This document shows positions 1-42,598 of a stretch of 42,598 nucleotides of DNA, piece after piece; positions within the stretch are counted from its first letter, which is position 1, and every line of letters starts with the position of its first letter. This stretch comes from Pseudomonadota bacterium (GTDB lineage Bacteria; Desulfobacterota; Binatia; UBA1149). The translations under genes were made by a program, and so were the position numbers. The notes beneath the pieces are model-generated. The model saw nothing but the letters and a program-made list of their open reading frames with translations, searched no databases and had not been told where the DNA came from. The DNA is taken from NCBI GenBank assembly GCA_014382245.1, contig JACNKC010000079.1, positions 1-42,598 of the forward strand, in the 5' to 3' direction.

Positions 1-138
1 CTGAGCGGCGCTTGTCTTGTTGACAGCGAATGCGACAGCTTCCTGGGTGCCGGCGACGGCGTGTGTACTCCCAAGGGTCTCCCGGGTGGCATCGCTTTTC
101 CGCTCAAGGTAATTTCCAAGAAACAGCGCGGCGATTGA
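1..138 (+). CDS. C-terminal fragment of an unknown, probably exported protein
   Basis: The window opens inside a reading frame (first codon at base 1) that runs 45 codons to a TGA at 136-138. The visible tail has three cysteines in a spaced pattern (ACLVDSECDSF then GDGVC) and ends in a lysine/arginine-rich segment. Short Cys-rich repeats of this kind occur in secreted proteins, so export is plausible, but no family can be named from this fragment. The 5' part lies outside the window. A perfect hairpin follows the stop codon by four bases, which supports this being the real gene end. Confidence 0.55.
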   Translation: MSGACLVDSECDSFLGAGDGVCTPKGLPGGIAFPLKVISKKQRGD

Positions 139-141
139 GTT

Positions 142-163
142 CGGTCGGCGTTAACGCCGACCG
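142..163 (+). terminator. Perfect 22-bp palindrome just after a stop codon, terminator-like
   Basis: Bases 142-163 are a perfect inverted repeat: a 9-bp stem CGGTCGGCG / CGCCGACCG closed by a TTAA loop. It begins four bases after the stop at 138. The following bases (GCTCTATTTC) hold only a weak T run, so it could act as an inefficient intrinsic terminator, a 3' stabilising hairpin, or a dimeric protein site. Confidence 0.55.
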
Positions 164-197
164 GCTCTATTTCGCAACTGGAACCGCACGGGCTATG

Positions 198-247
198 CTC
201 ACGGCCGCGAGGTCTCCCCTCCGCTTGGGGGACCTCACGACCGTGAG
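198..247 (+). other. Long imperfect hairpin in the leader of the ABC transporter gene
   Basis: CTCACGG (198-204) pairs with CCGTGAG (241-247). GAGGTC (209-214) pairs with GACCTC (231-236), and CCCC (216-219) with GGGG (227-230) around a 7-nt loop. The stem is about 19 bp with small internal mismatches and ends 16 bases before the ATG at 264. No T tract follows, so a leader or RNA-processing role is as likely as termination. Confidence 0.5.
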
Positions 248-263
248 AAACTCGTAGGGCCCG

Positions 264-2141
264 ATGAAAATTCGCAGGAACGAGCTGTTTCGCCGCGTTT
301 CGTGGCAGAAGTTGTCGGATAACGCGGCTGAGCTTGGCCCCTACCTTGCGCCCGTACGTCGTGACCTGCTGATCGCCATGCTCTGCAGCCTGGGTGCCGT
401 GCTCATGGTCATCGCCCGGCCGTGGCCCATGAAGATGGTCTTCGACTACGCCCTGCTGCCAGCGGGCCGGGTAAAGTGGGTGTTCCCCTACGCCATGCTC
501 AAGGGCTACGGGGCCATGGGCGTAGTGAGCATTTCCTGCGCCCTTCTGCTTGCCGTGAGTCTGATGTGGGGGTTGTTTACCTTCACGCAGCGTTACCTTA
601 TCGCCTCGGCTGGTCAGCAGGTGACCTTCAAGATAAGGCGCAAGCTGTTTGCCCACCTGCAGCGCCTGTCGTTGTCTTATCACCGCCGACAACGAGTGGG
701 TGACCTGCTGCTACGCGCCACCGGCGATGCCAACATGATGCGCGACATGCTCGTGGACGCTGTGCTTATAGTTTTCACGCAGGTGCTGGTGCTGGTTGCC
801 ATGATCATCGTCATGGCGGCCATGGACTGGCAGCTCACCATGATCGCGTTGTCGGTGATGCCGCTGCTCGGGGTCGCCGTGTTCCGCATGTCGGGGCATC
901 TGCGCAAGGCGGTGCGCAAGCAGCGCAAACGCGAAGGGCGCATGGCAGCGATGGTGGGCGAAATGCTGCAGGCGCTGCCAGTGATCCAGGTGTTCGGCCG
1001 CGAGGATTACGAAGACCGCAGGTTCGGCGAGTCGAATAAGCGCAACCTCAAGTCGGGGCTGAAAACCGTGAGGCTGGAGGCCAACCTGGAGCGCGTGGCC
1101 GAGGTCGTCATTGCCCTTGGCACCGGGTCGGTGCTGTGGTTCGGCGTGGCCCGCGTTCTTTCGGGCGTACTCACTCCCGGGGACCTGCTGGTCTTTACAG
1201 CCTACCTCGGCGGCATGTACCGCCCCTTGCGGCGCATATCGAGGGTGACCGGTCGCCTGGCCAAGGCCTCGGCCTGCGCCGAGAGGGTGTTCTCGGTGCT
1301 CAGGGAAGACGACCGCGTGAAGGTGCATCGTGGGGCCGCCGAGGCGCCGGCTTTCGACGGGCGCGTGCGTTTCAAGAACGTGTGTTTCGAATATCGCAAG
1401 GGCGTGCCCGTGCTACGCGACGTCTCGTTTACGGCCAAGCCCGGGCGCACGGTGGCGATCGTGGGGCCCAACGGTGCCGGTAAGTCGACCATGTGTGGAT
1501 TGCTACCCCGGTTGTTCGACCCGTTGTCGGGTTCGATAACGATAGACGGCGAGAAGATAAGCCGTTACACGCTCGATTCGCTGCGGGAGCATATAGCCGT
1601 TGTGCTGCAGCACCCGATGCTGTTTCGCGGGACGGTGGCCGAGAACATCGCCTACGGAAAACCGGAGGCCACCGAAGAAGAAATAGTGGCGGCGGCCGAG
1701 GCGGCCGACACCGACGATTTTATCCGCGGACTGCCCGATGGTTACGATACAGTTATAGGCGAGAGGGGTGACACCCTGTCGGGCGGACAGCGACAGAAGA
1801 TCGCCATCGCCAGGGCCATGATAAAGAGCCCAAGCGTGTTGATACTGGACGAGCCCACGGCTTCGCTCGACGCCAGTTCTGCGGCCCAGCTCAACCGCAC
1901 ACTCCGGCGCCTGTCGCGACACAGGACCACCATTCGCGTGGGCCACCGCCTTTCGGAGCTCCAGGACAGCAATCTCATACTGGTGATAGAAGATGGCCGT
2001 GTAACGCAGTCGGGTAAGCACGAGGAGCTGGTGCAAAAGGATGGCTGGTATAGGAAGGTATACGGCTTGCAGTCAGGTGACCCGGAGCTGCTCGCCAGCA
2101 TTGCTCCGGATGGGGGAGGTTCAGTTGCAGAGTCGAGATAG
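264..2141 (+). CDS. ABC exporter half-transporter (fused membrane and ATPase domains), MsbA-like
   Basis: A 625-residue protein with the usual order of a homodimeric exporter: a transmembrane domain over about residues 35-340, then a nucleotide-binding domain over about 365-600. The ATPase motifs are intact: Walker A GPNGAGKST at 401-409, signature LSGGQ at 505-509, Walker B VLILDE at 525-530 and the H-loop histidine H561. Length fits the MsbA/lipid-exporter class of about 580-630 residues. It probably pumps a lipid-linked glycan, lipid or peptide across the inner membrane. It heads a plus-strand run of glycosyltransferases, which favours a glycolipid or glycan precursor, but the substrate cannot be read from sequence. 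The ATG at 264 follows two strong hairpins; no good Shine-Dalgarno is seen. A peptide or drug exporter remains possible. Confidence 0.9.
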   Translation: MKIRRNELFRRVSWQKLSDNAAELGPYLAPVRRDLLIAMLCSLGAVLMVIARPWPMKMVFDYALLPAGRVKWVFPYAMLKGYGAMGVVSISCALLLAVSLMWGLFTFTQRYLIASAGQQVTFKIRRKLFAHLQRLSLSYHRRQRVGDLLLRATGDANMMRDMLVDAVLIVFTQVLVLVAMIIVMAAMDWQLTMIALSVMPLLGVAVFRMSGHLRKAVRKQRKREGRMAAMVGEMLQALPVIQVFGREDYEDRRFGESNKRNLKSGLKTVRLEANLERVAEVVIALGTGSVLWFGVARVLSGVLTPGDLLVFTAYLGGMYRPLRRISRVTGRLAKASACAERVFSVLREDDRVKVHRGAAEAPAFDGRVRFKNVCFEYRKGVPVLRDVSFTAKPGRTVAIVGPNGAGKSTMCGLLPRLFDPLSGSITIDGEKISRYTLDSLREHIAVVLQHPMLFRGTVAENIAYGKPEATEEEIVAAAEAADTDDFIRGLPDGYDTVIGERGDTLSGGQRQKIAIARAMIKSPSVLILDEPTASLDASSAAQLNRTLRRLSRHRTTIRVGHRLSELQDSNLILVIEDGRVTQSGKHEELVQKDGWYRKVYGLQSGDPELLASIAPDGGGSVAESR

Positions 2142-2529
2142 CAGGTTGGGCTTGCAGGCGGGACGCGCCAGCCAGGCATCGCTGATGTTGATTGTCGCGG
2201 CGGGCCTGGCCACGGCGGTTATGCTGGGGCTGGGTACGCAGTCTTTCTACGACAAGACCGCCGAGCTGAAGCCGGTGATCCTACCCTACGATATATTCTG
2301 GTGTGCCAAGGATGACCACTGCGAGGTCGTCGACCAGGTGGGCTGTTGTCCTTGTGAGCAGGGCGGTGCACAGGCCGCCGTGACCAGCTGGCATCGCGAC
2401 GACCTCAGGCGTTTTATCAAAGACGCATGCAGGGAAGAACCGGTGTGCGTGCAGTTAGACTTGTGCCGTGCCGACGCCGAGGCGGTGTGCAGGGATCGGC
2501 GCTGCGCGATCGAGTACTCGGACGACTGA
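2110..2529 (+). CDS. Small membrane-anchored Cys-rich protein of unknown function
   Basis: About 139 residues, overlapping the end of the ABC transporter gene by 32 bases. A basic, polar N-terminus is followed by one hydrophobic segment (about residues 25-43, MLIVAAGLATAVML), then a domain with ten cysteines including GCCPC, which suggests an exported disulfide-rich domain tethered to the inner membrane. The start is uncertain. ATG 2110 lacks a ribosome site, whereas an in-frame TTG at 2125 sits just after GGGGGAGG and may be the true start. I do not recognise the family. Its place between an exporter and a glycosyltransferase makes an accessory role in the same glycan pathway plausible. Confidence 0.65.
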   Translation: MGEVQLQSRDSRLGLQAGRASQASLMLIVAAGLATAVMLGLGTQSFYDKTAELKPVILPYDIFWCAKDDHCEVVDQVGCCPCEQGGAQAAVTSWHRDDLRRFIKDACREEPVCVQLDLCRADAEAVCRDRRCAIEYSDD

Positions 2530-2554
2530 CGGTGCTGGGATCGGAGTAACGAGG

Positions 2555-3787
2555 GTGGGAAAAATAGCTTATCTGCTCAAGGTGTTTCCGCGCGTGTCGG
2601 AGACCTTTGTCATAAACGAAATCCGTGCGGTGGAGGATACCGGCGAAGAGGTGTCGGTGTTTTCGCTGCACCACAACCCCGACGGTCCGGTCACGCACGG
2701 CATACTCGACGAGCTCAAGGCCGAGGCCGTGTACGTTGAAGACAGCGACGCTGGTCTGCCCGAGAAGAAGCACGCCCGCCGTCGCCTCGAACAGGAGCTG
2801 GCCGTGCTGTGGCCCCTGCCTCCGCAGCCCTTGCGCGAACGCCTGCTTCCGCGCAAGTACGTGCGGCTTGCCACCCGCCTGGCGCAGCTCGTGGTAGAAA
2901 ATGACATAGACTGCCTGCACGCCCACTTCGCGTCGCGGGCCGGTCACGTGGTGGCGCTGGCCTCACGCCTGGCCGGCGTGCCCTACAGCATCACCGCGCA
3001 CGCCAAGGATATTTACCACGACGAGGTCGACCAGGAAGTGCTCAGGTGGAAGATCGCCGGCGCCAGCTTCGTGGTGACTGTCACCGACTTTAACCTCAGG
3101 CACCTGCGTGAGCTGGTGGCCGACATTCCAGGTGCCCCCGAGAAGATCGTGCGCCTGTACAACGGCGTGGACCTCGAGCGCTTCGAGGCCTGTGAACCGG
3201 CCGACCTGCCCCGCCCGAGGCTGGTGTCTGTCGGCCGGCTGGTCGAAAAAAAGGGATTTCATCACCTCGTAAACGCCTGCCGGGCACTTGTAGACCGCGG
3301 CTACGACTTTGATTGCGTGATCGTGGGCGGTGGCGAGAAGGAAGAGAGCCTCAAGGCCAGGGTTGCGTCGCTGGGCCTGGGAGACACTGTGCATTTTGCC
3401 GGTTCGGTGACCACCGAGGAAGTGGGCGACTACCTGCGGGAATCGACCGCGACCGTGTTGCCCTGCATTGTTGGTGGCGACGGCAACGTGGACGCGTTGC
3501 CCACGGTATTGCTCGAGGCAATGGCCACCGCGCGGCCGCTGGTGTCGACCGCCCTGTCGGGCATACCCGAGATAATCGATGACGGCGAGAACGGCTACCT
3601 GGTCGAGCCCGGCGACGTTGCTGGCCTGGCCGACGCCCTCGCGCGCCTGTTCGACGATCCCGGGCGGGCCGCGGCCATGGGGGCGGCGGGTAGAAAAAAG
3701 GCTGAGCGCTTGTTCAGTCTCAAGGTCAACGCCGGCCACCTGCGCGACATGCTACGGCAGGGCCGAACGGGGGGCGAAGTCCAGTGA
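2555..3787 (+). CDS. Glycosyltransferase, GT4 family (GT-B fold)
   Basis: 410 residues. The GT4 C-terminal half is clear: the GRLVEKKGF segment that begins the second Rossmann domain, a VGGGEKEE nucleotide-sugar loop, and the LLEAMATARPLVST motif with the spaced glutamates that contact the donor nucleotide. The N-terminal half (KVFPRVSETFV) is typical of colanic-acid/exopolysaccharide-type GT4 enzymes. It would transfer a sugar from an NDP-sugar to a lipid-linked or glycan acceptor at the cytoplasmic face of the inner membrane. The frame stays open upstream, but GTG 2555 is preferred: it follows a GGAG box and starts right before the conserved KIAYLLKVFPR strand. The next gene overlaps by a GTGA. 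Donor and acceptor are unknown. Confidence 0.88.
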   Translation: MGKIAYLLKVFPRVSETFVINEIRAVEDTGEEVSVFSLHHNPDGPVTHGILDELKAEAVYVEDSDAGLPEKKHARRRLEQELAVLWPLPPQPLRERLLPRKYVRLATRLAQLVVENDIDCLHAHFASRAGHVVALASRLAGVPYSITAHAKDIYHDEVDQEVLRWKIAGASFVVTVTDFNLRHLRELVADIPGAPEKIVRLYNGVDLERFEACEPADLPRPRLVSVGRLVEKKGFHHLVNACRALVDRGYDFDCVIVGGGEKEESLKARVASLGLGDTVHFAGSVTTEEVGDYLRESTATVLPCIVGGDGNVDALPTVLLEAMATARPLVSTALSGIPEIIDDGENGYLVEPGDVAGLADALARLFDDPGRAAAMGAAGRKKAERLFSLKVNAGHLRDMLRQGRTGGEVQ

Positions 3788-5052
3788 GGCGTCGTCGCCA
3801 CGTTGTCTATGTCTGCATGGACCGGGGCGTGCCGGTGGGCGGATACAAGGGAGCCTCGGCCCACGTTGCCGAGCTGACGAACGCGCTCGTCGACCTGCGT
3901 TGCGACGTACACATCGTGGCTGCCCGCAGCACGGGTGACGCTTCGAGCGTTCACGTTGAGGTCAGCGACCTCGGGGCCGAGCGCAGCAGCCGGCGGGCCA
4001 AGGCTGCGCTGTTGGCCGGTGCCAAGGGGCCGCGCGAGCAAGCGGCCGCCACCGAGGCGCGCGGGATCATGCTCAACGAGACGGTCGGCCGCACGCTCGA
4101 AAAGATTCACAAGCGTCGACCCATAGACGCGGTGTACGAGCGCTACTCGCTCTGGAACTACTCGGCGGTTAAGTTTGCGCACGCATCCTCTGTCCCTCAC
4201 CTGCTGGAGGTCAACGCACCCCTGAGGGAGGAGCAGCAGCGTTACCGCAGGCTCGAAAACCCCGAGCTGGCGCGATCCCTCGAGCACTATATTTTCTCCA
4301 ACACCGACAGGCTCATCGTGCCTTCGAGCCAGCTCAAGCCCTGGGTAGTAGAACACGGCTGCGCGCCCGGCCGGGTCAGGGTGATACCAAACGCGGCCGA
4401 CCCCGAACTGTTTGCCCGGGTGGCGAGCAGCCGGGAGCAGCTCGAGCGCGAAGCGGGGACCTTTGTCCTCGGATTCCTGGGCAGCCTCAAGCCCTGGCAC
4501 GGATTGGACGAGCTGCTGCGGGCTTTCAGGCTGCTGCACCGCAAGAACAACAGTTACCGACTGCTGGTGGTCGGCGAGGGGCCGTTGCGCCGCGAGCTCG
4601 AGCGCTCGGCGCGGTCGATGAAAATACTTTCGGCCGTGACCTTCAGTGGCCACGTCGAACACGACGAGATCCCGGCCTGGCTTGCGCGCATGGACGTGGG
4701 CATGGCCCCTTACCCCAGGTTGGCCGGCTTCTATTTTTCGCCGCTCAAGGTTTTTGAATACATGGCCGCTGGCTTGCCCGTGGTGGCCTCGGACACCGGC
4801 CAGATAGCCGAACTGTTTACCGACCGTCGCAATCTGCTGTTGCACCGCCCCGGGGCCGTGCGCGAGATCGCCGACCGGGTAGAGACCCTGCGTGGCAAAC
4901 CGTCCTTGTCGCTAAAGCTGGCAGCCGAGGCGCGCAGGATGGTGAACAGGCGATTTACCTGGCGTCGCAACGCGGAGCGGGTGCTCGACATGGCCGACCG
5001 GGTCTCGGCAGTAACTGCCACCGCGGCCAGGACAAAGGGCAAGCGCAGATGA
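3784..5052 (+). CDS. Glycosyltransferase, GT4 family (paralog of the gene at 10445)
   Basis: 422 residues, GTG start overlapping the previous stop (GTGA, 3784-3787). It shares long matched stretches with the gene at 10445: DRGVPVGG near the N-terminus, VYERYSLW, LLEVNAPL, LGSLKPWHG, VGEGPLRRELE, RMDVGMAPYP and FYFSPLKVFEYMAAGLP. These include the GT4 donor-site region (SPLKVFEYMAAG with its acidic residue). The two probably arose by duplication and may act in sequence or on different donors. The basic C-terminal tail could help membrane attachment. It overlaps the next gene by ATGA, so translational coupling with the kinase-like protein is likely. Exact sugar specificity is unknown. Confidence 0.88.
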   Translation: MRRRRHVVYVCMDRGVPVGGYKGASAHVAELTNALVDLRCDVHIVAARSTGDASSVHVEVSDLGAERSSRRAKAALLAGAKGPREQAAATEARGIMLNETVGRTLEKIHKRRPIDAVYERYSLWNYSAVKFAHASSVPHLLEVNAPLREEQQRYRRLENPELARSLEHYIFSNTDRLIVPSSQLKPWVVEHGCAPGRVRVIPNAADPELFARVASSREQLEREAGTFVLGFLGSLKPWHGLDELLRAFRLLHRKNNSYRLLVVGEGPLRRELERSARSMKILSAVTFSGHVEHDEIPAWLARMDVGMAPYPRLAGFYFSPLKVFEYMAAGLPVVASDTGQIAELFTDRRNLLLHRPGAVREIADRVETLRGKPSLSLKLAAEARRMVNRRFTWRRNAERVLDMADRVSAVTATAARTKGKRR

Positions 5053-6317
5053 AAAACAGCAAGCTGAAACCCGAGACCATGCTGCAACTTCTCGACACCG
5101 GTCGCATGCGCCGCGCTTTTCGCCGCCTGCCGATTCTCGAAGGGCGCGAGATAGAAAAAGTCTCGCTGTCTTCAACCTGGATAAAGCCGGGTCGTTATTT
5201 TAACGGTCACTACCTGTTGCAACTTGGCGACGGAGATTTTCTGAGAGCCTCGGCCTTCGCGGTCGGGTACAAGCTGGCCACTCAACTCGTGGACCAGCTC
5301 GGCGACCACAGCTGCAACGGCGCTGCCAGCCCCTCCTGTGGTCGCTGCTCGTCGTTGGCCAACCGCGACCTGCTGCTCACCTTGTTTCCCCATGATTATC
5401 GCTTGCCCACGCTGGAGCGTTGTCTCGACGCCGGGCTGGTGAGTGCCGAGGCCGGTTCCGACTTTCCGTTGACCGGCTGCGAGGTCATCGCCTACCGCCC
5501 GGGCGTGCGTTGCCAGATGCGTTATCGTGACGCCAGGGGCGGCAAGGTCTACGGCAAGGTTTCTTTTCGCCGCGGCACACCCGACCGGGTGTTCGAAGTG
5601 CAGCGGCAGGCCTGGGAGTCTATCAGTAGCCGCGCCAGCGGTTTTCGCGTGCCCCGTCCGCTCGCGTTTCTCCCCGGGTTGGGGATGAGCCTGGTGGAAG
5701 CCGTAGACGGTTTTTCGCTCGACGAGGTGCTGAGAACCGGCGATGGACTGGGCAACTCGATCAAGAAAATAGCCTCGGCGCTGTCGGGGTTTCATGCCCT
5801 GGAGGTCGACGGGGCCGAGCGGCTGTTCGGTGTGGACCAGGAGATAGAGCTCCTGGTTTCCTGGGTGGATTTTCTTCCCACGCTCTACCCGGCGTGGGGC
5901 GAGGCCGTTGCCGAGCTGTTTGAGCAACTCAAGGCAGTGGGGCCGGCCGCGGTTGAGCCGGACGCGGTATTGCACAGGGATTTTTATGACAAGCAGGTCA
6001 TCCTCACCGACGGCGACCCGGTGCTCATAGACATGGATACCACTTGCAGGGGAGACCGCGAGCTCGATCTCGGTAATTTCTGCGCGCACCTGCGACTGCG
6101 GGCCGTGCAGTGGGACGAGCACGAGAGATCGGCCGAACTCGAGCGCATGTTTCGCGATGCCTACCCGATTGAAGCGAGGCAGGACCGCTTGTCCTGGTAC
6201 ACGGCAGCAACCCTTCTGCGGCTTGCTTGCAACTACTCGCTCAGGCCTCGTTGGCAGAAGCTCGTTGATCCGCTGCTCGACGAGACGCGCGAGCAGATCG
6301 CGAGGGCAGGAGGCTGA
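5049..6317 (+). CDS. Aminoglycoside-phosphotransferase-fold kinase, probably acting on a sugar or glycan
   Basis: 422 residues, ATG overlapping the previous stop (ATGA). The C-terminal half carries the APH/choline-kinase catalytic loop LHRDFYDKQ (H309, R310, D311), where D311 is the expected catalytic base. It is followed by LIDMDTTCRGDRELDLGNF with D328 as the metal-binding aspartate, equivalent to the DFG of protein kinases. Residues near 160-250 (GKVSFRRG, VEAVDGFSL) look like the N-lobe. An extra N-terminal region has an unusual CGRC pair near residue 98. In a glycosyltransferase run the simplest role is phosphorylation of a sugar or a lipid-linked saccharide, but an antibiotic-type substrate cannot be excluded by fold alone. 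Confidence 0.75.
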   Translation: MKNSKLKPETMLQLLDTGRMRRAFRRLPILEGREIEKVSLSSTWIKPGRYFNGHYLLQLGDGDFLRASAFAVGYKLATQLVDQLGDHSCNGAASPSCGRCSSLANRDLLLTLFPHDYRLPTLERCLDAGLVSAEAGSDFPLTGCEVIAYRPGVRCQMRYRDARGGKVYGKVSFRRGTPDRVFEVQRQAWESISSRASGFRVPRPLAFLPGLGMSLVEAVDGFSLDEVLRTGDGLGNSIKKIASALSGFHALEVDGAERLFGVDQEIELLVSWVDFLPTLYPAWGEAVAELFEQLKAVGPAAVEPDAVLHRDFYDKQVILTDGDPVLIDMDTTCRGDRELDLGNFCAHLRLRAVQWDEHERSAELERMFRDAYPIEARQDRLSWYTAATLLRLACNYSLRPRWQKLVDPLLDETREQIARAGG

Positions 6318-6318
6318 C

Positions 6319-7518
6319 GTGAGACACCGCCTTCTGTTCTACTCCCACGATACCTTCGGGCTCGGACACTTTCGTCGAAGCCTGACGGTGGCGTCTCACA
6401 TCGCTCGGCGCGTGGATGACGTGACCGCGCTGATGCTCACCGGCCTCGACTCGGCCGCGAGTTTTGAAGCTCCCCACGGCGTTGATTTCGTCAAGCTGCC
6501 CGGGGTGTGGAAGTCGGGAGACGATCAATACTCGAGTCGCCACCTGCGGGTGAGTTTCTCGCGCGTGCAACGGCTCCGGGAGCAACTGGTGCGCAGCGTG
6601 GCTAGGGCTTTTCACCCGTCCATGTTCCTGGTCGACAACGCGCCGCTGGGAGTGCACAACGACCTGCTGCCGACGCTCCGTTATTTCAAAAAACGCCAGC
6701 CCGGCACCCGGGTGGTCCTGACGCTGCGTGACGTCCTCGACGATCCCGGCAGCATCGTGGCCAGCTGGAAGAAAAACGGTGTCTACGAAGCCCTCGAAGA
6801 CTACTACGACGAGATCTGGGTGGCTGGTTGCCGCGAGGTTTTTGACCCGGTGTCGCTGTACGAGTTTTCACCCGCGGTGGCCAAGCGCACCCGGTTCTGC
6901 GGTTACGTGGCGCGTAAGCCCCGGCAGGAAGAAACCTCTGACATCGTAGAGGAGTTTTCGCTCGAGCAACGGCCCTTCGTAGTCGTCAGCTGCGGCGGCG
7001 GCGGTGACGGTATCGCGCTGGTGGATTCGTGGATCGAGGCCGGTCGCCGCCTGGCCAGCGACGGCATACGTTCGGTCGTATTCCTGGGGCCCGATATGCC
7101 AGCGGCGGGCCGACGCGAGCTGAGGCGTCGCATGCTTGCCTGTGGCGACGACTTCCTGGTCTTCGACTATCGGCCCGACCTCGTGTGTTTTCTGGGCCTG
7201 GCGGCTGCCAGTGTGTCGATGGCCGGCTACAACACGGTGTGCGAGCTGCTGTCTCTGGATGTTCCGTCGGTGCTGGTGCCCCGGGTTGAACCCCGCGTCG
7301 AGCAGTTGCTGAGGGCGCGGGCTTTTGAGAAAAGCGGCGTGGTCGAAGTTGTTGAGCCCCATCAACTGGGGCCCGACAGCCTGGAGGCCGCCGTGCGGCG
7401 CTGCCTGCAGGCCCGCGCGTCCGGGCAGGCGGGTGGTTTGCCAGAGGGCGTAGATTTTTCGGGATTGAGACGAATGGAACGACAGGTGCGAAGGCACTTG
7501 CAAAGGAAAAATAACTGA
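6319..7518 (+). CDS. Predicted glycosyltransferase, MurG/GT28-like (COG4671 type)
   Basis: 399 residues. The N-terminus YSHDTFGLGHFRRS is characteristic of the COG4671 'predicted glycosyl transferase' family, in which the GLGH loop resembles MurG. The C-terminal half has SCGGGGDG at the start of the second Rossmann domain and MAGYNTVCELL with a downstream LVPRVEPRVEQ, matching the donor-binding region of GT28-like enzymes. GTG 6319 is chosen because an AGGAGG box lies upstream and the conserved motif starts at residue 6; the longer frame would run inside the kinase gene. The stop TGA shares its A with the next ATG. Likely inner-membrane-associated; sugar unknown. Confidence 0.82.
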   Translation: MRHRLLFYSHDTFGLGHFRRSLTVASHIARRVDDVTALMLTGLDSAASFEAPHGVDFVKLPGVWKSGDDQYSSRHLRVSFSRVQRLREQLVRSVARAFHPSMFLVDNAPLGVHNDLLPTLRYFKKRQPGTRVVLTLRDVLDDPGSIVASWKKNGVYEALEDYYDEIWVAGCREVFDPVSLYEFSPAVAKRTRFCGYVARKPRQEETSDIVEEFSLEQRPFVVVSCGGGGDGIALVDSWIEAGRRLASDGIRSVVFLGPDMPAAGRRELRRRMLACGDDFLVFDYRPDLVCFLGLAAASVSMAGYNTVCELLSLDVPSVLVPRVEPRVEQLLRARAFEKSGVVEVVEPHQLGPDSLEAAVRRCLQARASGQAGGLPEGVDFSGLRRMERQVRRHLQRKNN

Positions 7519-8519
7519 TGAAATTGAACGATGAATTGAAAGTGGCAGTGGTGGTTGCGGCGGCGGTTGCAGTGGTAGTGGTTAGCGTTGCTGGCCTGGC
7601 TGCTACGGCAATGGCCGGTGGTGAAGACCCGAAGTGGAAGGCCAACATCAAGCTATGGCAGGGCTATACCGACAACGTCCGCTATTCTCAGCCCGGTCCC
7701 GACGTGGAAGGCGCGTGGTTCACCAAGGCCAATGCGCGCCTGGCCCGGCGTACCGGGTCTGACATCGCCTGGATGCCGGACCTAGTAACGGCCGCGATCG
7801 ATGGACGGGTGTTCAACCAGTCATCGGCCAGGGACTCGGTCACGCTGGGGGGCCGTGCTGTTTACGAAACCGACGTGGCCGACGTGTTCGCAGGTTATGG
7901 TTACACCCCGCAGCGGCTTCGCCTTGAAGACCGCGACGGAGGTGACGACGTGCACTACTCCAAGCACGTGGGGGTGTTCGGTGTTGAGCGTAAGTTCGGA
8001 GTGAGCAGGGCCTGGCGCATCAGGGCGCTGTACGAAAGAGACTGGGACGAGTACGACAGCGACAACGGCGAACGTGACTCGGAATCCTGGGCGGGCCGAC
8101 TTGGCTTGCGCTGGCATTACCACGATCTGTTTATTCCGAGGGCCTACTTCAAGTACGTCGAGCGCGACGCTGTCGATGACAACTACGACCGCGAAGACCT
8201 GCGCGTCGAAGTGGGCTTTGACAGCAAGTTGCCAGCCGGGGTGGAGGCCAGCTTGCGCTACCGGCGTTCGGACCGGGAGTACGTCGTGGCGGGCGCCAGT
8301 GGCCCCTTCGGCTCCAACAGCAACTTCGGACGTACAGACGATATTGATACCTATCGCGTGGGGCTCGAGTTGCCGCTGCCATGGGTAGACGGCTTGGTCC
8401 TGGAGATGAACTACAAGTACAGGACTTCGTCTTCGAGCAGGACTAGTCGCAACTATCACCTCAACGAGTACGGACTGGGACTCGCCTGGGGTTTTTCGAG
8501 TAAATCGGGACAGGGTTGA
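7518..8519 (+). CDS. Outer-membrane beta-barrel protein of the glycan locus
   Basis: 333 residues. It has a long signal peptide (basic start, then valine/alanine-rich core to about AMAGG at 34). The mature part is full of alternating polar/aromatic strands (RLGLRWHYH, YFKYVER, LRVEVGFD, VEASLRYRRS, LVLEMNYKYR) separated by acidic, Asp/Gly-rich turns, as in a monomeric barrel of roughly 12-16 strands. No family-specific motif was recognised. It starts on the last base of the previous stop codon and ends the same way against the next gene, so it is tightly tied to the glycosyltransferases. A role in outer-membrane export or anchoring of the glycan is plausible but not shown. Confidence 0.75.
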   Translation: MKLNDELKVAVVVAAAVAVVVVSVAGLAATAMAGGEDPKWKANIKLWQGYTDNVRYSQPGPDVEGAWFTKANARLARRTGSDIAWMPDLVTAAIDGRVFNQSSARDSVTLGGRAVYETDVADVFAGYGYTPQRLRLEDRDGGDDVHYSKHVGVFGVERKFGVSRAWRIRALYERDWDEYDSDNGERDSESWAGRLGLRWHYHDLFIPRAYFKYVERDAVDDNYDREDLRVEVGFDSKLPAGVEASLRYRRSDREYVVAGASGPFGSNSNFGRTDDIDTYRVGLELPLPWVDGLVLEMNYKYRTSSSSRTSRNYHLNEYGLGLAWGFSSKSGQG

Positions 8520-10435
8520 TGGTGGCAGGTACTTATGCGGGCAAGCGCTCGGTGCGCGTGGGCACGCTCACCGTCATCGCGCCGCTGCTGCTGGGCCTGC
8601 TGGTCGCTGGCTGCAGCGATCGCGCGGCGGATCCAGCGTCACCGTCGGTGCTGGTGGTCTGCATAGACACCCTGAGGGCCGACGCGCTGGGGGTCTACGG
8701 CGCGTCGCCTGCCGGTTCGCCCGTTCTCGACCAGCTCGCAGCCGACGGCTTGGTTTTTGATAACGCTTTCAGTACCTCTTCGTGGACGCGGCCAGCGGTG
8801 CCATCGCTGCTCACCGGCCTGTTTCCTTTTCAGCACGGCATGCTCGAGACCCATGACGACGGTGTCGACGTGCTGCCCGACAGCGTCCAGACCCTGGCCG
8901 AGCACATGTCGGCTGCCGGCTATCGCAGCGCGGCCTTCGTTCAGAATGATCACCTGAGACGTCGGTACAGCAACCTCGACCAGGGCTTTGCCACCTACGT
9001 TGACGACGCCGGTAAGGCGCCGCTCATAGCCCAGCGCTTTCTTTCCTGGCTCGACCAGGCCGATGACAGACCGTTTTTTGCCTACCTGCATTTTCTCGAC
9101 GTGCACTGGCCCTACGAGCCCATCGGCCTGCTGGGCAGTCGCGGGATCAGCGATTCTGACAGGAACAGGGTCGCGTCCTGGGGAGTGGAGCCCCGGCGTT
9201 GGTGGTTGCTGAGGGAGGGCGTGCGCGACGGCGAACTGGAGCTGGACGACGAAGACCTCGCGCTGCTGCGCCGTCTTTACCAGGCCGAGCTCACCGAGCT
9301 GGACGCGGTGCTGGGGCACCTGTTCGAGGTCCTGCGCGCGCGCGGGACCTGGGACGAAACGCTGGTGATCGTTACTTCTGACCACGGCGAGGGTTTCATG
9401 GAGCACGGCAGGCTCGACCACGGTTATGCCCAGTATGACGAGCTGCTCAGGGTTCCGCTTATACTTCGCCTGCCGGCCTCGCGCAGTCGAACCGGCCGGG
9501 TAAAAACCCAGGTGCAGATCGTTGACCTCACGGCTACCGTGCTGGAGCTGGTCGGAATTTCGGGCGAGCTTCCGTCGGGCAGCAGGTCCCTGTTGCAGGC
9601 TGCAGACGGTGGTGAGCAAAGGCAGGTGCTGGCCCAGGAAACCCACGGCAAGCAGACCTGGACGGCGCTCAGGCGTGCCGATTGGAAGTACCTGCGCGTA
9701 GAGGATCAAGGTGGCGGGGCACGCAGGCGCACGCTGCCCGCAGACCTGGTGGTAGGTGACCGCGTGCGCGCGAAAGGCGTTTTCGTTGGGGGGCGTTTCC
9801 TGGCCGACGAAGTGAAACGGGTCTCCCGGGGAGACGAAGACCTCGAGATCCGCGCCCCGCTGGCGGCCCTGGTCCGCGACCCGGGCGTCTTCGAGATCAT
9901 GGGATTGAGCGTGCAGGTGGATACCGATGTTCGTTTTGACGATGGCGAAGGCAGGTCGCCCTTTGATCTCCTGTCCGCCGGCGACTGGGTACGCGTAGAC
10001 GCCAGGTGGAAGGGGACCTCGTTGCGGGCCGACCGGGTCGCACTGCTGGCCGACGAATCCGAGCGCGTGCTCGAGCAGGAGGGCGTGGTCACGGCCTTCG
10101 GCGTTGACACGAACGGGGTTGTCAGGCTCCAGCTGGGTGGCCGCGAGGTGGTGGTCAACGAGCAAGCCGAGTGGAAAAAATTCTCGCCAGACGAAGAGGT
10201 GATATACGAATCCGGGCGCGCGGAACCGGCCCTGAGCGAGGAGTTGTACGATCTCGTCGCGGATCCCGGCGAACAGGTGAACCTGGCCGGAAAAAACACT
10301 GGCAAGTTGGCGGAGATGGCCACTGCCCTGGCGGCGTTGCAGGCCTCGCTGGCCGAAGCCCCGGGGCACGAACGCGCGGGAGCGCTCGACGAGAAAACCC
10401 GCCGTCGCTTGCAGGAAATGGGTTACCTGGAGTAA
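8519..10435 (+). CDS. Sulfatase-fold (alkaline phosphatase superfamily) lipoprotein with inserted DUF5666-like segment
   Basis: 638 residues. A lipoprotein signal with lipobox VAGC puts the lipidated cysteine at 32. Metal-site motifs of the alkaline phosphatase superfamily are clear: CIDTLRAD (D50) and TSDHGEGF (D288, H289). The nucleophile segment reads SWTRPAVPSLLTG, placing threonine T90 where true sulfatases have the Cys/Ser that becomes formylglycine. This suggests a phospho-group hydrolase or transferase rather than a classical sulfatase. After WKYLRV (about 394) the fold is interrupted by about 180 residues with repeated VVGDRVRAKG / AGDWVRVDARW / GVVTAF elements resembling DUF5666, before ELYDLVADPGE at 575 resumes the sulfatase C-terminus. 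It acts in the periplasm or on the outer membrane, probably modifying the glycan made by its neighbours. The frame also has a TTG at 8516. Confidence 0.85.
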   Translation: MVAGTYAGKRSVRVGTLTVIAPLLLGLLVAGCSDRAADPASPSVLVVCIDTLRADALGVYGASPAGSPVLDQLAADGLVFDNAFSTSSWTRPAVPSLLTGLFPFQHGMLETHDDGVDVLPDSVQTLAEHMSAAGYRSAAFVQNDHLRRRYSNLDQGFATYVDDAGKAPLIAQRFLSWLDQADDRPFFAYLHFLDVHWPYEPIGLLGSRGISDSDRNRVASWGVEPRRWWLLREGVRDGELELDDEDLALLRRLYQAELTELDAVLGHLFEVLRARGTWDETLVIVTSDHGEGFMEHGRLDHGYAQYDELLRVPLILRLPASRSRTGRVKTQVQIVDLTATVLELVGISGELPSGSRSLLQAADGGEQRQVLAQETHGKQTWTALRRADWKYLRVEDQGGGARRRTLPADLVVGDRVRAKGVFVGGRFLADEVKRVSRGDEDLEIRAPLAALVRDPGVFEIMGLSVQVDTDVRFDDGEGRSPFDLLSAGDWVRVDARWKGTSLRADRVALLADESERVLEQEGVVTAFGVDTNGVVRLQLGGREVVVNEQAEWKKFSPDEEVIYESGRAEPALSEELYDLVADPGEQVNLAGKNTGKLAEMATALAALQASLAEAPGHERAGALDEKTRRRLQEMGYLE

Positions 10436-10444
10436 GAAGAGCCC

Positions 10445-11665
10445 ATGCGCATAGCCTACGTATCAGCTGACCGCGGAGTGCCGGTTGTCGGCTCGCAGGG
10501 CAGCGCCGTGCACGTGTCGTCCATGGTTGCCGCGCTGGTCGAGCGCGGACAGGACCTGACGGTTTTCACGGCTCGTCCGCCGGCCGACGCCAGTGCATCA
10601 GCGTGCCCGGTGGTAGATCTCACCGGCGATCCGCTGCTCGAAGAGTTGCGCCGCATGGTGGCCAAGCGCAGCCGTGAAGCCGGCGAGGAGACTACGCGGG
10701 CCTGGGAAGTGTACAGCCTGCTGCTCAACCAGACCTTGTTGGAAAAACTCGAGGCTGACGCGCAGGGTTTCGACCTGGTGTACGAGCGCCACTCGTTGTG
10801 GTCGTTTGCGGGCCTGCAGTATGCCCGGCGCCGCGGCGTGCCCTTGTTCCTGGAGGTCAACGCCCCGTTGGCCGCGCAGCAGGCCGACTACCGTCGGCTC
10901 GAACTCGAAGACACTGCCGACGCTGTTGCAGGCATGGTTTTTCCCGGTGCCGACCGGGTGCTGGTTACCTGTCCGGCGCTGATCGACTACGCGCAGTCTT
11001 TCGGCGCGTCACGACGGCAGACACGGGTGGTGCCCTGCGGTGTAAACGAGGATCTGTTTGCCTGGGAGGACCGCGACATGTCGCGCGCCAAGGGTGAGTT
11101 CGTGATCGGGTTTGTCGGCAGCCTCAAACCCTGGCACGGCGTTGACAGGTTGCTGAAGGCTTTCGGCCGCCTGGCCGCCGACGACCCGGCCTACCGCTTG
11201 CTGGTGGTAGGCGACGGGCCACTGCGCGGAGAGATCGAGGATTTTGCGGCCAGGTATTCGCTGGCTGACCGTATCGAGCTGACCGGCGCGGTAGAACACA
11301 GCGAGGTGCCGGCCCTGCTCCGGCGCATGGACGTGGGCGTTGCCCCTTACCCCGAGCTCGAGGATTTTTATTTCTCGCCACTCAAGGTGTGGGAGTACGC
11401 GGCCGCGGGCTTGCCCATAGCGGCCAGTAACATCGGCCAGCTGGGCGACCTGTTTCCCCACCACGAGGCGGCGCTGCTGCACAGCCCGGGACGGACCAGC
11501 AAGCTGGTACGAAATATCGCCCGGCTGCGCTCCGACCCGGAGCTGGCAGAAAGACTGGCGCGCAGGGCCAGGCAGGTCGCTCGGCGGCACAGCTGGTCGA
11601 GGATAGCGGGGCGCGTGCTCAACCTGGCCGAGAAGTCAGTGGAGCGTCACTCCCGCGTCGGCTGA
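10445..11665 (+). CDS. Glycosyltransferase, GT4 family (paralog of the gene at 3784)
   Basis: 406 residues, ATG nine bases after the sulfatase-fold gene. It aligns by eye through its length with the 3784 gene: DRGVPVVGSQGSAVHV, VYERHSLW, FLEVNAPLAAQQ, GSLKPWHGVD, VGDGPLRGEIE, RMDVGVAPYPE and FYFSPLKVWEYAAAGLP. The GT-B donor-site glutamate region (KVWEYAAAG) is intact. The pair brackets the kinase, MurG-like enzyme, barrel and sulfatase-fold gene, so all probably build one product. Its 3' end overlaps, tail to tail, the last 19 bases of the minus-strand gene ending at 11647. Sugar donor and acceptor are unknown. Confidence 0.88.
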   Translation: MRIAYVSADRGVPVVGSQGSAVHVSSMVAALVERGQDLTVFTARPPADASASACPVVDLTGDPLLEELRRMVAKRSREAGEETTRAWEVYSLLLNQTLLEKLEADAQGFDLVYERHSLWSFAGLQYARRRGVPLFLEVNAPLAAQQADYRRLELEDTADAVAGMVFPGADRVLVTCPALIDYAQSFGASRRQTRVVPCGVNEDLFAWEDRDMSRAKGEFVIGFVGSLKPWHGVDRLLKAFGRLAADDPAYRLLVVGDGPLRGEIEDFAARYSLADRIELTGAVEHSEVPALLRRMDVGVAPYPELEDFYFSPLKVWEYAAAGLPIAASNIGQLGDLFPHHEAALLHSPGRTSKLVRNIARLRSDPELAERLARRARQVARRHSWSRIAGRVLNLAEKSVERHSRVG

Positions 11666-13641
11666 TCGGCGTCCTCGCGGTCGAGCGCACGCTTGGCGCG
11701 ACCGACGAGTTCTGTCACCGAATCGTGATCGCCGCGCAGGGGATACTGCTCGCCAGGGTCCTTGTCGAGATCAAACACCAGCACGCGGTGACTGCTCGCC
11801 GCTGTGCTGTCGTGGGGGTGGACGAGGCGCACCTTGTCGCTCCCTTCCCGGTAGGCGAGCCTTTGGTCGGCCAGGCCCCGGGTTTCAGTTATCACCGGTC
11901 GAGCGGCTGGCTTCTCACCGGAGAGCAGCGGCAGAAGCGAGCGTCCGTCACGCTCGACGGGTGGCGGTGCGACACCGGCCAGATCTTCGATACTGGGCGC
12001 GAGGTCGACGAGCGAAACCGGGGAGCTGACGCTTGACGGCATGTGGTCGAAGCTGTCGGCGCCGGGCCAGAGGAATACCAGCGGCACGTGTACCTGTTCT
12101 TCGAATACGTCGTGCCCGTGACTGAAACCGTTGTGCTCGAAGAACTCCTCGCCGTGGTCAGAGGTAAATACCACCAGCGTGTTGTCGCGCAGGCCGGCTT
12201 GCCGCAGGCCGTCGAGCAGGCGCGCAAAAATACGGTCGCCCTCGCGCACTTCTTCGTCGTAGCGGGCCAGCAGCTCGCGCAGGCCGGGGCTGTCACGGCG
12301 CCAGGCGTTGGCCGTGTCGCCGTTGCCCAGCTGCAGCAGGTCAACGTGCGACCAGGCAGAAGGCGCGGCAGGAGGTGGGTCGAAATAGCCGTGCCCGTAC
12401 AAGGGCCAGTGAGGTTCGACCACGTGGACGTAGGCAAAAAAGGGAGCGTCGGATTTTGAAATCCAGTCCAGCGCCGCCGTCACTATCACGTCGCCCGAGA
12501 CCTTGTGCGTGCGCCAGGCCTGGGCGCGCCTGAACGCGTCCCAGTCACGCCGGCCCAGCAGCAGCTCGTAAAGCAGCAGCGAACGCGAAAGCTGTCGGTG
12601 TCCGCCGGCGACAAAGTACTTGTCAAAGCCTTCGCTGAAACCCTCGCCCGACACCAGTCCGTTGGCCACGAAAGCGCCACTGCGGTAGCCGGCGTTGGAG
12701 AAGCTCGAGGCCATGCTCCAGGTACCCGCGGGGGGGGCGAGCATGGTATTGTCGACGCCCCACGACGAAGCGCGGCGCGCCGAGAACAGTGATTTTACCG
12801 AGGGGATGGTGCTCGGCGCTGCTGCCACGGCGTTGTTGAAGACCGTCGCGCGCCCGCGGCTTTCAAGATCGAGGCGTGGCGTGGTGTCGACTTCGTATCC
12901 CGGGCCAACGTGGTCGGCGCGCAGGGTGTCGACCAGGAACACGACGACGCTGTTCGTTCCGGGTGCCTGGGCGACGGTGACAGGAGGGGCGGCAGGAGAG
13001 CGCCCTCCCGCGGCAGCCGCCAGCACGATTACCGACGCAAGCAGGGTCGTCACAAGGCCGATCAGCGGGCGCCCGAGCAGCCACAGGAGTACGCCCGCCG
13101 CCGCCGCGGCCAATAACCACGACCTCGGATCGGCCGCGCAGGCCTGCACCGTTACCAGCAGCAGTGCGTACCAGCAGCCCGCGGCCAGGACCGCCAGCAA
13201 GCGTGCCGTCGCCGCTCCCCGGGCCGCCACGAGGCGGTTGAGCACGACCGTGGACGGTAAGGAAAGCAGCACCGAGCTGATCAACAGCGCAGCGTAGCCT
13301 GCCTCCGGCGCCCAGCCGGCATCCTGCGCCAGTGCGTGTACGGGAGCGGCGAGCAGCAGCAGGAGGCAGCCGGTAATCGCTGTCGAGCTTATCGCGCCGG
13401 CCGCCGTGGGCGTGCTGGTGCCGGACGCACCGCCACTGCCGACGAGGAAGCCGGCGACCATTGTCGCGCTGGCGGCTGCCGCTGCGGTGGCCGCGGCCAG
13501 CGCTAACAGCCGCAGCAGGGCCGGGGAAGCGAGCACTTCGCGGGGCGTCCATGGGTGCACCAGCTCAAACAGCAGCACCGGGAGCCACAGCAATACTGCG
13601 GCCTGCGACAGGTCGGGCCACAGCAAGCCGCGACCTTTCAC
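11647..13641 (-). CDS. Membrane-anchored sulfatase-fold enzyme (alkaline phosphatase superfamily)
   Basis: 664 residues. The first 215 residues form several hydrophobic helices (about five or six) rich in Ala/Leu, then a periplasmic catalytic domain. Catalytic-domain landmarks are VFLVDTLRADH (D238), PSTIPSVKSLF with threonine T278 at the nucleophile position, HWPLYGH, and FTSDHGEEFFEHNGFSHGH. As in the 8519 gene, Thr replaces the formylglycine-forming Cys/Ser. The layout (N-terminal membrane helices plus periplasmic Thr-nucleophile domain) resembles LtaS/EptA-like phospho-head-group transferases, although sequence of the core is more sulfatase-like. GTG start at 13641 overlaps the stop of the upstream sulfotransferase-fold gene as GTGA, so the two are translationally coupled. 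Substrate unknown. Confidence 0.85.
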   Translation of the reverse strand: MKGRGLLWPDLSQAAVLLWLPVLLFELVHPWTPREVLASPALLRLLALAAATAAAAASATMVAGFLVGSGGASGTSTPTAAGAISSTAITGCLLLLLAAPVHALAQDAGWAPEAGYAALLISSVLLSLPSTVVLNRLVAARGAATARLLAVLAAGCWYALLLVTVQACAADPRSWLLAAAAAGVLLWLLGRPLIGLVTTLLASVIVLAAAAGGRSPAAPPVTVAQAPGTNSVVVFLVDTLRADHVGPGYEVDTTPRLDLESRGRATVFNNAVAAAPSTIPSVKSLFSARRASSWGVDNTMLAPPAGTWSMASSFSNAGYRSGAFVANGLVSGEGFSEGFDKYFVAGGHRQLSRSLLLYELLLGRRDWDAFRRAQAWRTHKVSGDVIVTAALDWISKSDAPFFAYVHVVEPHWPLYGHGYFDPPPAAPSAWSHVDLLQLGNGDTANAWRRDSPGLRELLARYDEEVREGDRIFARLLDGLRQAGLRDNTLVVFTSDHGEEFFEHNGFSHGHDVFEEQVHVPLVFLWPGADSFDHMPSSVSSPVSLVDLAPSIEDLAGVAPPPVERDGRSLLPLLSGEKPAARPVITETRGLADQRLAYREGSDKVRLVHPHDSTAASSHRVLVFDLDKDPGEQYPLRGDHDSVTELVGRAKRALDREDADQPTRE

Positions 13642-14237
13642 GCCTGTTGCCCCGCGCGGTTGCGGTACAGCTCTCCGCTGACGGCAGCAGCCATCGCGGT
13701 TTCGTTGAGAGCGCCACCGAGAAACACGTTGATCTGTTGCGCGGCCGAGGCCGGATCCTGCACGGCGGCAGCGTAGTCCAGGTAGAGCACCCCGGTGCCG
13801 GTCGCTGCGTTGAGCCTGCTCTTGACCTGCTCAAGGTGGCGGCCGAAGAGCTCGGCCAGGCGACCGTCACCGGCGTTTGCGGCCGGTTTGCCCCGGTTGC
13901 CCAGCATGCGGCGCTGCGAGGCCAGCACTTCGGTCATGTTGCGCAGGACAAAGAGCACGCGGTAGTCGAGGTCAGCGGGCAGGTGCTCGAGCAGGGCTGA
14001 AATAACCTTGACCGACCGCCCCCTTGCCCGGTAGATGCAGGAGGCGTCGTCAGCGAGCTTCCTGATCGGCTCGTACTCGAAGTAACCGTGCGGGTTATCG
14101 TCATCGGCCTCGCGCTTGCCGTCGCTCAGCGGTTCGATTCCGCCGGCCCCGAGCATGCGCATGAGCATCGAGGTGCCCGAGCGTGGCAGGCCCGAGACAA
14201 TGGTAACAAAGCTTTCATTGACCGCTGGCGGCACCAC
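13638..14237 (-). CDS. Sulfotransferase-fold protein
   Basis: About 199 residues. It begins close to the PAPS-binding P-loop, SGLPRSGTS (residues 15-23), and continues with YFEYEPIRKL and VLFVLRN, where an arginine/serine normally contacts the 3'-phosphate. Length is short against typical sulfotransferases (250-300). The frame stays open far upstream across the divergent oligoribonuclease gene, but that part has no family signal. Two adjacent GTG codons (14237, 14234) next to a GAGG box are the best starts. It would transfer sulfate from PAPS to a carbohydrate or similar acceptor in the cytoplasm. Coupling to the downstream sulfatase-fold gene suggests a shared substrate pathway. Confidence 0.75.
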   Translation of the reverse strand: MVPPAVNESFVTIVSGLPRSGTSMLMRMLGAGGIEPLSDGKREADDDNPHGYFEYEPIRKLADDASCIYRARGRSVKVISALLEHLPADLDYRVLFVLRNMTEVLASQRRMLGNRGKPAANAGDGRLAELFGRHLEQVKSRLNAATGTGVLYLDYAAAVQDPASAAQQINVFLGGALNETAMAAAVSGELYRNRAGQQA

Positions 14238-14348
14238 CTCACTGTAGTTTGAAGAGCGCTCGGCGCCAAGTGAGCGGCGCGCTGCTGTTGCCCGCGCTCG
14301 GAGGGAGGCTGCTTGGGGGTGCGCGCGTAACGTGATAGCGCCTGTGTT

Positions 14349-14921
14349 ATGGGTGATTCTGCCGAACTGCTGGTGTGGCTGGACATGGAGATGACCGGTC
14401 TGGACCCGGTCACCTGCGTGCCGATGGAAGTGGCCGTGATCGTGACCGATGGCCAGCTGGTCGAGATCGAGAGCGCGCAGTGGCTGGTGCAGACGCCGGC
14501 CGATAAGATCGAAGAGATGGATCCGTTTGTCGAGAAGATGCACAGCGACAACGGACTCACCGAGCGCGTGCTTGCTGCCGGCAGGCCGCTGGCCGAGGTC
14601 GATCACGATCTCGTCGAGGTCATCGACAGGCAATGCCCCGATGGCAAGGCCATCCTCGCTGGCAACTCGATCCACCAGGATCGACGTTTTATCAGGCGCT
14701 ATTTTCCCGGGCTCGAACAGCTCCTCCACTACCGCATGGTCGACGTGAGTTCGATAAAGGAGATCGCCGAGCGTTGGTACGGCAAGGACGCGGCTTACGA
14801 CAAGCCCGACAGCCCGCACACCGCGTTGGCCGATACCCGGGCTTCGATAGAAGAACTCAGGTGGTACCGCGAGCGCTACTTCCGCAGTCGCGACGCGGTC
14901 TCTCGGGACCAGGGCAGGTAG
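14349..14921 (+). CDS. orn: Oligoribonuclease (3'-5' exoribonuclease for 2-5 nt RNAs)
   Basis: 190 residues, the normal length. The DEDDh set is complete: D12 and E14 in LVWLDMEMTGLD, D111 in GNSIHQDRRF, H157 and D162 in DSPHTALADTR. The enzyme degrades the smallest RNA fragments and linear pGpG from cyclic-di-GMP breakdown, in the cytoplasm. The ATG at 14349 starts two codons before the conserved domain; no clear Shine-Dalgarno is visible, so translation may be leaderless or weak. It is divergent from the sulfotransferase-fold gene with about 110 bp between starts. Convergent with the next gene across a small GGCCGA/TCGGCC hairpin at 14944-14960. Confidence 0.96.
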   Translation: MGDSAELLVWLDMEMTGLDPVTCVPMEVAVIVTDGQLVEIESAQWLVQTPADKIEEMDPFVEKMHSDNGLTERVLAAGRPLAEVDHDLVEVIDRQCPDGKAILAGNSIHQDRRFIRRYFPGLEQLLHYRMVDVSSIKEIAERWYGKDAAYDKPDSPHTALADTRASIEELRWYRERYFRSRDAVSRDQGR

Positions 14922-14959
14922 ACCCCCCGCGAGTTTGCAACCGGGCCGACCGTTTCGGC

Positions 14960-16225
14960 CTACATCCTGCCGTCGGTTATGTTCCAGGTGAGCACATCGG
15001 CGCCGAGCTTGCCCAGCAGGCTGCGCTTGAAACCCTTGCCCGTCCAGTCGTAACGCTTGAGCTCGCGCTGGTCGTCGGCGGCCACGTAGAGTTCGGTTCT
15101 GCCGTCGCCGTCGAGGTCGGTTGCCCACGCGGCGTGTTCAAAACCCGAGGAGTTGTTGTCCACCAGGGTCCGCGTCCAGGCGGTGCCGGCCGGAGAGCCC
15201 GGGGCGGGTGGTGCAAAATGATAAATGCCGGTCTTCATGGCCGCGGCTATGAGCTCGGCGCGGCCGTCGCCGTCAAAATCACCGGGCACCAGGAAGCGGG
15301 TCTGCCTGTCGTCTATGGTGCCGAGCACCGAGTGCGAAAAACTGCCGTCGGCGTTGATCGTGTACTGTCGTATTTCGACCGGGTGGGCAATACGCTTGTC
15401 GGCCCCGAGCTCGGCCTCGAGCACCGAGAACAACTCCGAGCGGCCGTCGCCGTCGAGGTCGGCCGCGAGAATTTCCTTGGCGTGGGTGCCTTCCTGTTTC
15501 TCTACCCAGCTGCGATCGTAGGAGCTGCCGTTCCAGCGGTACATCGCCACGCCGCCGGCCTGCGACGCGTCGGCGCGGTTGCGGTCGCTCGGGGTTGCAA
15601 AGAATTCGAGCTTGCCGTCGCCGTCGATGTCACCGATCTCGATCTCGTGCACGAAGGTGTCGGCCTTGCCGTCCATCTCGATCACGCTGGTCACGTTGCC
15701 GTCGGCGTCGACATTGACAACGGCCACCACGCCCGAGTCGTGCGTAGCGATCACCAGTTCGTCGATGCCGTCGCCATCGACATCACCGATCTCGATGTCA
15801 CGCAGGCGATCGAAGCGTCCGCCCCAGCTTTTCTGCCACAAGGTGTCGGCCTGCCAGCTGCCGTCGGCGAACTGCCATTTCTTGAGCATGGCCTTCTGGG
15901 CGCCGATGGTCAGGATGCCGCCGTTCCACGGCATGGCCTTGTGAAAGACGTTGGAGTCGGCGTCCTCGAGCCTGGTGTAGGACCACTTGCCGTTGGTTTC
16001 GCGCCAGATGTCCAGGCGCGCGGGCCCGGGGTGGGGGGTTCCCTCGTCGTCGGTCCAGAACCAGGCGTGGGTGAGCAACAAGGCCGGGCGGGCCGGCCCT
16101 TCCAGGGCCTGTCGCTGGGGCTCTGGGCCGCTGGTTCCGTCGTTTTCTGCACTCGTGCAGCCCGCGGTGAGCGCCGCTGTCAGCAGGGCAGCGAGCAGAA
16201 GGGTTGGCCTGTTTCGATCGATCAA
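14960..16225 (-). CDS. FG-GAP/VCBS-repeat lipoprotein (integrin-like propeller)
   Basis: About 421 residues. The most likely start is TTG 16225, which has an AGGAGA box seven bases upstream and yields a clean lipoprotein signal: a hydrophobic run ending LTAGC, lipidated Cys about 23. At least five FG-GAP/VCBS units follow, each with a calcium-binding DxDGDG core (GDVDGDGIDEL, GDIDGDGKLEF, ADLDGDGRSEL, GDFDGDGRAEL, TDLDGDGRTEL). They would fold into a Ca-binding beta-propeller on the periplasmic or outer surface. The family is structural and ligand-binding; no enzyme motif is seen. It is divergent from the pantothenate kinase gene. The repeated Asp/Gly codons create large open frames on the opposite strand, which are not genes. 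Confidence 0.82.
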   Translation of the reverse strand: MIDRNRPTLLLAALLTAALTAGCTSAENDGTSGPEPQRQALEGPARPALLLTHAWFWTDDEGTPHPGPARLDIWRETNGKWSYTRLEDADSNVFHKAMPWNGGILTIGAQKAMLKKWQFADGSWQADTLWQKSWGGRFDRLRDIEIGDVDGDGIDELVIATHDSGVVAVVNVDADGNVTSVIEMDGKADTFVHEIEIGDIDGDGKLEFFATPSDRNRADASQAGGVAMYRWNGSSYDRSWVEKQEGTHAKEILAADLDGDGRSELFSVLEAELGADKRIAHPVEIRQYTINADGSFSHSVLGTIDDRQTRFLVPGDFDGDGRAELIAAAMKTGIYHFAPPAPGSPAGTAWTRTLVDNNSSGFEHAAWATDLDGDGRTELYVAADDQRELKRYDWTGKGFKRSLLGKLGADVLTWNITDGRM

Positions 16226-16328
16226 TTGAGTTCTCCTGGTTGCCCGGTCTGGGCGACGTATGGCCGCTGGGCAGGCCGTGAGTATAACAGATTGCCCGTG
16301 TTGGCCACCACCGGCAGTATCGCGGGCG

Positions 16329-17189
16329 ATGGGGAGGGCAGCACAAGAGCAGGCCGTGGGCGTGGACGCCGGCGCTACCTTGCTCAAGCTCGTGCTGCGC
16401 GCGGCCGACGGCAGCGAGCAGCGGCACTTACTGCCCGGACGTGAAGTGGCCGCCGCCGTGGAGTTGGCGAGCGGGGCCGACCCGTCCCGCCTGGGTATCA
16501 CCGGCGGTGGCGCCGAGGGATTTACCCGTCGGTGGATCGAAGCTCACCCCCGGCAAGCCCGGTCGCCCGAAGCCCGGCGCTGCGAAGAGTTCGAGTCCTG
16601 GGCGGCAGGCGCCCGGTCGCTGATCGAGGCGGGCCGGATCGACAGCAGCTTTCCTTTTCTGCTCGCGTCGGTGGGTACCGGTACCTCGGTGTTGCTGGTC
16701 AACAGCGACAGCGTGCACCGGGTGGGAGGCACGGCGCTGGGAGGCGGCACCTTCCTCGGACTGGTGAGCGTGCTGGCCGGTGCCCGCGACTTTGCGGCCG
16801 CGGTTGCGCTCGCGGCCGCCGGCGATCGAAAGAACGTGGATCTCCTGGTCAAGGACGTTTACCGCGACAGCAAAGAGCTGCCGCTGCCCGGCGACTTGAA
16901 CGCTGCGTCCTTCGGCAAGATAACCTCTGATGGCCCCGAGCCCGTTGCGGCCGACCTCGCCAACTCGGCCGCCGCGCTGGTGGCCGAGAACATAGCCCTG
17001 CTTTGTCACGGCATGGCCGTTGCCGCGGGAGTGGACACGGTGGTGTACGGTGGCGCCACGCTGCGTGACAACCCGGCACTGGTGAGCGTGCTCACCGAGG
17101 TGTCGGCAGCCGTCGGCCTGCGAGCGGTGGTGCCGGCCAATGGCGAGTTCACCGGCGCACTGGGCGCGCTCGAACTGGCTGCAACGTAG
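16329..17189 (+). CDS. coaW: Type II pantothenate kinase-like protein
   Basis: 286 residues with an ASKHA (actin/hexokinase) fold. Phosphate-1 loop GVDAGATLLKLVL lies near residues 11-23; the middle holds SVGTGTSVLLV and the diagnostic GGTALGGGTFLGL; the C-terminus holds YGGATLRDNP and PANGEFTGALGAL. These match type II pantothenate kinases (eukaryotic PanK and staphylococcal CoaW), which phosphorylate pantothenate in the first step of CoA synthesis in the cytoplasm. The frame is open to 16260, but ATG 16329 starts just ahead of the first conserved strand. It is divergent from the FG-GAP lipoprotein. A related ASKHA sugar or amide kinase is possible, but the GGTALGGGT block makes PanK-II the best call. 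Confidence 0.85.
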   Translation: MGRAAQEQAVGVDAGATLLKLVLRAADGSEQRHLLPGREVAAAVELASGADPSRLGITGGGAEGFTRRWIEAHPRQARSPEARRCEEFESWAAGARSLIEAGRIDSSFPFLLASVGTGTSVLLVNSDSVHRVGGTALGGGTFLGLVSVLAGARDFAAAVALAAAGDRKNVDLLVKDVYRDSKELPLPGDLNAASFGKITSDGPEPVAADLANSAAALVAENIALLCHGMAVAAGVDTVVYGGATLRDNPALVSVLTEVSAAVGLRAVVPANGEFTGALGALELAAT

Positions 17190-17224
17190 TTCTGTGCCGA
17201 ACGCCCAAGGTCAACAAGGCGCAG

Positions 17225-18916
17225 TCAAGGATAATTCTTGTCAATGTGATCCTCGCCGTGGCACTCAAGATAGCAGGTCCCCGCGCGACTGCCGTTGTCC
17301 TGGAAAAACAAGTCCCCCTGGGAGTTGGGTAGTACCTCGTTCAGGTTGAAATTTACGAGGTGGGAGTTGTTGATCGTGCTGCTGGTGCCCGCCGCGACAC
17401 CGTGAGGGTCGTGGCAGGTAGCACAGGAAGTCGTTTCTTTTTCAATATGCTTGCTGTGTTCCGAGAATGATTCGTCACCGAGAATACTGCTGCGACTGTG
17501 GCACTTGTAGCAGAGCGAGTAAGTCTGAAAGTTTTCGCTTGAACCGTCGGTCAGGGTGTATTCACGTTCGAGCAGCTGTGGCCAGTTCGATCCGTGCGGG
17601 CCAGCGGGTCCGTTCCCCCCGGCTCCCGGGCCGTTGTCGTTATTGTGGCAGTCGCTGCAGTAGATCTGCGAACCCTCGTTCAGTGGGGCTATGAGGCTGG
17701 GCACGTCCGGGTTGCGGCCCGGCCCGGCCACGGGATGAAAGGAAGAAGCACTGGTATCAAACCTGGCTGACAGGTCGGGTTCGAAGGATTGTCTCTGGAT
17801 GACCGTGGTTGTGTCGTTCATGTGGCAGCGCAGGCACACCTCGTATTCGAAGCGTGCACCGTCGATCGACAGTCCCTGGATATCGACACCCGGGGCGCCT
17901 TCCAAGGCTCCGCTTGCGAAGGGAGCCGAGGCCGATGAGCCGTTGGCCGAGTGGGGATCGTGACAGTCCTGGCATTCAACGTGACGCGGCATCGTAACAG
18001 GGTCTTCGGTCGGATCGTGTACCCAGGCACTTGCGTCGACCGGGTGGGCTGAAAATTTCTGCAACGTGGTTGCTATGTCGACGGCGGTCACGCTGCCTGA
18101 GTGGCAGGCCAGGCAGCCGTCTTCCTCGGTAGAGCTTGTCAGCAGGCGCCGCGGTTGTGCCGCCGAGTGCGAGGCGTGACACCCGTAGCAGGCGTTCTCG
18201 GCAGTGGTTACTCCGTCGCTTACCGGCCACGGGTCGGGCCCGGCACCGTTCCAGGTCGCGCTGGAAGTCGCGTGGGCCGAGGCCTGCCAGCCGGTCAGCT
18301 GGTGGCAACTGGTACACAGTGCGGCATACGAATCGGCCATGACGAGGAAGTCAGGGTTGCCGGTTCCGTGTGGTTCGTGGCAGGCGGTACACTGCAGTTG
18401 ACCGCTGGCGTCAAGATGTACCGGCCCGGCCGACAGCAACGCGGGGTCAACCAGTTCCTGGTTACCGCCGGTTATAGCATCGGTGTACGAAAACGAGACG
18501 GGGTGGTCGTCCGAGAGATCGGTGGTTATGTCGGCTCTTCCCGAGACGGTTTCCTGGAGCCCTAGCGGCGGAGAGCCGAGTACAGTGCCCAACGCGATCG
18601 TGCCGTCGTGGCAACTCAGGCACAGCTTGGAGGCCCCCGTGGGTTGCCCGGGCGATGCCGCCAGGGTGGAGCTCGAGTAGGGTTCGTAGCTTAGAGAAGG
18701 CAGCAGGCGGTTCCACAAGGGAGTAGCGGGCGAGGCGTTGTGGGGAGTGTGGCAGAATATGCAGACCTCGTCTTCGCCCACCGCTGTCGGGCCGGGCCCG
18801 CTGATCGACAGGTCGTGTGGACTGTTCACGATGTCGGCCCTGGCCCCCGTGGTCAACAGGGCAGCCGCGGTCAGGATAAGCAACGGTAGCGGGCAAGCCT
18901 GGATAGTGTGTTTCAT
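17225..18916 (-). CDS. Large multiheme cytochrome c (11 CXXCH plus one CX3CH)
   Basis: 563 residues with a cleavable signal peptide (MKHTIQACPLPLLILT to about TGARAD). Heme sites in order: CIFCH, CLSCH, CTACH, CTSCH, CYGCH, CLACH, CQDCH, CLRCH, CSDCH, CYKCH, CATCH and a final expanded CYLECH. Many are followed by DPHG/EPHG/TPHN, typical of doubled-CXXCH (paired-heme) cytochromes. The N-terminal third resembles the whole of the tetraheme protein at 25069 (CHTPHN, PLW, ASKLCLSCHDG, DDHPVSF). It should sit in the periplasm or outside the cell as an electron carrier. ATG 18916 overlaps the preceding NHL gene's stop (ATGA). It is the last gene of the cluster; no clear terminator is visible in the 35 bases before the convergent coaW end. 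Confidence 0.9.
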   Translation of the reverse strand: MKHTIQACPLPLLILTAAALLTTGARADIVNSPHDLSISGPGPTAVGEDEVCIFCHTPHNASPATPLWNRLLPSLSYEPYSSSTLAASPGQPTGASKLCLSCHDGTIALGTVLGSPPLGLQETVSGRADITTDLSDDHPVSFSYTDAITGGNQELVDPALLSAGPVHLDASGQLQCTACHEPHGTGNPDFLVMADSYAALCTSCHQLTGWQASAHATSSATWNGAGPDPWPVSDGVTTAENACYGCHASHSAAQPRRLLTSSTEEDGCLACHSGSVTAVDIATTLQKFSAHPVDASAWVHDPTEDPVTMPRHVECQDCHDPHSANGSSASAPFASGALEGAPGVDIQGLSIDGARFEYEVCLRCHMNDTTTVIQRQSFEPDLSARFDTSASSFHPVAGPGRNPDVPSLIAPLNEGSQIYCSDCHNNDNGPGAGGNGPAGPHGSNWPQLLEREYTLTDGSSENFQTYSLCYKCHSRSSILGDESFSEHSKHIEKETTSCATCHDPHGVAAGTSSTINNSHLVNFNLNEVLPNSQGDLFFQDNGSRAGTCYLECHGEDHIDKNYP

Positions 18917-20001
18917 TGCCGGGCCCCCGTTGGATCGTTCCCGGCCCCGGGCGGCTGCGATGGGTCGAAGGCCTGTACTCGGGCGTTGAAAGAGTCGCTC
19001 ACCCACACCCTGTCGCCCGAGTCGACGAACAGGCCGGCCGGGAGGTTGAACTGCCCTGTTCCCGTTCCGGCGTGGCCGAAGGACAGCAACAGGGTGCCGT
19101 CGGGGTCGAATACCTGCACGTTGTCGAATCCGGCGTCGGCCACGTAGAGCCTGCCCGAGGAGTCGCTGCCTATTCCCTTGGGTCTCGCAAAGTCACCGGC
19201 CCCGTCGCCCGGACCGCCGAAGGACCCGAGCCAGTTCCCGTCACCGTCGAACAGTTGAACGCGGAAGTTGAGAGAGTCGGAAACGGCGATTCCACCGCCG
19301 GGAGTCGTGGCCACGTGGGTCGGCCCGTTGAACTGCCCGGGACCTGTTCCGCGCGTACCCACCCCACCGGCCAGTCGACCGTCAAGGTCGAAAAACTGCA
19401 CGCGGCAAGCGAGGGTGTCGACCACGTAGAGGGTCTGCTCGTCGGCCGACAATGCCAGCCCCGCTGGGCGTTCAAGTACGCCCTCACCGAGCTGCCCAGC
19501 CGGCCTCCCCAATGAATCGTAGACCAGGACCGTGCCCAACACGGAGTCGGCCACCCAGGTGGTTCCGTCGCCGGCCACGGCAACGCCCACCGGCGAGCGA
19601 AGTCGATCCGAAGCGGCCGCGCCCAGGCGCCTGTACACGGCCGCCTCGAGATCGAAGAAGTGTACGGTCGGTATGCCTGGATCGGCTACCGCCAGCAGGC
19701 CGCTCACCGAGCGGGCCACGGCGGCAGGCCTGACCATGTGGGAAGGCTCGCTTCCAAACAGCAGCTTGCTGATCCTCGAAGATATGCTCTTTTCGCTTGC
19801 CGAGATCGCTGCACCGCGTAGCTGCCCGGCCCACACCAGCCTGGCCGTCTCCGGTGGCGACGGCCATACCACGGCGGCCCCAGGATCGGGGGTCTGCAGT
19901 AGTGGAGCGGGTAAGCGCGGGCCGCAACCGGCGAGCCCGGGCAGCAGTGAAAGCAAGAGCAAGGCGGGCGGACAGAGCAACAGCGGGTAGCGTGCAGCCA
20001 T
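18913..20001 (-). CDS. NHL-repeat beta-propeller lipoprotein
   Basis: 362 residues. The lipoprotein signal ends LLPGLAGC, giving a lipidated Cys26. At least five NHL units are visible by their paired pattern of a (R)P-x-G-x-A/V turn and a D-x-x-x-x-R-V-Q-x-F strand, for example RPAGLALSADEQTLYVVDT, RVQFFDLDG, RVQLFDGDG, RPKGIGSDSSGRLYVAD and RVQAFDPS. They would make a six-bladed propeller used for binding or scaffolding, with no catalytic motif. ATG 20001 is preferred over the upstream frame because the signal peptide follows directly. The neighbouring barrel and multiheme genes make an outer-membrane scaffold role for an electron conduit plausible. Confidence 0.85.
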   Translation of the reverse strand: MAARYPLLLCPPALLLLSLLPGLAGCGPRLPAPLLQTPDPGAAVVWPSPPETARLVWAGQLRGAAISASEKSISSRISKLLFGSEPSHMVRPAAVARSVSGLLAVADPGIPTVHFFDLEAAVYRRLGAAASDRLRSPVGVAVAGDGTTWVADSVLGTVLVYDSLGRPAGQLGEGVLERPAGLALSADEQTLYVVDTLACRVQFFDLDGRLAGGVGTRGTGPGQFNGPTHVATTPGGGIAVSDSLNFRVQLFDGDGNWLGSFGGPGDGAGDFARPKGIGSDSSGRLYVADAGFDNVQVFDPDGTLLLSFGHAGTGTGQFNLPAGLFVDSGDRVWVSDSFNARVQAFDPSQPPGAGNDPTGARQ

Positions 20002-20005
20002 GGTT

Positions 20006-21988
20006 TCAGTATTTCCTCCTCGCGCGGATGAATACACGGTCGGCGGTTTCTTCGTCGCCGCGGTCGCGCGACAGGCGCGAAAGGTTGAGTCCTGCTTGGA
20101 CTTCGAGCTTGCGCCAGCGCCAGGTCACCTTGGCCCTTGTTCCGAACGAATCGCTGTCGTTGAGCCCCGGGGAGGGTCCCCCGCGCCAGCGTTCCTGCCG
20201 GTATTCCGCCTTGAGTTCCCCTCTTGTCCGCTGAGATAGCCGACCGCTGACCACAAGCGCGGCCGACAGGCGGCGAATTTTTTCGTCACTGTCGTTGTAG
20301 ACTTGCTCGGCGTGGCGGGTCGACAACCTCGACCGCCAGCGCGAACCCGGGGGCGTGTACACCGCCAGCGTTTGCGAAAGGGTATCCCAGGATACGAAGC
20401 TCGAATCATCGTGTGCTGCTTCAACGGCGGCCGACGACCAGGTACCCCGCCAGCGAATCCCGGTCGAGTATCGCTTGCGGTCTTCCAGTTCGGCGCCCGG
20501 GTCTCCGCGTTCAAGCGTTTGCCTGCTGTCACCAAAGTCTGTGTACAGCGATAAGTTCTTCCATAGCCTGAGGGTGGCGCCGGCACTGAGCGAGCGGGTG
20601 AGAATATCGCTCGTGGCAACCGGGCTGTAGTCATAGTCGACCAGTACGGTCGAGCCGTCGGGTATGTCGCCGGTGGCTATGCTGGTGATCTCGGTTATTC
20701 GGCCCCTTACCGTTACCAGGTAATCGTCGCCCTCGTCGTACACGGTGACCCCGGAGGAGTCGGTAATAAAAATAGCGCTTGTGTCCACGTTGGTGTGGCC
20801 CAGTTCCGCGGCGACGTCGTGGGAAAGAAAAAGACTTTCGTCGAACACCTGGATGGTGTCTGCGGTCGGGCGGTTGCGAGCCAGTTCGGCGTGCGGGGTG
20901 ACCCTCAGTGAGAGGTGGCCCCACCGGCCGAGACGCTTACTGTAATTCTCCGAAAGACGAAAACCCCAGGTGTCGTGTTTGCCGAATGACGCGTCTTCGA
21001 GGCGCGCGTAAAATTCCGGCTTGCTCGACAGGCTATCATAGAGCTTGTGGTCCAGTGACAGCGCGAGGTTCATGTTGTCGGTCGACTGGCTGCCCACGTC
21101 GTTGTGCTGGAAGTCCAGGCGGTAGCGCCCGTTCAGGTTCTGCCGATGCCGCCAGGAAAGACCCGCCGATACGCTGGCGTTGTTGCGCGTGGAGAGGTCG
21201 GACTGGCGGTTGAGCCGGACGTTGGTCCTCAGGGTCTGCGCCTCCCCGAAGCTGTTGTAGGCGGTGGCGGATAGGGACTGCCGGGACTCGTTGATGCCGC
21301 GTACGACACGGTCGGTGAGCTGGTAGTGAAGCTCTCCGTTTCGCGTTGTTCCCCTTTTCCATGGCAGGCGGAAACTGAACTCGTCGCCTCGTTCATTGAT
21401 GTCGGAACCCGATCCGTTGCCCCTGCGTTTGCGGTGAGTGTAGTTCATGAGCAGCGATACCGGTCGCGAACGCCAGCGGGCAGACAGAGCGTAGATTTCG
21501 CTGTCCAGCTCATAGGTTCGCGCGAAACTACGGTTCACCTCTACCCTTTCGACTTTTCCGTGCTGGGAGAATCCGTAGGCGTGTTCGTCGAGGAAACTGA
21601 GTCTCCAGTCTCCGCCGAGCAGCAGCCGGGCGCCGCGGCCGTAGTCGTCGTCGCCGCTGTTGCTGAGTCCCTCGATCGCCCTTAGTTTTATGCCGGCCTT
21701 CCAAGCCAGGAAGCGGGGGTGATAAGAATAACCGCGGGTGTCTACGCGCAGGATTTCTTCGAGAACCGCGTAACGGGATTCGAAAGAAGTGGCGGAACCC
21801 GGGCGCCGTCGTTCCTGGCCGCCGGCGTCGGCCACCAGCTCTACCCAGCCGCTCATGTCGGTCAGGGCGAAGGGCCTGATCGCGGCCGACGGATAGGGAC
21901 CAGTGGCGGCCGCGGCGTTGTCCGGCTGGACACCTGCCGCCAGGATGAGCGCGGTCGCGAGCGACAGCGAAAAATCCGGCGGCTTCAT
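20006..21988 (-). CDS. Large outer-membrane beta-barrel, probable porin of a cytochrome conduit
   Basis: 660 residues. Signal peptide MKPPDFSLSLATALIL to about NAAAATG; the mature chain is almost wholly alternating beta-strand pattern with charged turns (SLLMNYTHRKRR, NLNGRYRLDFQHND, HLSLRVTPHAEL, SLSAGATLRLWKNLSLYTDFGDSR), enough for 24 or more strands. It ends RARRKY, an aromatic terminus as BAM substrates have. ATG 21988 overlaps the stop of the pentaheme lipoprotein gene (ATGA). Size, barrel pattern and cytochrome neighbours fit the MtrB/OmbB role of a sheath around a heme wire through the outer membrane. I do not see direct MtrB sequence motifs such as an N-terminal CXXC, so it is an analogue by context. 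Confidence 0.75.
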   Translation of the reverse strand: MKPPDFSLSLATALILAAGVQPDNAAAATGPYPSAAIRPFALTDMSGWVELVADAGGQERRRPGSATSFESRYAVLEEILRVDTRGYSYHPRFLAWKAGIKLRAIEGLSNSGDDDYGRGARLLLGGDWRLSFLDEHAYGFSQHGKVERVEVNRSFARTYELDSEIYALSARWRSRPVSLLMNYTHRKRRGNGSGSDINERGDEFSFRLPWKRGTTRNGELHYQLTDRVVRGINESRQSLSATAYNSFGEAQTLRTNVRLNRQSDLSTRNNASVSAGLSWRHRQNLNGRYRLDFQHNDVGSQSTDNMNLALSLDHKLYDSLSSKPEFYARLEDASFGKHDTWGFRLSENYSKRLGRWGHLSLRVTPHAELARNRPTADTIQVFDESLFLSHDVAAELGHTNVDTSAIFITDSSGVTVYDEGDDYLVTVRGRITEITSIATGDIPDGSTVLVDYDYSPVATSDILTRSLSAGATLRLWKNLSLYTDFGDSRQTLERGDPGAELEDRKRYSTGIRWRGTWSSAAVEAAHDDSSFVSWDTLSQTLAVYTPPGSRWRSRLSTRHAEQVYNDSDEKIRRLSAALVVSGRLSQRTRGELKAEYRQERWRGGPSPGLNDSDSFGTRAKVTWRWRKLEVQAGLNLSRLSRDRGDEETADRVFIRARRKY

Positions 21989-22560
21989 TCGGTTTTCTCC
22001 CGCAGCAGCGCCGGCCCGTGGCCGGCGTGGGGGGCGTGGCAGTCCAGGCAGGCGTCCCCGTAGCGTACCAAGTGGCCGACCAAGGCGGGAAAGGTGTCGT
22101 TGTCGTGGCAGGCCGTGCACAGGGCTGGCGTTGTGTCGACGAGAAGGCTGGGTAAAGCCGAGCGGTGGGGGTCGTGGCAGGTTCGGCACTGGCTCGACGC
22201 GGCGGGCGCGTGACGGGAGCGACCGGGAAATTCGTCGGGATCGTGGCAGCTGTCACACAGTTCGCTGGTCGAAGAGACGAGCTCGTTGGCGTTCACCGAG
22301 TCGTGGCACGAAGTACAGAACCGGCGCGAATAGGGCCCGTGTATAGAACCCGTAAACACCGGTTGGGTGGGTGAAACCTCGGGGAGCGGGGCCAGCCGTG
22401 GAGGAGCTACGGCGTTAGCCAGCGGAGAGCCGGGAGGAGGCACCCCGTCAAAAAAGGTACTGAGAACCCCGTAGCGCTGTTCGGCACTACCGCAGGCCCC
22501 GGCACCTAGCAGCATCAACAGGCAGAGACCTGTTACCGCCCTGCTTCCGTTACTCGGCAT
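21985..22560 (-). CDS. Pentaheme cytochrome c lipoprotein
   Basis: 191 residues. Hydrophobic N-terminus ending GAGAC gives a probable lipidated Cys23. After a proline-rich linker come five heme sites: CTSCH, CDSCH, CRTCH, CTACH and CLDCH, several followed by DPHR or APHA. Distal histidines (RHAP, GHLVRYGDA, HAGHG) could complete bis-His ligation. It overlaps the upstream multiheme gene by 11 bases and the downstream barrel gene by 4 bases, so a stoichiometric complex is likely. With the barrel it could form the periplasm-facing heme wire. An outer-membrane surface position is equally possible from the lipobox alone. Confidence 0.88.
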   Translation of the reverse strand: MPSNGSRAVTGLCLLMLLGAGACGSAEQRYGVLSTFFDGVPPPGSPLANAVAPPRLAPLPEVSPTQPVFTGSIHGPYSRRFCTSCHDSVNANELVSSTSELCDSCHDPDEFPGRSRHAPAASSQCRTCHDPHRSALPSLLVDTTPALCTACHDNDTFPALVGHLVRYGDACLDCHAPHAGHGPALLREKTE

Positions 22561-23887
22561 CGCGCTTGTATTCTCGCAGGTTGTGGCAACCCGGTGAGCA
22601 GGCGCCGCCGTTTGCCGAAGGGATAAAGTTCAAGGGCATGTCCCACTTGCCGTAGGGCACGCTGTCGCTGATGTGGAAGGGGTTATTGCTGGCGTGGGTG
22701 GCGTGACACGCTCGGCAGGTGTGACCCCTCGGCTCTCGCCTGCTGTGCACAAAATGAAGGTTGCGGTCGGCATCGCGAAACAGGGTCGCGGTTTCGGTGG
22801 TCGGGGCATTGACCATACCGGGGTCGTGGCAGTTGAAACAGAGCCCGTAGTCTTCGATGTCAAACGGGGCGTAAAAGCGGTCGGGGTAGGTACCGGCCAG
22901 CAGGCTGAAGTTCTCGCTCCCGTGGGGCTGGTGGCAGCCGGTGCAGTTGCCTTCCTGCAGGGGACCGTGCCAGTACCGGTTGGCTTGCATCATCGCCCCG
23001 ATACCGGCCAGCGGGGTAGTGTGCCCGTCCTCGACTGCTTGCTGGTGACAGCCAAGACACAGGTCTAGTTGGGTGGCGAGCAGCAGGGAAGGCTGCGAGG
23101 ACGCGTGGGGAGAATGGCAGGAAGTGCAGCCCGGTGCGGGGCCGTTCACGCGGTGATCTACCGGCGAGTGTTCCCACGTGCTCGCGACTTCTTCGTGGCA
23201 GCGCACGCACAGGGCATCGCCGCTGTCGATCAAAAGGGGCTCGTGGTCGCCGGCGTGGGACGCGTGGCAGTCCGGGCAAGCGGCTTCATGGCGGTGCGAC
23301 TCGCTCGTGATGTCGGCTAACTTTTGCTCGTGGCACATGGCGCAGAGCTCGTCGCCATCGGCCTTGAGCAGGGCCCGGTGGCGGGATCGATGGGGCTCGT
23401 GGCAGGCGAGGCAGTTGCCCGATGCTACCGGCCCATGCCGGTGTTTGCCTGACAACAGCGTGCCCTGGTCGTGGCAGGAAGTACATAGTTCGCGCTCGTC
23501 ATTTCCCCTGAGGATAGCCGGTTGGTCGCCACCGTGGGGGTCGTGGCAACCGACACAGGTTTCTTCGAGCGCGCCGTGAACAAAAATTTCTTTTGAGCCG
23601 GCGGCGACCTGGTCTGCGTGGCAGTCCTGGCACAGGGCAGGCGATTGGTCGACGCTGAACTCGTGGGCGGTACCGTTCTGTAGGTGGCAGTCTTGGCAGC
23701 GGTTGCGCAGGTCATCGAAGTGAACGTGCTCCGTGGCTCGCTTGTCGGCGTGACAGCCTCCTATCGAGCAGTCGCTTCCCTCGAGCAGTCTTGGCGGTAG
23801 CACAGCCGCTTCTCCAGGCGAGGCGAGCATTATCGCAGCGAACGAGAGAAGGCGCAGGGCGGTCGTGAACACGGCACGCGCGGTCAT
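22550..23887 (-). CDS. Large multiheme cytochrome c (13 CXXCH plus CX4CH and CX3CH)
   Basis: About 445 residues with a signal peptide (MTARAVFTTALRLLSFA to about GEAA). Heme sites in order: an expanded CSIGGCH, then CQDCH, CQDCH, CVGCH, CTSCH, CLACH, CAMCH, CPDCH, CVRCH, CTSCH, CLGCH, CTGCH, CFNCH, CRACH and a final expanded CSPGCH. That is 13 canonical and two atypical sites, so up to 15 hemes. Regular spacing with DPHG/EPHR/SPHA after every second site marks the paired-heme class of secreted or periplasmic wires. An in-frame GTG at 23917 gives ten more N-terminal residues; ATG 23887 was chosen for the tighter signal peptide. It lies directly upstream of the pentaheme lipoprotein and barrel. 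Confidence 0.9.
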   Translation of the reverse strand: MTARAVFTTALRLLSFAAIMLASPGEAAVLPPRLLEGSDCSIGGCHADKRATEHVHFDDLRNRCQDCHLQNGTAHEFSVDQSPALCQDCHADQVAAGSKEIFVHGALEETCVGCHDPHGGDQPAILRGNDERELCTSCHDQGTLLSGKHRHGPVASGNCLACHEPHRSRHRALLKADGDELCAMCHEQKLADITSESHRHEAACPDCHASHAGDHEPLLIDSGDALCVRCHEEVASTWEHSPVDHRVNGPAPGCTSCHSPHASSQPSLLLATQLDLCLGCHQQAVEDGHTTPLAGIGAMMQANRYWHGPLQEGNCTGCHQPHGSENFSLLAGTYPDRFYAPFDIEDYGLCFNCHDPGMVNAPTTETATLFRDADRNLHFVHSRREPRGHTCRACHATHASNNPFHISDSVPYGKWDMPLNFIPSANGGACSPGCHNLREYKRDAE

Positions 23888-23934
23888 CCCTCCCCTGGCC
23901 GGCCTTGTACGGGTCACGTGAGTTTCTATCCCCT

Positions 23935-25041
23935 TCAGGATCCTCCGCCGTCAGGCAGCGGCAACAGGAATCCGTAAACGTTGATCTTGTTTCTTCCGTA
24001 CTGGCTGGCGACCAGCAGCAGGTATTGCAGCGAGTAACCGGGCGCGACCCGGTCGCTGAACAGGTCAACGTTTTCGTAGTCGATTTCAACCTGCGCGGGC
24101 AGGTTTAAATCCCCTGGGCCCGCTCCGGGGCCCCCAAATACAAGCAGCAGGCGGCCGTCCCGGTCGAACAGCTGCAGGTTCTCGAAAGCGGCATCGACAA
24201 CGTAGAGCTGGCCTTGCCTGTCGAGCGCTATTCCCTTGGGTCGAGCAAACTGTCCCGGGGATCGGCCGAGACTGCCAACGTGGTGCAGGTGGTTGCCCGA
24301 AGTGTCGAAAACAGAGATACGAAAATTTCCGGTGTCGCTCACGTAGACCTTTCTATCGAACAGCTCGACGTTGGTCGGCAGGAAGAGTTGACCCTTCCCA
24401 CTTCCTTTCGTCCCGAGGCGGCGGAGTTCTCTCCCGTCGTGGCGGTTGATCAGCACTACCTGCCCGTTGGCGATATCGGTCACGTAGAGGGTGTCGCCTG
24501 CTATGGCCACGTCCGACGGCGTCCAGGCTTCGGGGTCACCGAGGGCTCCCCGGTAGGTGTCGTCGGGTTCGTAGACCATCACCCGCCCCAGTACGGTGTC
24601 GGCCACGTAGCGCGTGCCGTCACCGGCAACCGCGATATTGATCGGCTTGGCCAGCTTGCCCGGGTGGCGGGCACCGAGCTGTCCAGCCTTCTGCTGGGCA
24701 AAATTGTAAGTGACCACGCTGTTAGAGCCGGTATCACATACGAACAAGCTGCCATTGGCGAGCGCGAGGCCGTAGGGCTTGGCGAAGACGGTGTCGGGCT
24801 GTTCCCCGAGGACGAACTTTCGAAATCCACCGCCGCCCGCGCCCATTTCTGTCGCCGACGACCACGAGGCCAGGTGCTGCAAGCGGGGCGTTGATGGGGG
24901 AGGCGGAAAGAACACGGCCGGTCCGCGCTCGGCCTGCGGGCCTTGCTGTGTCGAACAGGCGGCGCAGGCAAGGGCGAGCAGAAGCAGCAGGCCGGGCCCC
25001 CTCACGGGAGCCCGGCCTTTTTTGTAGGGGCGACGCGGCAT
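23935..25041 (-). CDS. NHL-repeat beta-propeller lipoprotein (second copy)
   Basis: 368 residues. A basic start, a short leucine run and LACAAC give a lipoprotein-like signal (Cys26 or Cys29). NHL blades follow: KPYGLALANGSLFVCDT, KPINIAVAGDGTRYVADT, TPSDVAIAGDTLYVTDI, LPTNVELFDRKVYVSDT and RPKGIALDRQGQLYVVD, each with a strand such as RVMVYEPDD or RISVFDTSG. It shares this layout and the phrase AVAGDGTxxVADxVLG with the NHL gene at 18913, so the two are paralogs flanking the cytochrome-barrel core. The C-terminus (SLQYLLLVASQYGRNKINVYG) differs. The start codon region contains a terminator-shaped inverted repeat read on the other strand. Likely a periplasmic or outer-membrane scaffold. Confidence 0.85.
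   Translation of the reverse strand: MPRRPYKKGRAPVRGPGLLLLLALACAACSTQQGPQAERGPAVFFPPPPSTPRLQHLASWSSATEMGAGGGGFRKFVLGEQPDTVFAKPYGLALANGSLFVCDTGSNSVVTYNFAQQKAGQLGARHPGKLAKPINIAVAGDGTRYVADTVLGRVMVYEPDDTYRGALGDPEAWTPSDVAIAGDTLYVTDIANGQVVLINRHDGRELRRLGTKGSGKGQLFLPTNVELFDRKVYVSDTGNFRISVFDTSGNHLHHVGSLGRSPGQFARPKGIALDRQGQLYVVDAAFENLQLFDRDGRLLLVFGGPGAGPGDLNLPAQVEIDYENVDLFSDRVAPGYSLQYLLLVASQYGRNKINVYGFLLPLPDGGGS
24989..25023 (+). terminator. Intrinsic-terminator-shaped hairpin, plus strand, inside the NHL gene start
   Basis: AGGCCGGGC (24989-24997) pairs perfectly with GCCCGGCCT (25010-25018), with a 12-nt loop, and the plus strand continues as a run of six T (25018-25023). This is the classic form of a rho-independent terminator for plus-strand transcription, yet the only gene here is on the minus strand, where the same bases encode KKGRAPVRGPG. 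It may stop antisense transcription or be coincidental. Confidence 0.45.
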
Positions 25042-25068
25042 GCTGTGGCTACGGGTGTCGCTCTCTCC

Positions 25069-25710
25069 TTACTTGCTGTGGCAGGTAAGGCAAAGCGCGC
25101 TACCCGCGTTGCTCACCCTCAGTAGTTGGGCATGCCCGTCCGCGTTGTGAACGTCGTGGCAGGAGGAGCACTCCATGGCGCTCGCGAACAACATGTCGTC
25201 GGCTATGGTCGAGCCCAGGCCGCTGCCGGTCGTAGCCGGGTCGTGCAGCCCTCCGTCGAGCGTGGCCAGCGCCGTGTCATAGGTGAACGAGATCGGGTGG
25301 TCGTCTGCCAGTTGACCACCGGTACCCACGGCGTCGTTGCCCGTCATGAAGATGGTGCCCGTCGTTCCACCGAAGCTGTCGAGCGCTACCGAACCGTCGT
25401 GACAGGAAAGGCAGAGCTTGGAGGCTCCACCGGGCTGGCCGACGTCGGTGGCGTCCAGGGTCGGGCTCGCGTAGGGCACGAACACCTGCGTGGTGAGTTC
25501 GTGATCCCACAAGGGTGCGTTTTCCACGGTGGTGTCGGAGTTGTGGGGAGTGTGGCAGACCTCGCAGATCTGGCCACCGCTCCAGCCGTCGCCCGAAAAG
25601 TCGTGGTTACTGCCTGCGATGGCAGCTACCGACTGCGAAGCCGGCAGGAGAGTTGCCACTAAGATAAGGGCCGGAACCATGGTCGCTATCCTTCTGAAGA
25701 TCGTGTACAT
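25069..25710 (-). CDS. Tetraheme cytochrome c
   Basis: 213 residues with a signal peptide (ATMVPALILVATLLP to about SVAAIAG). Four heme sites: CEVCHTPHN, CLSCHDG, CSSCHDVHN and a C-terminal CLTCH. The order of landmarks (NHDFSG, CHTPHN, PLWDHEL, GQPGGASKLCLSCHDG, DDHPISF, C-terminal CSSCH) matches the N-terminal third of the large cytochrome at 17225, so the latter may be this module extended by further heme pairs. ATG 25710 follows an AAAGGAGA box. It is the promoter-proximal gene of the conduit cluster, with a sigma-54-like element about 60 bases upstream. Role: small periplasmic electron shuttle, inferred. Confidence 0.9.
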   Translation of the reverse strand: MYTIFRRIATMVPALILVATLLPASQSVAAIAGSNHDFSGDGWSGGQICEVCHTPHNSDTTVENAPLWDHELTTQVFVPYASPTLDATDVGQPGGASKLCLSCHDGSVALDSFGGTTGTIFMTGNDAVGTGGQLADDHPISFTYDTALATLDGGLHDPATTGSGLGSTIADDMLFASAMECSSCHDVHNADGHAQLLRVSNAGSALCLTCHSK

Positions 25711-25768
25711 CGCGTGTCTCCTTTCCTGTTTCGCTGGACTTTTCTCTACCCGTTACAGTCTTACCTAA

Positions 25769-25784
25769 CGCAAATTCTGTGCCG
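25769..25784 (-). promoter_or_regulatory. Sigma-54-type -24/-12 promoter for the cytochrome conduit cluster
   Basis: On the minus strand the bases read CGGCACAGAATTTGCG. The invariant GG (25783-25782) and GC (25771-25770) are exactly ten bases apart, and the flanks match the TGGCAC-N5-TTGC consensus except at the first T. It would start transcription near 25758, about 48 bases before the ATG at 25710. Activation by an enhancer-binding protein is implied. Confidence 0.6.
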
Positions 25785-25820
25785 TTATCCAAGCGATATG
25801 CCCTGGCCTTATAGCTGGCA

Positions 25821-25840
25821 TCAGCCGAGGTTCCGGCTGA
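25821..25840. promoter_or_regulatory. Inverted repeat upstream of the -24/-12 element, possible activator site
   Basis: TCAGCCG (25821-25827) and CGGCTGA (25834-25840) form a perfect 7-bp inverted repeat with a 6-bp spacer. Its centre lies about 47 bp upstream of the -24 GG. Enhancer-binding proteins usually bind dimeric sites of this size, though more often 80-150 bp upstream. No T tract follows on either strand, so it is not an obvious terminator. Confidence 0.35.
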
Positions 25841-25989
25841 CAAAAACCAGGAAACAGCCAATAAAACCGGCGCTGTTTATTTGCTACGAGATATAACAAT
25901 ATATGTCTTCCGTCCCCGCGGGCAGCTCGCAGGCGCCGGCGATTGTATTACTGGTAGAAAGGATTTGCAGAGCTGAATTCCCGCGCGCA

Positions 25990-26011
25990 GAAAATTCCCG
26001 GAAGCGGGAAT
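25990..26011 (-). terminator. Intrinsic terminator after the nine-heme cytochrome gene
   Basis: On the minus strand ATTCCCG, loop CTTC, CGGGAAT form a perfect 7-bp stem (26011-25994), followed by TTTTC. It lies 27 bases after the stop codon of the gene ending at 26038. The T run is short, so efficiency may be moderate. Confidence 0.65.
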
Positions 26012-26037
26012 ACCTGGCCGGGTGGAGGGGGATAGGA

Positions 26038-27600
26038 TCACTCGCTTTTCTCGGCGCGGCGCAGCTTCAAATAGATGAGCAGGCCCAGCAAGGCCGTAAG
26101 AAGCGTTGTCCAGCCCAGTCCCAGGCGTCGTATTCTCAACTCGCCGGTGGAATCGACACGGGCCGATTCGAGCTCGGTAGCTGCCTGCAGGCCCGGCGCA
26201 ACTACCCCGTCGAAGGTAGCCCGGTCGAAGCCGTGCACCTGTGTCCTTGCCTGCCGCAGCGAATCTTCGAGGCTCACCAGCTGGAGTTCCATCGGCTCGA
26301 CGTCGACACCCATTTCGGCAAAGTGGTGGATGGACGCCTGGCCTCGTTTGAGCTCCCCGGATAAACCGCGGAGCGCTGCCAGGAAGTGCTCTGCCACCGG
26401 CTGGCAGTTGGGGTTGTCGGCGGCAAAGCGCGGGTGGCACGAAGCGCAGGGAGTGTCGTTGCCAGACAGCATGTGCTCTCCGGCGGGCTCGATCGCGTGG
26501 CTGCCGTGGCAGGTGGAGCACTCCGGCCAACCGTGCTCTTCGAAGGCCAAGCGGTGGGTACTCTCCTGGAACAGCTCCCGGTTGAGCGCGTGGCAATCTA
26601 CGCAGGCCTGTCCTATGCCGTCGCGGGTACCCACGGTCAACAGGTGTGAGCCGTGGCAGTCGTTGCAGGTAGCCACGCCGAGGTCTCCGCGTTCGAGCAA
26701 GGCCCGTCCGTGCACGCTGGTCGTGTACTGCTCCTGCTGCGAAGTCGGGTAGGGGCTTCCGTCGGCCAATTCGAAGCCAGACATGTGGTCGGCGTCGGAG
26801 TGGCAGGCTCCGCAGGTGTCAGGTACGTGGGCGGGGTTGACAGGCGAAGAAGGGCTTTTGGCGCCGCGTATGGTGTGGGAGCCGTGGCAGCTGCTGCACT
26901 CGGGTGCTCTTGAGTCGCCGCGGTCGAGAAGCAACTGCCCGTGAGTGCTCATTTTGTAGTCGGTCACTTGCCCGGTCGGGAGCTTGGAGCCCAGGTCGGC
27001 CATCGCCTGTGCATCGGAGTGGCAGCGCCCGCAGAAACCGGGAACCCAGCGCCGATCCGAAAGTCTTTTCTCCCTGTTTTCGGGCCATTGCTCGACGAAG
27101 TCGTGATCCATGAAGGCCGCGGGGTCACCACCGTGACAGGCCGCGCAGCCCAGGCCTGCCTGGAAGTGCTGGTCCTGCAGCACTAGCCCGAGTTCCATGT
27201 AGGGCAGCGCGTCGTGTGCCGCCGGATCCTTGGAAAGGCGCGTGACCGATTCGTGGTACTCCGGGTTGCCGTGGCACAGCGCGCAGTTGTCCGTGGCCAG
27301 GCTTTGCAGGCGTCCGGCGGGCAGCCGAGCCTCGAGAAGCGATGACAGGTGGACGCGTGACACGAGGGATTTGCTTTCCACTGCCGCCTCCAGCGAATCC
27401 AGCGTTTCGGCGGGCAGGCCGAGCAGGTATTCTCGCGCCGAAGGGTCGGCGGCTCCATCGAGCAGGTGGGCCAGCGCGGGCGGCAACGGTTCCGCGGCCT
27501 CACCGTGATTCAGTTGGGCGGGTTGCGAAGCCGTGGCGAGACCACCGCCCAGGGCCAGGGCCAGGGATACGGCGGCGCTGATAAACGTGCCCGGTCTCAC
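26038..27600 (-). CDS. Nine-heme membrane-anchored cytochrome c of a Rieske/cytochrome b complex
   Basis: 520 residues, GTG start overlapping the cytochrome b stop (GTGA). An N-terminal export signal (about 25 residues) is followed by nine heme sites: CALCH, CAACH, CGRCH, CSSCH, CGACH, CNDCH, CVDCH, CSTCH and CASCH, several followed by GSH. A helical region (LKRGQASIHHFAEMG, LRQARTQVHGF) then leads to one C-terminal transmembrane helix (TTLLTALLGLLIYLKL) and a basic tail. It replaces the usual cytochrome c1 or f as electron acceptor from the Rieske protein. Multiheme c subunits in such complexes are known from anammox bacteria and deltaproteobacterial relatives. A hairpin with a short T run ends the operon. 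Confidence 0.9.
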   Translation of the reverse strand: MRPGTFISAAVSLALALGGGLATASQPAQLNHGEAAEPLPPALAHLLDGAADPSAREYLLGLPAETLDSLEAAVESKSLVSRVHLSSLLEARLPAGRLQSLATDNCALCHGNPEYHESVTRLSKDPAAHDALPYMELGLVLQDQHFQAGLGCAACHGGDPAAFMDHDFVEQWPENREKRLSDRRWVPGFCGRCHSDAQAMADLGSKLPTGQVTDYKMSTHGQLLLDRGDSRAPECSSCHGSHTIRGAKSPSSPVNPAHVPDTCGACHSDADHMSGFELADGSPYPTSQQEQYTTSVHGRALLERGDLGVATCNDCHGSHLLTVGTRDGIGQACVDCHALNRELFQESTHRLAFEEHGWPECSTCHGSHAIEPAGEHMLSGNDTPCASCHPRFAADNPNCQPVAEHFLAALRGLSGELKRGQASIHHFAEMGVDVEPMELQLVSLEDSLRQARTQVHGFDRATFDGVVAPGLQAATELESARVDSTGELRIRRLGLGWTTLLTALLGLLIYLKLRRAEKSE

Positions 27601-28982
27601 GCGCCGGCGGTCTCCTCCCCCCGGGACTGGGCGCGATAAATCATCACCACGCCGGCGACCACGGGCAGCATGGCCACGAGGCCGGCGGCCAGGTACCCGA
27701 TTCCGGCCAGGCCGTGCAGCCCGGCGTGCAGCAGGGCGGCCCCGCTGAAAAGAAACCAGCGATGCTCGTACACGGTATAGCGTATCGCTATGATCGCTCC
27801 CCCCAGGCCCAGCTCCCACCACGCGCAGGTGCGCGCAACGGACGCCACCGACGCCGGCGCGTCCACGTCGTTACCGACAGCCCCGATGTCCCAGGCCTTG
27901 AGCGTCAGGTAGGAGATGAAGAGGATCGCCGCAAAGCCGAAGTCACTGAAGCCGGGAGAGGGCTGGTTCCTGCGCGCCTGTCGGTCCATCCACGGCACTG
28001 CCGCCCAGGCTCCCATGAGTACGCTCACCAGCAGCAGGCACAGCTGCGGTCCCTCGAGACCGAGCAGGTGGGGAGGAAACTCCTTGAGGAGTTGGTAGAT
28101 CCACAGGAAGTACCACTCGGGCTTGATGCCGGGGTAGGCCGGCGCGAGCGGGTTGGCCTTGCTGCCCAGCTCCCACTCCATGCCGGGAATATTGGGGCCG
28201 TAGGGTGCCACCGTGGAGAGGGCTACCAGCAGGAAGAGGCAGGCCAGCCACAGCAGCAGGTCACGGACCGCGAAGGACGGAAAAAACTTCATGCCGCGGG
28301 GCGCGTGGCATTCCCCCACCGGCGCGGCCATGCCCTGCCGTTGTATGAACAGCAGGTGTATACCCACGAGCGCGAAGCAAGCCAGCGGCAGGATTATGAC
28401 GTGCAGGGCAAAGAACCGGTAAAGGGTGTTGATGGTTACGTCGGGGCCGCCGCGCATGACCTCGAGCAACCAGTTACCCACCACCGGCACAGACTTGACC
28501 GAGTCGGTACCAACTACGGTGGCGAAGTACGACAGCTCGTTCCACGGCAGCAGGTACCCTGAAAAACCGAATCCCAGGGCCACCGCGAACAGAACGTAGC
28601 CGGTGACCCAGGTGAGTTCGCGCGGAGGTCGATAGGCCTTGAGCAGCATGGTGCTGAACATGTGGGCTACCAGGCAGATGATCATCAGGTGCGCGCTCCA
28701 GCAGTGGAACGACCGCACTAGCCAGCCGAACGGGACCTTGGTCATGATGTAGCGCAGGCTTTCCCAGGACGTGGCCTCGCCCGGCTGGTAGTACATGAGT
28801 AGCAGTACGCCGGTGACTATCTGCACCATGAAAAAGAACAGCGTCGCGCCACCCAGGAAGTACCAGGCCATGGAGTGCGCGCCTATGGGGACCTCCTTGT
28901 GACGCAGGAACTCTATCAGGGGGCTGACCTGGTAGCGTTCGTCCAGCCAGGAAAGCAGCGGGCTTTTCGTGTCGTTGCTCAC
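27597..28982 (-). CDS. Cytochrome b (b6-type, fused b6 and subunit IV, C-terminal extension)
   Basis: 461 residues, polytopic inner-membrane protein. Heme b ligands are H93 and H107 (SFHCWSAHLMIICLVAH) and H194 and H209 (ALHVIILPL to GIHLL). The 15-residue step of the second pair is the b6 type rather than mitochondrial b type (14). The quinol-oxidation motif PEWY is intact at 288-291, inside the subunit IV-like half. After the normal end the protein continues for about 100 residues with about three more helices and a HAGLHG motif, longer than standard b6 plus subunit IV. It oxidises quinol, sending one electron to the Rieske cluster and one across the membrane. ATG overlaps the Rieske stop (ATGA). 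Confidence 0.95.
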   Translation of the reverse strand: MSNDTKSPLLSWLDERYQVSPLIEFLRHKEVPIGAHSMAWYFLGGATLFFFMVQIVTGVLLLMYYQPGEATSWESLRYIMTKVPFGWLVRSFHCWSAHLMIICLVAHMFSTMLLKAYRPPRELTWVTGYVLFAVALGFGFSGYLLPWNELSYFATVVGTDSVKSVPVVGNWLLEVMRGGPDVTINTLYRFFALHVIILPLACFALVGIHLLFIQRQGMAAPVGECHAPRGMKFFPSFAVRDLLLWLACLFLLVALSTVAPYGPNIPGMEWELGSKANPLAPAYPGIKPEWYFLWIYQLLKEFPPHLLGLEGPQLCLLLVSVLMGAWAAVPWMDRQARRNQPSPGFSDFGFAAILFISYLTLKAWDIGAVGNDVDAPASVASVARTCAWWELGLGGAIIAIRYTVYEHRWFLFSGAALLHAGLHGLAGIGYLAAGLVAMLPVVAGVVMIYRAQSRGEETAGA

Positions 28983-29440
28983 GCCTGCTCCACGACGTTG
29001 ATCACCACCGAGCCGTCGTCTCGGCGTTCGCCGTAGAAGCGGGGTAGCGGTTTTGGCGGCGGCCCCGAGATGACGCCACCTTCAAGGTCGAACTTAGCGT
29101 TGTGACACGCGCACCAGATGAGAGAATCATCGGCGACGTACTGGACGGTACAACCTTCGTGCGTGCAGCGCGCACTGAGGGCGCGTATATCGCCCTCCGA
29201 GTCCTCTAGTACGAGTACCCGTTTGCCCACCACCGGCACGATGACGAAGCCGTCCTGTTCCAGCTTGCCGATTTCGCCGCGGGTGAGGTTTACTGGTCCG
29301 GTTGGGCCCGTCTCGGGCAGGGGCGTGAGGTAACGACCCACGGGGTAGAGCACCGATGCGAGCCAGCCCACGACTGCTGATCCGAGTATCCAGTCAAGAA
29401 AATCGCGGCGGGTGTTTCCCGAAGTCCGGGGTCTTGTCAC
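28979..29440 (-). CDS. Rieske [2Fe-2S] protein
   Basis: 153 residues from GTG 29440. The N-terminus has a twin-arginine pattern, TRRDFLDW, followed by one transmembrane helix (ILGSAVVGWLASVLYPVG), the usual Tat-dependent anchor. Cluster motifs are CTHEGC (C92, H94; C97 in the disulfide) and CACH (C110, C112, H113); C92, H94, C110 and H113 bind the cluster. A GPPPKPLP stretch follows, as is usual. The frame is also open to a GTG at 29509 (176 residues), but that adds a long, unconserved leader; neither start has a strong ribosome site. First gene of the three-gene Rieske, cytochrome b, nine-heme operon, with a sigma-70-like promoter at 29553-29580. Confidence 0.93.
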   Translation of the reverse strand: MTRPRTSGNTRRDFLDWILGSAVVGWLASVLYPVGRYLTPLPETGPTGPVNLTRGEIGKLEQDGFVIVPVVGKRVLVLEDSEGDIRALSARCTHEGCTVQYVADDSLIWCACHNAKFDLEGGVISGPPPKPLPRFYGERRDDGSVVINVVEQA

Positions 29441-29552
29441 ATCACTCTTCGGATCCGAACGGGGAGAAACCGGTATCGTCGTCAGGATAACCTGTCGACT
29501 CTTTCCCACCCCCGCCGGGTCAAGCCTCGCGTTCTCCTTTCTCCTGCTGCCA

Positions 29553-29580
29553 CTTGTAGCGTACTGCCGACCTCAGTCAA
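29553..29580 (-). promoter_or_regulatory. Sigma-70-like promoter for the Rieske/cytochrome b operon
   Basis: On the minus strand TTGACT (29580-29575) and TACAAG (29558-29553) are separated by 16 bp, five of six and four of six matches to consensus. The start point would be near 29547. Two purine-rich AGGAG-like boxes (29534-29545) follow without a nearby in-frame start, so the leader is untranslated or the gene start is mis-set. Confidence 0.45.
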
Positions 29581-29595
29581 AATGGATGGGATCCG

Positions 29596-29626
29596 GCGCT
29601 GCTCGCCGTTCGCTGACGAGCAGCGC
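29596..29626. terminator. Perfect 10-bp hairpin after the amine dehydrogenase operon
   Basis: GCGCTGCTCG (29596-29605) pairs perfectly with CGAGCAGCGC (29617-29626) around an 11-nt loop. It lies between the end of the mau operon and the promoter of the Rieske operon. There is no T tract on either strand, so it may be a rho-independent-like barrier of low efficiency or a 3'-end stabiliser. Confidence 0.45.
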
Positions 29627-29630
29627 TATG

Positions 29631-29696
29631 TTGCCGGCCAGTTACCGGCCAGTTACCGGCCAGTTACCGGTCAGTTGCCGGTCAGTGGCCGGCCAG
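29631..29696. repeat. Six tandem 11-bp repeats, consensus TTRCCGGYCAG
   Basis: Six head-to-tail units start at 29631, 29642, 29653, 29664, 29675 and 29686: TTGCCGGCCAG, TTACCGGCCAG (twice), TTACCGGTCAG, TTGCCGGTCAG and TGGCCGGCCAG. The last unit and a half lie inside the 3' end of the monoheme cytochrome c gene, the rest downstream. The 11-bp period is close to one helical turn, so each CCGG core faces a similar side of the DNA. Confidence 0.85.
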
Positions 29697-30098
29697 GAGG
29701 CGGCGCCTTGCCGCCAGCGGGTCGAGGTAGGGCTGGGCGCGCAGGCGCCCGATTTCGCCCGCCGTGTAGGGTGGGTCGGCCGTGGTGTCGCCAAAGCGCG
29801 ACAGCATCCAGTTGAGTACCGCGGCAAGCCGTTTGTCGTCCAGCGGCGAGTGGGCAGCGCCGGGCACGCGCCCGAGATACTCCCGTCCGCCCGGCAGCGC
29901 AAAGAGTCGGCCGGTGTCTGCAAGCGGGGGCACCGTCCGCGAGCCCTGGCCCCCGAGCAGGTGGCATGCCGCGCAGTTGAGCAGGTAGTCGTGTTGCGCC
30001 ATCTTCACGTCGCGCGCAGCCACGCCATCGGCCGCCAGGGCCTGAACTCCCGCGGCCGCAAAGCCGGTAACCAGCAGCGCGGCTGATAAAAGCCTCAC
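29682..30098 (-). CDS. Small monoheme cytochrome c of the mau cluster
   Basis: 138 residues, GTG start overlapping the mauA stop (GTGA), with a GGAGAA box upstream. The signal peptide (RLLSAALLVTGFAAAG to about ALAADG) is followed by one heme site CAACH in the order YLLNCAACHLLGGQG and a later methionine region (LNWMLSRF) that could supply the axial ligand. Class I cytochromes c of this size serve as electron acceptors in quinohemoprotein and TTQ systems lacking amicyanin, so this is the likely acceptor of the amine dehydrogenase. The frame is open far upstream through mauA, but that part is only a shadow. The C-terminus overlaps the 11-bp repeat array. Confidence 0.82.
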   Translation of the reverse strand: MRLLSAALLVTGFAAAGVQALAADGVAARDVKMAQHDYLLNCAACHLLGGQGSRTVPPLADTGRLFALPGGREYLGRVPGAAHSPLDDKRLAAVLNWMLSRFGDTTADPPYTAGEIGRLRAQPYLDPLAARRRLLAGH

Positions 30099-30670
30099 TT
30101 CTCCGGCTGTCCTTCTACCGCCAGTCCGATGATCATGGCCGCGGAGCAGTTGTAGACCTGCGACTCGGCGCCCGCGCACCAGTTGATGTCGTTGTTGCGG
30201 TAGGGGTGGTAGACCGGCCGTTCGCCCTCGTTGCGGTTGCAGAAGCAGCGCCCGCAGGGATTCCTGCCGCAGCAGTCGTTGTACCAGATGAGGTAGTCTT
30301 TCTTGTCCAGCGGGTTGCGGCAGGTGCCTATCCAGGTCACCGGCGACATTTCGGTGCCCGGCGGGCAGCTCGTGCTGCTGCCGCCACAACAACCGCAGAG
30401 AAATCCGTCGATGGCACAGTTGCGCCAGTAGTCGCAGTGGTTGGGGTCGCCCTCGGGGCCTTGGATATCTTCGGGCGGGGCGGCGGCGCGTGAGCCGTGG
30501 CTCTCGTCGGAGGCTTGTCCGCGGGCCACCGGCAACAGCGGCAACGCCGCGACCCCGGTCACGGTGCCCCCTGCTATCACGCGGCCCAGGCGGGCGAGAA
30601 AACCACGCCGCCCACTGCGCCGCGCGAGCGCGCGCGAGCTGTTCTCCATCCAGCGGTCCAACCTGCTCAT
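30095..30670 (-). CDS. mauA: Amine dehydrogenase small (TTQ) subunit, MauA-like
   Basis: 191 residues. A Tat-type leader (SGRRGFLARL) precedes a compact Cys-rich domain with 14 cysteines. The two tryptophans that become tryptophan tryptophylquinone are present as W113 and W164, exactly 51 apart as W57 and W108 are in Paracoccus methylamine dehydrogenase; D132 matches the catalytic Asp76 and D88 matches Asp32. The landmarks CDYWRNCAIDGFLCGCC and NDINWCAGA are typical. Two cysteines (C95, C139) exceed the classical twelve and could form a seventh disulfide. The enzyme oxidises primary amines to aldehydes and ammonia in the periplasm. The aromatic-amine homologue cannot be separated from methylamine dehydrogenase here. 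ATGA overlap with mauD. Confidence 0.93.
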   Translation of the reverse strand: MSRLDRWMENSSRALARRSGRRGFLARLGRVIAGGTVTGVAALPLLPVARGQASDESHGSRAAAPPEDIQGPEGDPNHCDYWRNCAIDGFLCGCCGGSSTSCPPGTEMSPVTWIGTCRNPLDKKDYLIWYNDCCGRNPCGRCFCNRNEGERPVYHPYRNNDINWCAGAESQVYNCSAAMIIGLAVEGQPEK

Positions 30671-31332
30671 AGAGCTTGTCCTCCTGCGGGTGCTTCCAGC
30701 TCGTGGCCGGACGACTCGAGTTCGGACGACTCGAGTTCGGGCGACTCAAGTTCGAGATACTCCTGCACCGAGGCCACGCCCAGGCGTCGCGCTTCGAAAA
30801 GGCTCTCGAGGTGCTCGCGGGTGTTGACCATGCCGCGAGCGCGCAGCACTCCGTCGCCGTCCATGAGGGCGGCGTAGGGCAGTTTTAAAACCTGCCACGC
30901 CAGGCCGAGTTCGGTGGATACCACCAGCGGCAGCGACGAAACCCCGTTGTCGCTGGCGTAGCGGCGGTACTCGTCGGGGTCGCCGTCGCCGGCCAGTACC
31001 ACGCGTGCGCTCGCGTCTTCGTCTGCTGCTACCCGCAGCAGGGTGGGCAGCAGGGTGCGGCAGAGCGGGCAGGTAGGCGAGAGAAAGAACAGCAGAGTGT
31101 CGCGCCCGTCGGGGCTGGGCGCACCCAGTTCCAGGCTGCTCCCATCGAGCGTGGCGAGCGACAGTCGCGGCGCCGGCTGGCCCACGGTCGGTCCCTTGGC
31201 CGGTGCCAGCGCGCCTGCCGGTGCTACCCGTTCGTGCAGCAGGCCCACCTGCCGCGAGAGCGCGAACACCACCAGTGCCAGTGCCACCACGCAGACCCAC
31301 AGCAGCACGTTGGTTATGATCAGCGCCTGCAC
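30667..31332 (-). CDS. mauD: MauD-like thioredoxin-fold protein, amine dehydrogenase maturation
   Basis: 221 residues. One N-terminal membrane helix (IITNVLLWVCVVALALVVFAL) anchors a periplasmic thioredoxin domain with a redox pair C88-P-L-C91 in FFLSPTCPLCRTLLP. MauD is needed for correct disulfide formation in the MauA small subunit. The C-terminus carries an acidic ELESPELESSELESS repeat encoded by a 15-bp DNA repeat, unusual for the family. Gene order B-E-D-A matches Paracoccus. ATGA overlap with mauA and a four-base gap to mauE. Confidence 0.9.
   Translation of the reverse strand: MQALIITNVLLWVCVVALALVVFALSRQVGLLHERVAPAGALAPAKGPTVGQPAPRLSLATLDGSSLELGAPSPDGRDTLLFFLSPTCPLCRTLLPTLLRVAADEDASARVVLAGDGDPDEYRRYASDNGVSSLPLVVSTELGLAWQVLKLPYAALMDGDGVLRARGMVNTREHLESLFEARRLGVASVQEYLELESPELESSELESSGHELEAPAGGQAL
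30709..30753. repeat. Three tandem 15-bp repeats in the 3' end of mauD
   Basis: GGACGACTCGAGTTC occurs twice in tandem (30709-30723, 30724-30738), then a variant GGGCGACTCAAGTTC (30739-30753). The unit is in frame and encodes a five-residue acidic ELESS-like repeat in the MauD tail, so copy-number change would only lengthen or shorten the tail. Confidence 0.85.
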
Positions 31333-31336
31333 GGCG

Positions 31337-31876
31337 TCAGGCCTCCTCTCCGCTGGGCGATGACAAGGACATCAGCCGGTTGGATGCTGCCCACAGCAGG
31401 GTCGCGCAGGCCACGGTACCCGCGAACGACAGGCCGTCGAGCCACCCCAGCTGCCGCGTGTTGACGGGCGCGCAGGCGAGCAGGCCCATGGCCACCAGGG
31501 CCAGGTTGCGGCCTACCAGGCCGGGGTGCAGGCGTTGCGGTGGTCCGCCGCAGCCGCAGTCGAGGTCGCGGCGGCCACGCAGCAGGTTGATGGCGATGGC
31601 GCAGGAGTAGACCGTGAGCAACACGGCCGCCGCAAGCGCGGGCAGCAGCCCGGCCGCGGGCAACAGGAAGGCCACGGCCAGCAGCAGTTCTCCCACGCCG
31701 GTGGCCCAGGCGATGGGCGTGACCAGGCCGTCGGGCACGAGACGGTAATCCGAGAGCACCGAGCGAAAGGCCATCGGGTCGCCCAGCTTGTGCAGCGCTG
31801 CGCCCGCGAACAACAGCGCCATGCAGGCCCTCAGCGCCAGCGCCAGCACGGGATCAATCTCGGCCATGCTGATCAC
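31337..31876 (-). CDS. mauE: MauE-like membrane protein, amine dehydrogenase maturation
   Basis: 179 residues with four to five transmembrane helices (LALRACMALLFAGAAL, AWATGVGELLLAVAFLL, LPALAAAVLLTVYSCAIAIN, FAGTVACATLLWAA). The DCGCGG cysteine pair after the third helix is a MauE/DoxX-like signature. In the Paracoccus mau cluster MauE and MauD are both needed for folding or disulfide formation of the TTQ subunit. GTG 31876 overlaps the mauB stop (GTGA) and follows a GGGGAGA box; an ATG at 31867 is the alternative. The protein sits in the inner membrane. Confidence 0.85.
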   Translation of the reverse strand: MISMAEIDPVLALALRACMALLFAGAALHKLGDPMAFRSVLSDYRLVPDGLVTPIAWATGVGELLLAVAFLLPAAGLLPALAAAVLLTVYSCAIAINLLRGRRDLDCGCGGPPQRLHPGLVGRNLALVAMGLLACAPVNTRQLGWLDGLSFAGTVACATLLWAASNRLMSLSSPSGEEA

Positions 31877-33135
31877 GGAATGCGGATCTCCCCGCCGGTC
31901 ATGCCCGCTTCTTCTATGGTGTGCAGGTGGCGGCCGTCGCGCGCGTCGAGCACGCCGATGACGCCGATCTCGCCGTGGCGCAGGAACAGCAGTGGCTCGT
32001 CGTCCTGGCTCACCACTACCCTGTGGGCTCCCATTGATGGTGTGAAGAAACTGAGCACGCGATAGGCCAGGCTGTCGGGGGCGAGTCCGAGCACCGGGCG
32101 CAGGAAGGCGGGCAGAAGCGCGGGTATCTCAAAGGTATCTATGCGCGCGTGGTTTTCGGTGTCGTAGACCCAGATTTCGCTGCCGGCGTCCTTGTGCGAG
32201 CCGCGCTGGCCCTGGTGCACCAGCGAGTACAGGCGGCGGCTGTCGCGGTGCAGCGCGAGGTGCTGGGAGCCGCCCACCAACCAGGAATCGGCACGCTCTC
32301 GGTCGGTCATGAGCGACCAGCGCGCCACCAGCGAGGGCTTGTCGCCGGTAAACTCGACCTCGTGAAGGTAGCCGTCGAACGAAGCGAAGAGCCAGCGACT
32401 GCCGTCGCGCGCGCCTTTTTCGCTGAGAGGGTCTGCGACCACGTCGAAGAAGGGCTCGCTGCGCCTGGTCTCGGCGGCGCTGCCGTCGTCGGCCAGGGTG
32501 ATGGCCAGGGCGGCGCCGTCACCGCAGAGCATGCCGAAGCTGCGCCGCCCGGTGGGGTACACCAGTGAACAGCCGGCCGTTGGGATCTCGGCTGCGAAGC
32601 GTCGTTGTTCGAGGTCAACGACAGTCACCGAACCTGACTGCACGAGGTTGAGCACCACGAGGAAACGCTCGTCGTCGAGCAGGGCCGACAGCGCGACCCC
32701 GTGTCCGGCCTCCGCCCCCTTGGTGGGCAGTTCGATCTCGCCCGTGACCGCGAGCGTGTGGAGATCGTAGATGGTCACGTAGTCGATTCGCTCGCCGCGG
32801 TGGCCGCGATCGTAGACCGGTTCGACCACGTAGACCTCGCGCCTCGAGTGGGACGTGTGCGGTGCCACACCCCCCAGCGTCCAGGTGATGTCGACCATGC
32901 CCAGCGCCTGCCCGTTGTCGCCGTCAAACAGTATGCTGTGGCGAAACAGGCGGTCGCCCACCCACAGCGCGTGCGGGCCGAGCTCCGGGCGCACGCTTTC
33001 GACCACACCGTGCGGGTCCTGGGTAACGATGGGCGCCTCGGGCGCAGACGGCCAGGCGGTGTCGGCGGCTGGGCCGAGGGCAAATAAAATCGCGGCAAAC
33101 AGCGCTGGCAGTAGTGCTTTCACGGGCGAAAGCAC
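31873..33135 (-). CDS. mauB: Amine dehydrogenase large subunit, MauB/AauB-like beta-propeller
   Basis: 420 residues. Signal peptide (VKALLPALFAAILFALGPAA) then a seven-bladed propeller pattern of repeated VVDL/VYDTE/TIYDLHT strands. Landmarks of the amine dehydrogenase heavy chain are GMVDITW, HTSHSRREVYVVEPVYDRG, YVTIYDLHTL, GCSLVYPTGRRSF and SEIWVYDTENH. It binds the TTQ small subunit in an alpha2-beta2 periplasmic complex. GTG 33135 is the longest start and a GTG at 33123 removes four residues; neither has a strong ribosome site. First gene of the mauBEDA-cytochrome operon. No mauF, mauG or amicyanin gene lies in the window. Confidence 0.9.
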   Translation of the reverse strand: MLSPVKALLPALFAAILFALGPAADTAWPSAPEAPIVTQDPHGVVESVRPELGPHALWVGDRLFRHSILFDGDNGQALGMVDITWTLGGVAPHTSHSRREVYVVEPVYDRGHRGERIDYVTIYDLHTLAVTGEIELPTKGAEAGHGVALSALLDDERFLVVLNLVQSGSVTVVDLEQRRFAAEIPTAGCSLVYPTGRRSFGMLCGDGAALAITLADDGSAAETRRSEPFFDVVADPLSEKGARDGSRWLFASFDGYLHEVEFTGDKPSLVARWSLMTDRERADSWLVGGSQHLALHRDSRRLYSLVHQGQRGSHKDAGSEIWVYDTENHARIDTFEIPALLPAFLRPVLGLAPDSLAYRVLSFFTPSMGAHRVVVSQDDEPLLFLRHGEIGVIGVLDARDGRHLHTIEEAGMTGGEIRIP

Positions 33136-33164
33136 AGCCTAGTTACGCGGCCGGCATGAGGCAA

Positions 33165-33178
33165 GGCGGCTCGCCGCC
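33165..33178 (-). terminator. Short GC hairpin after the FKBP-type gene
   Basis: GGCGGC and GCCGCC are separated by two bases (33165-33178). On the minus strand, TTGCC follows the stem. It lies between the FKBP gene end (33211) and mauB start (33135). With almost no T run it is a weak terminator candidate. Confidence 0.3.
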
Positions 33179-33210
33179 CGGTAATCGCGCTGCAGGCTGC
33201 CGCCGCCGGC

Positions 33211-33738
33211 CTACTCGACGCCGACTATCTTGACGTCGAAGGTCAGGTCCTTGCCGGCCAGCGGGTGGTTGAAATCAATCACGGCCGTTTCGTCTTTGAT
33301 TTCGACTACGCGCACCGGACGACGGCTGCCGTCGGGCGCTCCCACCACGAGCATCGTTCCGGCTTCGCGGGCTTCTTCGGGTATCTGCGCCAGCTCGACC
33401 TGGCGGAAGGCCTCTTCGTCGATTTCACCGTAGCCATCGGAAGCCGAAAGCTTGACCTGCTTGCTCTCGCCCTCCGCGAGTCCGGCCAGGGCTGCTTCGA
33501 GGGCCGGCAGGATCTCGTTGCCACCCTGGGTGTAGACCATCGGGTCCCGGCCCTCGCTGCTGTCGGCCGTCGAGCCGTCGTCGAGCTTGAGCGTGTACTC
33601 TATAGAAACCTTGCTACCTTCCTTGACCACCTTGGACTCCTTGTCGTTGTCTTGCGCGTAAGCGGCCGAGGCCACCAGTACTGCCAGCAGGCCGGGGGTT
33701 GCGATCCGTGCAACGGTTGTAATGGTTTTAGTTTTCAT
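33211..33738 (-). CDS. Exported FKBP-type peptidyl-prolyl isomerase, SlyD-like
   Basis: 175 residues. Signal peptide (ARIATPGLLAVLVASAAYAQ) sends it to the periplasm. The FKBP core begins VSIEYTLKLDDGSTADSS and the usual catalytic-strand motif DPMVYTQGGNEILPALEAAL follows; the inserted flap and the C-terminal VIDFNHPLAGKDLTFDVKI are SlyD-type. SlyD family members combine prolyl isomerase and chaperone activity. No metal-binding His-rich tail is present. ATG 33738 follows AAAGGAG. It sits 50 bases after the helicase gene on the same strand. Folding help for the many exported redox proteins nearby is plausible but unproven. Confidence 0.9.
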   Translation of the reverse strand: MKTKTITTVARIATPGLLAVLVASAAYAQDNDKESKVVKEGSKVSIEYTLKLDDGSTADSSEGRDPMVYTQGGNEILPALEAALAGLAEGESKQVKLSASDGYGEIDEEAFRQVELAQIPEEAREAGTMLVVGAPDGSRRPVRVVEIKDETAVIDFNHPLAGKDLTFDVKIVGVE

Positions 33739-33788
33739 AACGGGACTCCTTTCTCCAGTTTCGCTCTCGTTCGTTGCGCTCGATCGGT

Positions 33789-35192
33789 TCAGGACGCTCT
33801 TGCGACCCGGTTGCTGCGACGGCGCCCGCCGCCCGGTCCGGCTCCCTTGCTGTTCGAATCGCGGCCGTGTCGCTGGGGGTGGGTCGACTTGCTGGGCCCG
33901 CCGCCCGACGAGTTGTGCTTGCCGTTGCGCTGCGCGTGGACGTAGCGCTTTTCGTCGTCGGGTTGCGTCTCGAAGCCATCGACCACGCGGCGCTTGATCT
34001 TCACACCCAGCTTTCGCTCTATGGCCTTGACCTGCTGCGCGTCCTCCCTGGCTACAAAAGTATAGGCCTTGCCGCTGCGCTCGGCCCTGCCCGTGCGCCC
34101 TATGCGGTGCGTGTAAGCGTCTGGCGTGTTGGGAATGTCAAAATTGATTACGTGCGAGATGCCGGCCACGTCGATGCCGCGGGCGGCGATGTCGGTGGCC
34201 ACGAGCACGCTGAAGCGCCCGTCACGAAAACCCTTCATGGCCCGGTCGCGCTGGCCCTGCGTCATGTTGCCTTGCAGTGCCACGGCCTCGTGCCCCTTGT
34301 TGCTCAACTGCTGGGCGAGCTTTTTGGCCCTGTGCTTGGTGCGCGAAAAAACGATGCCTGACTTGAAGTCGTCGCCGTCGAGCAGGTGCAGCAGCAGGTC
34401 TACCTTGCGCGTCGCTGCCACCGGGTAGAGCGCGTGCTCTATGGTCTCGATCGGCGCGGAATGCTCAAGCTCAAACACTTCGGGTTTGTACAGAACCTGG
34501 TTGGCCAGCTTGCGTATGGCCGACGGCATGGTGGCCGAGAACATCAGGTTCTGTCGGTCATCGGGCAAAGCGGCGATGATCTTGCGGATGTCGGGAAGAA
34601 ATCCCATGTCGAACATGTGGTCGGCCTCGTCGATGACCAGCGTCTCCACGTGCGAAAGGTCAACGAAGCCCCTTCCGAAGAGGTCGAGCAGGCGCCCGGG
34701 ACAGGCCACGATGATGTCGGGCTTGGCCTTCAGTCCCCTGATCTGGGTGCCGGCCGACACCCCGCCGAACACGGTGATGACCTTGGCCTTGGTAAACTTT
34801 GCCAGCAGGCGGGTCTCGGCCTGTATCTGCATGGCCAGCTCTCGGGTGGGCGCCAGTATGAGCGCGCGCGGACCGCGGCGGGGGTCGGTGACGATGCGTT
34901 GCAGTATGGGCAGCACGAAGGCGGCGGTCTTGCCGGTGCCGGTCTGGGCCAGGCCCAGTACGTCGTAGCCTTCGAGCGCTGATGGGATGGTGGCCGCCTG
35001 TACCGGGCGGGGCGTGACGAAGCCGGCCTCCTTGATGCTGCGGCGAAGCGTGTCGTCGAGCGGCAGCTGCTCAAAAGCGGTCACCGTATCAGGAGAGCCG
35101 CCGTGGTTGGGGGCAGGCATGTCGGGAATAACATGGTCGGAAGGGGAAGTGCCAGGAATAGAGGCGTCAGGAATAGAGGTAGTATCGTTCAT
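33789..35192 (-). CDS. rhlE: DEAD-box ATP-dependent RNA helicase, RhlE-like
   Basis: 467 residues. Helicase motifs in order: AQTGTGKT (82-89), PTRELA (115-120), DEAD (188-191), SAT, and the C-terminal HRIGRTGR arginine motif. The Q motif region FEQLPLDDTLRRSIKEAGF precedes motif I. A 30-residue N-terminal extension has a repeated SIPDASIPGTS phrase. A basic, Gly/Ser/His-rich tail (NSSGGGPSKSTHPQRHGRD, GGGRRRSNRVARAS) is typical of RNA-binding RhlE tails. It unwinds RNA in ribosome assembly and mRNA turnover, often raised in the cold. The leader upstream is about 165 nt and structured. Confidence 0.95.
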   Translation of the reverse strand: MNDTTSIPDASIPGTSPSDHVIPDMPAPNHGGSPDTVTAFEQLPLDDTLRRSIKEAGFVTPRPVQAATIPSALEGYDVLGLAQTGTGKTAAFVLPILQRIVTDPRRGPRALILAPTRELAMQIQAETRLLAKFTKAKVITVFGGVSAGTQIRGLKAKPDIIVACPGRLLDLFGRGFVDLSHVETLVIDEADHMFDMGFLPDIRKIIAALPDDRQNLMFSATMPSAIRKLANQVLYKPEVFELEHSAPIETIEHALYPVAATRKVDLLLHLLDGDDFKSGIVFSRTKHRAKKLAQQLSNKGHEAVALQGNMTQGQRDRAMKGFRDGRFSVLVATDIAARGIDVAGISHVINFDIPNTPDAYTHRIGRTGRAERSGKAYTFVAREDAQQVKAIERKLGVKIKRRVVDGFETQPDDEKRYVHAQRNGKHNSSGGGPSKSTHPQRHGRDSNSKGAGPGGGRRRSNRVARAS

Positions 35193-35363
35193 TGAAAATA
35201 ATTAACTCGTGGATGGACGTACACATTCGGTGTACCCACCGGTAGATTCAGACCCGTACAACAGAGAAGGGTGTGGATTTATTGAAACACGGCGCGATCT
35301 TCCTGAAGAAGCGATCCTGCTGTGCGCCGCCAGTCGCCGGAAGGGCGACCATCAGAGACTGAT
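35193..35363 (-). other. Structured leader of the RNA helicase gene
   Basis: The predicted transcript start near 35357 gives a leader of about 165 nt. On the minus strand it can form GTCGCC-CTTCC-GGCGAC and GTACAC-CGAAT-GTGTAC stems plus a CTTC-rich imperfect stem around GATCGCTTCTTCAGGAAGATCG. Long structured leaders on DEAD-box helicase mRNAs are known in csdA/deaD, where they give temperature or auto-control. No known riboswitch was recognised. Confidence 0.4.
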
Positions 35364-35392
35364 TATATAGCCGGACCCTGCTGCCGGCGCAA
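35364..35392 (-). promoter_or_regulatory. Sigma-70-like promoter for the RNA helicase gene
   Basis: On the minus strand TTGCGC (35392-35387) and TATATA (35369-35364, continuing AT) are separated by 17 bp. The TATAAT-like -10 is the most AT-rich hexamer in this stretch. Start of transcription would be near 35357, giving a leader of about 165 nt before ATG 35192. Confidence 0.55.
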
Positions 35393-35433
35393 GCGCAATC
35401 GAACTCAGCTCGCATTGTAAGCCCTGCAGGACC

Positions 35434-35460
35434 CAAAAACAGGCCTCATCGAGGAGCCTG
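35434..35460 (-). terminator. Intrinsic terminator after the lamin-tail protein gene
   Basis: On the minus strand CAGG-(CT)-CCTC, loop GAT, GAGG-CCTG form an 8-bp stem with a two-base bulge, followed by TTTTTGG. It lies 44 bases after the stop at 35504 and before the helicase promoter, so it separates the two minus-strand genes. Confidence 0.7.
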
Positions 35461-35503
35461 CTCGGCTGATGGCGAGTACCGGCAAGTGCTTAAGCAGCTC
35501 GAG

Positions 35504-38038
35504 TTAAGGGCAACTGCCGTTAGCAGCCCCATCGTCGAAGAGGTCGCAGTCGATGATCGCAGCGGTAGCCATGCTGATGCCGCGGCAGGCTCGGCATTGA
35601 ACAGACGAATTGACGCAAGCCGCGAGATCCGAAGCTGTCGCCGCGGCGCAACCCGGAAACGCAGAGGCCAGTGAGATCCCGGGATTGACGCACTTTTTTG
35701 TGATGTCCTTTAATACCTTGCCGCTTGCCGGATCACATACCTTGGCGATCTTCCCCCGCGGGTCCGATCCAATGCAGGCTCCGATGGCGGTACTGTTCTG
35801 AATATTACCGTACTTTAGACCGCTTTTTTCGCACTTGTTGAAGACCTTGAGAAAGGTGTCGGCACACTTCGTCGCGGTGCCGACAACCGCAAGCTGGCAG
35901 CGTGAGGCAATGCGATCGTCGACCTCGGTCACCATCGCTGTGTCGGGTTCAGGCCCTACAAGATCCTGCAGCCGGTTCAGTACTTGTCGCGTGGCGGCCA
36001 GGTTGAAGGATTCAACGTTGGTAACGCCAAAGAAAGGATGGGTCGGGAGGCCACCGGAATCGCTGCGGGTGCAGCGCTTGTTGAAGTCCTTGAGGCTTTT
36101 CGCTTTGGATTTAGCGATCCTGTTTTTTCGATCGGCGACCAGGCATTCAGCGAGCGAAAGAGAACCGAGTCTGCCCCGGGCGTGGTCCTTGATGCAAGCA
36201 CCTATGTCTTTTCCGGTGTCGCTCGCGACCTTCGTCAGGTCTTTACCGAGCGAGTTCATACAACTCTGTTGGCCACGGGTGGGTGGGCCGATGGTCGAGT
36301 TTGGTGCTCCCGGCGTACTCGAACCGACTATGTTAGCCGCCCAGCTGGTGGGCTGGCCCGCAAAGTTGAGGGGGTTGCTTCTTTCCAGCGACGCACCACT
36401 ACCATCGGCCGCTGCCGGCCAATCGCCGAAGTCAGAATACTCTACTTCATCTATGATCACTTGCGGTACATAGGGCCCGGGAGTTACGAGGTCACCGCAG
36501 ATGGCGCCGTTGGATTCGGGGGCGTCGGGCTTACGCATGCGCACGGTGTCCGAAAAGTTGTCGAGGCGGCCCGTGTAGGGGCCGACAATTACGACAGATG
36601 GATCGAGTCCGTAAAGATTACGAAAATCGGCCAGGTCACTGGGCGCCAATTGTGGATCGAAGCTCACGATCAGCAGGAACCCGTCTGCCGGGATCGAGGT
36701 TCCCAGGGTGAAGTTGTAGTCCACTCCCCCGGTGAGTCGCCACGGATGAACCCCGTCCAATCCGTAGTCAGTGAAGAGGTCCACGGTCGTGCCCGAAGGG
36801 TTGTAGAGTTCTACAAACTCGCCGTTGATGGTCAGTCCTGTCACGGGCGGGTGGTACATGATCTCGTTCACGATAACTTCGGCCGTTAGCGGCTTTTCGT
36901 TGGCATAGGCGTAGGTAGGCTCGCTCAGGCGCATTACGGGGCCAACGGCGTCAGGAAAACGCCCGAAAGAGACGCCGTTTTCGATCGCTCCAAACTCGGC
37001 GTAGTCTCTCGCCCCGGTCAGCACGCCGTCAACCGCCTCCGAGAGAACCACTTGATCGCCGCAGGCCGAACTGAATGCGAATAACAGGGCGTCCTGGTCC
37101 AGGACGACGTACCCCCCACTGGGTATGACCGTGGGGGAAGGGATTTCGTACTTGCTGAGATTCGAAAGACTGTCGGAGAGCAACCATCCTCCTACGTCGA
37201 TGGGAGAGCTGGAGGAATTGTATATTTCAACCCAGTCGATACCGGGATCCGAGTGCGTGAATACCTCGTTGATGCGTATGTCAGTGAGCTGGGCGAATGG
37301 TACGACGCTGCGCAGCGCGCCAAAATTCTGTGCACTGGTCCCGGCGTTGAACACGTTGGCCTCGCCGAAAGTGCTGGAGGATCCATCATTGTATTTGGAC
37401 GTCGGGGTTATCGCGGAGCTAGGATTCTGTTCGAGCTTGAAAATCTCTGTAGAGCCGATTCTGTTCACAGGCCGAATTCCTTCGCCGGCAGGGCCGAATA
37501 CCACCGCCCCCGAGTCGTTTATTATCGTTATCTGCGAATCGCTATTGGATACTTTCCAGTTTGCGATCGCCGGATCGCAGGACGGCGCTACGCACTCAAC
37601 GGTGACATAGGTCCCGGCGGTATCCGCTGCCGCGCGGACGTTTACCCACCATTTGCCGAGCAGGGGCTGCAACTCGGGCACGTTGTTACCGAGTTTTTCG
37701 GAGAGTGTGATGATCGTGCCGCTTCGCAGGTTTGACCAGAGATCGGCATTGGTCAGTCGAAGTAAAAAGGATTCTTCAGCCAGTGGGACACCGGCGTTAT
37801 TGACGACCAGGACCTGCCAGTTGCGCATGTCGAGACCGTCCTGGATTACGACCAGCTCGATCCAGTCGCCACCGTTGCCCGATCGTCTTCCCCAGTATGG
37901 GTCGGAAGCCGCGTTAGCGAGGAAGCTGTTGCCGTCCACCGCATTGTATTCGTTCAGTATCACCGGCGCCGACTGAACCGGAGCAGCAAAAAAAGCGAAC
38001 ACGAGAATAAGTGCCGGCAGAGATGCTCGTCGTTTCAT
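35504..38038 (-). CDS. Secreted lamin-tail-domain protein with C-terminal Cys-rich modules
   Basis: 844 residues. Signal peptide MKRRASLPALILVFAFFAAP to about QSAP. At least three LTD-like immunoglobulin-type domains are seen: ILNEYNAVDG with WIELVV (about 27-130), RINEVFTHSDPGIDWVEIYN with WLLSDS (about 260-370), and VNEIMYHPPV with EFVELYNPSG (about 385-570). LTDs bind surfaces or nucleic acid and occur in exported bacterial proteins, often near CotH kinases; no kinase motif is seen here. The last 250 residues are lysine- and cysteine-rich repeats (CIKDHARGRLG, KSLKDFNKRC, CADTFLKVFNKC, DITKKC) and end CDLFDDGAANGSCP. ATG 38038 with an AGGGGG box is used, not the upstream in-frame codon. 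Divergent from the VTC gene. Confidence 0.85.
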   Translation of the reverse strand: MKRRASLPALILVFAFFAAPVQSAPVILNEYNAVDGNSFLANAASDPYWGRRSGNGGDWIELVVIQDGLDMRNWQVLVVNNAGVPLAEESFLLRLTNADLWSNLRSGTIITLSEKLGNNVPELQPLLGKWWVNVRAAADTAGTYVTVECVAPSCDPAIANWKVSNSDSQITIINDSGAVVFGPAGEGIRPVNRIGSTEIFKLEQNPSSAITPTSKYNDGSSSTFGEANVFNAGTSAQNFGALRSVVPFAQLTDIRINEVFTHSDPGIDWVEIYNSSSSPIDVGGWLLSDSLSNLSKYEIPSPTVIPSGGYVVLDQDALLFAFSSACGDQVVLSEAVDGVLTGARDYAEFGAIENGVSFGRFPDAVGPVMRLSEPTYAYANEKPLTAEVIVNEIMYHPPVTGLTINGEFVELYNPSGTTVDLFTDYGLDGVHPWRLTGGVDYNFTLGTSIPADGFLLIVSFDPQLAPSDLADFRNLYGLDPSVVIVGPYTGRLDNFSDTVRMRKPDAPESNGAICGDLVTPGPYVPQVIIDEVEYSDFGDWPAAADGSGASLERSNPLNFAGQPTSWAANIVGSSTPGAPNSTIGPPTRGQQSCMNSLGKDLTKVASDTGKDIGACIKDHARGRLGSLSLAECLVADRKNRIAKSKAKSLKDFNKRCTRSDSGGLPTHPFFGVTNVESFNLAATRQVLNRLQDLVGPEPDTAMVTEVDDRIASRCQLAVVGTATKCADTFLKVFNKCEKSGLKYGNIQNSTAIGACIGSDPRGKIAKVCDPASGKVLKDITKKCVNPGISLASAFPGCAAATASDLAACVNSSVQCRACRGISMATAAIIDCDLFDDGAANGSCP

Positions 38039-38054
38039 GGCTTGTGCCCCCTGC

Positions 38055-38073
38055 ATCCAGCGAATCGCTGGAT
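38055..38073 (-). promoter_or_regulatory. 19-bp inverted repeat just upstream of the LTD gene ribosome site
   Basis: ATCCAGCGA and TCGCTGGAT flank one central A (38055-38073), a perfect 9+1+9 inverted repeat. It ends 17 bases upstream of the ATG at 38038, just before the AGGGGG ribosome site. It could be a dimeric repressor operator or, in RNA, a stem affecting translation (with a bulge loop too tight unless end pairs open). Confidence 0.5.
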
Positions 38074-38231
38074 CTCCGGGAGTCGCGCGCTCTCACGCGA
38101 GGAATTGCCGCTGGCCCTCCGTGGGGGGCAGTGGTCATCGAGGCAGTTGACCCATTCCAGCATTGCGTATTCCGTGGCTCTCCGGGGCAAGCCTTATCGT
38201 ACGTTGTCGGATTGCCCCAGCTCTGTACAAC

Positions 38232-38237
38232 ATTATA
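38232..38237 (-). promoter_or_regulatory. Consensus TATAAT -10 box for the LTD gene
   Basis: The minus strand reads CCCTTTATAATGTTG, with a perfect -10 hexamer. No good -35 (GACAAC at 16-18 bp is weak), so an activator may be needed. The start near 38225 would leave a leader of about 185 nt. Confidence 0.4.
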
Positions 38238-38488
38238 AAGGGTTTTTTCGCTGCGTTGTCGCTATAACTGGCCGCGCTTATCGTTTCGCCCCCCCCATGT
38301 GCTCCGGCGTTCAACGACCGAGGTTCGACTTCTCTGTATGTGTTAGAGCCGAGCCTGGGCCAATATATATCGCCTCGCCCATGAATCCCGACGGCCTGCC
38401 CGCTTAATCAATCACTACCAGGGATGTGGCGGCTGGGGTTATTGACAGGCGCTGGATAATAGAACTAGCCTTGGTTGGGCCCCTGCGA

Positions 38489-39304
38489 ATGCTTTTTTCC
38501 GGATCTGAGAATAACGGTCGAGTAGTTTCGAGGTACGAGTGTAAGTACTTCGTCTCCGAAACCGCCTGCGCGGCTATCAGGGAATACCTGGCGCCGTTCG
38601 TAAAGCCGGATGCATATGCGGCGGGCAGGGAAGGGTTCTGCTACGACGTGTGCAGCCTGTACCTCGACAGTGGTGATCTGCGCTTGTGTCGTATGACCGA
38701 AGAGGGTCACAAGAACCGCTTCAAGCTCAGGATGAGGCGCTACGCCGAGGGACCCGACGAACCGGTTTACCTGGAAATCAAACGGCGCAGCGACAACGTG
38801 GTGTTGAAAAGCCGCGGCCGTATCGACCTGGGGGGGGCCTACGGGATGTTGGAAGGGCTCGCCGGTGGCAAGCCCGATGCCGCGTCGTGGGGCGATCCGG
38901 CAAGAGCCGAGTTCGACAACCTCGCGCGCGCAGCGCAGGCCGGACCCGTTGTCAGGATCAAGTATCGGCGCGAAGCCTACGAGTCGGTCGGAAGCCAATC
39001 CCTGAGGATCACCTTCGACTCCGACTTATCATATTCGGTCACGCTCGAGAACGCCCTTTCTTTGAACGGGGGGCAATGGGTTGAGACAGACCTCGAAGGG
39101 ACGATTATGGAAATCAAGTTTACCGGTACTTTTCCGTCATGGCTGCGTCGGCTCATCGACGTGTTTCAGCTCCAGAAGCAGTCGATACCGAAGTACGTGA
39201 TGTCGATGGAGCAAGCGCAGGAGAGGGGTATCTACAGGCCGCTGGCGGACCGCTTTCTTCACAACTTTGCGTCTTCTCCCGAGACAGGGATCAAGGGGTC
39301 CTGA
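38489..39304 (+). CDS. VTC-domain (polyphosphate polymerase-like) protein
   Basis: 271 residues from ATG 38489. The VTC tunnel fold's charged strands are clear: RYECKYFV at the N-terminus, FCYDVCSLYLDS, KNRFKLRMRRY, PVYLEIKRRSDNVVLKSR, RIKYRREAYES, METKF-type MEIKFTG and a C-terminal SIPKYVMSM. Basic residues on alternating strands bind nucleotide triphosphate or polyphosphate, and the acidic ones bind metal. In yeast this domain makes polyphosphate; bacterial homologues next to DUF4956 are mostly uncharacterised. An upstream GTG at 38426 gives 21 more residues. Followed by DUF4956 with three bases between, so the pair is an operon. Confidence 0.88.
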   Translation: MLFSGSENNGRVVSRYECKYFVSETACAAIREYLAPFVKPDAYAAGREGFCYDVCSLYLDSGDLRLCRMTEEGHKNRFKLRMRRYAEGPDEPVYLEIKRRSDNVVLKSRGRIDLGGAYGMLEGLAGGKPDAASWGDPARAEFDNLARAAQAGPVVRIKYRREAYESVGSQSLRITFDSDLSYSVTLENALSLNGGQWVETDLEGTIMEIKFTGTFPSWLRRLIDVFQLQKQSIPKYVMSMEQAQERGIYRPLADRFLHNFASSPETGIKGS

Positions 39305-39307
39305 TCC

Positions 39308-40003
39308 ATGGGTGCATTGATAGATGTTCTCGAGAGATCCAGCGGCGCCGCTCCCGCGGACGTTATGGAGACCCTGCTGTTGTGCGCGTTGCTCGGGCTG
39401 GTGCTCGGCCAGCTGATCGCCTGGGCCTATGTTCTGACCCACACCGGACTTTCGTACTCGCGGTCTTTCACCCAGTCGTTGGTATTATTGACGCTCGTTG
39501 TCAGCTTGGTGATGCTGGTAATAGGCAACAACATTATCACTGCTTTTGGCTTGATAGGGGCGCTGGCGATCATCCGCTTCCGCAACGTGCTCAAGGATAC
39601 CAAGGACATGGTGTTCGTATTTCTCTCCCTGGTGGTGGGCATGGCGATCGGCTCTGGCAAGTACCTGACCGCGGGCGTGGGAACAATCACGATCATCATC
39701 GTAATGCTCTATCTCCACGTCACCTCTTTTGGCACCAAGTCGAAGATAGATGGACACGTGAGCTTCGTTGTGTCGCACGGTGGTGGCGATGACGACTGCT
39801 ACGCGGGAGCCTTCAGGCGTTTTTGCCGGGTTTTCAAAGTGGTGTCGGTGCGCCAGACCGGTACCGCTGGGGTTTCTGAATACGTGATCGAGGTCAGGCT
39901 GCGTGATCTCGATCGCAGCCGCGAGCTGGTAGACTCGCTCATGGGTATTCCGGAAGTTACCAACGTAGCGCTGGTCATGAATAACAAGCTGTCGGAGGTT
40001 TGA
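39308..40003 (+). CDS. DUF4956 membrane protein
   Basis: 231 residues. Four transmembrane helices in the first 140 residues (TLLLCALLGLVLGQLIAWAYV, SLVLLTLVVSLVMLVIG, LIGALAIIRFRNVLKD, VGTITIIIVMLYLHV) include GALAIIRFRN, the hallmark of DUF4956 (also seen in MgtC-like folds). A cytosolic ferredoxin-like C-terminal domain (FKVVSVRQTG, YVIEVRLRDLDRSRELVDSLMGIPEVTNVALV) follows. DUF4956 and VTC proteins are recurrent neighbours in bacteria; function unknown, perhaps polyphosphate or phosphate handling at the membrane. ATG 39308 lies three bases after the VTC stop. Confidence 0.9.
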   Translation: MGALIDVLERSSGAAPADVMETLLLCALLGLVLGQLIAWAYVLTHTGLSYSRSFTQSLVLLTLVVSLVMLVIGNNIITAFGLIGALAIIRFRNVLKDTKDMVFVFLSLVVGMAIGSGKYLTAGVGTITIIIVMLYLHVTSFGTKSKIDGHVSFVVSHGGGDDDCYAGAFRRFCRVFKVVSVRQTGTAGVSEYVIEVRLRDLDRSRELVDSLMGIPEVTNVALVMNNKLSEV

Positions 40004-40008
40004 GATTG

Positions 40009-41184
40009 ATGGTGAACGAAACACCCATCAAGACTCCGATGAAACAACGCTTGCGGGAGTTCGCCGGTACTCCGCTGTCCGTTGTGGTGTGGTTGATGGC
40101 CATTGGTGGGGTCATTTTGCTATTTTCCAATGAGGCCCGGCAGTTCGAGTACGGCGGGTTTGCCCGCTCCACCCATTACGAGGTATCGCCTGGTGTCGAC
40201 GGCACGCTCGAGATGCTGGCTGTTGATCTTTACGACCAGGTGGAGAGCGGACAGGTAGTGGCCTTGCTGGACGGTTCTGAGCTTGACGGCAGGCTCGCCA
40301 CGGCGGAGGCCGTGCTGAAAAAACTGGAGGCGGATCTCACGGCCTCGCGGGTGAAATTGGCGGCCGAAATCACGAGAAACGGAAACCGTTTGCGTCGTGA
40401 CGTTCGCAGCTTCGAAATGGATGCTCAGCGGCTTCGGCTCGACGTTCTCGAGGTGGCTGTCTTGATCGCCAACGACGAAGCGAGGGAACAACTGGCCGCG
40501 TTGGTGGTAGCGAGGATGGACGCGTTACCGACCTGGAACATGACGCGAAAGGAACAACTCGGGGCCGCGCAACTTCGACTGCGCCAGATCGTGGATCGCA
40601 AGGCCGCGAACAAGGTGTTGCTCCGGCAAACCGAGAAAGCCGCCAGGCTGGCAGAAGCGCGGGTGCATGCCTTCGATAAAAACCTGCCCGAAGCCGAACA
40701 GGGCTTGGCCACTCTCGCACCATTGCAGACAGCCCTCGCGGTGCAGGCTCGTCTTCTTGACGAACTCCGTGCCGAGCGCGATCGGCTGGTTCTGCGGTCG
40801 CCGATAGCCGGCAGCGTGAGCCAGGTACTCAGCCACCCGGGTCAGGCGGTGCTGGCCGGCGAACCGGTGGTGTTGGTCAGCAGGACTTTCGCGACTGAAG
40901 TAGTGGCCTACCTGCCCGAGCAGGACGCACGAGAAGCGCGACGTAAACAAGCAGTGGTGCTTTCACGACGTTCGGACCCAAGCGTGGTGGCAGAGTCGGT
41001 GGTGCTCAGGGTCTCTCCGGTTGTAGATGCGCTACCCGAGCGCTTATGGAGCAGGCCGGGCGTGGCAGAGTACGGCCGGTCCTTCGTGGTGGCCGCAGCG
41101 GCGCCACTGGGACTGGCTCCCGGCGAAGCGGTGAAGATCAGCTTTACCGGCGAAGAAGGCGGCAGCTGGACCGAACCGCGCTGA
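40009..41184 (+). CDS. HlyD-like membrane-fusion/periplasmic adaptor protein
   Basis: 391 residues. One membrane helix (LSVVVWLMAIGGVILLF) near residues 25-42 precedes the biotinyl/lipoyl half-motif VSPGVDGTLEMLAVDLYDQVESGQVVALLD. A long helical hairpin (about 95-250, with LEADLTASRVKLAAEIT and EKAARLAEARVHAFDK) follows, then the second half-motif LRSPIAGSVSQVLSHPGQAVLAGEPVVLV and a beta-barrel. This is the HlyD/AcrA fold that links an inner-membrane pump to the outside. No pump gene follows in the window. ATG 40009 has a GGAGGT box nine bases upstream; it follows the DUF4956 stop by five bases, so it belongs to the VTC operon. Confidence 0.85.
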   Translation: MVNETPIKTPMKQRLREFAGTPLSVVVWLMAIGGVILLFSNEARQFEYGGFARSTHYEVSPGVDGTLEMLAVDLYDQVESGQVVALLDGSELDGRLATAEAVLKKLEADLTASRVKLAAEITRNGNRLRRDVRSFEMDAQRLRLDVLEVAVLIANDEAREQLAALVVARMDALPTWNMTRKEQLGAAQLRLRQIVDRKAANKVLLRQTEKAARLAEARVHAFDKNLPEAEQGLATLAPLQTALAVQARLLDELRAERDRLVLRSPIAGSVSQVLSHPGQAVLAGEPVVLVSRTFATEVVAYLPEQDAREARRKQAVVLSRRSDPSVVAESVVLRVSPVVDALPERLWSRPGVAEYGRSFVVAAAAPLGLAPGEAVKISFTGEEGGSWTEPR

Positions 41185-41225
41185 GCCGCAATCTGCAGGC
41201 AAACTTGTCGGGGGCTGTTGCAAGA

Positions 41226-41298
41226 TGCCCAGGGGCGGAATCGAACCACCGACACGGGGATTTTCAGTCCCCTGCTCTACCGACTGAGCTACCTGGGC
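41226..41298 (-). tRNA. tRNA-Phe (anticodon GAA)
   Basis: The minus strand folds as a complete cloverleaf of 73 nt. Acceptor stem GCCCAGG pairs with CCTGGGC, discriminator A at 41226. D-arm TAGCTCAGTCGGTAGAGCA, anticodon stem GGGGA/TCCCC with loop CTGAAAA giving GAA, and T-arm GGTTCGATTCC are all canonical. The 3' CCA is not encoded. Confidence 0.97.
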
Positions 41299-41353
41299 GT
41301 GAGGGCAACACGCAGGTCGCGCGCGGCGGCCGGCGCAACCTGCCTACGCAACC

Positions 41354-41382
41354 TGTCTAACGGTGTAGGGCGGGGGGGTCAA
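41354..41382 (-). promoter_or_regulatory. Possible promoter for tRNA-Phe
   Basis: Minus strand TTGACC (41382-41377) and TAGACA (41359-41354) are 17 bp apart, five and three matches to consensus. They lie about 56 bp upstream of the tRNA 5' end. A direct repeat CAGGTTGCG follows the -10. Confidence 0.35.
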
Positions 41383-41429
41383 CACGCTGCCGGGGGTATG
41401 GAGGCAGGCTGCTGTCCGCCAATCGCGGC

Positions 41430-42377
41430 TCAGTGGCCCGTGGGGCAGCGGCGCTCGACCAGGTCGATGACCTCGGCGGCCAGGTCGGCGCCGCCCAGTC
41501 GCTTGATCTCCTGCAGGCCGGTGGGGCTGGTCACGTTTATCTCCGTGAGCAGCCCGCCGATTATATCCAGGCCGGCAAAGTATATGCCCGCCTCGGATAG
41601 CAACGGCTCTATCGTGCGGCAGATTTCGTGTTCGCGTTGGCCGATGTCGGTAGCCACCACGCTGCCGCCCACGTGCAGGTTGCCGCGCAGATCGTCTGCG
41701 CGCGGCAACCTGCGCATGGCACCGGCCGCACGGCCTTCGAGATAGACCAGGCGCGTGTCGCCTTCGCGCGACGCGGGCAGGTAGCGCTGGGCCATGACCT
41801 GGCGGCACCCGTTGTCGGTGGACAGTTCGAGGATGGCGTTGATGTTGAGGTCGCCCGTCGACAGGCGAAAGATGCCCTGGCCGCCGCAGCCGTCAAGCGG
41901 CTTGACGACCACGTCCTCGCCCAGGCGCTGCATGAAGGCCAGCACGCGTTGCGGGTCGGCCGTTACTATGGTCTCGGCCACGAGATCGGGAAAACGCAGG
42001 ATGCTCAGCTTCTCGCTTATCTCGCGCAGGCCCGCAGGATCGTTGAACACGAAGGTGCGCGCGGGGTCGGCCAGGCTGAGCAGCTGGGTGGCAAAGAAAA
42101 AGTCCGAGTCAAAGGGCGGGTCCTTGCGCATGAAGATCGCGTCGAAGTCGTCGGCGCGCTGGTCGGCCCACTGCCCGAGTTCGAAGTGCTCGCCCTGCAC
42201 GGGCTTCACCGTTACCGGCGCGGCGTGGGCCGCCAACCCGTCGTCGTACAAGAGCTGGTCAACCTGGCAGAACCAGTTGTCGTGGCCGCGCGACTGGGCT
42301 TCGGCCAGGAAGACAAAAGACGTGTCCATGCTGATGTCTATCCCGTCGAGCGGGTCCATGACGAAGAGAAATTTCAT
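41430..42377 (-). CDS. gshB: Glutathione synthetase
   Basis: 315 residues, the normal GshB length. N-terminal domain MKFLFVMDPLDGI and MDTSFVFLAEAQSRGH are family hallmarks. FMRKDPPFDSDFF and the ATP-grasp core (VVVKPLDGCGGQGIF, QRYLPASREGDTRLVYLEGR, FAGLDIIGGLLTEINVTSPTGLQEI) match GshB closely. It joins gamma-glutamylcysteine and glycine using ATP in the cytoplasm. ATG 42377 lies five bases from a 15-bp tandem repeat that replaces the normal ribosome site. No gshA is visible in the window. Confidence 0.96.
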   Translation of the reverse strand: MKFLFVMDPLDGIDISMDTSFVFLAEAQSRGHDNWFCQVDQLLYDDGLAAHAAPVTVKPVQGEHFELGQWADQRADDFDAIFMRKDPPFDSDFFFATQLLSLADPARTFVFNDPAGLREISEKLSILRFPDLVAETIVTADPQRVLAFMQRLGEDVVVKPLDGCGGQGIFRLSTGDLNINAILELSTDNGCRQVMAQRYLPASREGDTRLVYLEGRAAGAMRRLPRADDLRGNLHVGGSVVATDIGQREHEICRTIEPLLSEAGIYFAGLDIIGGLLTEINVTSPTGLQEIKRLGGADLAAEVIDLVERRCPTGH

Positions 42378-42381
42378 GATC

Positions 42382-42424
42382 GGCTGGCTACCTGTTGGCT
42401 GGCTACCTGTTGGCTGGCTACCTG
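42382..42424. repeat. Nearly three tandem 15-bp repeats in the gshB leader
   Basis: GGCTGGCTACCTGTT occurs at 42382-42396 and 42397-42411, then 13 matching bases to 42424. On the minus strand the unit reads AACAGGTAGCCAGCC, so each copy carries an AGGT core like a Shine-Dalgarno site. The array begins five bases upstream of the gshB ATG. Confidence 0.85.
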
Positions 42425-42437
42425 GCCACCGGTGGCC
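42424..42437. repeat. Perfect 14-bp palindrome next to the gshB repeat array
   Basis: GGCCACCGGTGGCC (42424-42437) is fully self-complementary and directly follows the last repeat unit, about 47 bp upstream of the gshB start. It could be a dimeric regulator site; no known consensus was matched. Confidence 0.4.
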
Positions 42438-42598
42438 GCGCGGTTGCGGCAGTGCTGTCGGCCCCGCTCCGCCGGCTTTCGCCCGGCGCGCCCCCCCCAG
42501 GCCTGCCCACCCCGGCCCCCACCCATCAGACCGGCACCCCGCCGCACAGCCCCCGCCCCCCCCCCCCCCCCCACGCCCCCCCCCCGCTGCGGCGGTTG
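42438..42598. other. C-rich low-complexity end of the window
   Basis: After the palindrome no gene is supported. The stretch from about 42480 is dominated by C runs, including 17 C at 42556-42572 and 10 C at 42576-42585, unlike the codon-structured GC of the rest. The only open frame here encodes low-complexity Gly/Arg on the minus strand. It may be a contig-end artefact. Confidence 0.6.

Follow-up and report, generated by a model that had tools for sequence, protein, structure and literature searches.

The named system closest to the locus described here is Uet (undecaheme electron transfer, uetABCDEFGHIJ), known from Ca. Tenderia electrophaga and the Tenderiales and also from Gallionella. 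In the part of the published description drawn on here, Uet comprises an extracellular tetraheme cytochrome (UetA), a barrel (UetC), two NHL proteins (UetH and UetI) and a cytochrome of the paired-CXXCH type with 11 or 12 CXXCH motifs (UetJ), as well as a peptidyl-prolyl isomerase, three triheme cytochromes and a TPR protein (PMC10734462). Large barrels are also combined with multiheme cytochromes in the MtrCAB, MtoAB and PioAB conduits. In syntrophic sulfate reducers, the Oet conduit (OetABI with OmcX/OmcS-like filaments) unites a barrel conduit and proposed filament cytochromes in one cassette, according to the sections cited here, which also note that the electrical connection of extracellular cytochrome filaments to the cell is not well understood (PMC10553843). 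PCC4 was considered as a further comparison for its 4-, 5- and 10-heme proteins and rejected: its published description includes an inner-membrane protein of five helices but lacks an extracellular cytochrome (PMC5566968).

The window analysed here is a 42,598-nt stretch of contig JACNKC010000079.1 (GCA_014382245.1) from a Pseudomonadota bacterium (GTDB Desulfobacterota; Binatia; UBA1149). Gene calls agree with the original prediction of seven genes at 17225-25710, all on the minus strand and transcribed in the order t4, NHL1, X15, L5, barrel, NHL2, J. The overlapping gene ends that had been claimed occur at three of the six junctions (11 bp at X15-L5, ATGA at both L5-barrel and NHL2-J), and the remainder are gaps of 28 bp (t4-NHL1), 17 bp (NHL1-X15) and 4 bp (barrel-NHL2), with starts revised to ATG 21988 for the barrel, ATG 20001 for NHL2 and ATG 18916 for J. 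All four heme proteins are paired-CXXCH cytochromes (Pfam), and the predicted heme counts of 4, 15, 5 and 12 hold provided that two CX3CH motifs and one CX4CH motif are included. The description of the locus as bracketed by two NHL genes is apt only in part: t4 precedes NHL1, and J comes after NHL2.

In composition, the cassette has the same tetraheme cytochrome, barrel, two NHL proteins and 11/12-CXXCH cytochrome as Uet, and adds X15, L5 and linked genes for a Rieske protein, cytochrome b and a nonaheme cytochrome, as far as the cited part of the Uet description extends. The peptidyl-prolyl isomerase, three triheme cytochromes and TPR protein are not found among the genes at 17225-29509. Because the same set has been published as Uet, at least in that part of its description, the architecture of the cassette is, on this comparison, not new as such; what endures of the earlier conduit reading is a conserved multi-cytochrome barrel cassette. 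We consider it probable that the cassette is a Uet-kind set for extracellular electron transfer, which would build both a conduit through the outer membrane and a cytochrome wire of the OmcE type, with J as the joint between them.

The distribution of the cassette was traced with an alignment of J, since the barrel is too divergent for this purpose (16-22% identity within the class); a back-translation scan of genome contigs with the barrel alone found nothing. The core of t4, NHL, barrel, NHL and J occurs in at least 12 phyla, including Planctomycetota, Verrucomicrobiota, Bacteroidota, Nitrospirota and Pseudomonadota. Among the 48 J loci with enough flanking sequence to be counted, 46 have a barrel, 43 an OmcE-like t4 and 41 at least two NHL genes. 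Three gammaproteobacterial homologue loci (L036, L047 and L049) contain the set of tetraheme cytochrome, barrel, two NHL proteins and 11/12-CXXCH cytochrome. Desulforhopalus sp. IMCC35007 (L054) is a carrier that can be cultivated. A synteny search, as originally proposed, found the gene order of the cassette kept in relatives from its own taxonomic order and class and across many phyla; because the order recurs in this way, the gene arrangement is, as judged from these genomes, not due to chance.

The first gene, t4 (25069..25710, minus strand), encodes a tetraheme cytochrome with four CXXCH motifs and a signal peptide without a lipobox. It matches, at full length in phmmer searches, both the OmcE filament of Geobacter sulfurreducens (7TFS; E 2.9e-20, residues 17-213) and the 9YUQ cytochrome (E 1.9e-23), which likewise bind four hemes. 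In an alignment of t4 and J sequences, the additional histidines H36, H138 and H188 are invariant and H56 is nearly so, and these axial-ligand candidates are conserved with OmcE. By homology, t4 is thus an OmcE-type cytochrome-nanowire subunit and not just a plain tetraheme protein; the earlier annotation had the four hemes right and overlooked this identity. Homology to OmcE alone need not mean that t4 polymerises. Unlike OmcE, t4 is encoded together with a barrel, and the same cassette holds another OmcE-like copy in fusion with a second heme chain.

This fusion is J (17225..18916, minus strand), which consists of an OmcE-like half (18296-18835) followed by a second heme chain (17225-18295). 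The 12-heme call of the original prediction is correct as a count, and missed that the protein is a chimera of an OmcE-like half and an X15-related chain. Eleven of its motifs are CXXCH and one is CX3CH; the latter (CxLxCH) is probably a real twelfth heme site, since it is kept in 80 of 86 homologues. The N-terminal half matches OmcE by profile (E 6.4e-47), has the same fold, and its model superposes on the OmcE filament (Z 11.2, 2.7 Å, 165 residues), which is also its sole Foldseek match below 0.001 (E 6.6e-07). The C-terminal half is homologous to X15 (hhalign probability 100, E 9.4e-41), a similarity carried partly by the repeated CXXCH spacing, and J as a whole can be superposed on the MtrA structure over 233 residues (Z 7.1, 5.0 Å). 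In a tree, the N-terminal halves of J cluster together, separate from the tetrahemes, with 96% SH-aLRT support, from which a single origin of the fusion, kept ever since, appears probable. The AlphaFold model was made without hemes, and its first 45 residues, including the first heme site, have a pLDDT of about 40-60; the end of J that is proposed to lie open is therefore invisible in it. In the cited part of the Oet description the filament candidates are of OmcS, OmcX and Apc2a types, as opposed to OmcE here, and no fusion of a filament subunit with a second chain is described (PMC10553843).

Four of the flanked loci have no other cytochrome of at least six hemes close to J, and the Sedimenticola locus consists only of t4, NHL, barrel, NHL, J and a triheme cytochrome. 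On account of these loci, J is the best candidate for crossing the outer membrane, to the extent that gene content can tell; X15 or L5 could instead reside inside the barrel. That J is a covalent nanowire-conduit adapter in at least a dozen phyla, with its inner half running through the 28-strand barrel and its outer half acting as the first OmcE-type subunit, is a tentative proposal to which we give slightly less than an even chance.

The two cytochromes encoded between NHL1 and the barrel bear on a different arrangement. X15 (22550..23917, minus strand; alternative start possible at ATG 23887) has 13 CXXCH motifs, one CX4CH and one CX3CH. It resembles MtrA (6r2q_A, E 2.2e-13) and scores below the cut-off of the MtrA/DmsE decaheme family (TIGR03508, 159.7 versus 192.2 bits). 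L5 (21985..22560, minus strand) is a pentaheme lipoprotein with five CXXCH motifs and an N-terminal RYxVLSxFFDGVP motif in alignment. As the most MtrA/DmsE-like protein of the cassette, X15 could sit in the barrel like MtrA, with J as a surface terminal oxidase or reductase like MtrC and t4 as a monomeric extracellular carrier, in an Mtr-like conduit without a filament. Consistent with such an arrangement, an X13-like gene lies close to J in 27 of the 48 flanked loci, and MtrB ties for the best structural match to the barrel. X15-like genes are, however, absent from the other 21, where J and the barrel remain, and both t4 and the N-terminal half of J match filament subunits specifically. Unlike the Mtr-type systems, the cassette has two NHL lipoproteins, OmcE domains and no MtrC-family protein over the cut-off, its best protein reaching 24.5 bits against the 209.3 required for the MtrC/OmcA surface decaheme family (TIGR03507). 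We therefore regard the filament-free arrangement as unlikely, if a serious alternative to J as adapter.

The outer-membrane beta-barrel (20006..21988, minus strand) is modelled with very high confidence (AlphaFold pLDDT 93.4, pTM 0.79) and has 28 predicted strands, where MtrB-type barrels have 26. Its predicted strand number makes it wide, not too narrow, and the refuting condition originally set for the conduit reading thus did not refute it. As anticipated from the lack of an obvious MtrB motif, none of 70 family members matches an MtrB/PioB profile at E 1e-3 (NCBIfam, Pfam); a search of the genome with TIGR03509 (MtrB) gave no match, as it did in 14 control genomes, and comparison of the barrel sequence with the PDB yielded no match and was uninformative. 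In structural alignment (VIA), MtrB (6r2q_B; Z 15.6, 416 residues, 10.3 Å) ranks first jointly with the receptor Cir (Z 15.6). Between strands 17 and 18, a conserved small beta domain is inserted (20618..20854, from model secondary structure), which by strand parity is probably on the extracellular side and to which four of the barrel's eight nearly invariant residues belong. A weak match to a phage-tail-tube-like NCBIfam profile in 19 of the 70 family members spans about 75 residues of this inserted domain only; since the rest of the protein is a 28-strand barrel, a phage origin was rejected. Siderophore receptors and LptD also score in fold searches, as generic large-barrel matches. These hits might suggest a nutrient porin that adjoins by chance a group of cytochromes, periplasmic or on the cell surface, that serve detoxification or some other respiration. 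No sugar/ion porin or receptor family is matched by the barrel (Pfam, NCBIfam), for which reason such an identity was rejected, and its constancy beside J argues further against a chance neighbour, which we regard as very improbable indeed.

Comparison with a stretch (L117) of a same-genus genome indicates that the unit is larger than the seven genes originally delimited. A 12.5-kb island (17183..29673) is absent there, leaving an empty site whose left flank (L117 1-662) matches window positions 16521-17182 at 96% and whose right flank (L117 692-6422) matches 29674-35396 at 91%. The contig continues through the site, and a contig break was therefore rejected as the cause of the missing conduit in same-genus genome G002. 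As this empty site shows, the unit reaches upstream to genes, all on the minus strand, for a nonaheme cytochrome carrying a C-terminal transmembrane helix (26038..27822, its called start over-extended and the true one probably near 27600), a bc/b6f-type cytochrome b (27597..28982; Pfam Cytochrome_B, E 8e-50) and a Rieske iron-sulfur protein (28979..29509; Pfam Rieske, E 1.6e-13), which share the gain or loss of the cassette as a single island. No repeats common to both island ends were found. The methylamine dehydrogenase genes that lie upstream were also considered for a functional tie to the conduit; they occur without the island in a sister genome, and their contiguity with it may therefore be chance.

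The NHL propeller lipoproteins had been predicted to be co-encoded with the cytochromes, and both proved to be a constant part of the cassette. NHL1 (23935..25041, minus strand; Pfam NHL, E 2e-16) is of six-bladed-propeller type with a C-terminal extension, YLLLVASQYGxNKxNVYGF, and is set apart from NHL2 (18913..20001, minus strand; Pfam NHL, E 3.5e-21) by alignment. NHL2 overlaps J in 51 of 65 homologous loci, and the two are usually translationally coupled. With NHL and OmcE-like genes as constant companions, a filament-subunit domain in J, and the assembly and secretion of cytochrome wires still unsolved (PMC12307469), the barrel and NHL proteins could serve chiefly to secrete or assemble an OmcE-like wire, with J as its secreted tip or cap subunit. 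A pure channel, however, has no need of co-travelling Rieske, cytochrome b and nonaheme genes, and the C-terminal half of J is related to the conduit-type X15; a mainly secretory role thus seems improbable.

In the conduit-and-wire reading that we prefer, electrons would pass, in one direction or the other, between the quinol pool and Rieske/cytochrome b, from there to and from the membrane-anchored nonaheme cytochrome, and on to X15/L5 in the periplasm. X15/L5 would exchange electrons with J, placed within the 28-strand barrel or on it, and J with a t4 polymer outside the cell. J would be the joint: an X15-related heme chain of conduit type makes up its C-terminal half, and its N-terminal half repeats the filament subunit, so that t4 subunits may stack on it and J may seed the wire from within the barrel. 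The NHL propellers, as putative outer-membrane lipoproteins, would probably dock or assemble J and the filament. J, which combines a filament-subunit domain with a second heme chain and is nearly always encoded beside a very wide barrel, is therefore a testable candidate for the junction between filament and cell, and its distribution suggests that OmcE-type wires and conduits may exist across many phyla, far beyond Geobacter.

The seven-gene cluster runs on the minus strand from 25710 to 17225, in the place and order originally predicted: a tetraheme cytochrome, an NHL-propeller lipoprotein (NHL1; 23935-25041), a 15-heme cytochrome, a pentaheme lipoprotein, an outer-membrane beta-barrel (20006-21988), a second NHL lipoprotein (NHL2; 18913-20001) and a 12-heme cytochrome, J (17225-18916). 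Three starts were corrected, to 21988 for the barrel, 20001 for NHL2 and 18916 for J. Intergenic gaps are at most 28 bp, and the predicted overlapping gene ends are found at three junctions, two of them ATGA. Totals of 15 and 12 hemes are reached only if two CX3CH motifs and one CX4CH motif are counted; for the final heme motif of J, 80 of 86 homologues have CxLxCH.

Among solved structures the tetraheme has two matches only, each spanning its full length: 9YUQ, a 'putative multiheme cytochrome c' with 16 chains present (E 1.9e-23), and 7TFS, the OmcE filament of Geobacter sulfurreducens (E 2.9e-20). Because the four heme sites and conserved extra histidines are also retained, the tetraheme is, on sequence grounds, an OmcE-family protein. 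Residues 42-236 of the J reading frame match the same two structures, 9YUQ and 7TFS (E 2e-29 and 2e-27), and the tetraheme as query within the genome retrieves J at 39% identity. A profile of 85 J sequences matches OmcE (E 6.4e-47). In the AlphaFold model of J (mean pLDDT 88.7, pTM 0.87), residues 6-179 superpose on an OmcE subunit (Z 11.2, 2.7 Å over 165 residues), and OmcE is the only Foldseek match with E below 0.001. Over the rest of its length J shows homology to the adjacent 15-heme protein (hhalign probability 100, E 9.4e-41, a score partly due to the CXXCH pattern itself), with non-heme landmarks in common, among them PHGS, YxLCF/YxCH and the terminal CX3CH. J thus combines a filament subunit and a second heme chain, of conduit type, in one chimeric protein. 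When N-halves are placed in a tree, 46 from J fall into a single group (96% SH-aLRT) apart from 55 tetrahemes, and hence the fusion looks like a single old event. The first 45 residues of J, including the first heme site, are modelled with low certainty, which may fit an interface left empty in the monomer or reflect a failure of prediction.

Extra cytochromes that match J positions 166-570 only, the second chain minus the OmcE domain, lie near a complete J in three genomes (G006:C13:185719-186987, G008:C18:8895-10172 and G096:C1:9020-10285). They are of the 15-heme protein's type with 9 to 13 hemes; an 18-heme protein comes before them, often together with an NHL gene.

The barrel was said to show no obvious MtrB motif, and profiles of MtrB or porins match none of the 70 family members. 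The AlphaFold model, built from these 70 homologues (mean pLDDT 93.4), has 17 long strands ahead of a small inserted beta domain and 11 behind it, 28 by count. By geometry, this gives a C-alpha radius of about 24-28 Å, compared with 23-26 Å for 26 strands. MtrB (Z 15.6, 416 residues, 10.3 Å) and the receptor Cir (Z 15.6, 342 residues, 8.4 Å) rank joint first in fold comparison. Neither a pore too narrow for any heme protein nor a known porin family, the two outcomes named beforehand as speaking against the original prediction, was found. Strand parity places the inserted domain outside the cell in the model. Of eight residues that hardly vary across the family, four fall in this domain, which is also among the most conserved blocks, so it is probably a docking site. 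In 19 of 70 homologues the insert (20618-20854) resembles NF052337, a profile for phage tail tubes (E 1.7e-11, below the cut-off), possibly through a shared small beta fold.

Six barrel homologues within the order or class occur in clusters of the same parts, five of which encode J; in the sixth (L014, G139:C317, 10893-17372) a pentaheme OmcE-like protein follows the barrel in place of J, with two more OmcE-like tetrahemes upstream. The J profile was run against 84,980 species genomes, and the best 80 loci among the matches listed were taken. At 40-52% identity these cover most of the length of J, mainly in Planctomycetota, Pseudomonadota, Verrucomicrobiota, Bacteroidota and Nitrospirota. The neighbourhood of NHL, barrel and CXXCH genes suggested for a synteny search recurs across at least 12 named phyla: where both sides of J extend for 6 kb or more (48 loci), a barrel lies within 10 kb in 46, an NHL gene in 46 (two or more in 41), an OmcE-like tetraheme in 43 and a pentaheme-lipoprotein-like gene in 40, rates that hold for this J family only because the loci were chosen on similarity to J. 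In 51 of 65 loci the start of J lies within the end of the second NHL gene, and the overlap is most commonly exactly 4 bp. An X13-like gene lies near J in only 27 of the 48, four contain no cytochrome with at least six hemes besides J, and a Sedimenticola locus reads tetraheme, tetraheme, NHL, barrel, NHL, J plus one triheme. The constant core is therefore the tetraheme, NHL1, barrel, NHL2 and J. Three gammaproteobacterial cassettes (L047, 9496-17967; L035, 6560-14337; L049, 11816-19435) are followed by what may be a second conduit module: 8-heme, 7-heme and triheme cytochromes, an NHL gene and a cytochrome of 18 to 24 hemes.

In a genome of the same genus (G002, 192-kb contig), sequences corresponding to 16521-17182 (96% identity) and 29674-35396 (91%) are joined within 30 bp. 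The missing 12.5 kb holds a Rieske protein (28979-29509), cytochrome b (27597-28982), a nonaheme protein with a C-terminal membrane helix (26038-27822) and the seven cassette genes; searches for J and the nonaheme protein elsewhere in that genome found neither. Absent together from this site, the ten genes are gained or lost here as one unit. The J profile matches at E 1e-60 in 16 of 141 genomes sampled from the class, a few only partially. Relatives of cytochrome b at 70% identity in two same-order genomes lie on contigs other than those of J, and its link to the conduit is therefore not general.

Directly upstream of the island, and present in G002 without it, is a minus-strand methylamine/amine dehydrogenase cluster (29682-33135) comprising mauB (Pfam E 7.7e-34), mauE (Pfam E 1.5e-26), a monoheme cytochrome c, a mauD-like thioredoxin fold and, read from sequence at about 30095-30669, a mauA-like light chain. 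Just after the monoheme cytochrome c gene, at the right end of the island (29620-29690), are four to five tandem CCGGTAACTGG-like units. A second stretch (35396-41220), including the gene for an 850-aa Lamin Tail Domain protein, is missing from the same G002 position, where L117 6422-6936 stands instead.

From the observed gene content, homologies, fusion, synteny and island, together with the predicted barrel fold, the best-supported reading is an outward path from quinol to wire; the reverse direction, electron uptake, is equally possible. On the outward path, the Rieske/cytochrome b pair would oxidise quinol, the nonaheme, 15-heme and pentaheme proteins would carry electrons across the periplasm, and J, presumably inside the 28-strand barrel, would take them through. 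Tetraheme subunits would polymerise into a wire stacked on the N-half of J as filament base. We infer the role of the NHL propellers and the localisation of the proteins.

As described in PMC10734462, the Uet complex of Tenderiales, also present in Gallionella, comprises an extracellular tetraheme, a peptidyl-prolyl isomerase, a barrel, three trihemes, NHL proteins and an undecaheme protein with 11 or 12 CXXCH motifs. Electron uptake has been proposed for Uet, and its gene tags are given in PMC5371394. Compared by description of Uet rather than by sequence, the two clearly have a common core, whereas the present cassette lacks the isomerase and trihemes and adds the 15-heme, pentaheme and bc-type genes. 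A filament working together with a conduit is already a published idea, as shown by PMC10553843 on the Oet system of syntrophic sulfate reducers. In the literature searched, which did not extend to the original Uet paper, no report was found that places an OmcE domain within the undecaheme protein. The system is of a kind already known, and the cassette is a real, well-conserved variant of the Uet type with an OmcE-type wire gene. It is worth following for the identity of its tetraheme as a nanowire-type protein, for J as a chimera, for a 28-strand barrel that carries a conserved insert, and for how widely it is distributed.
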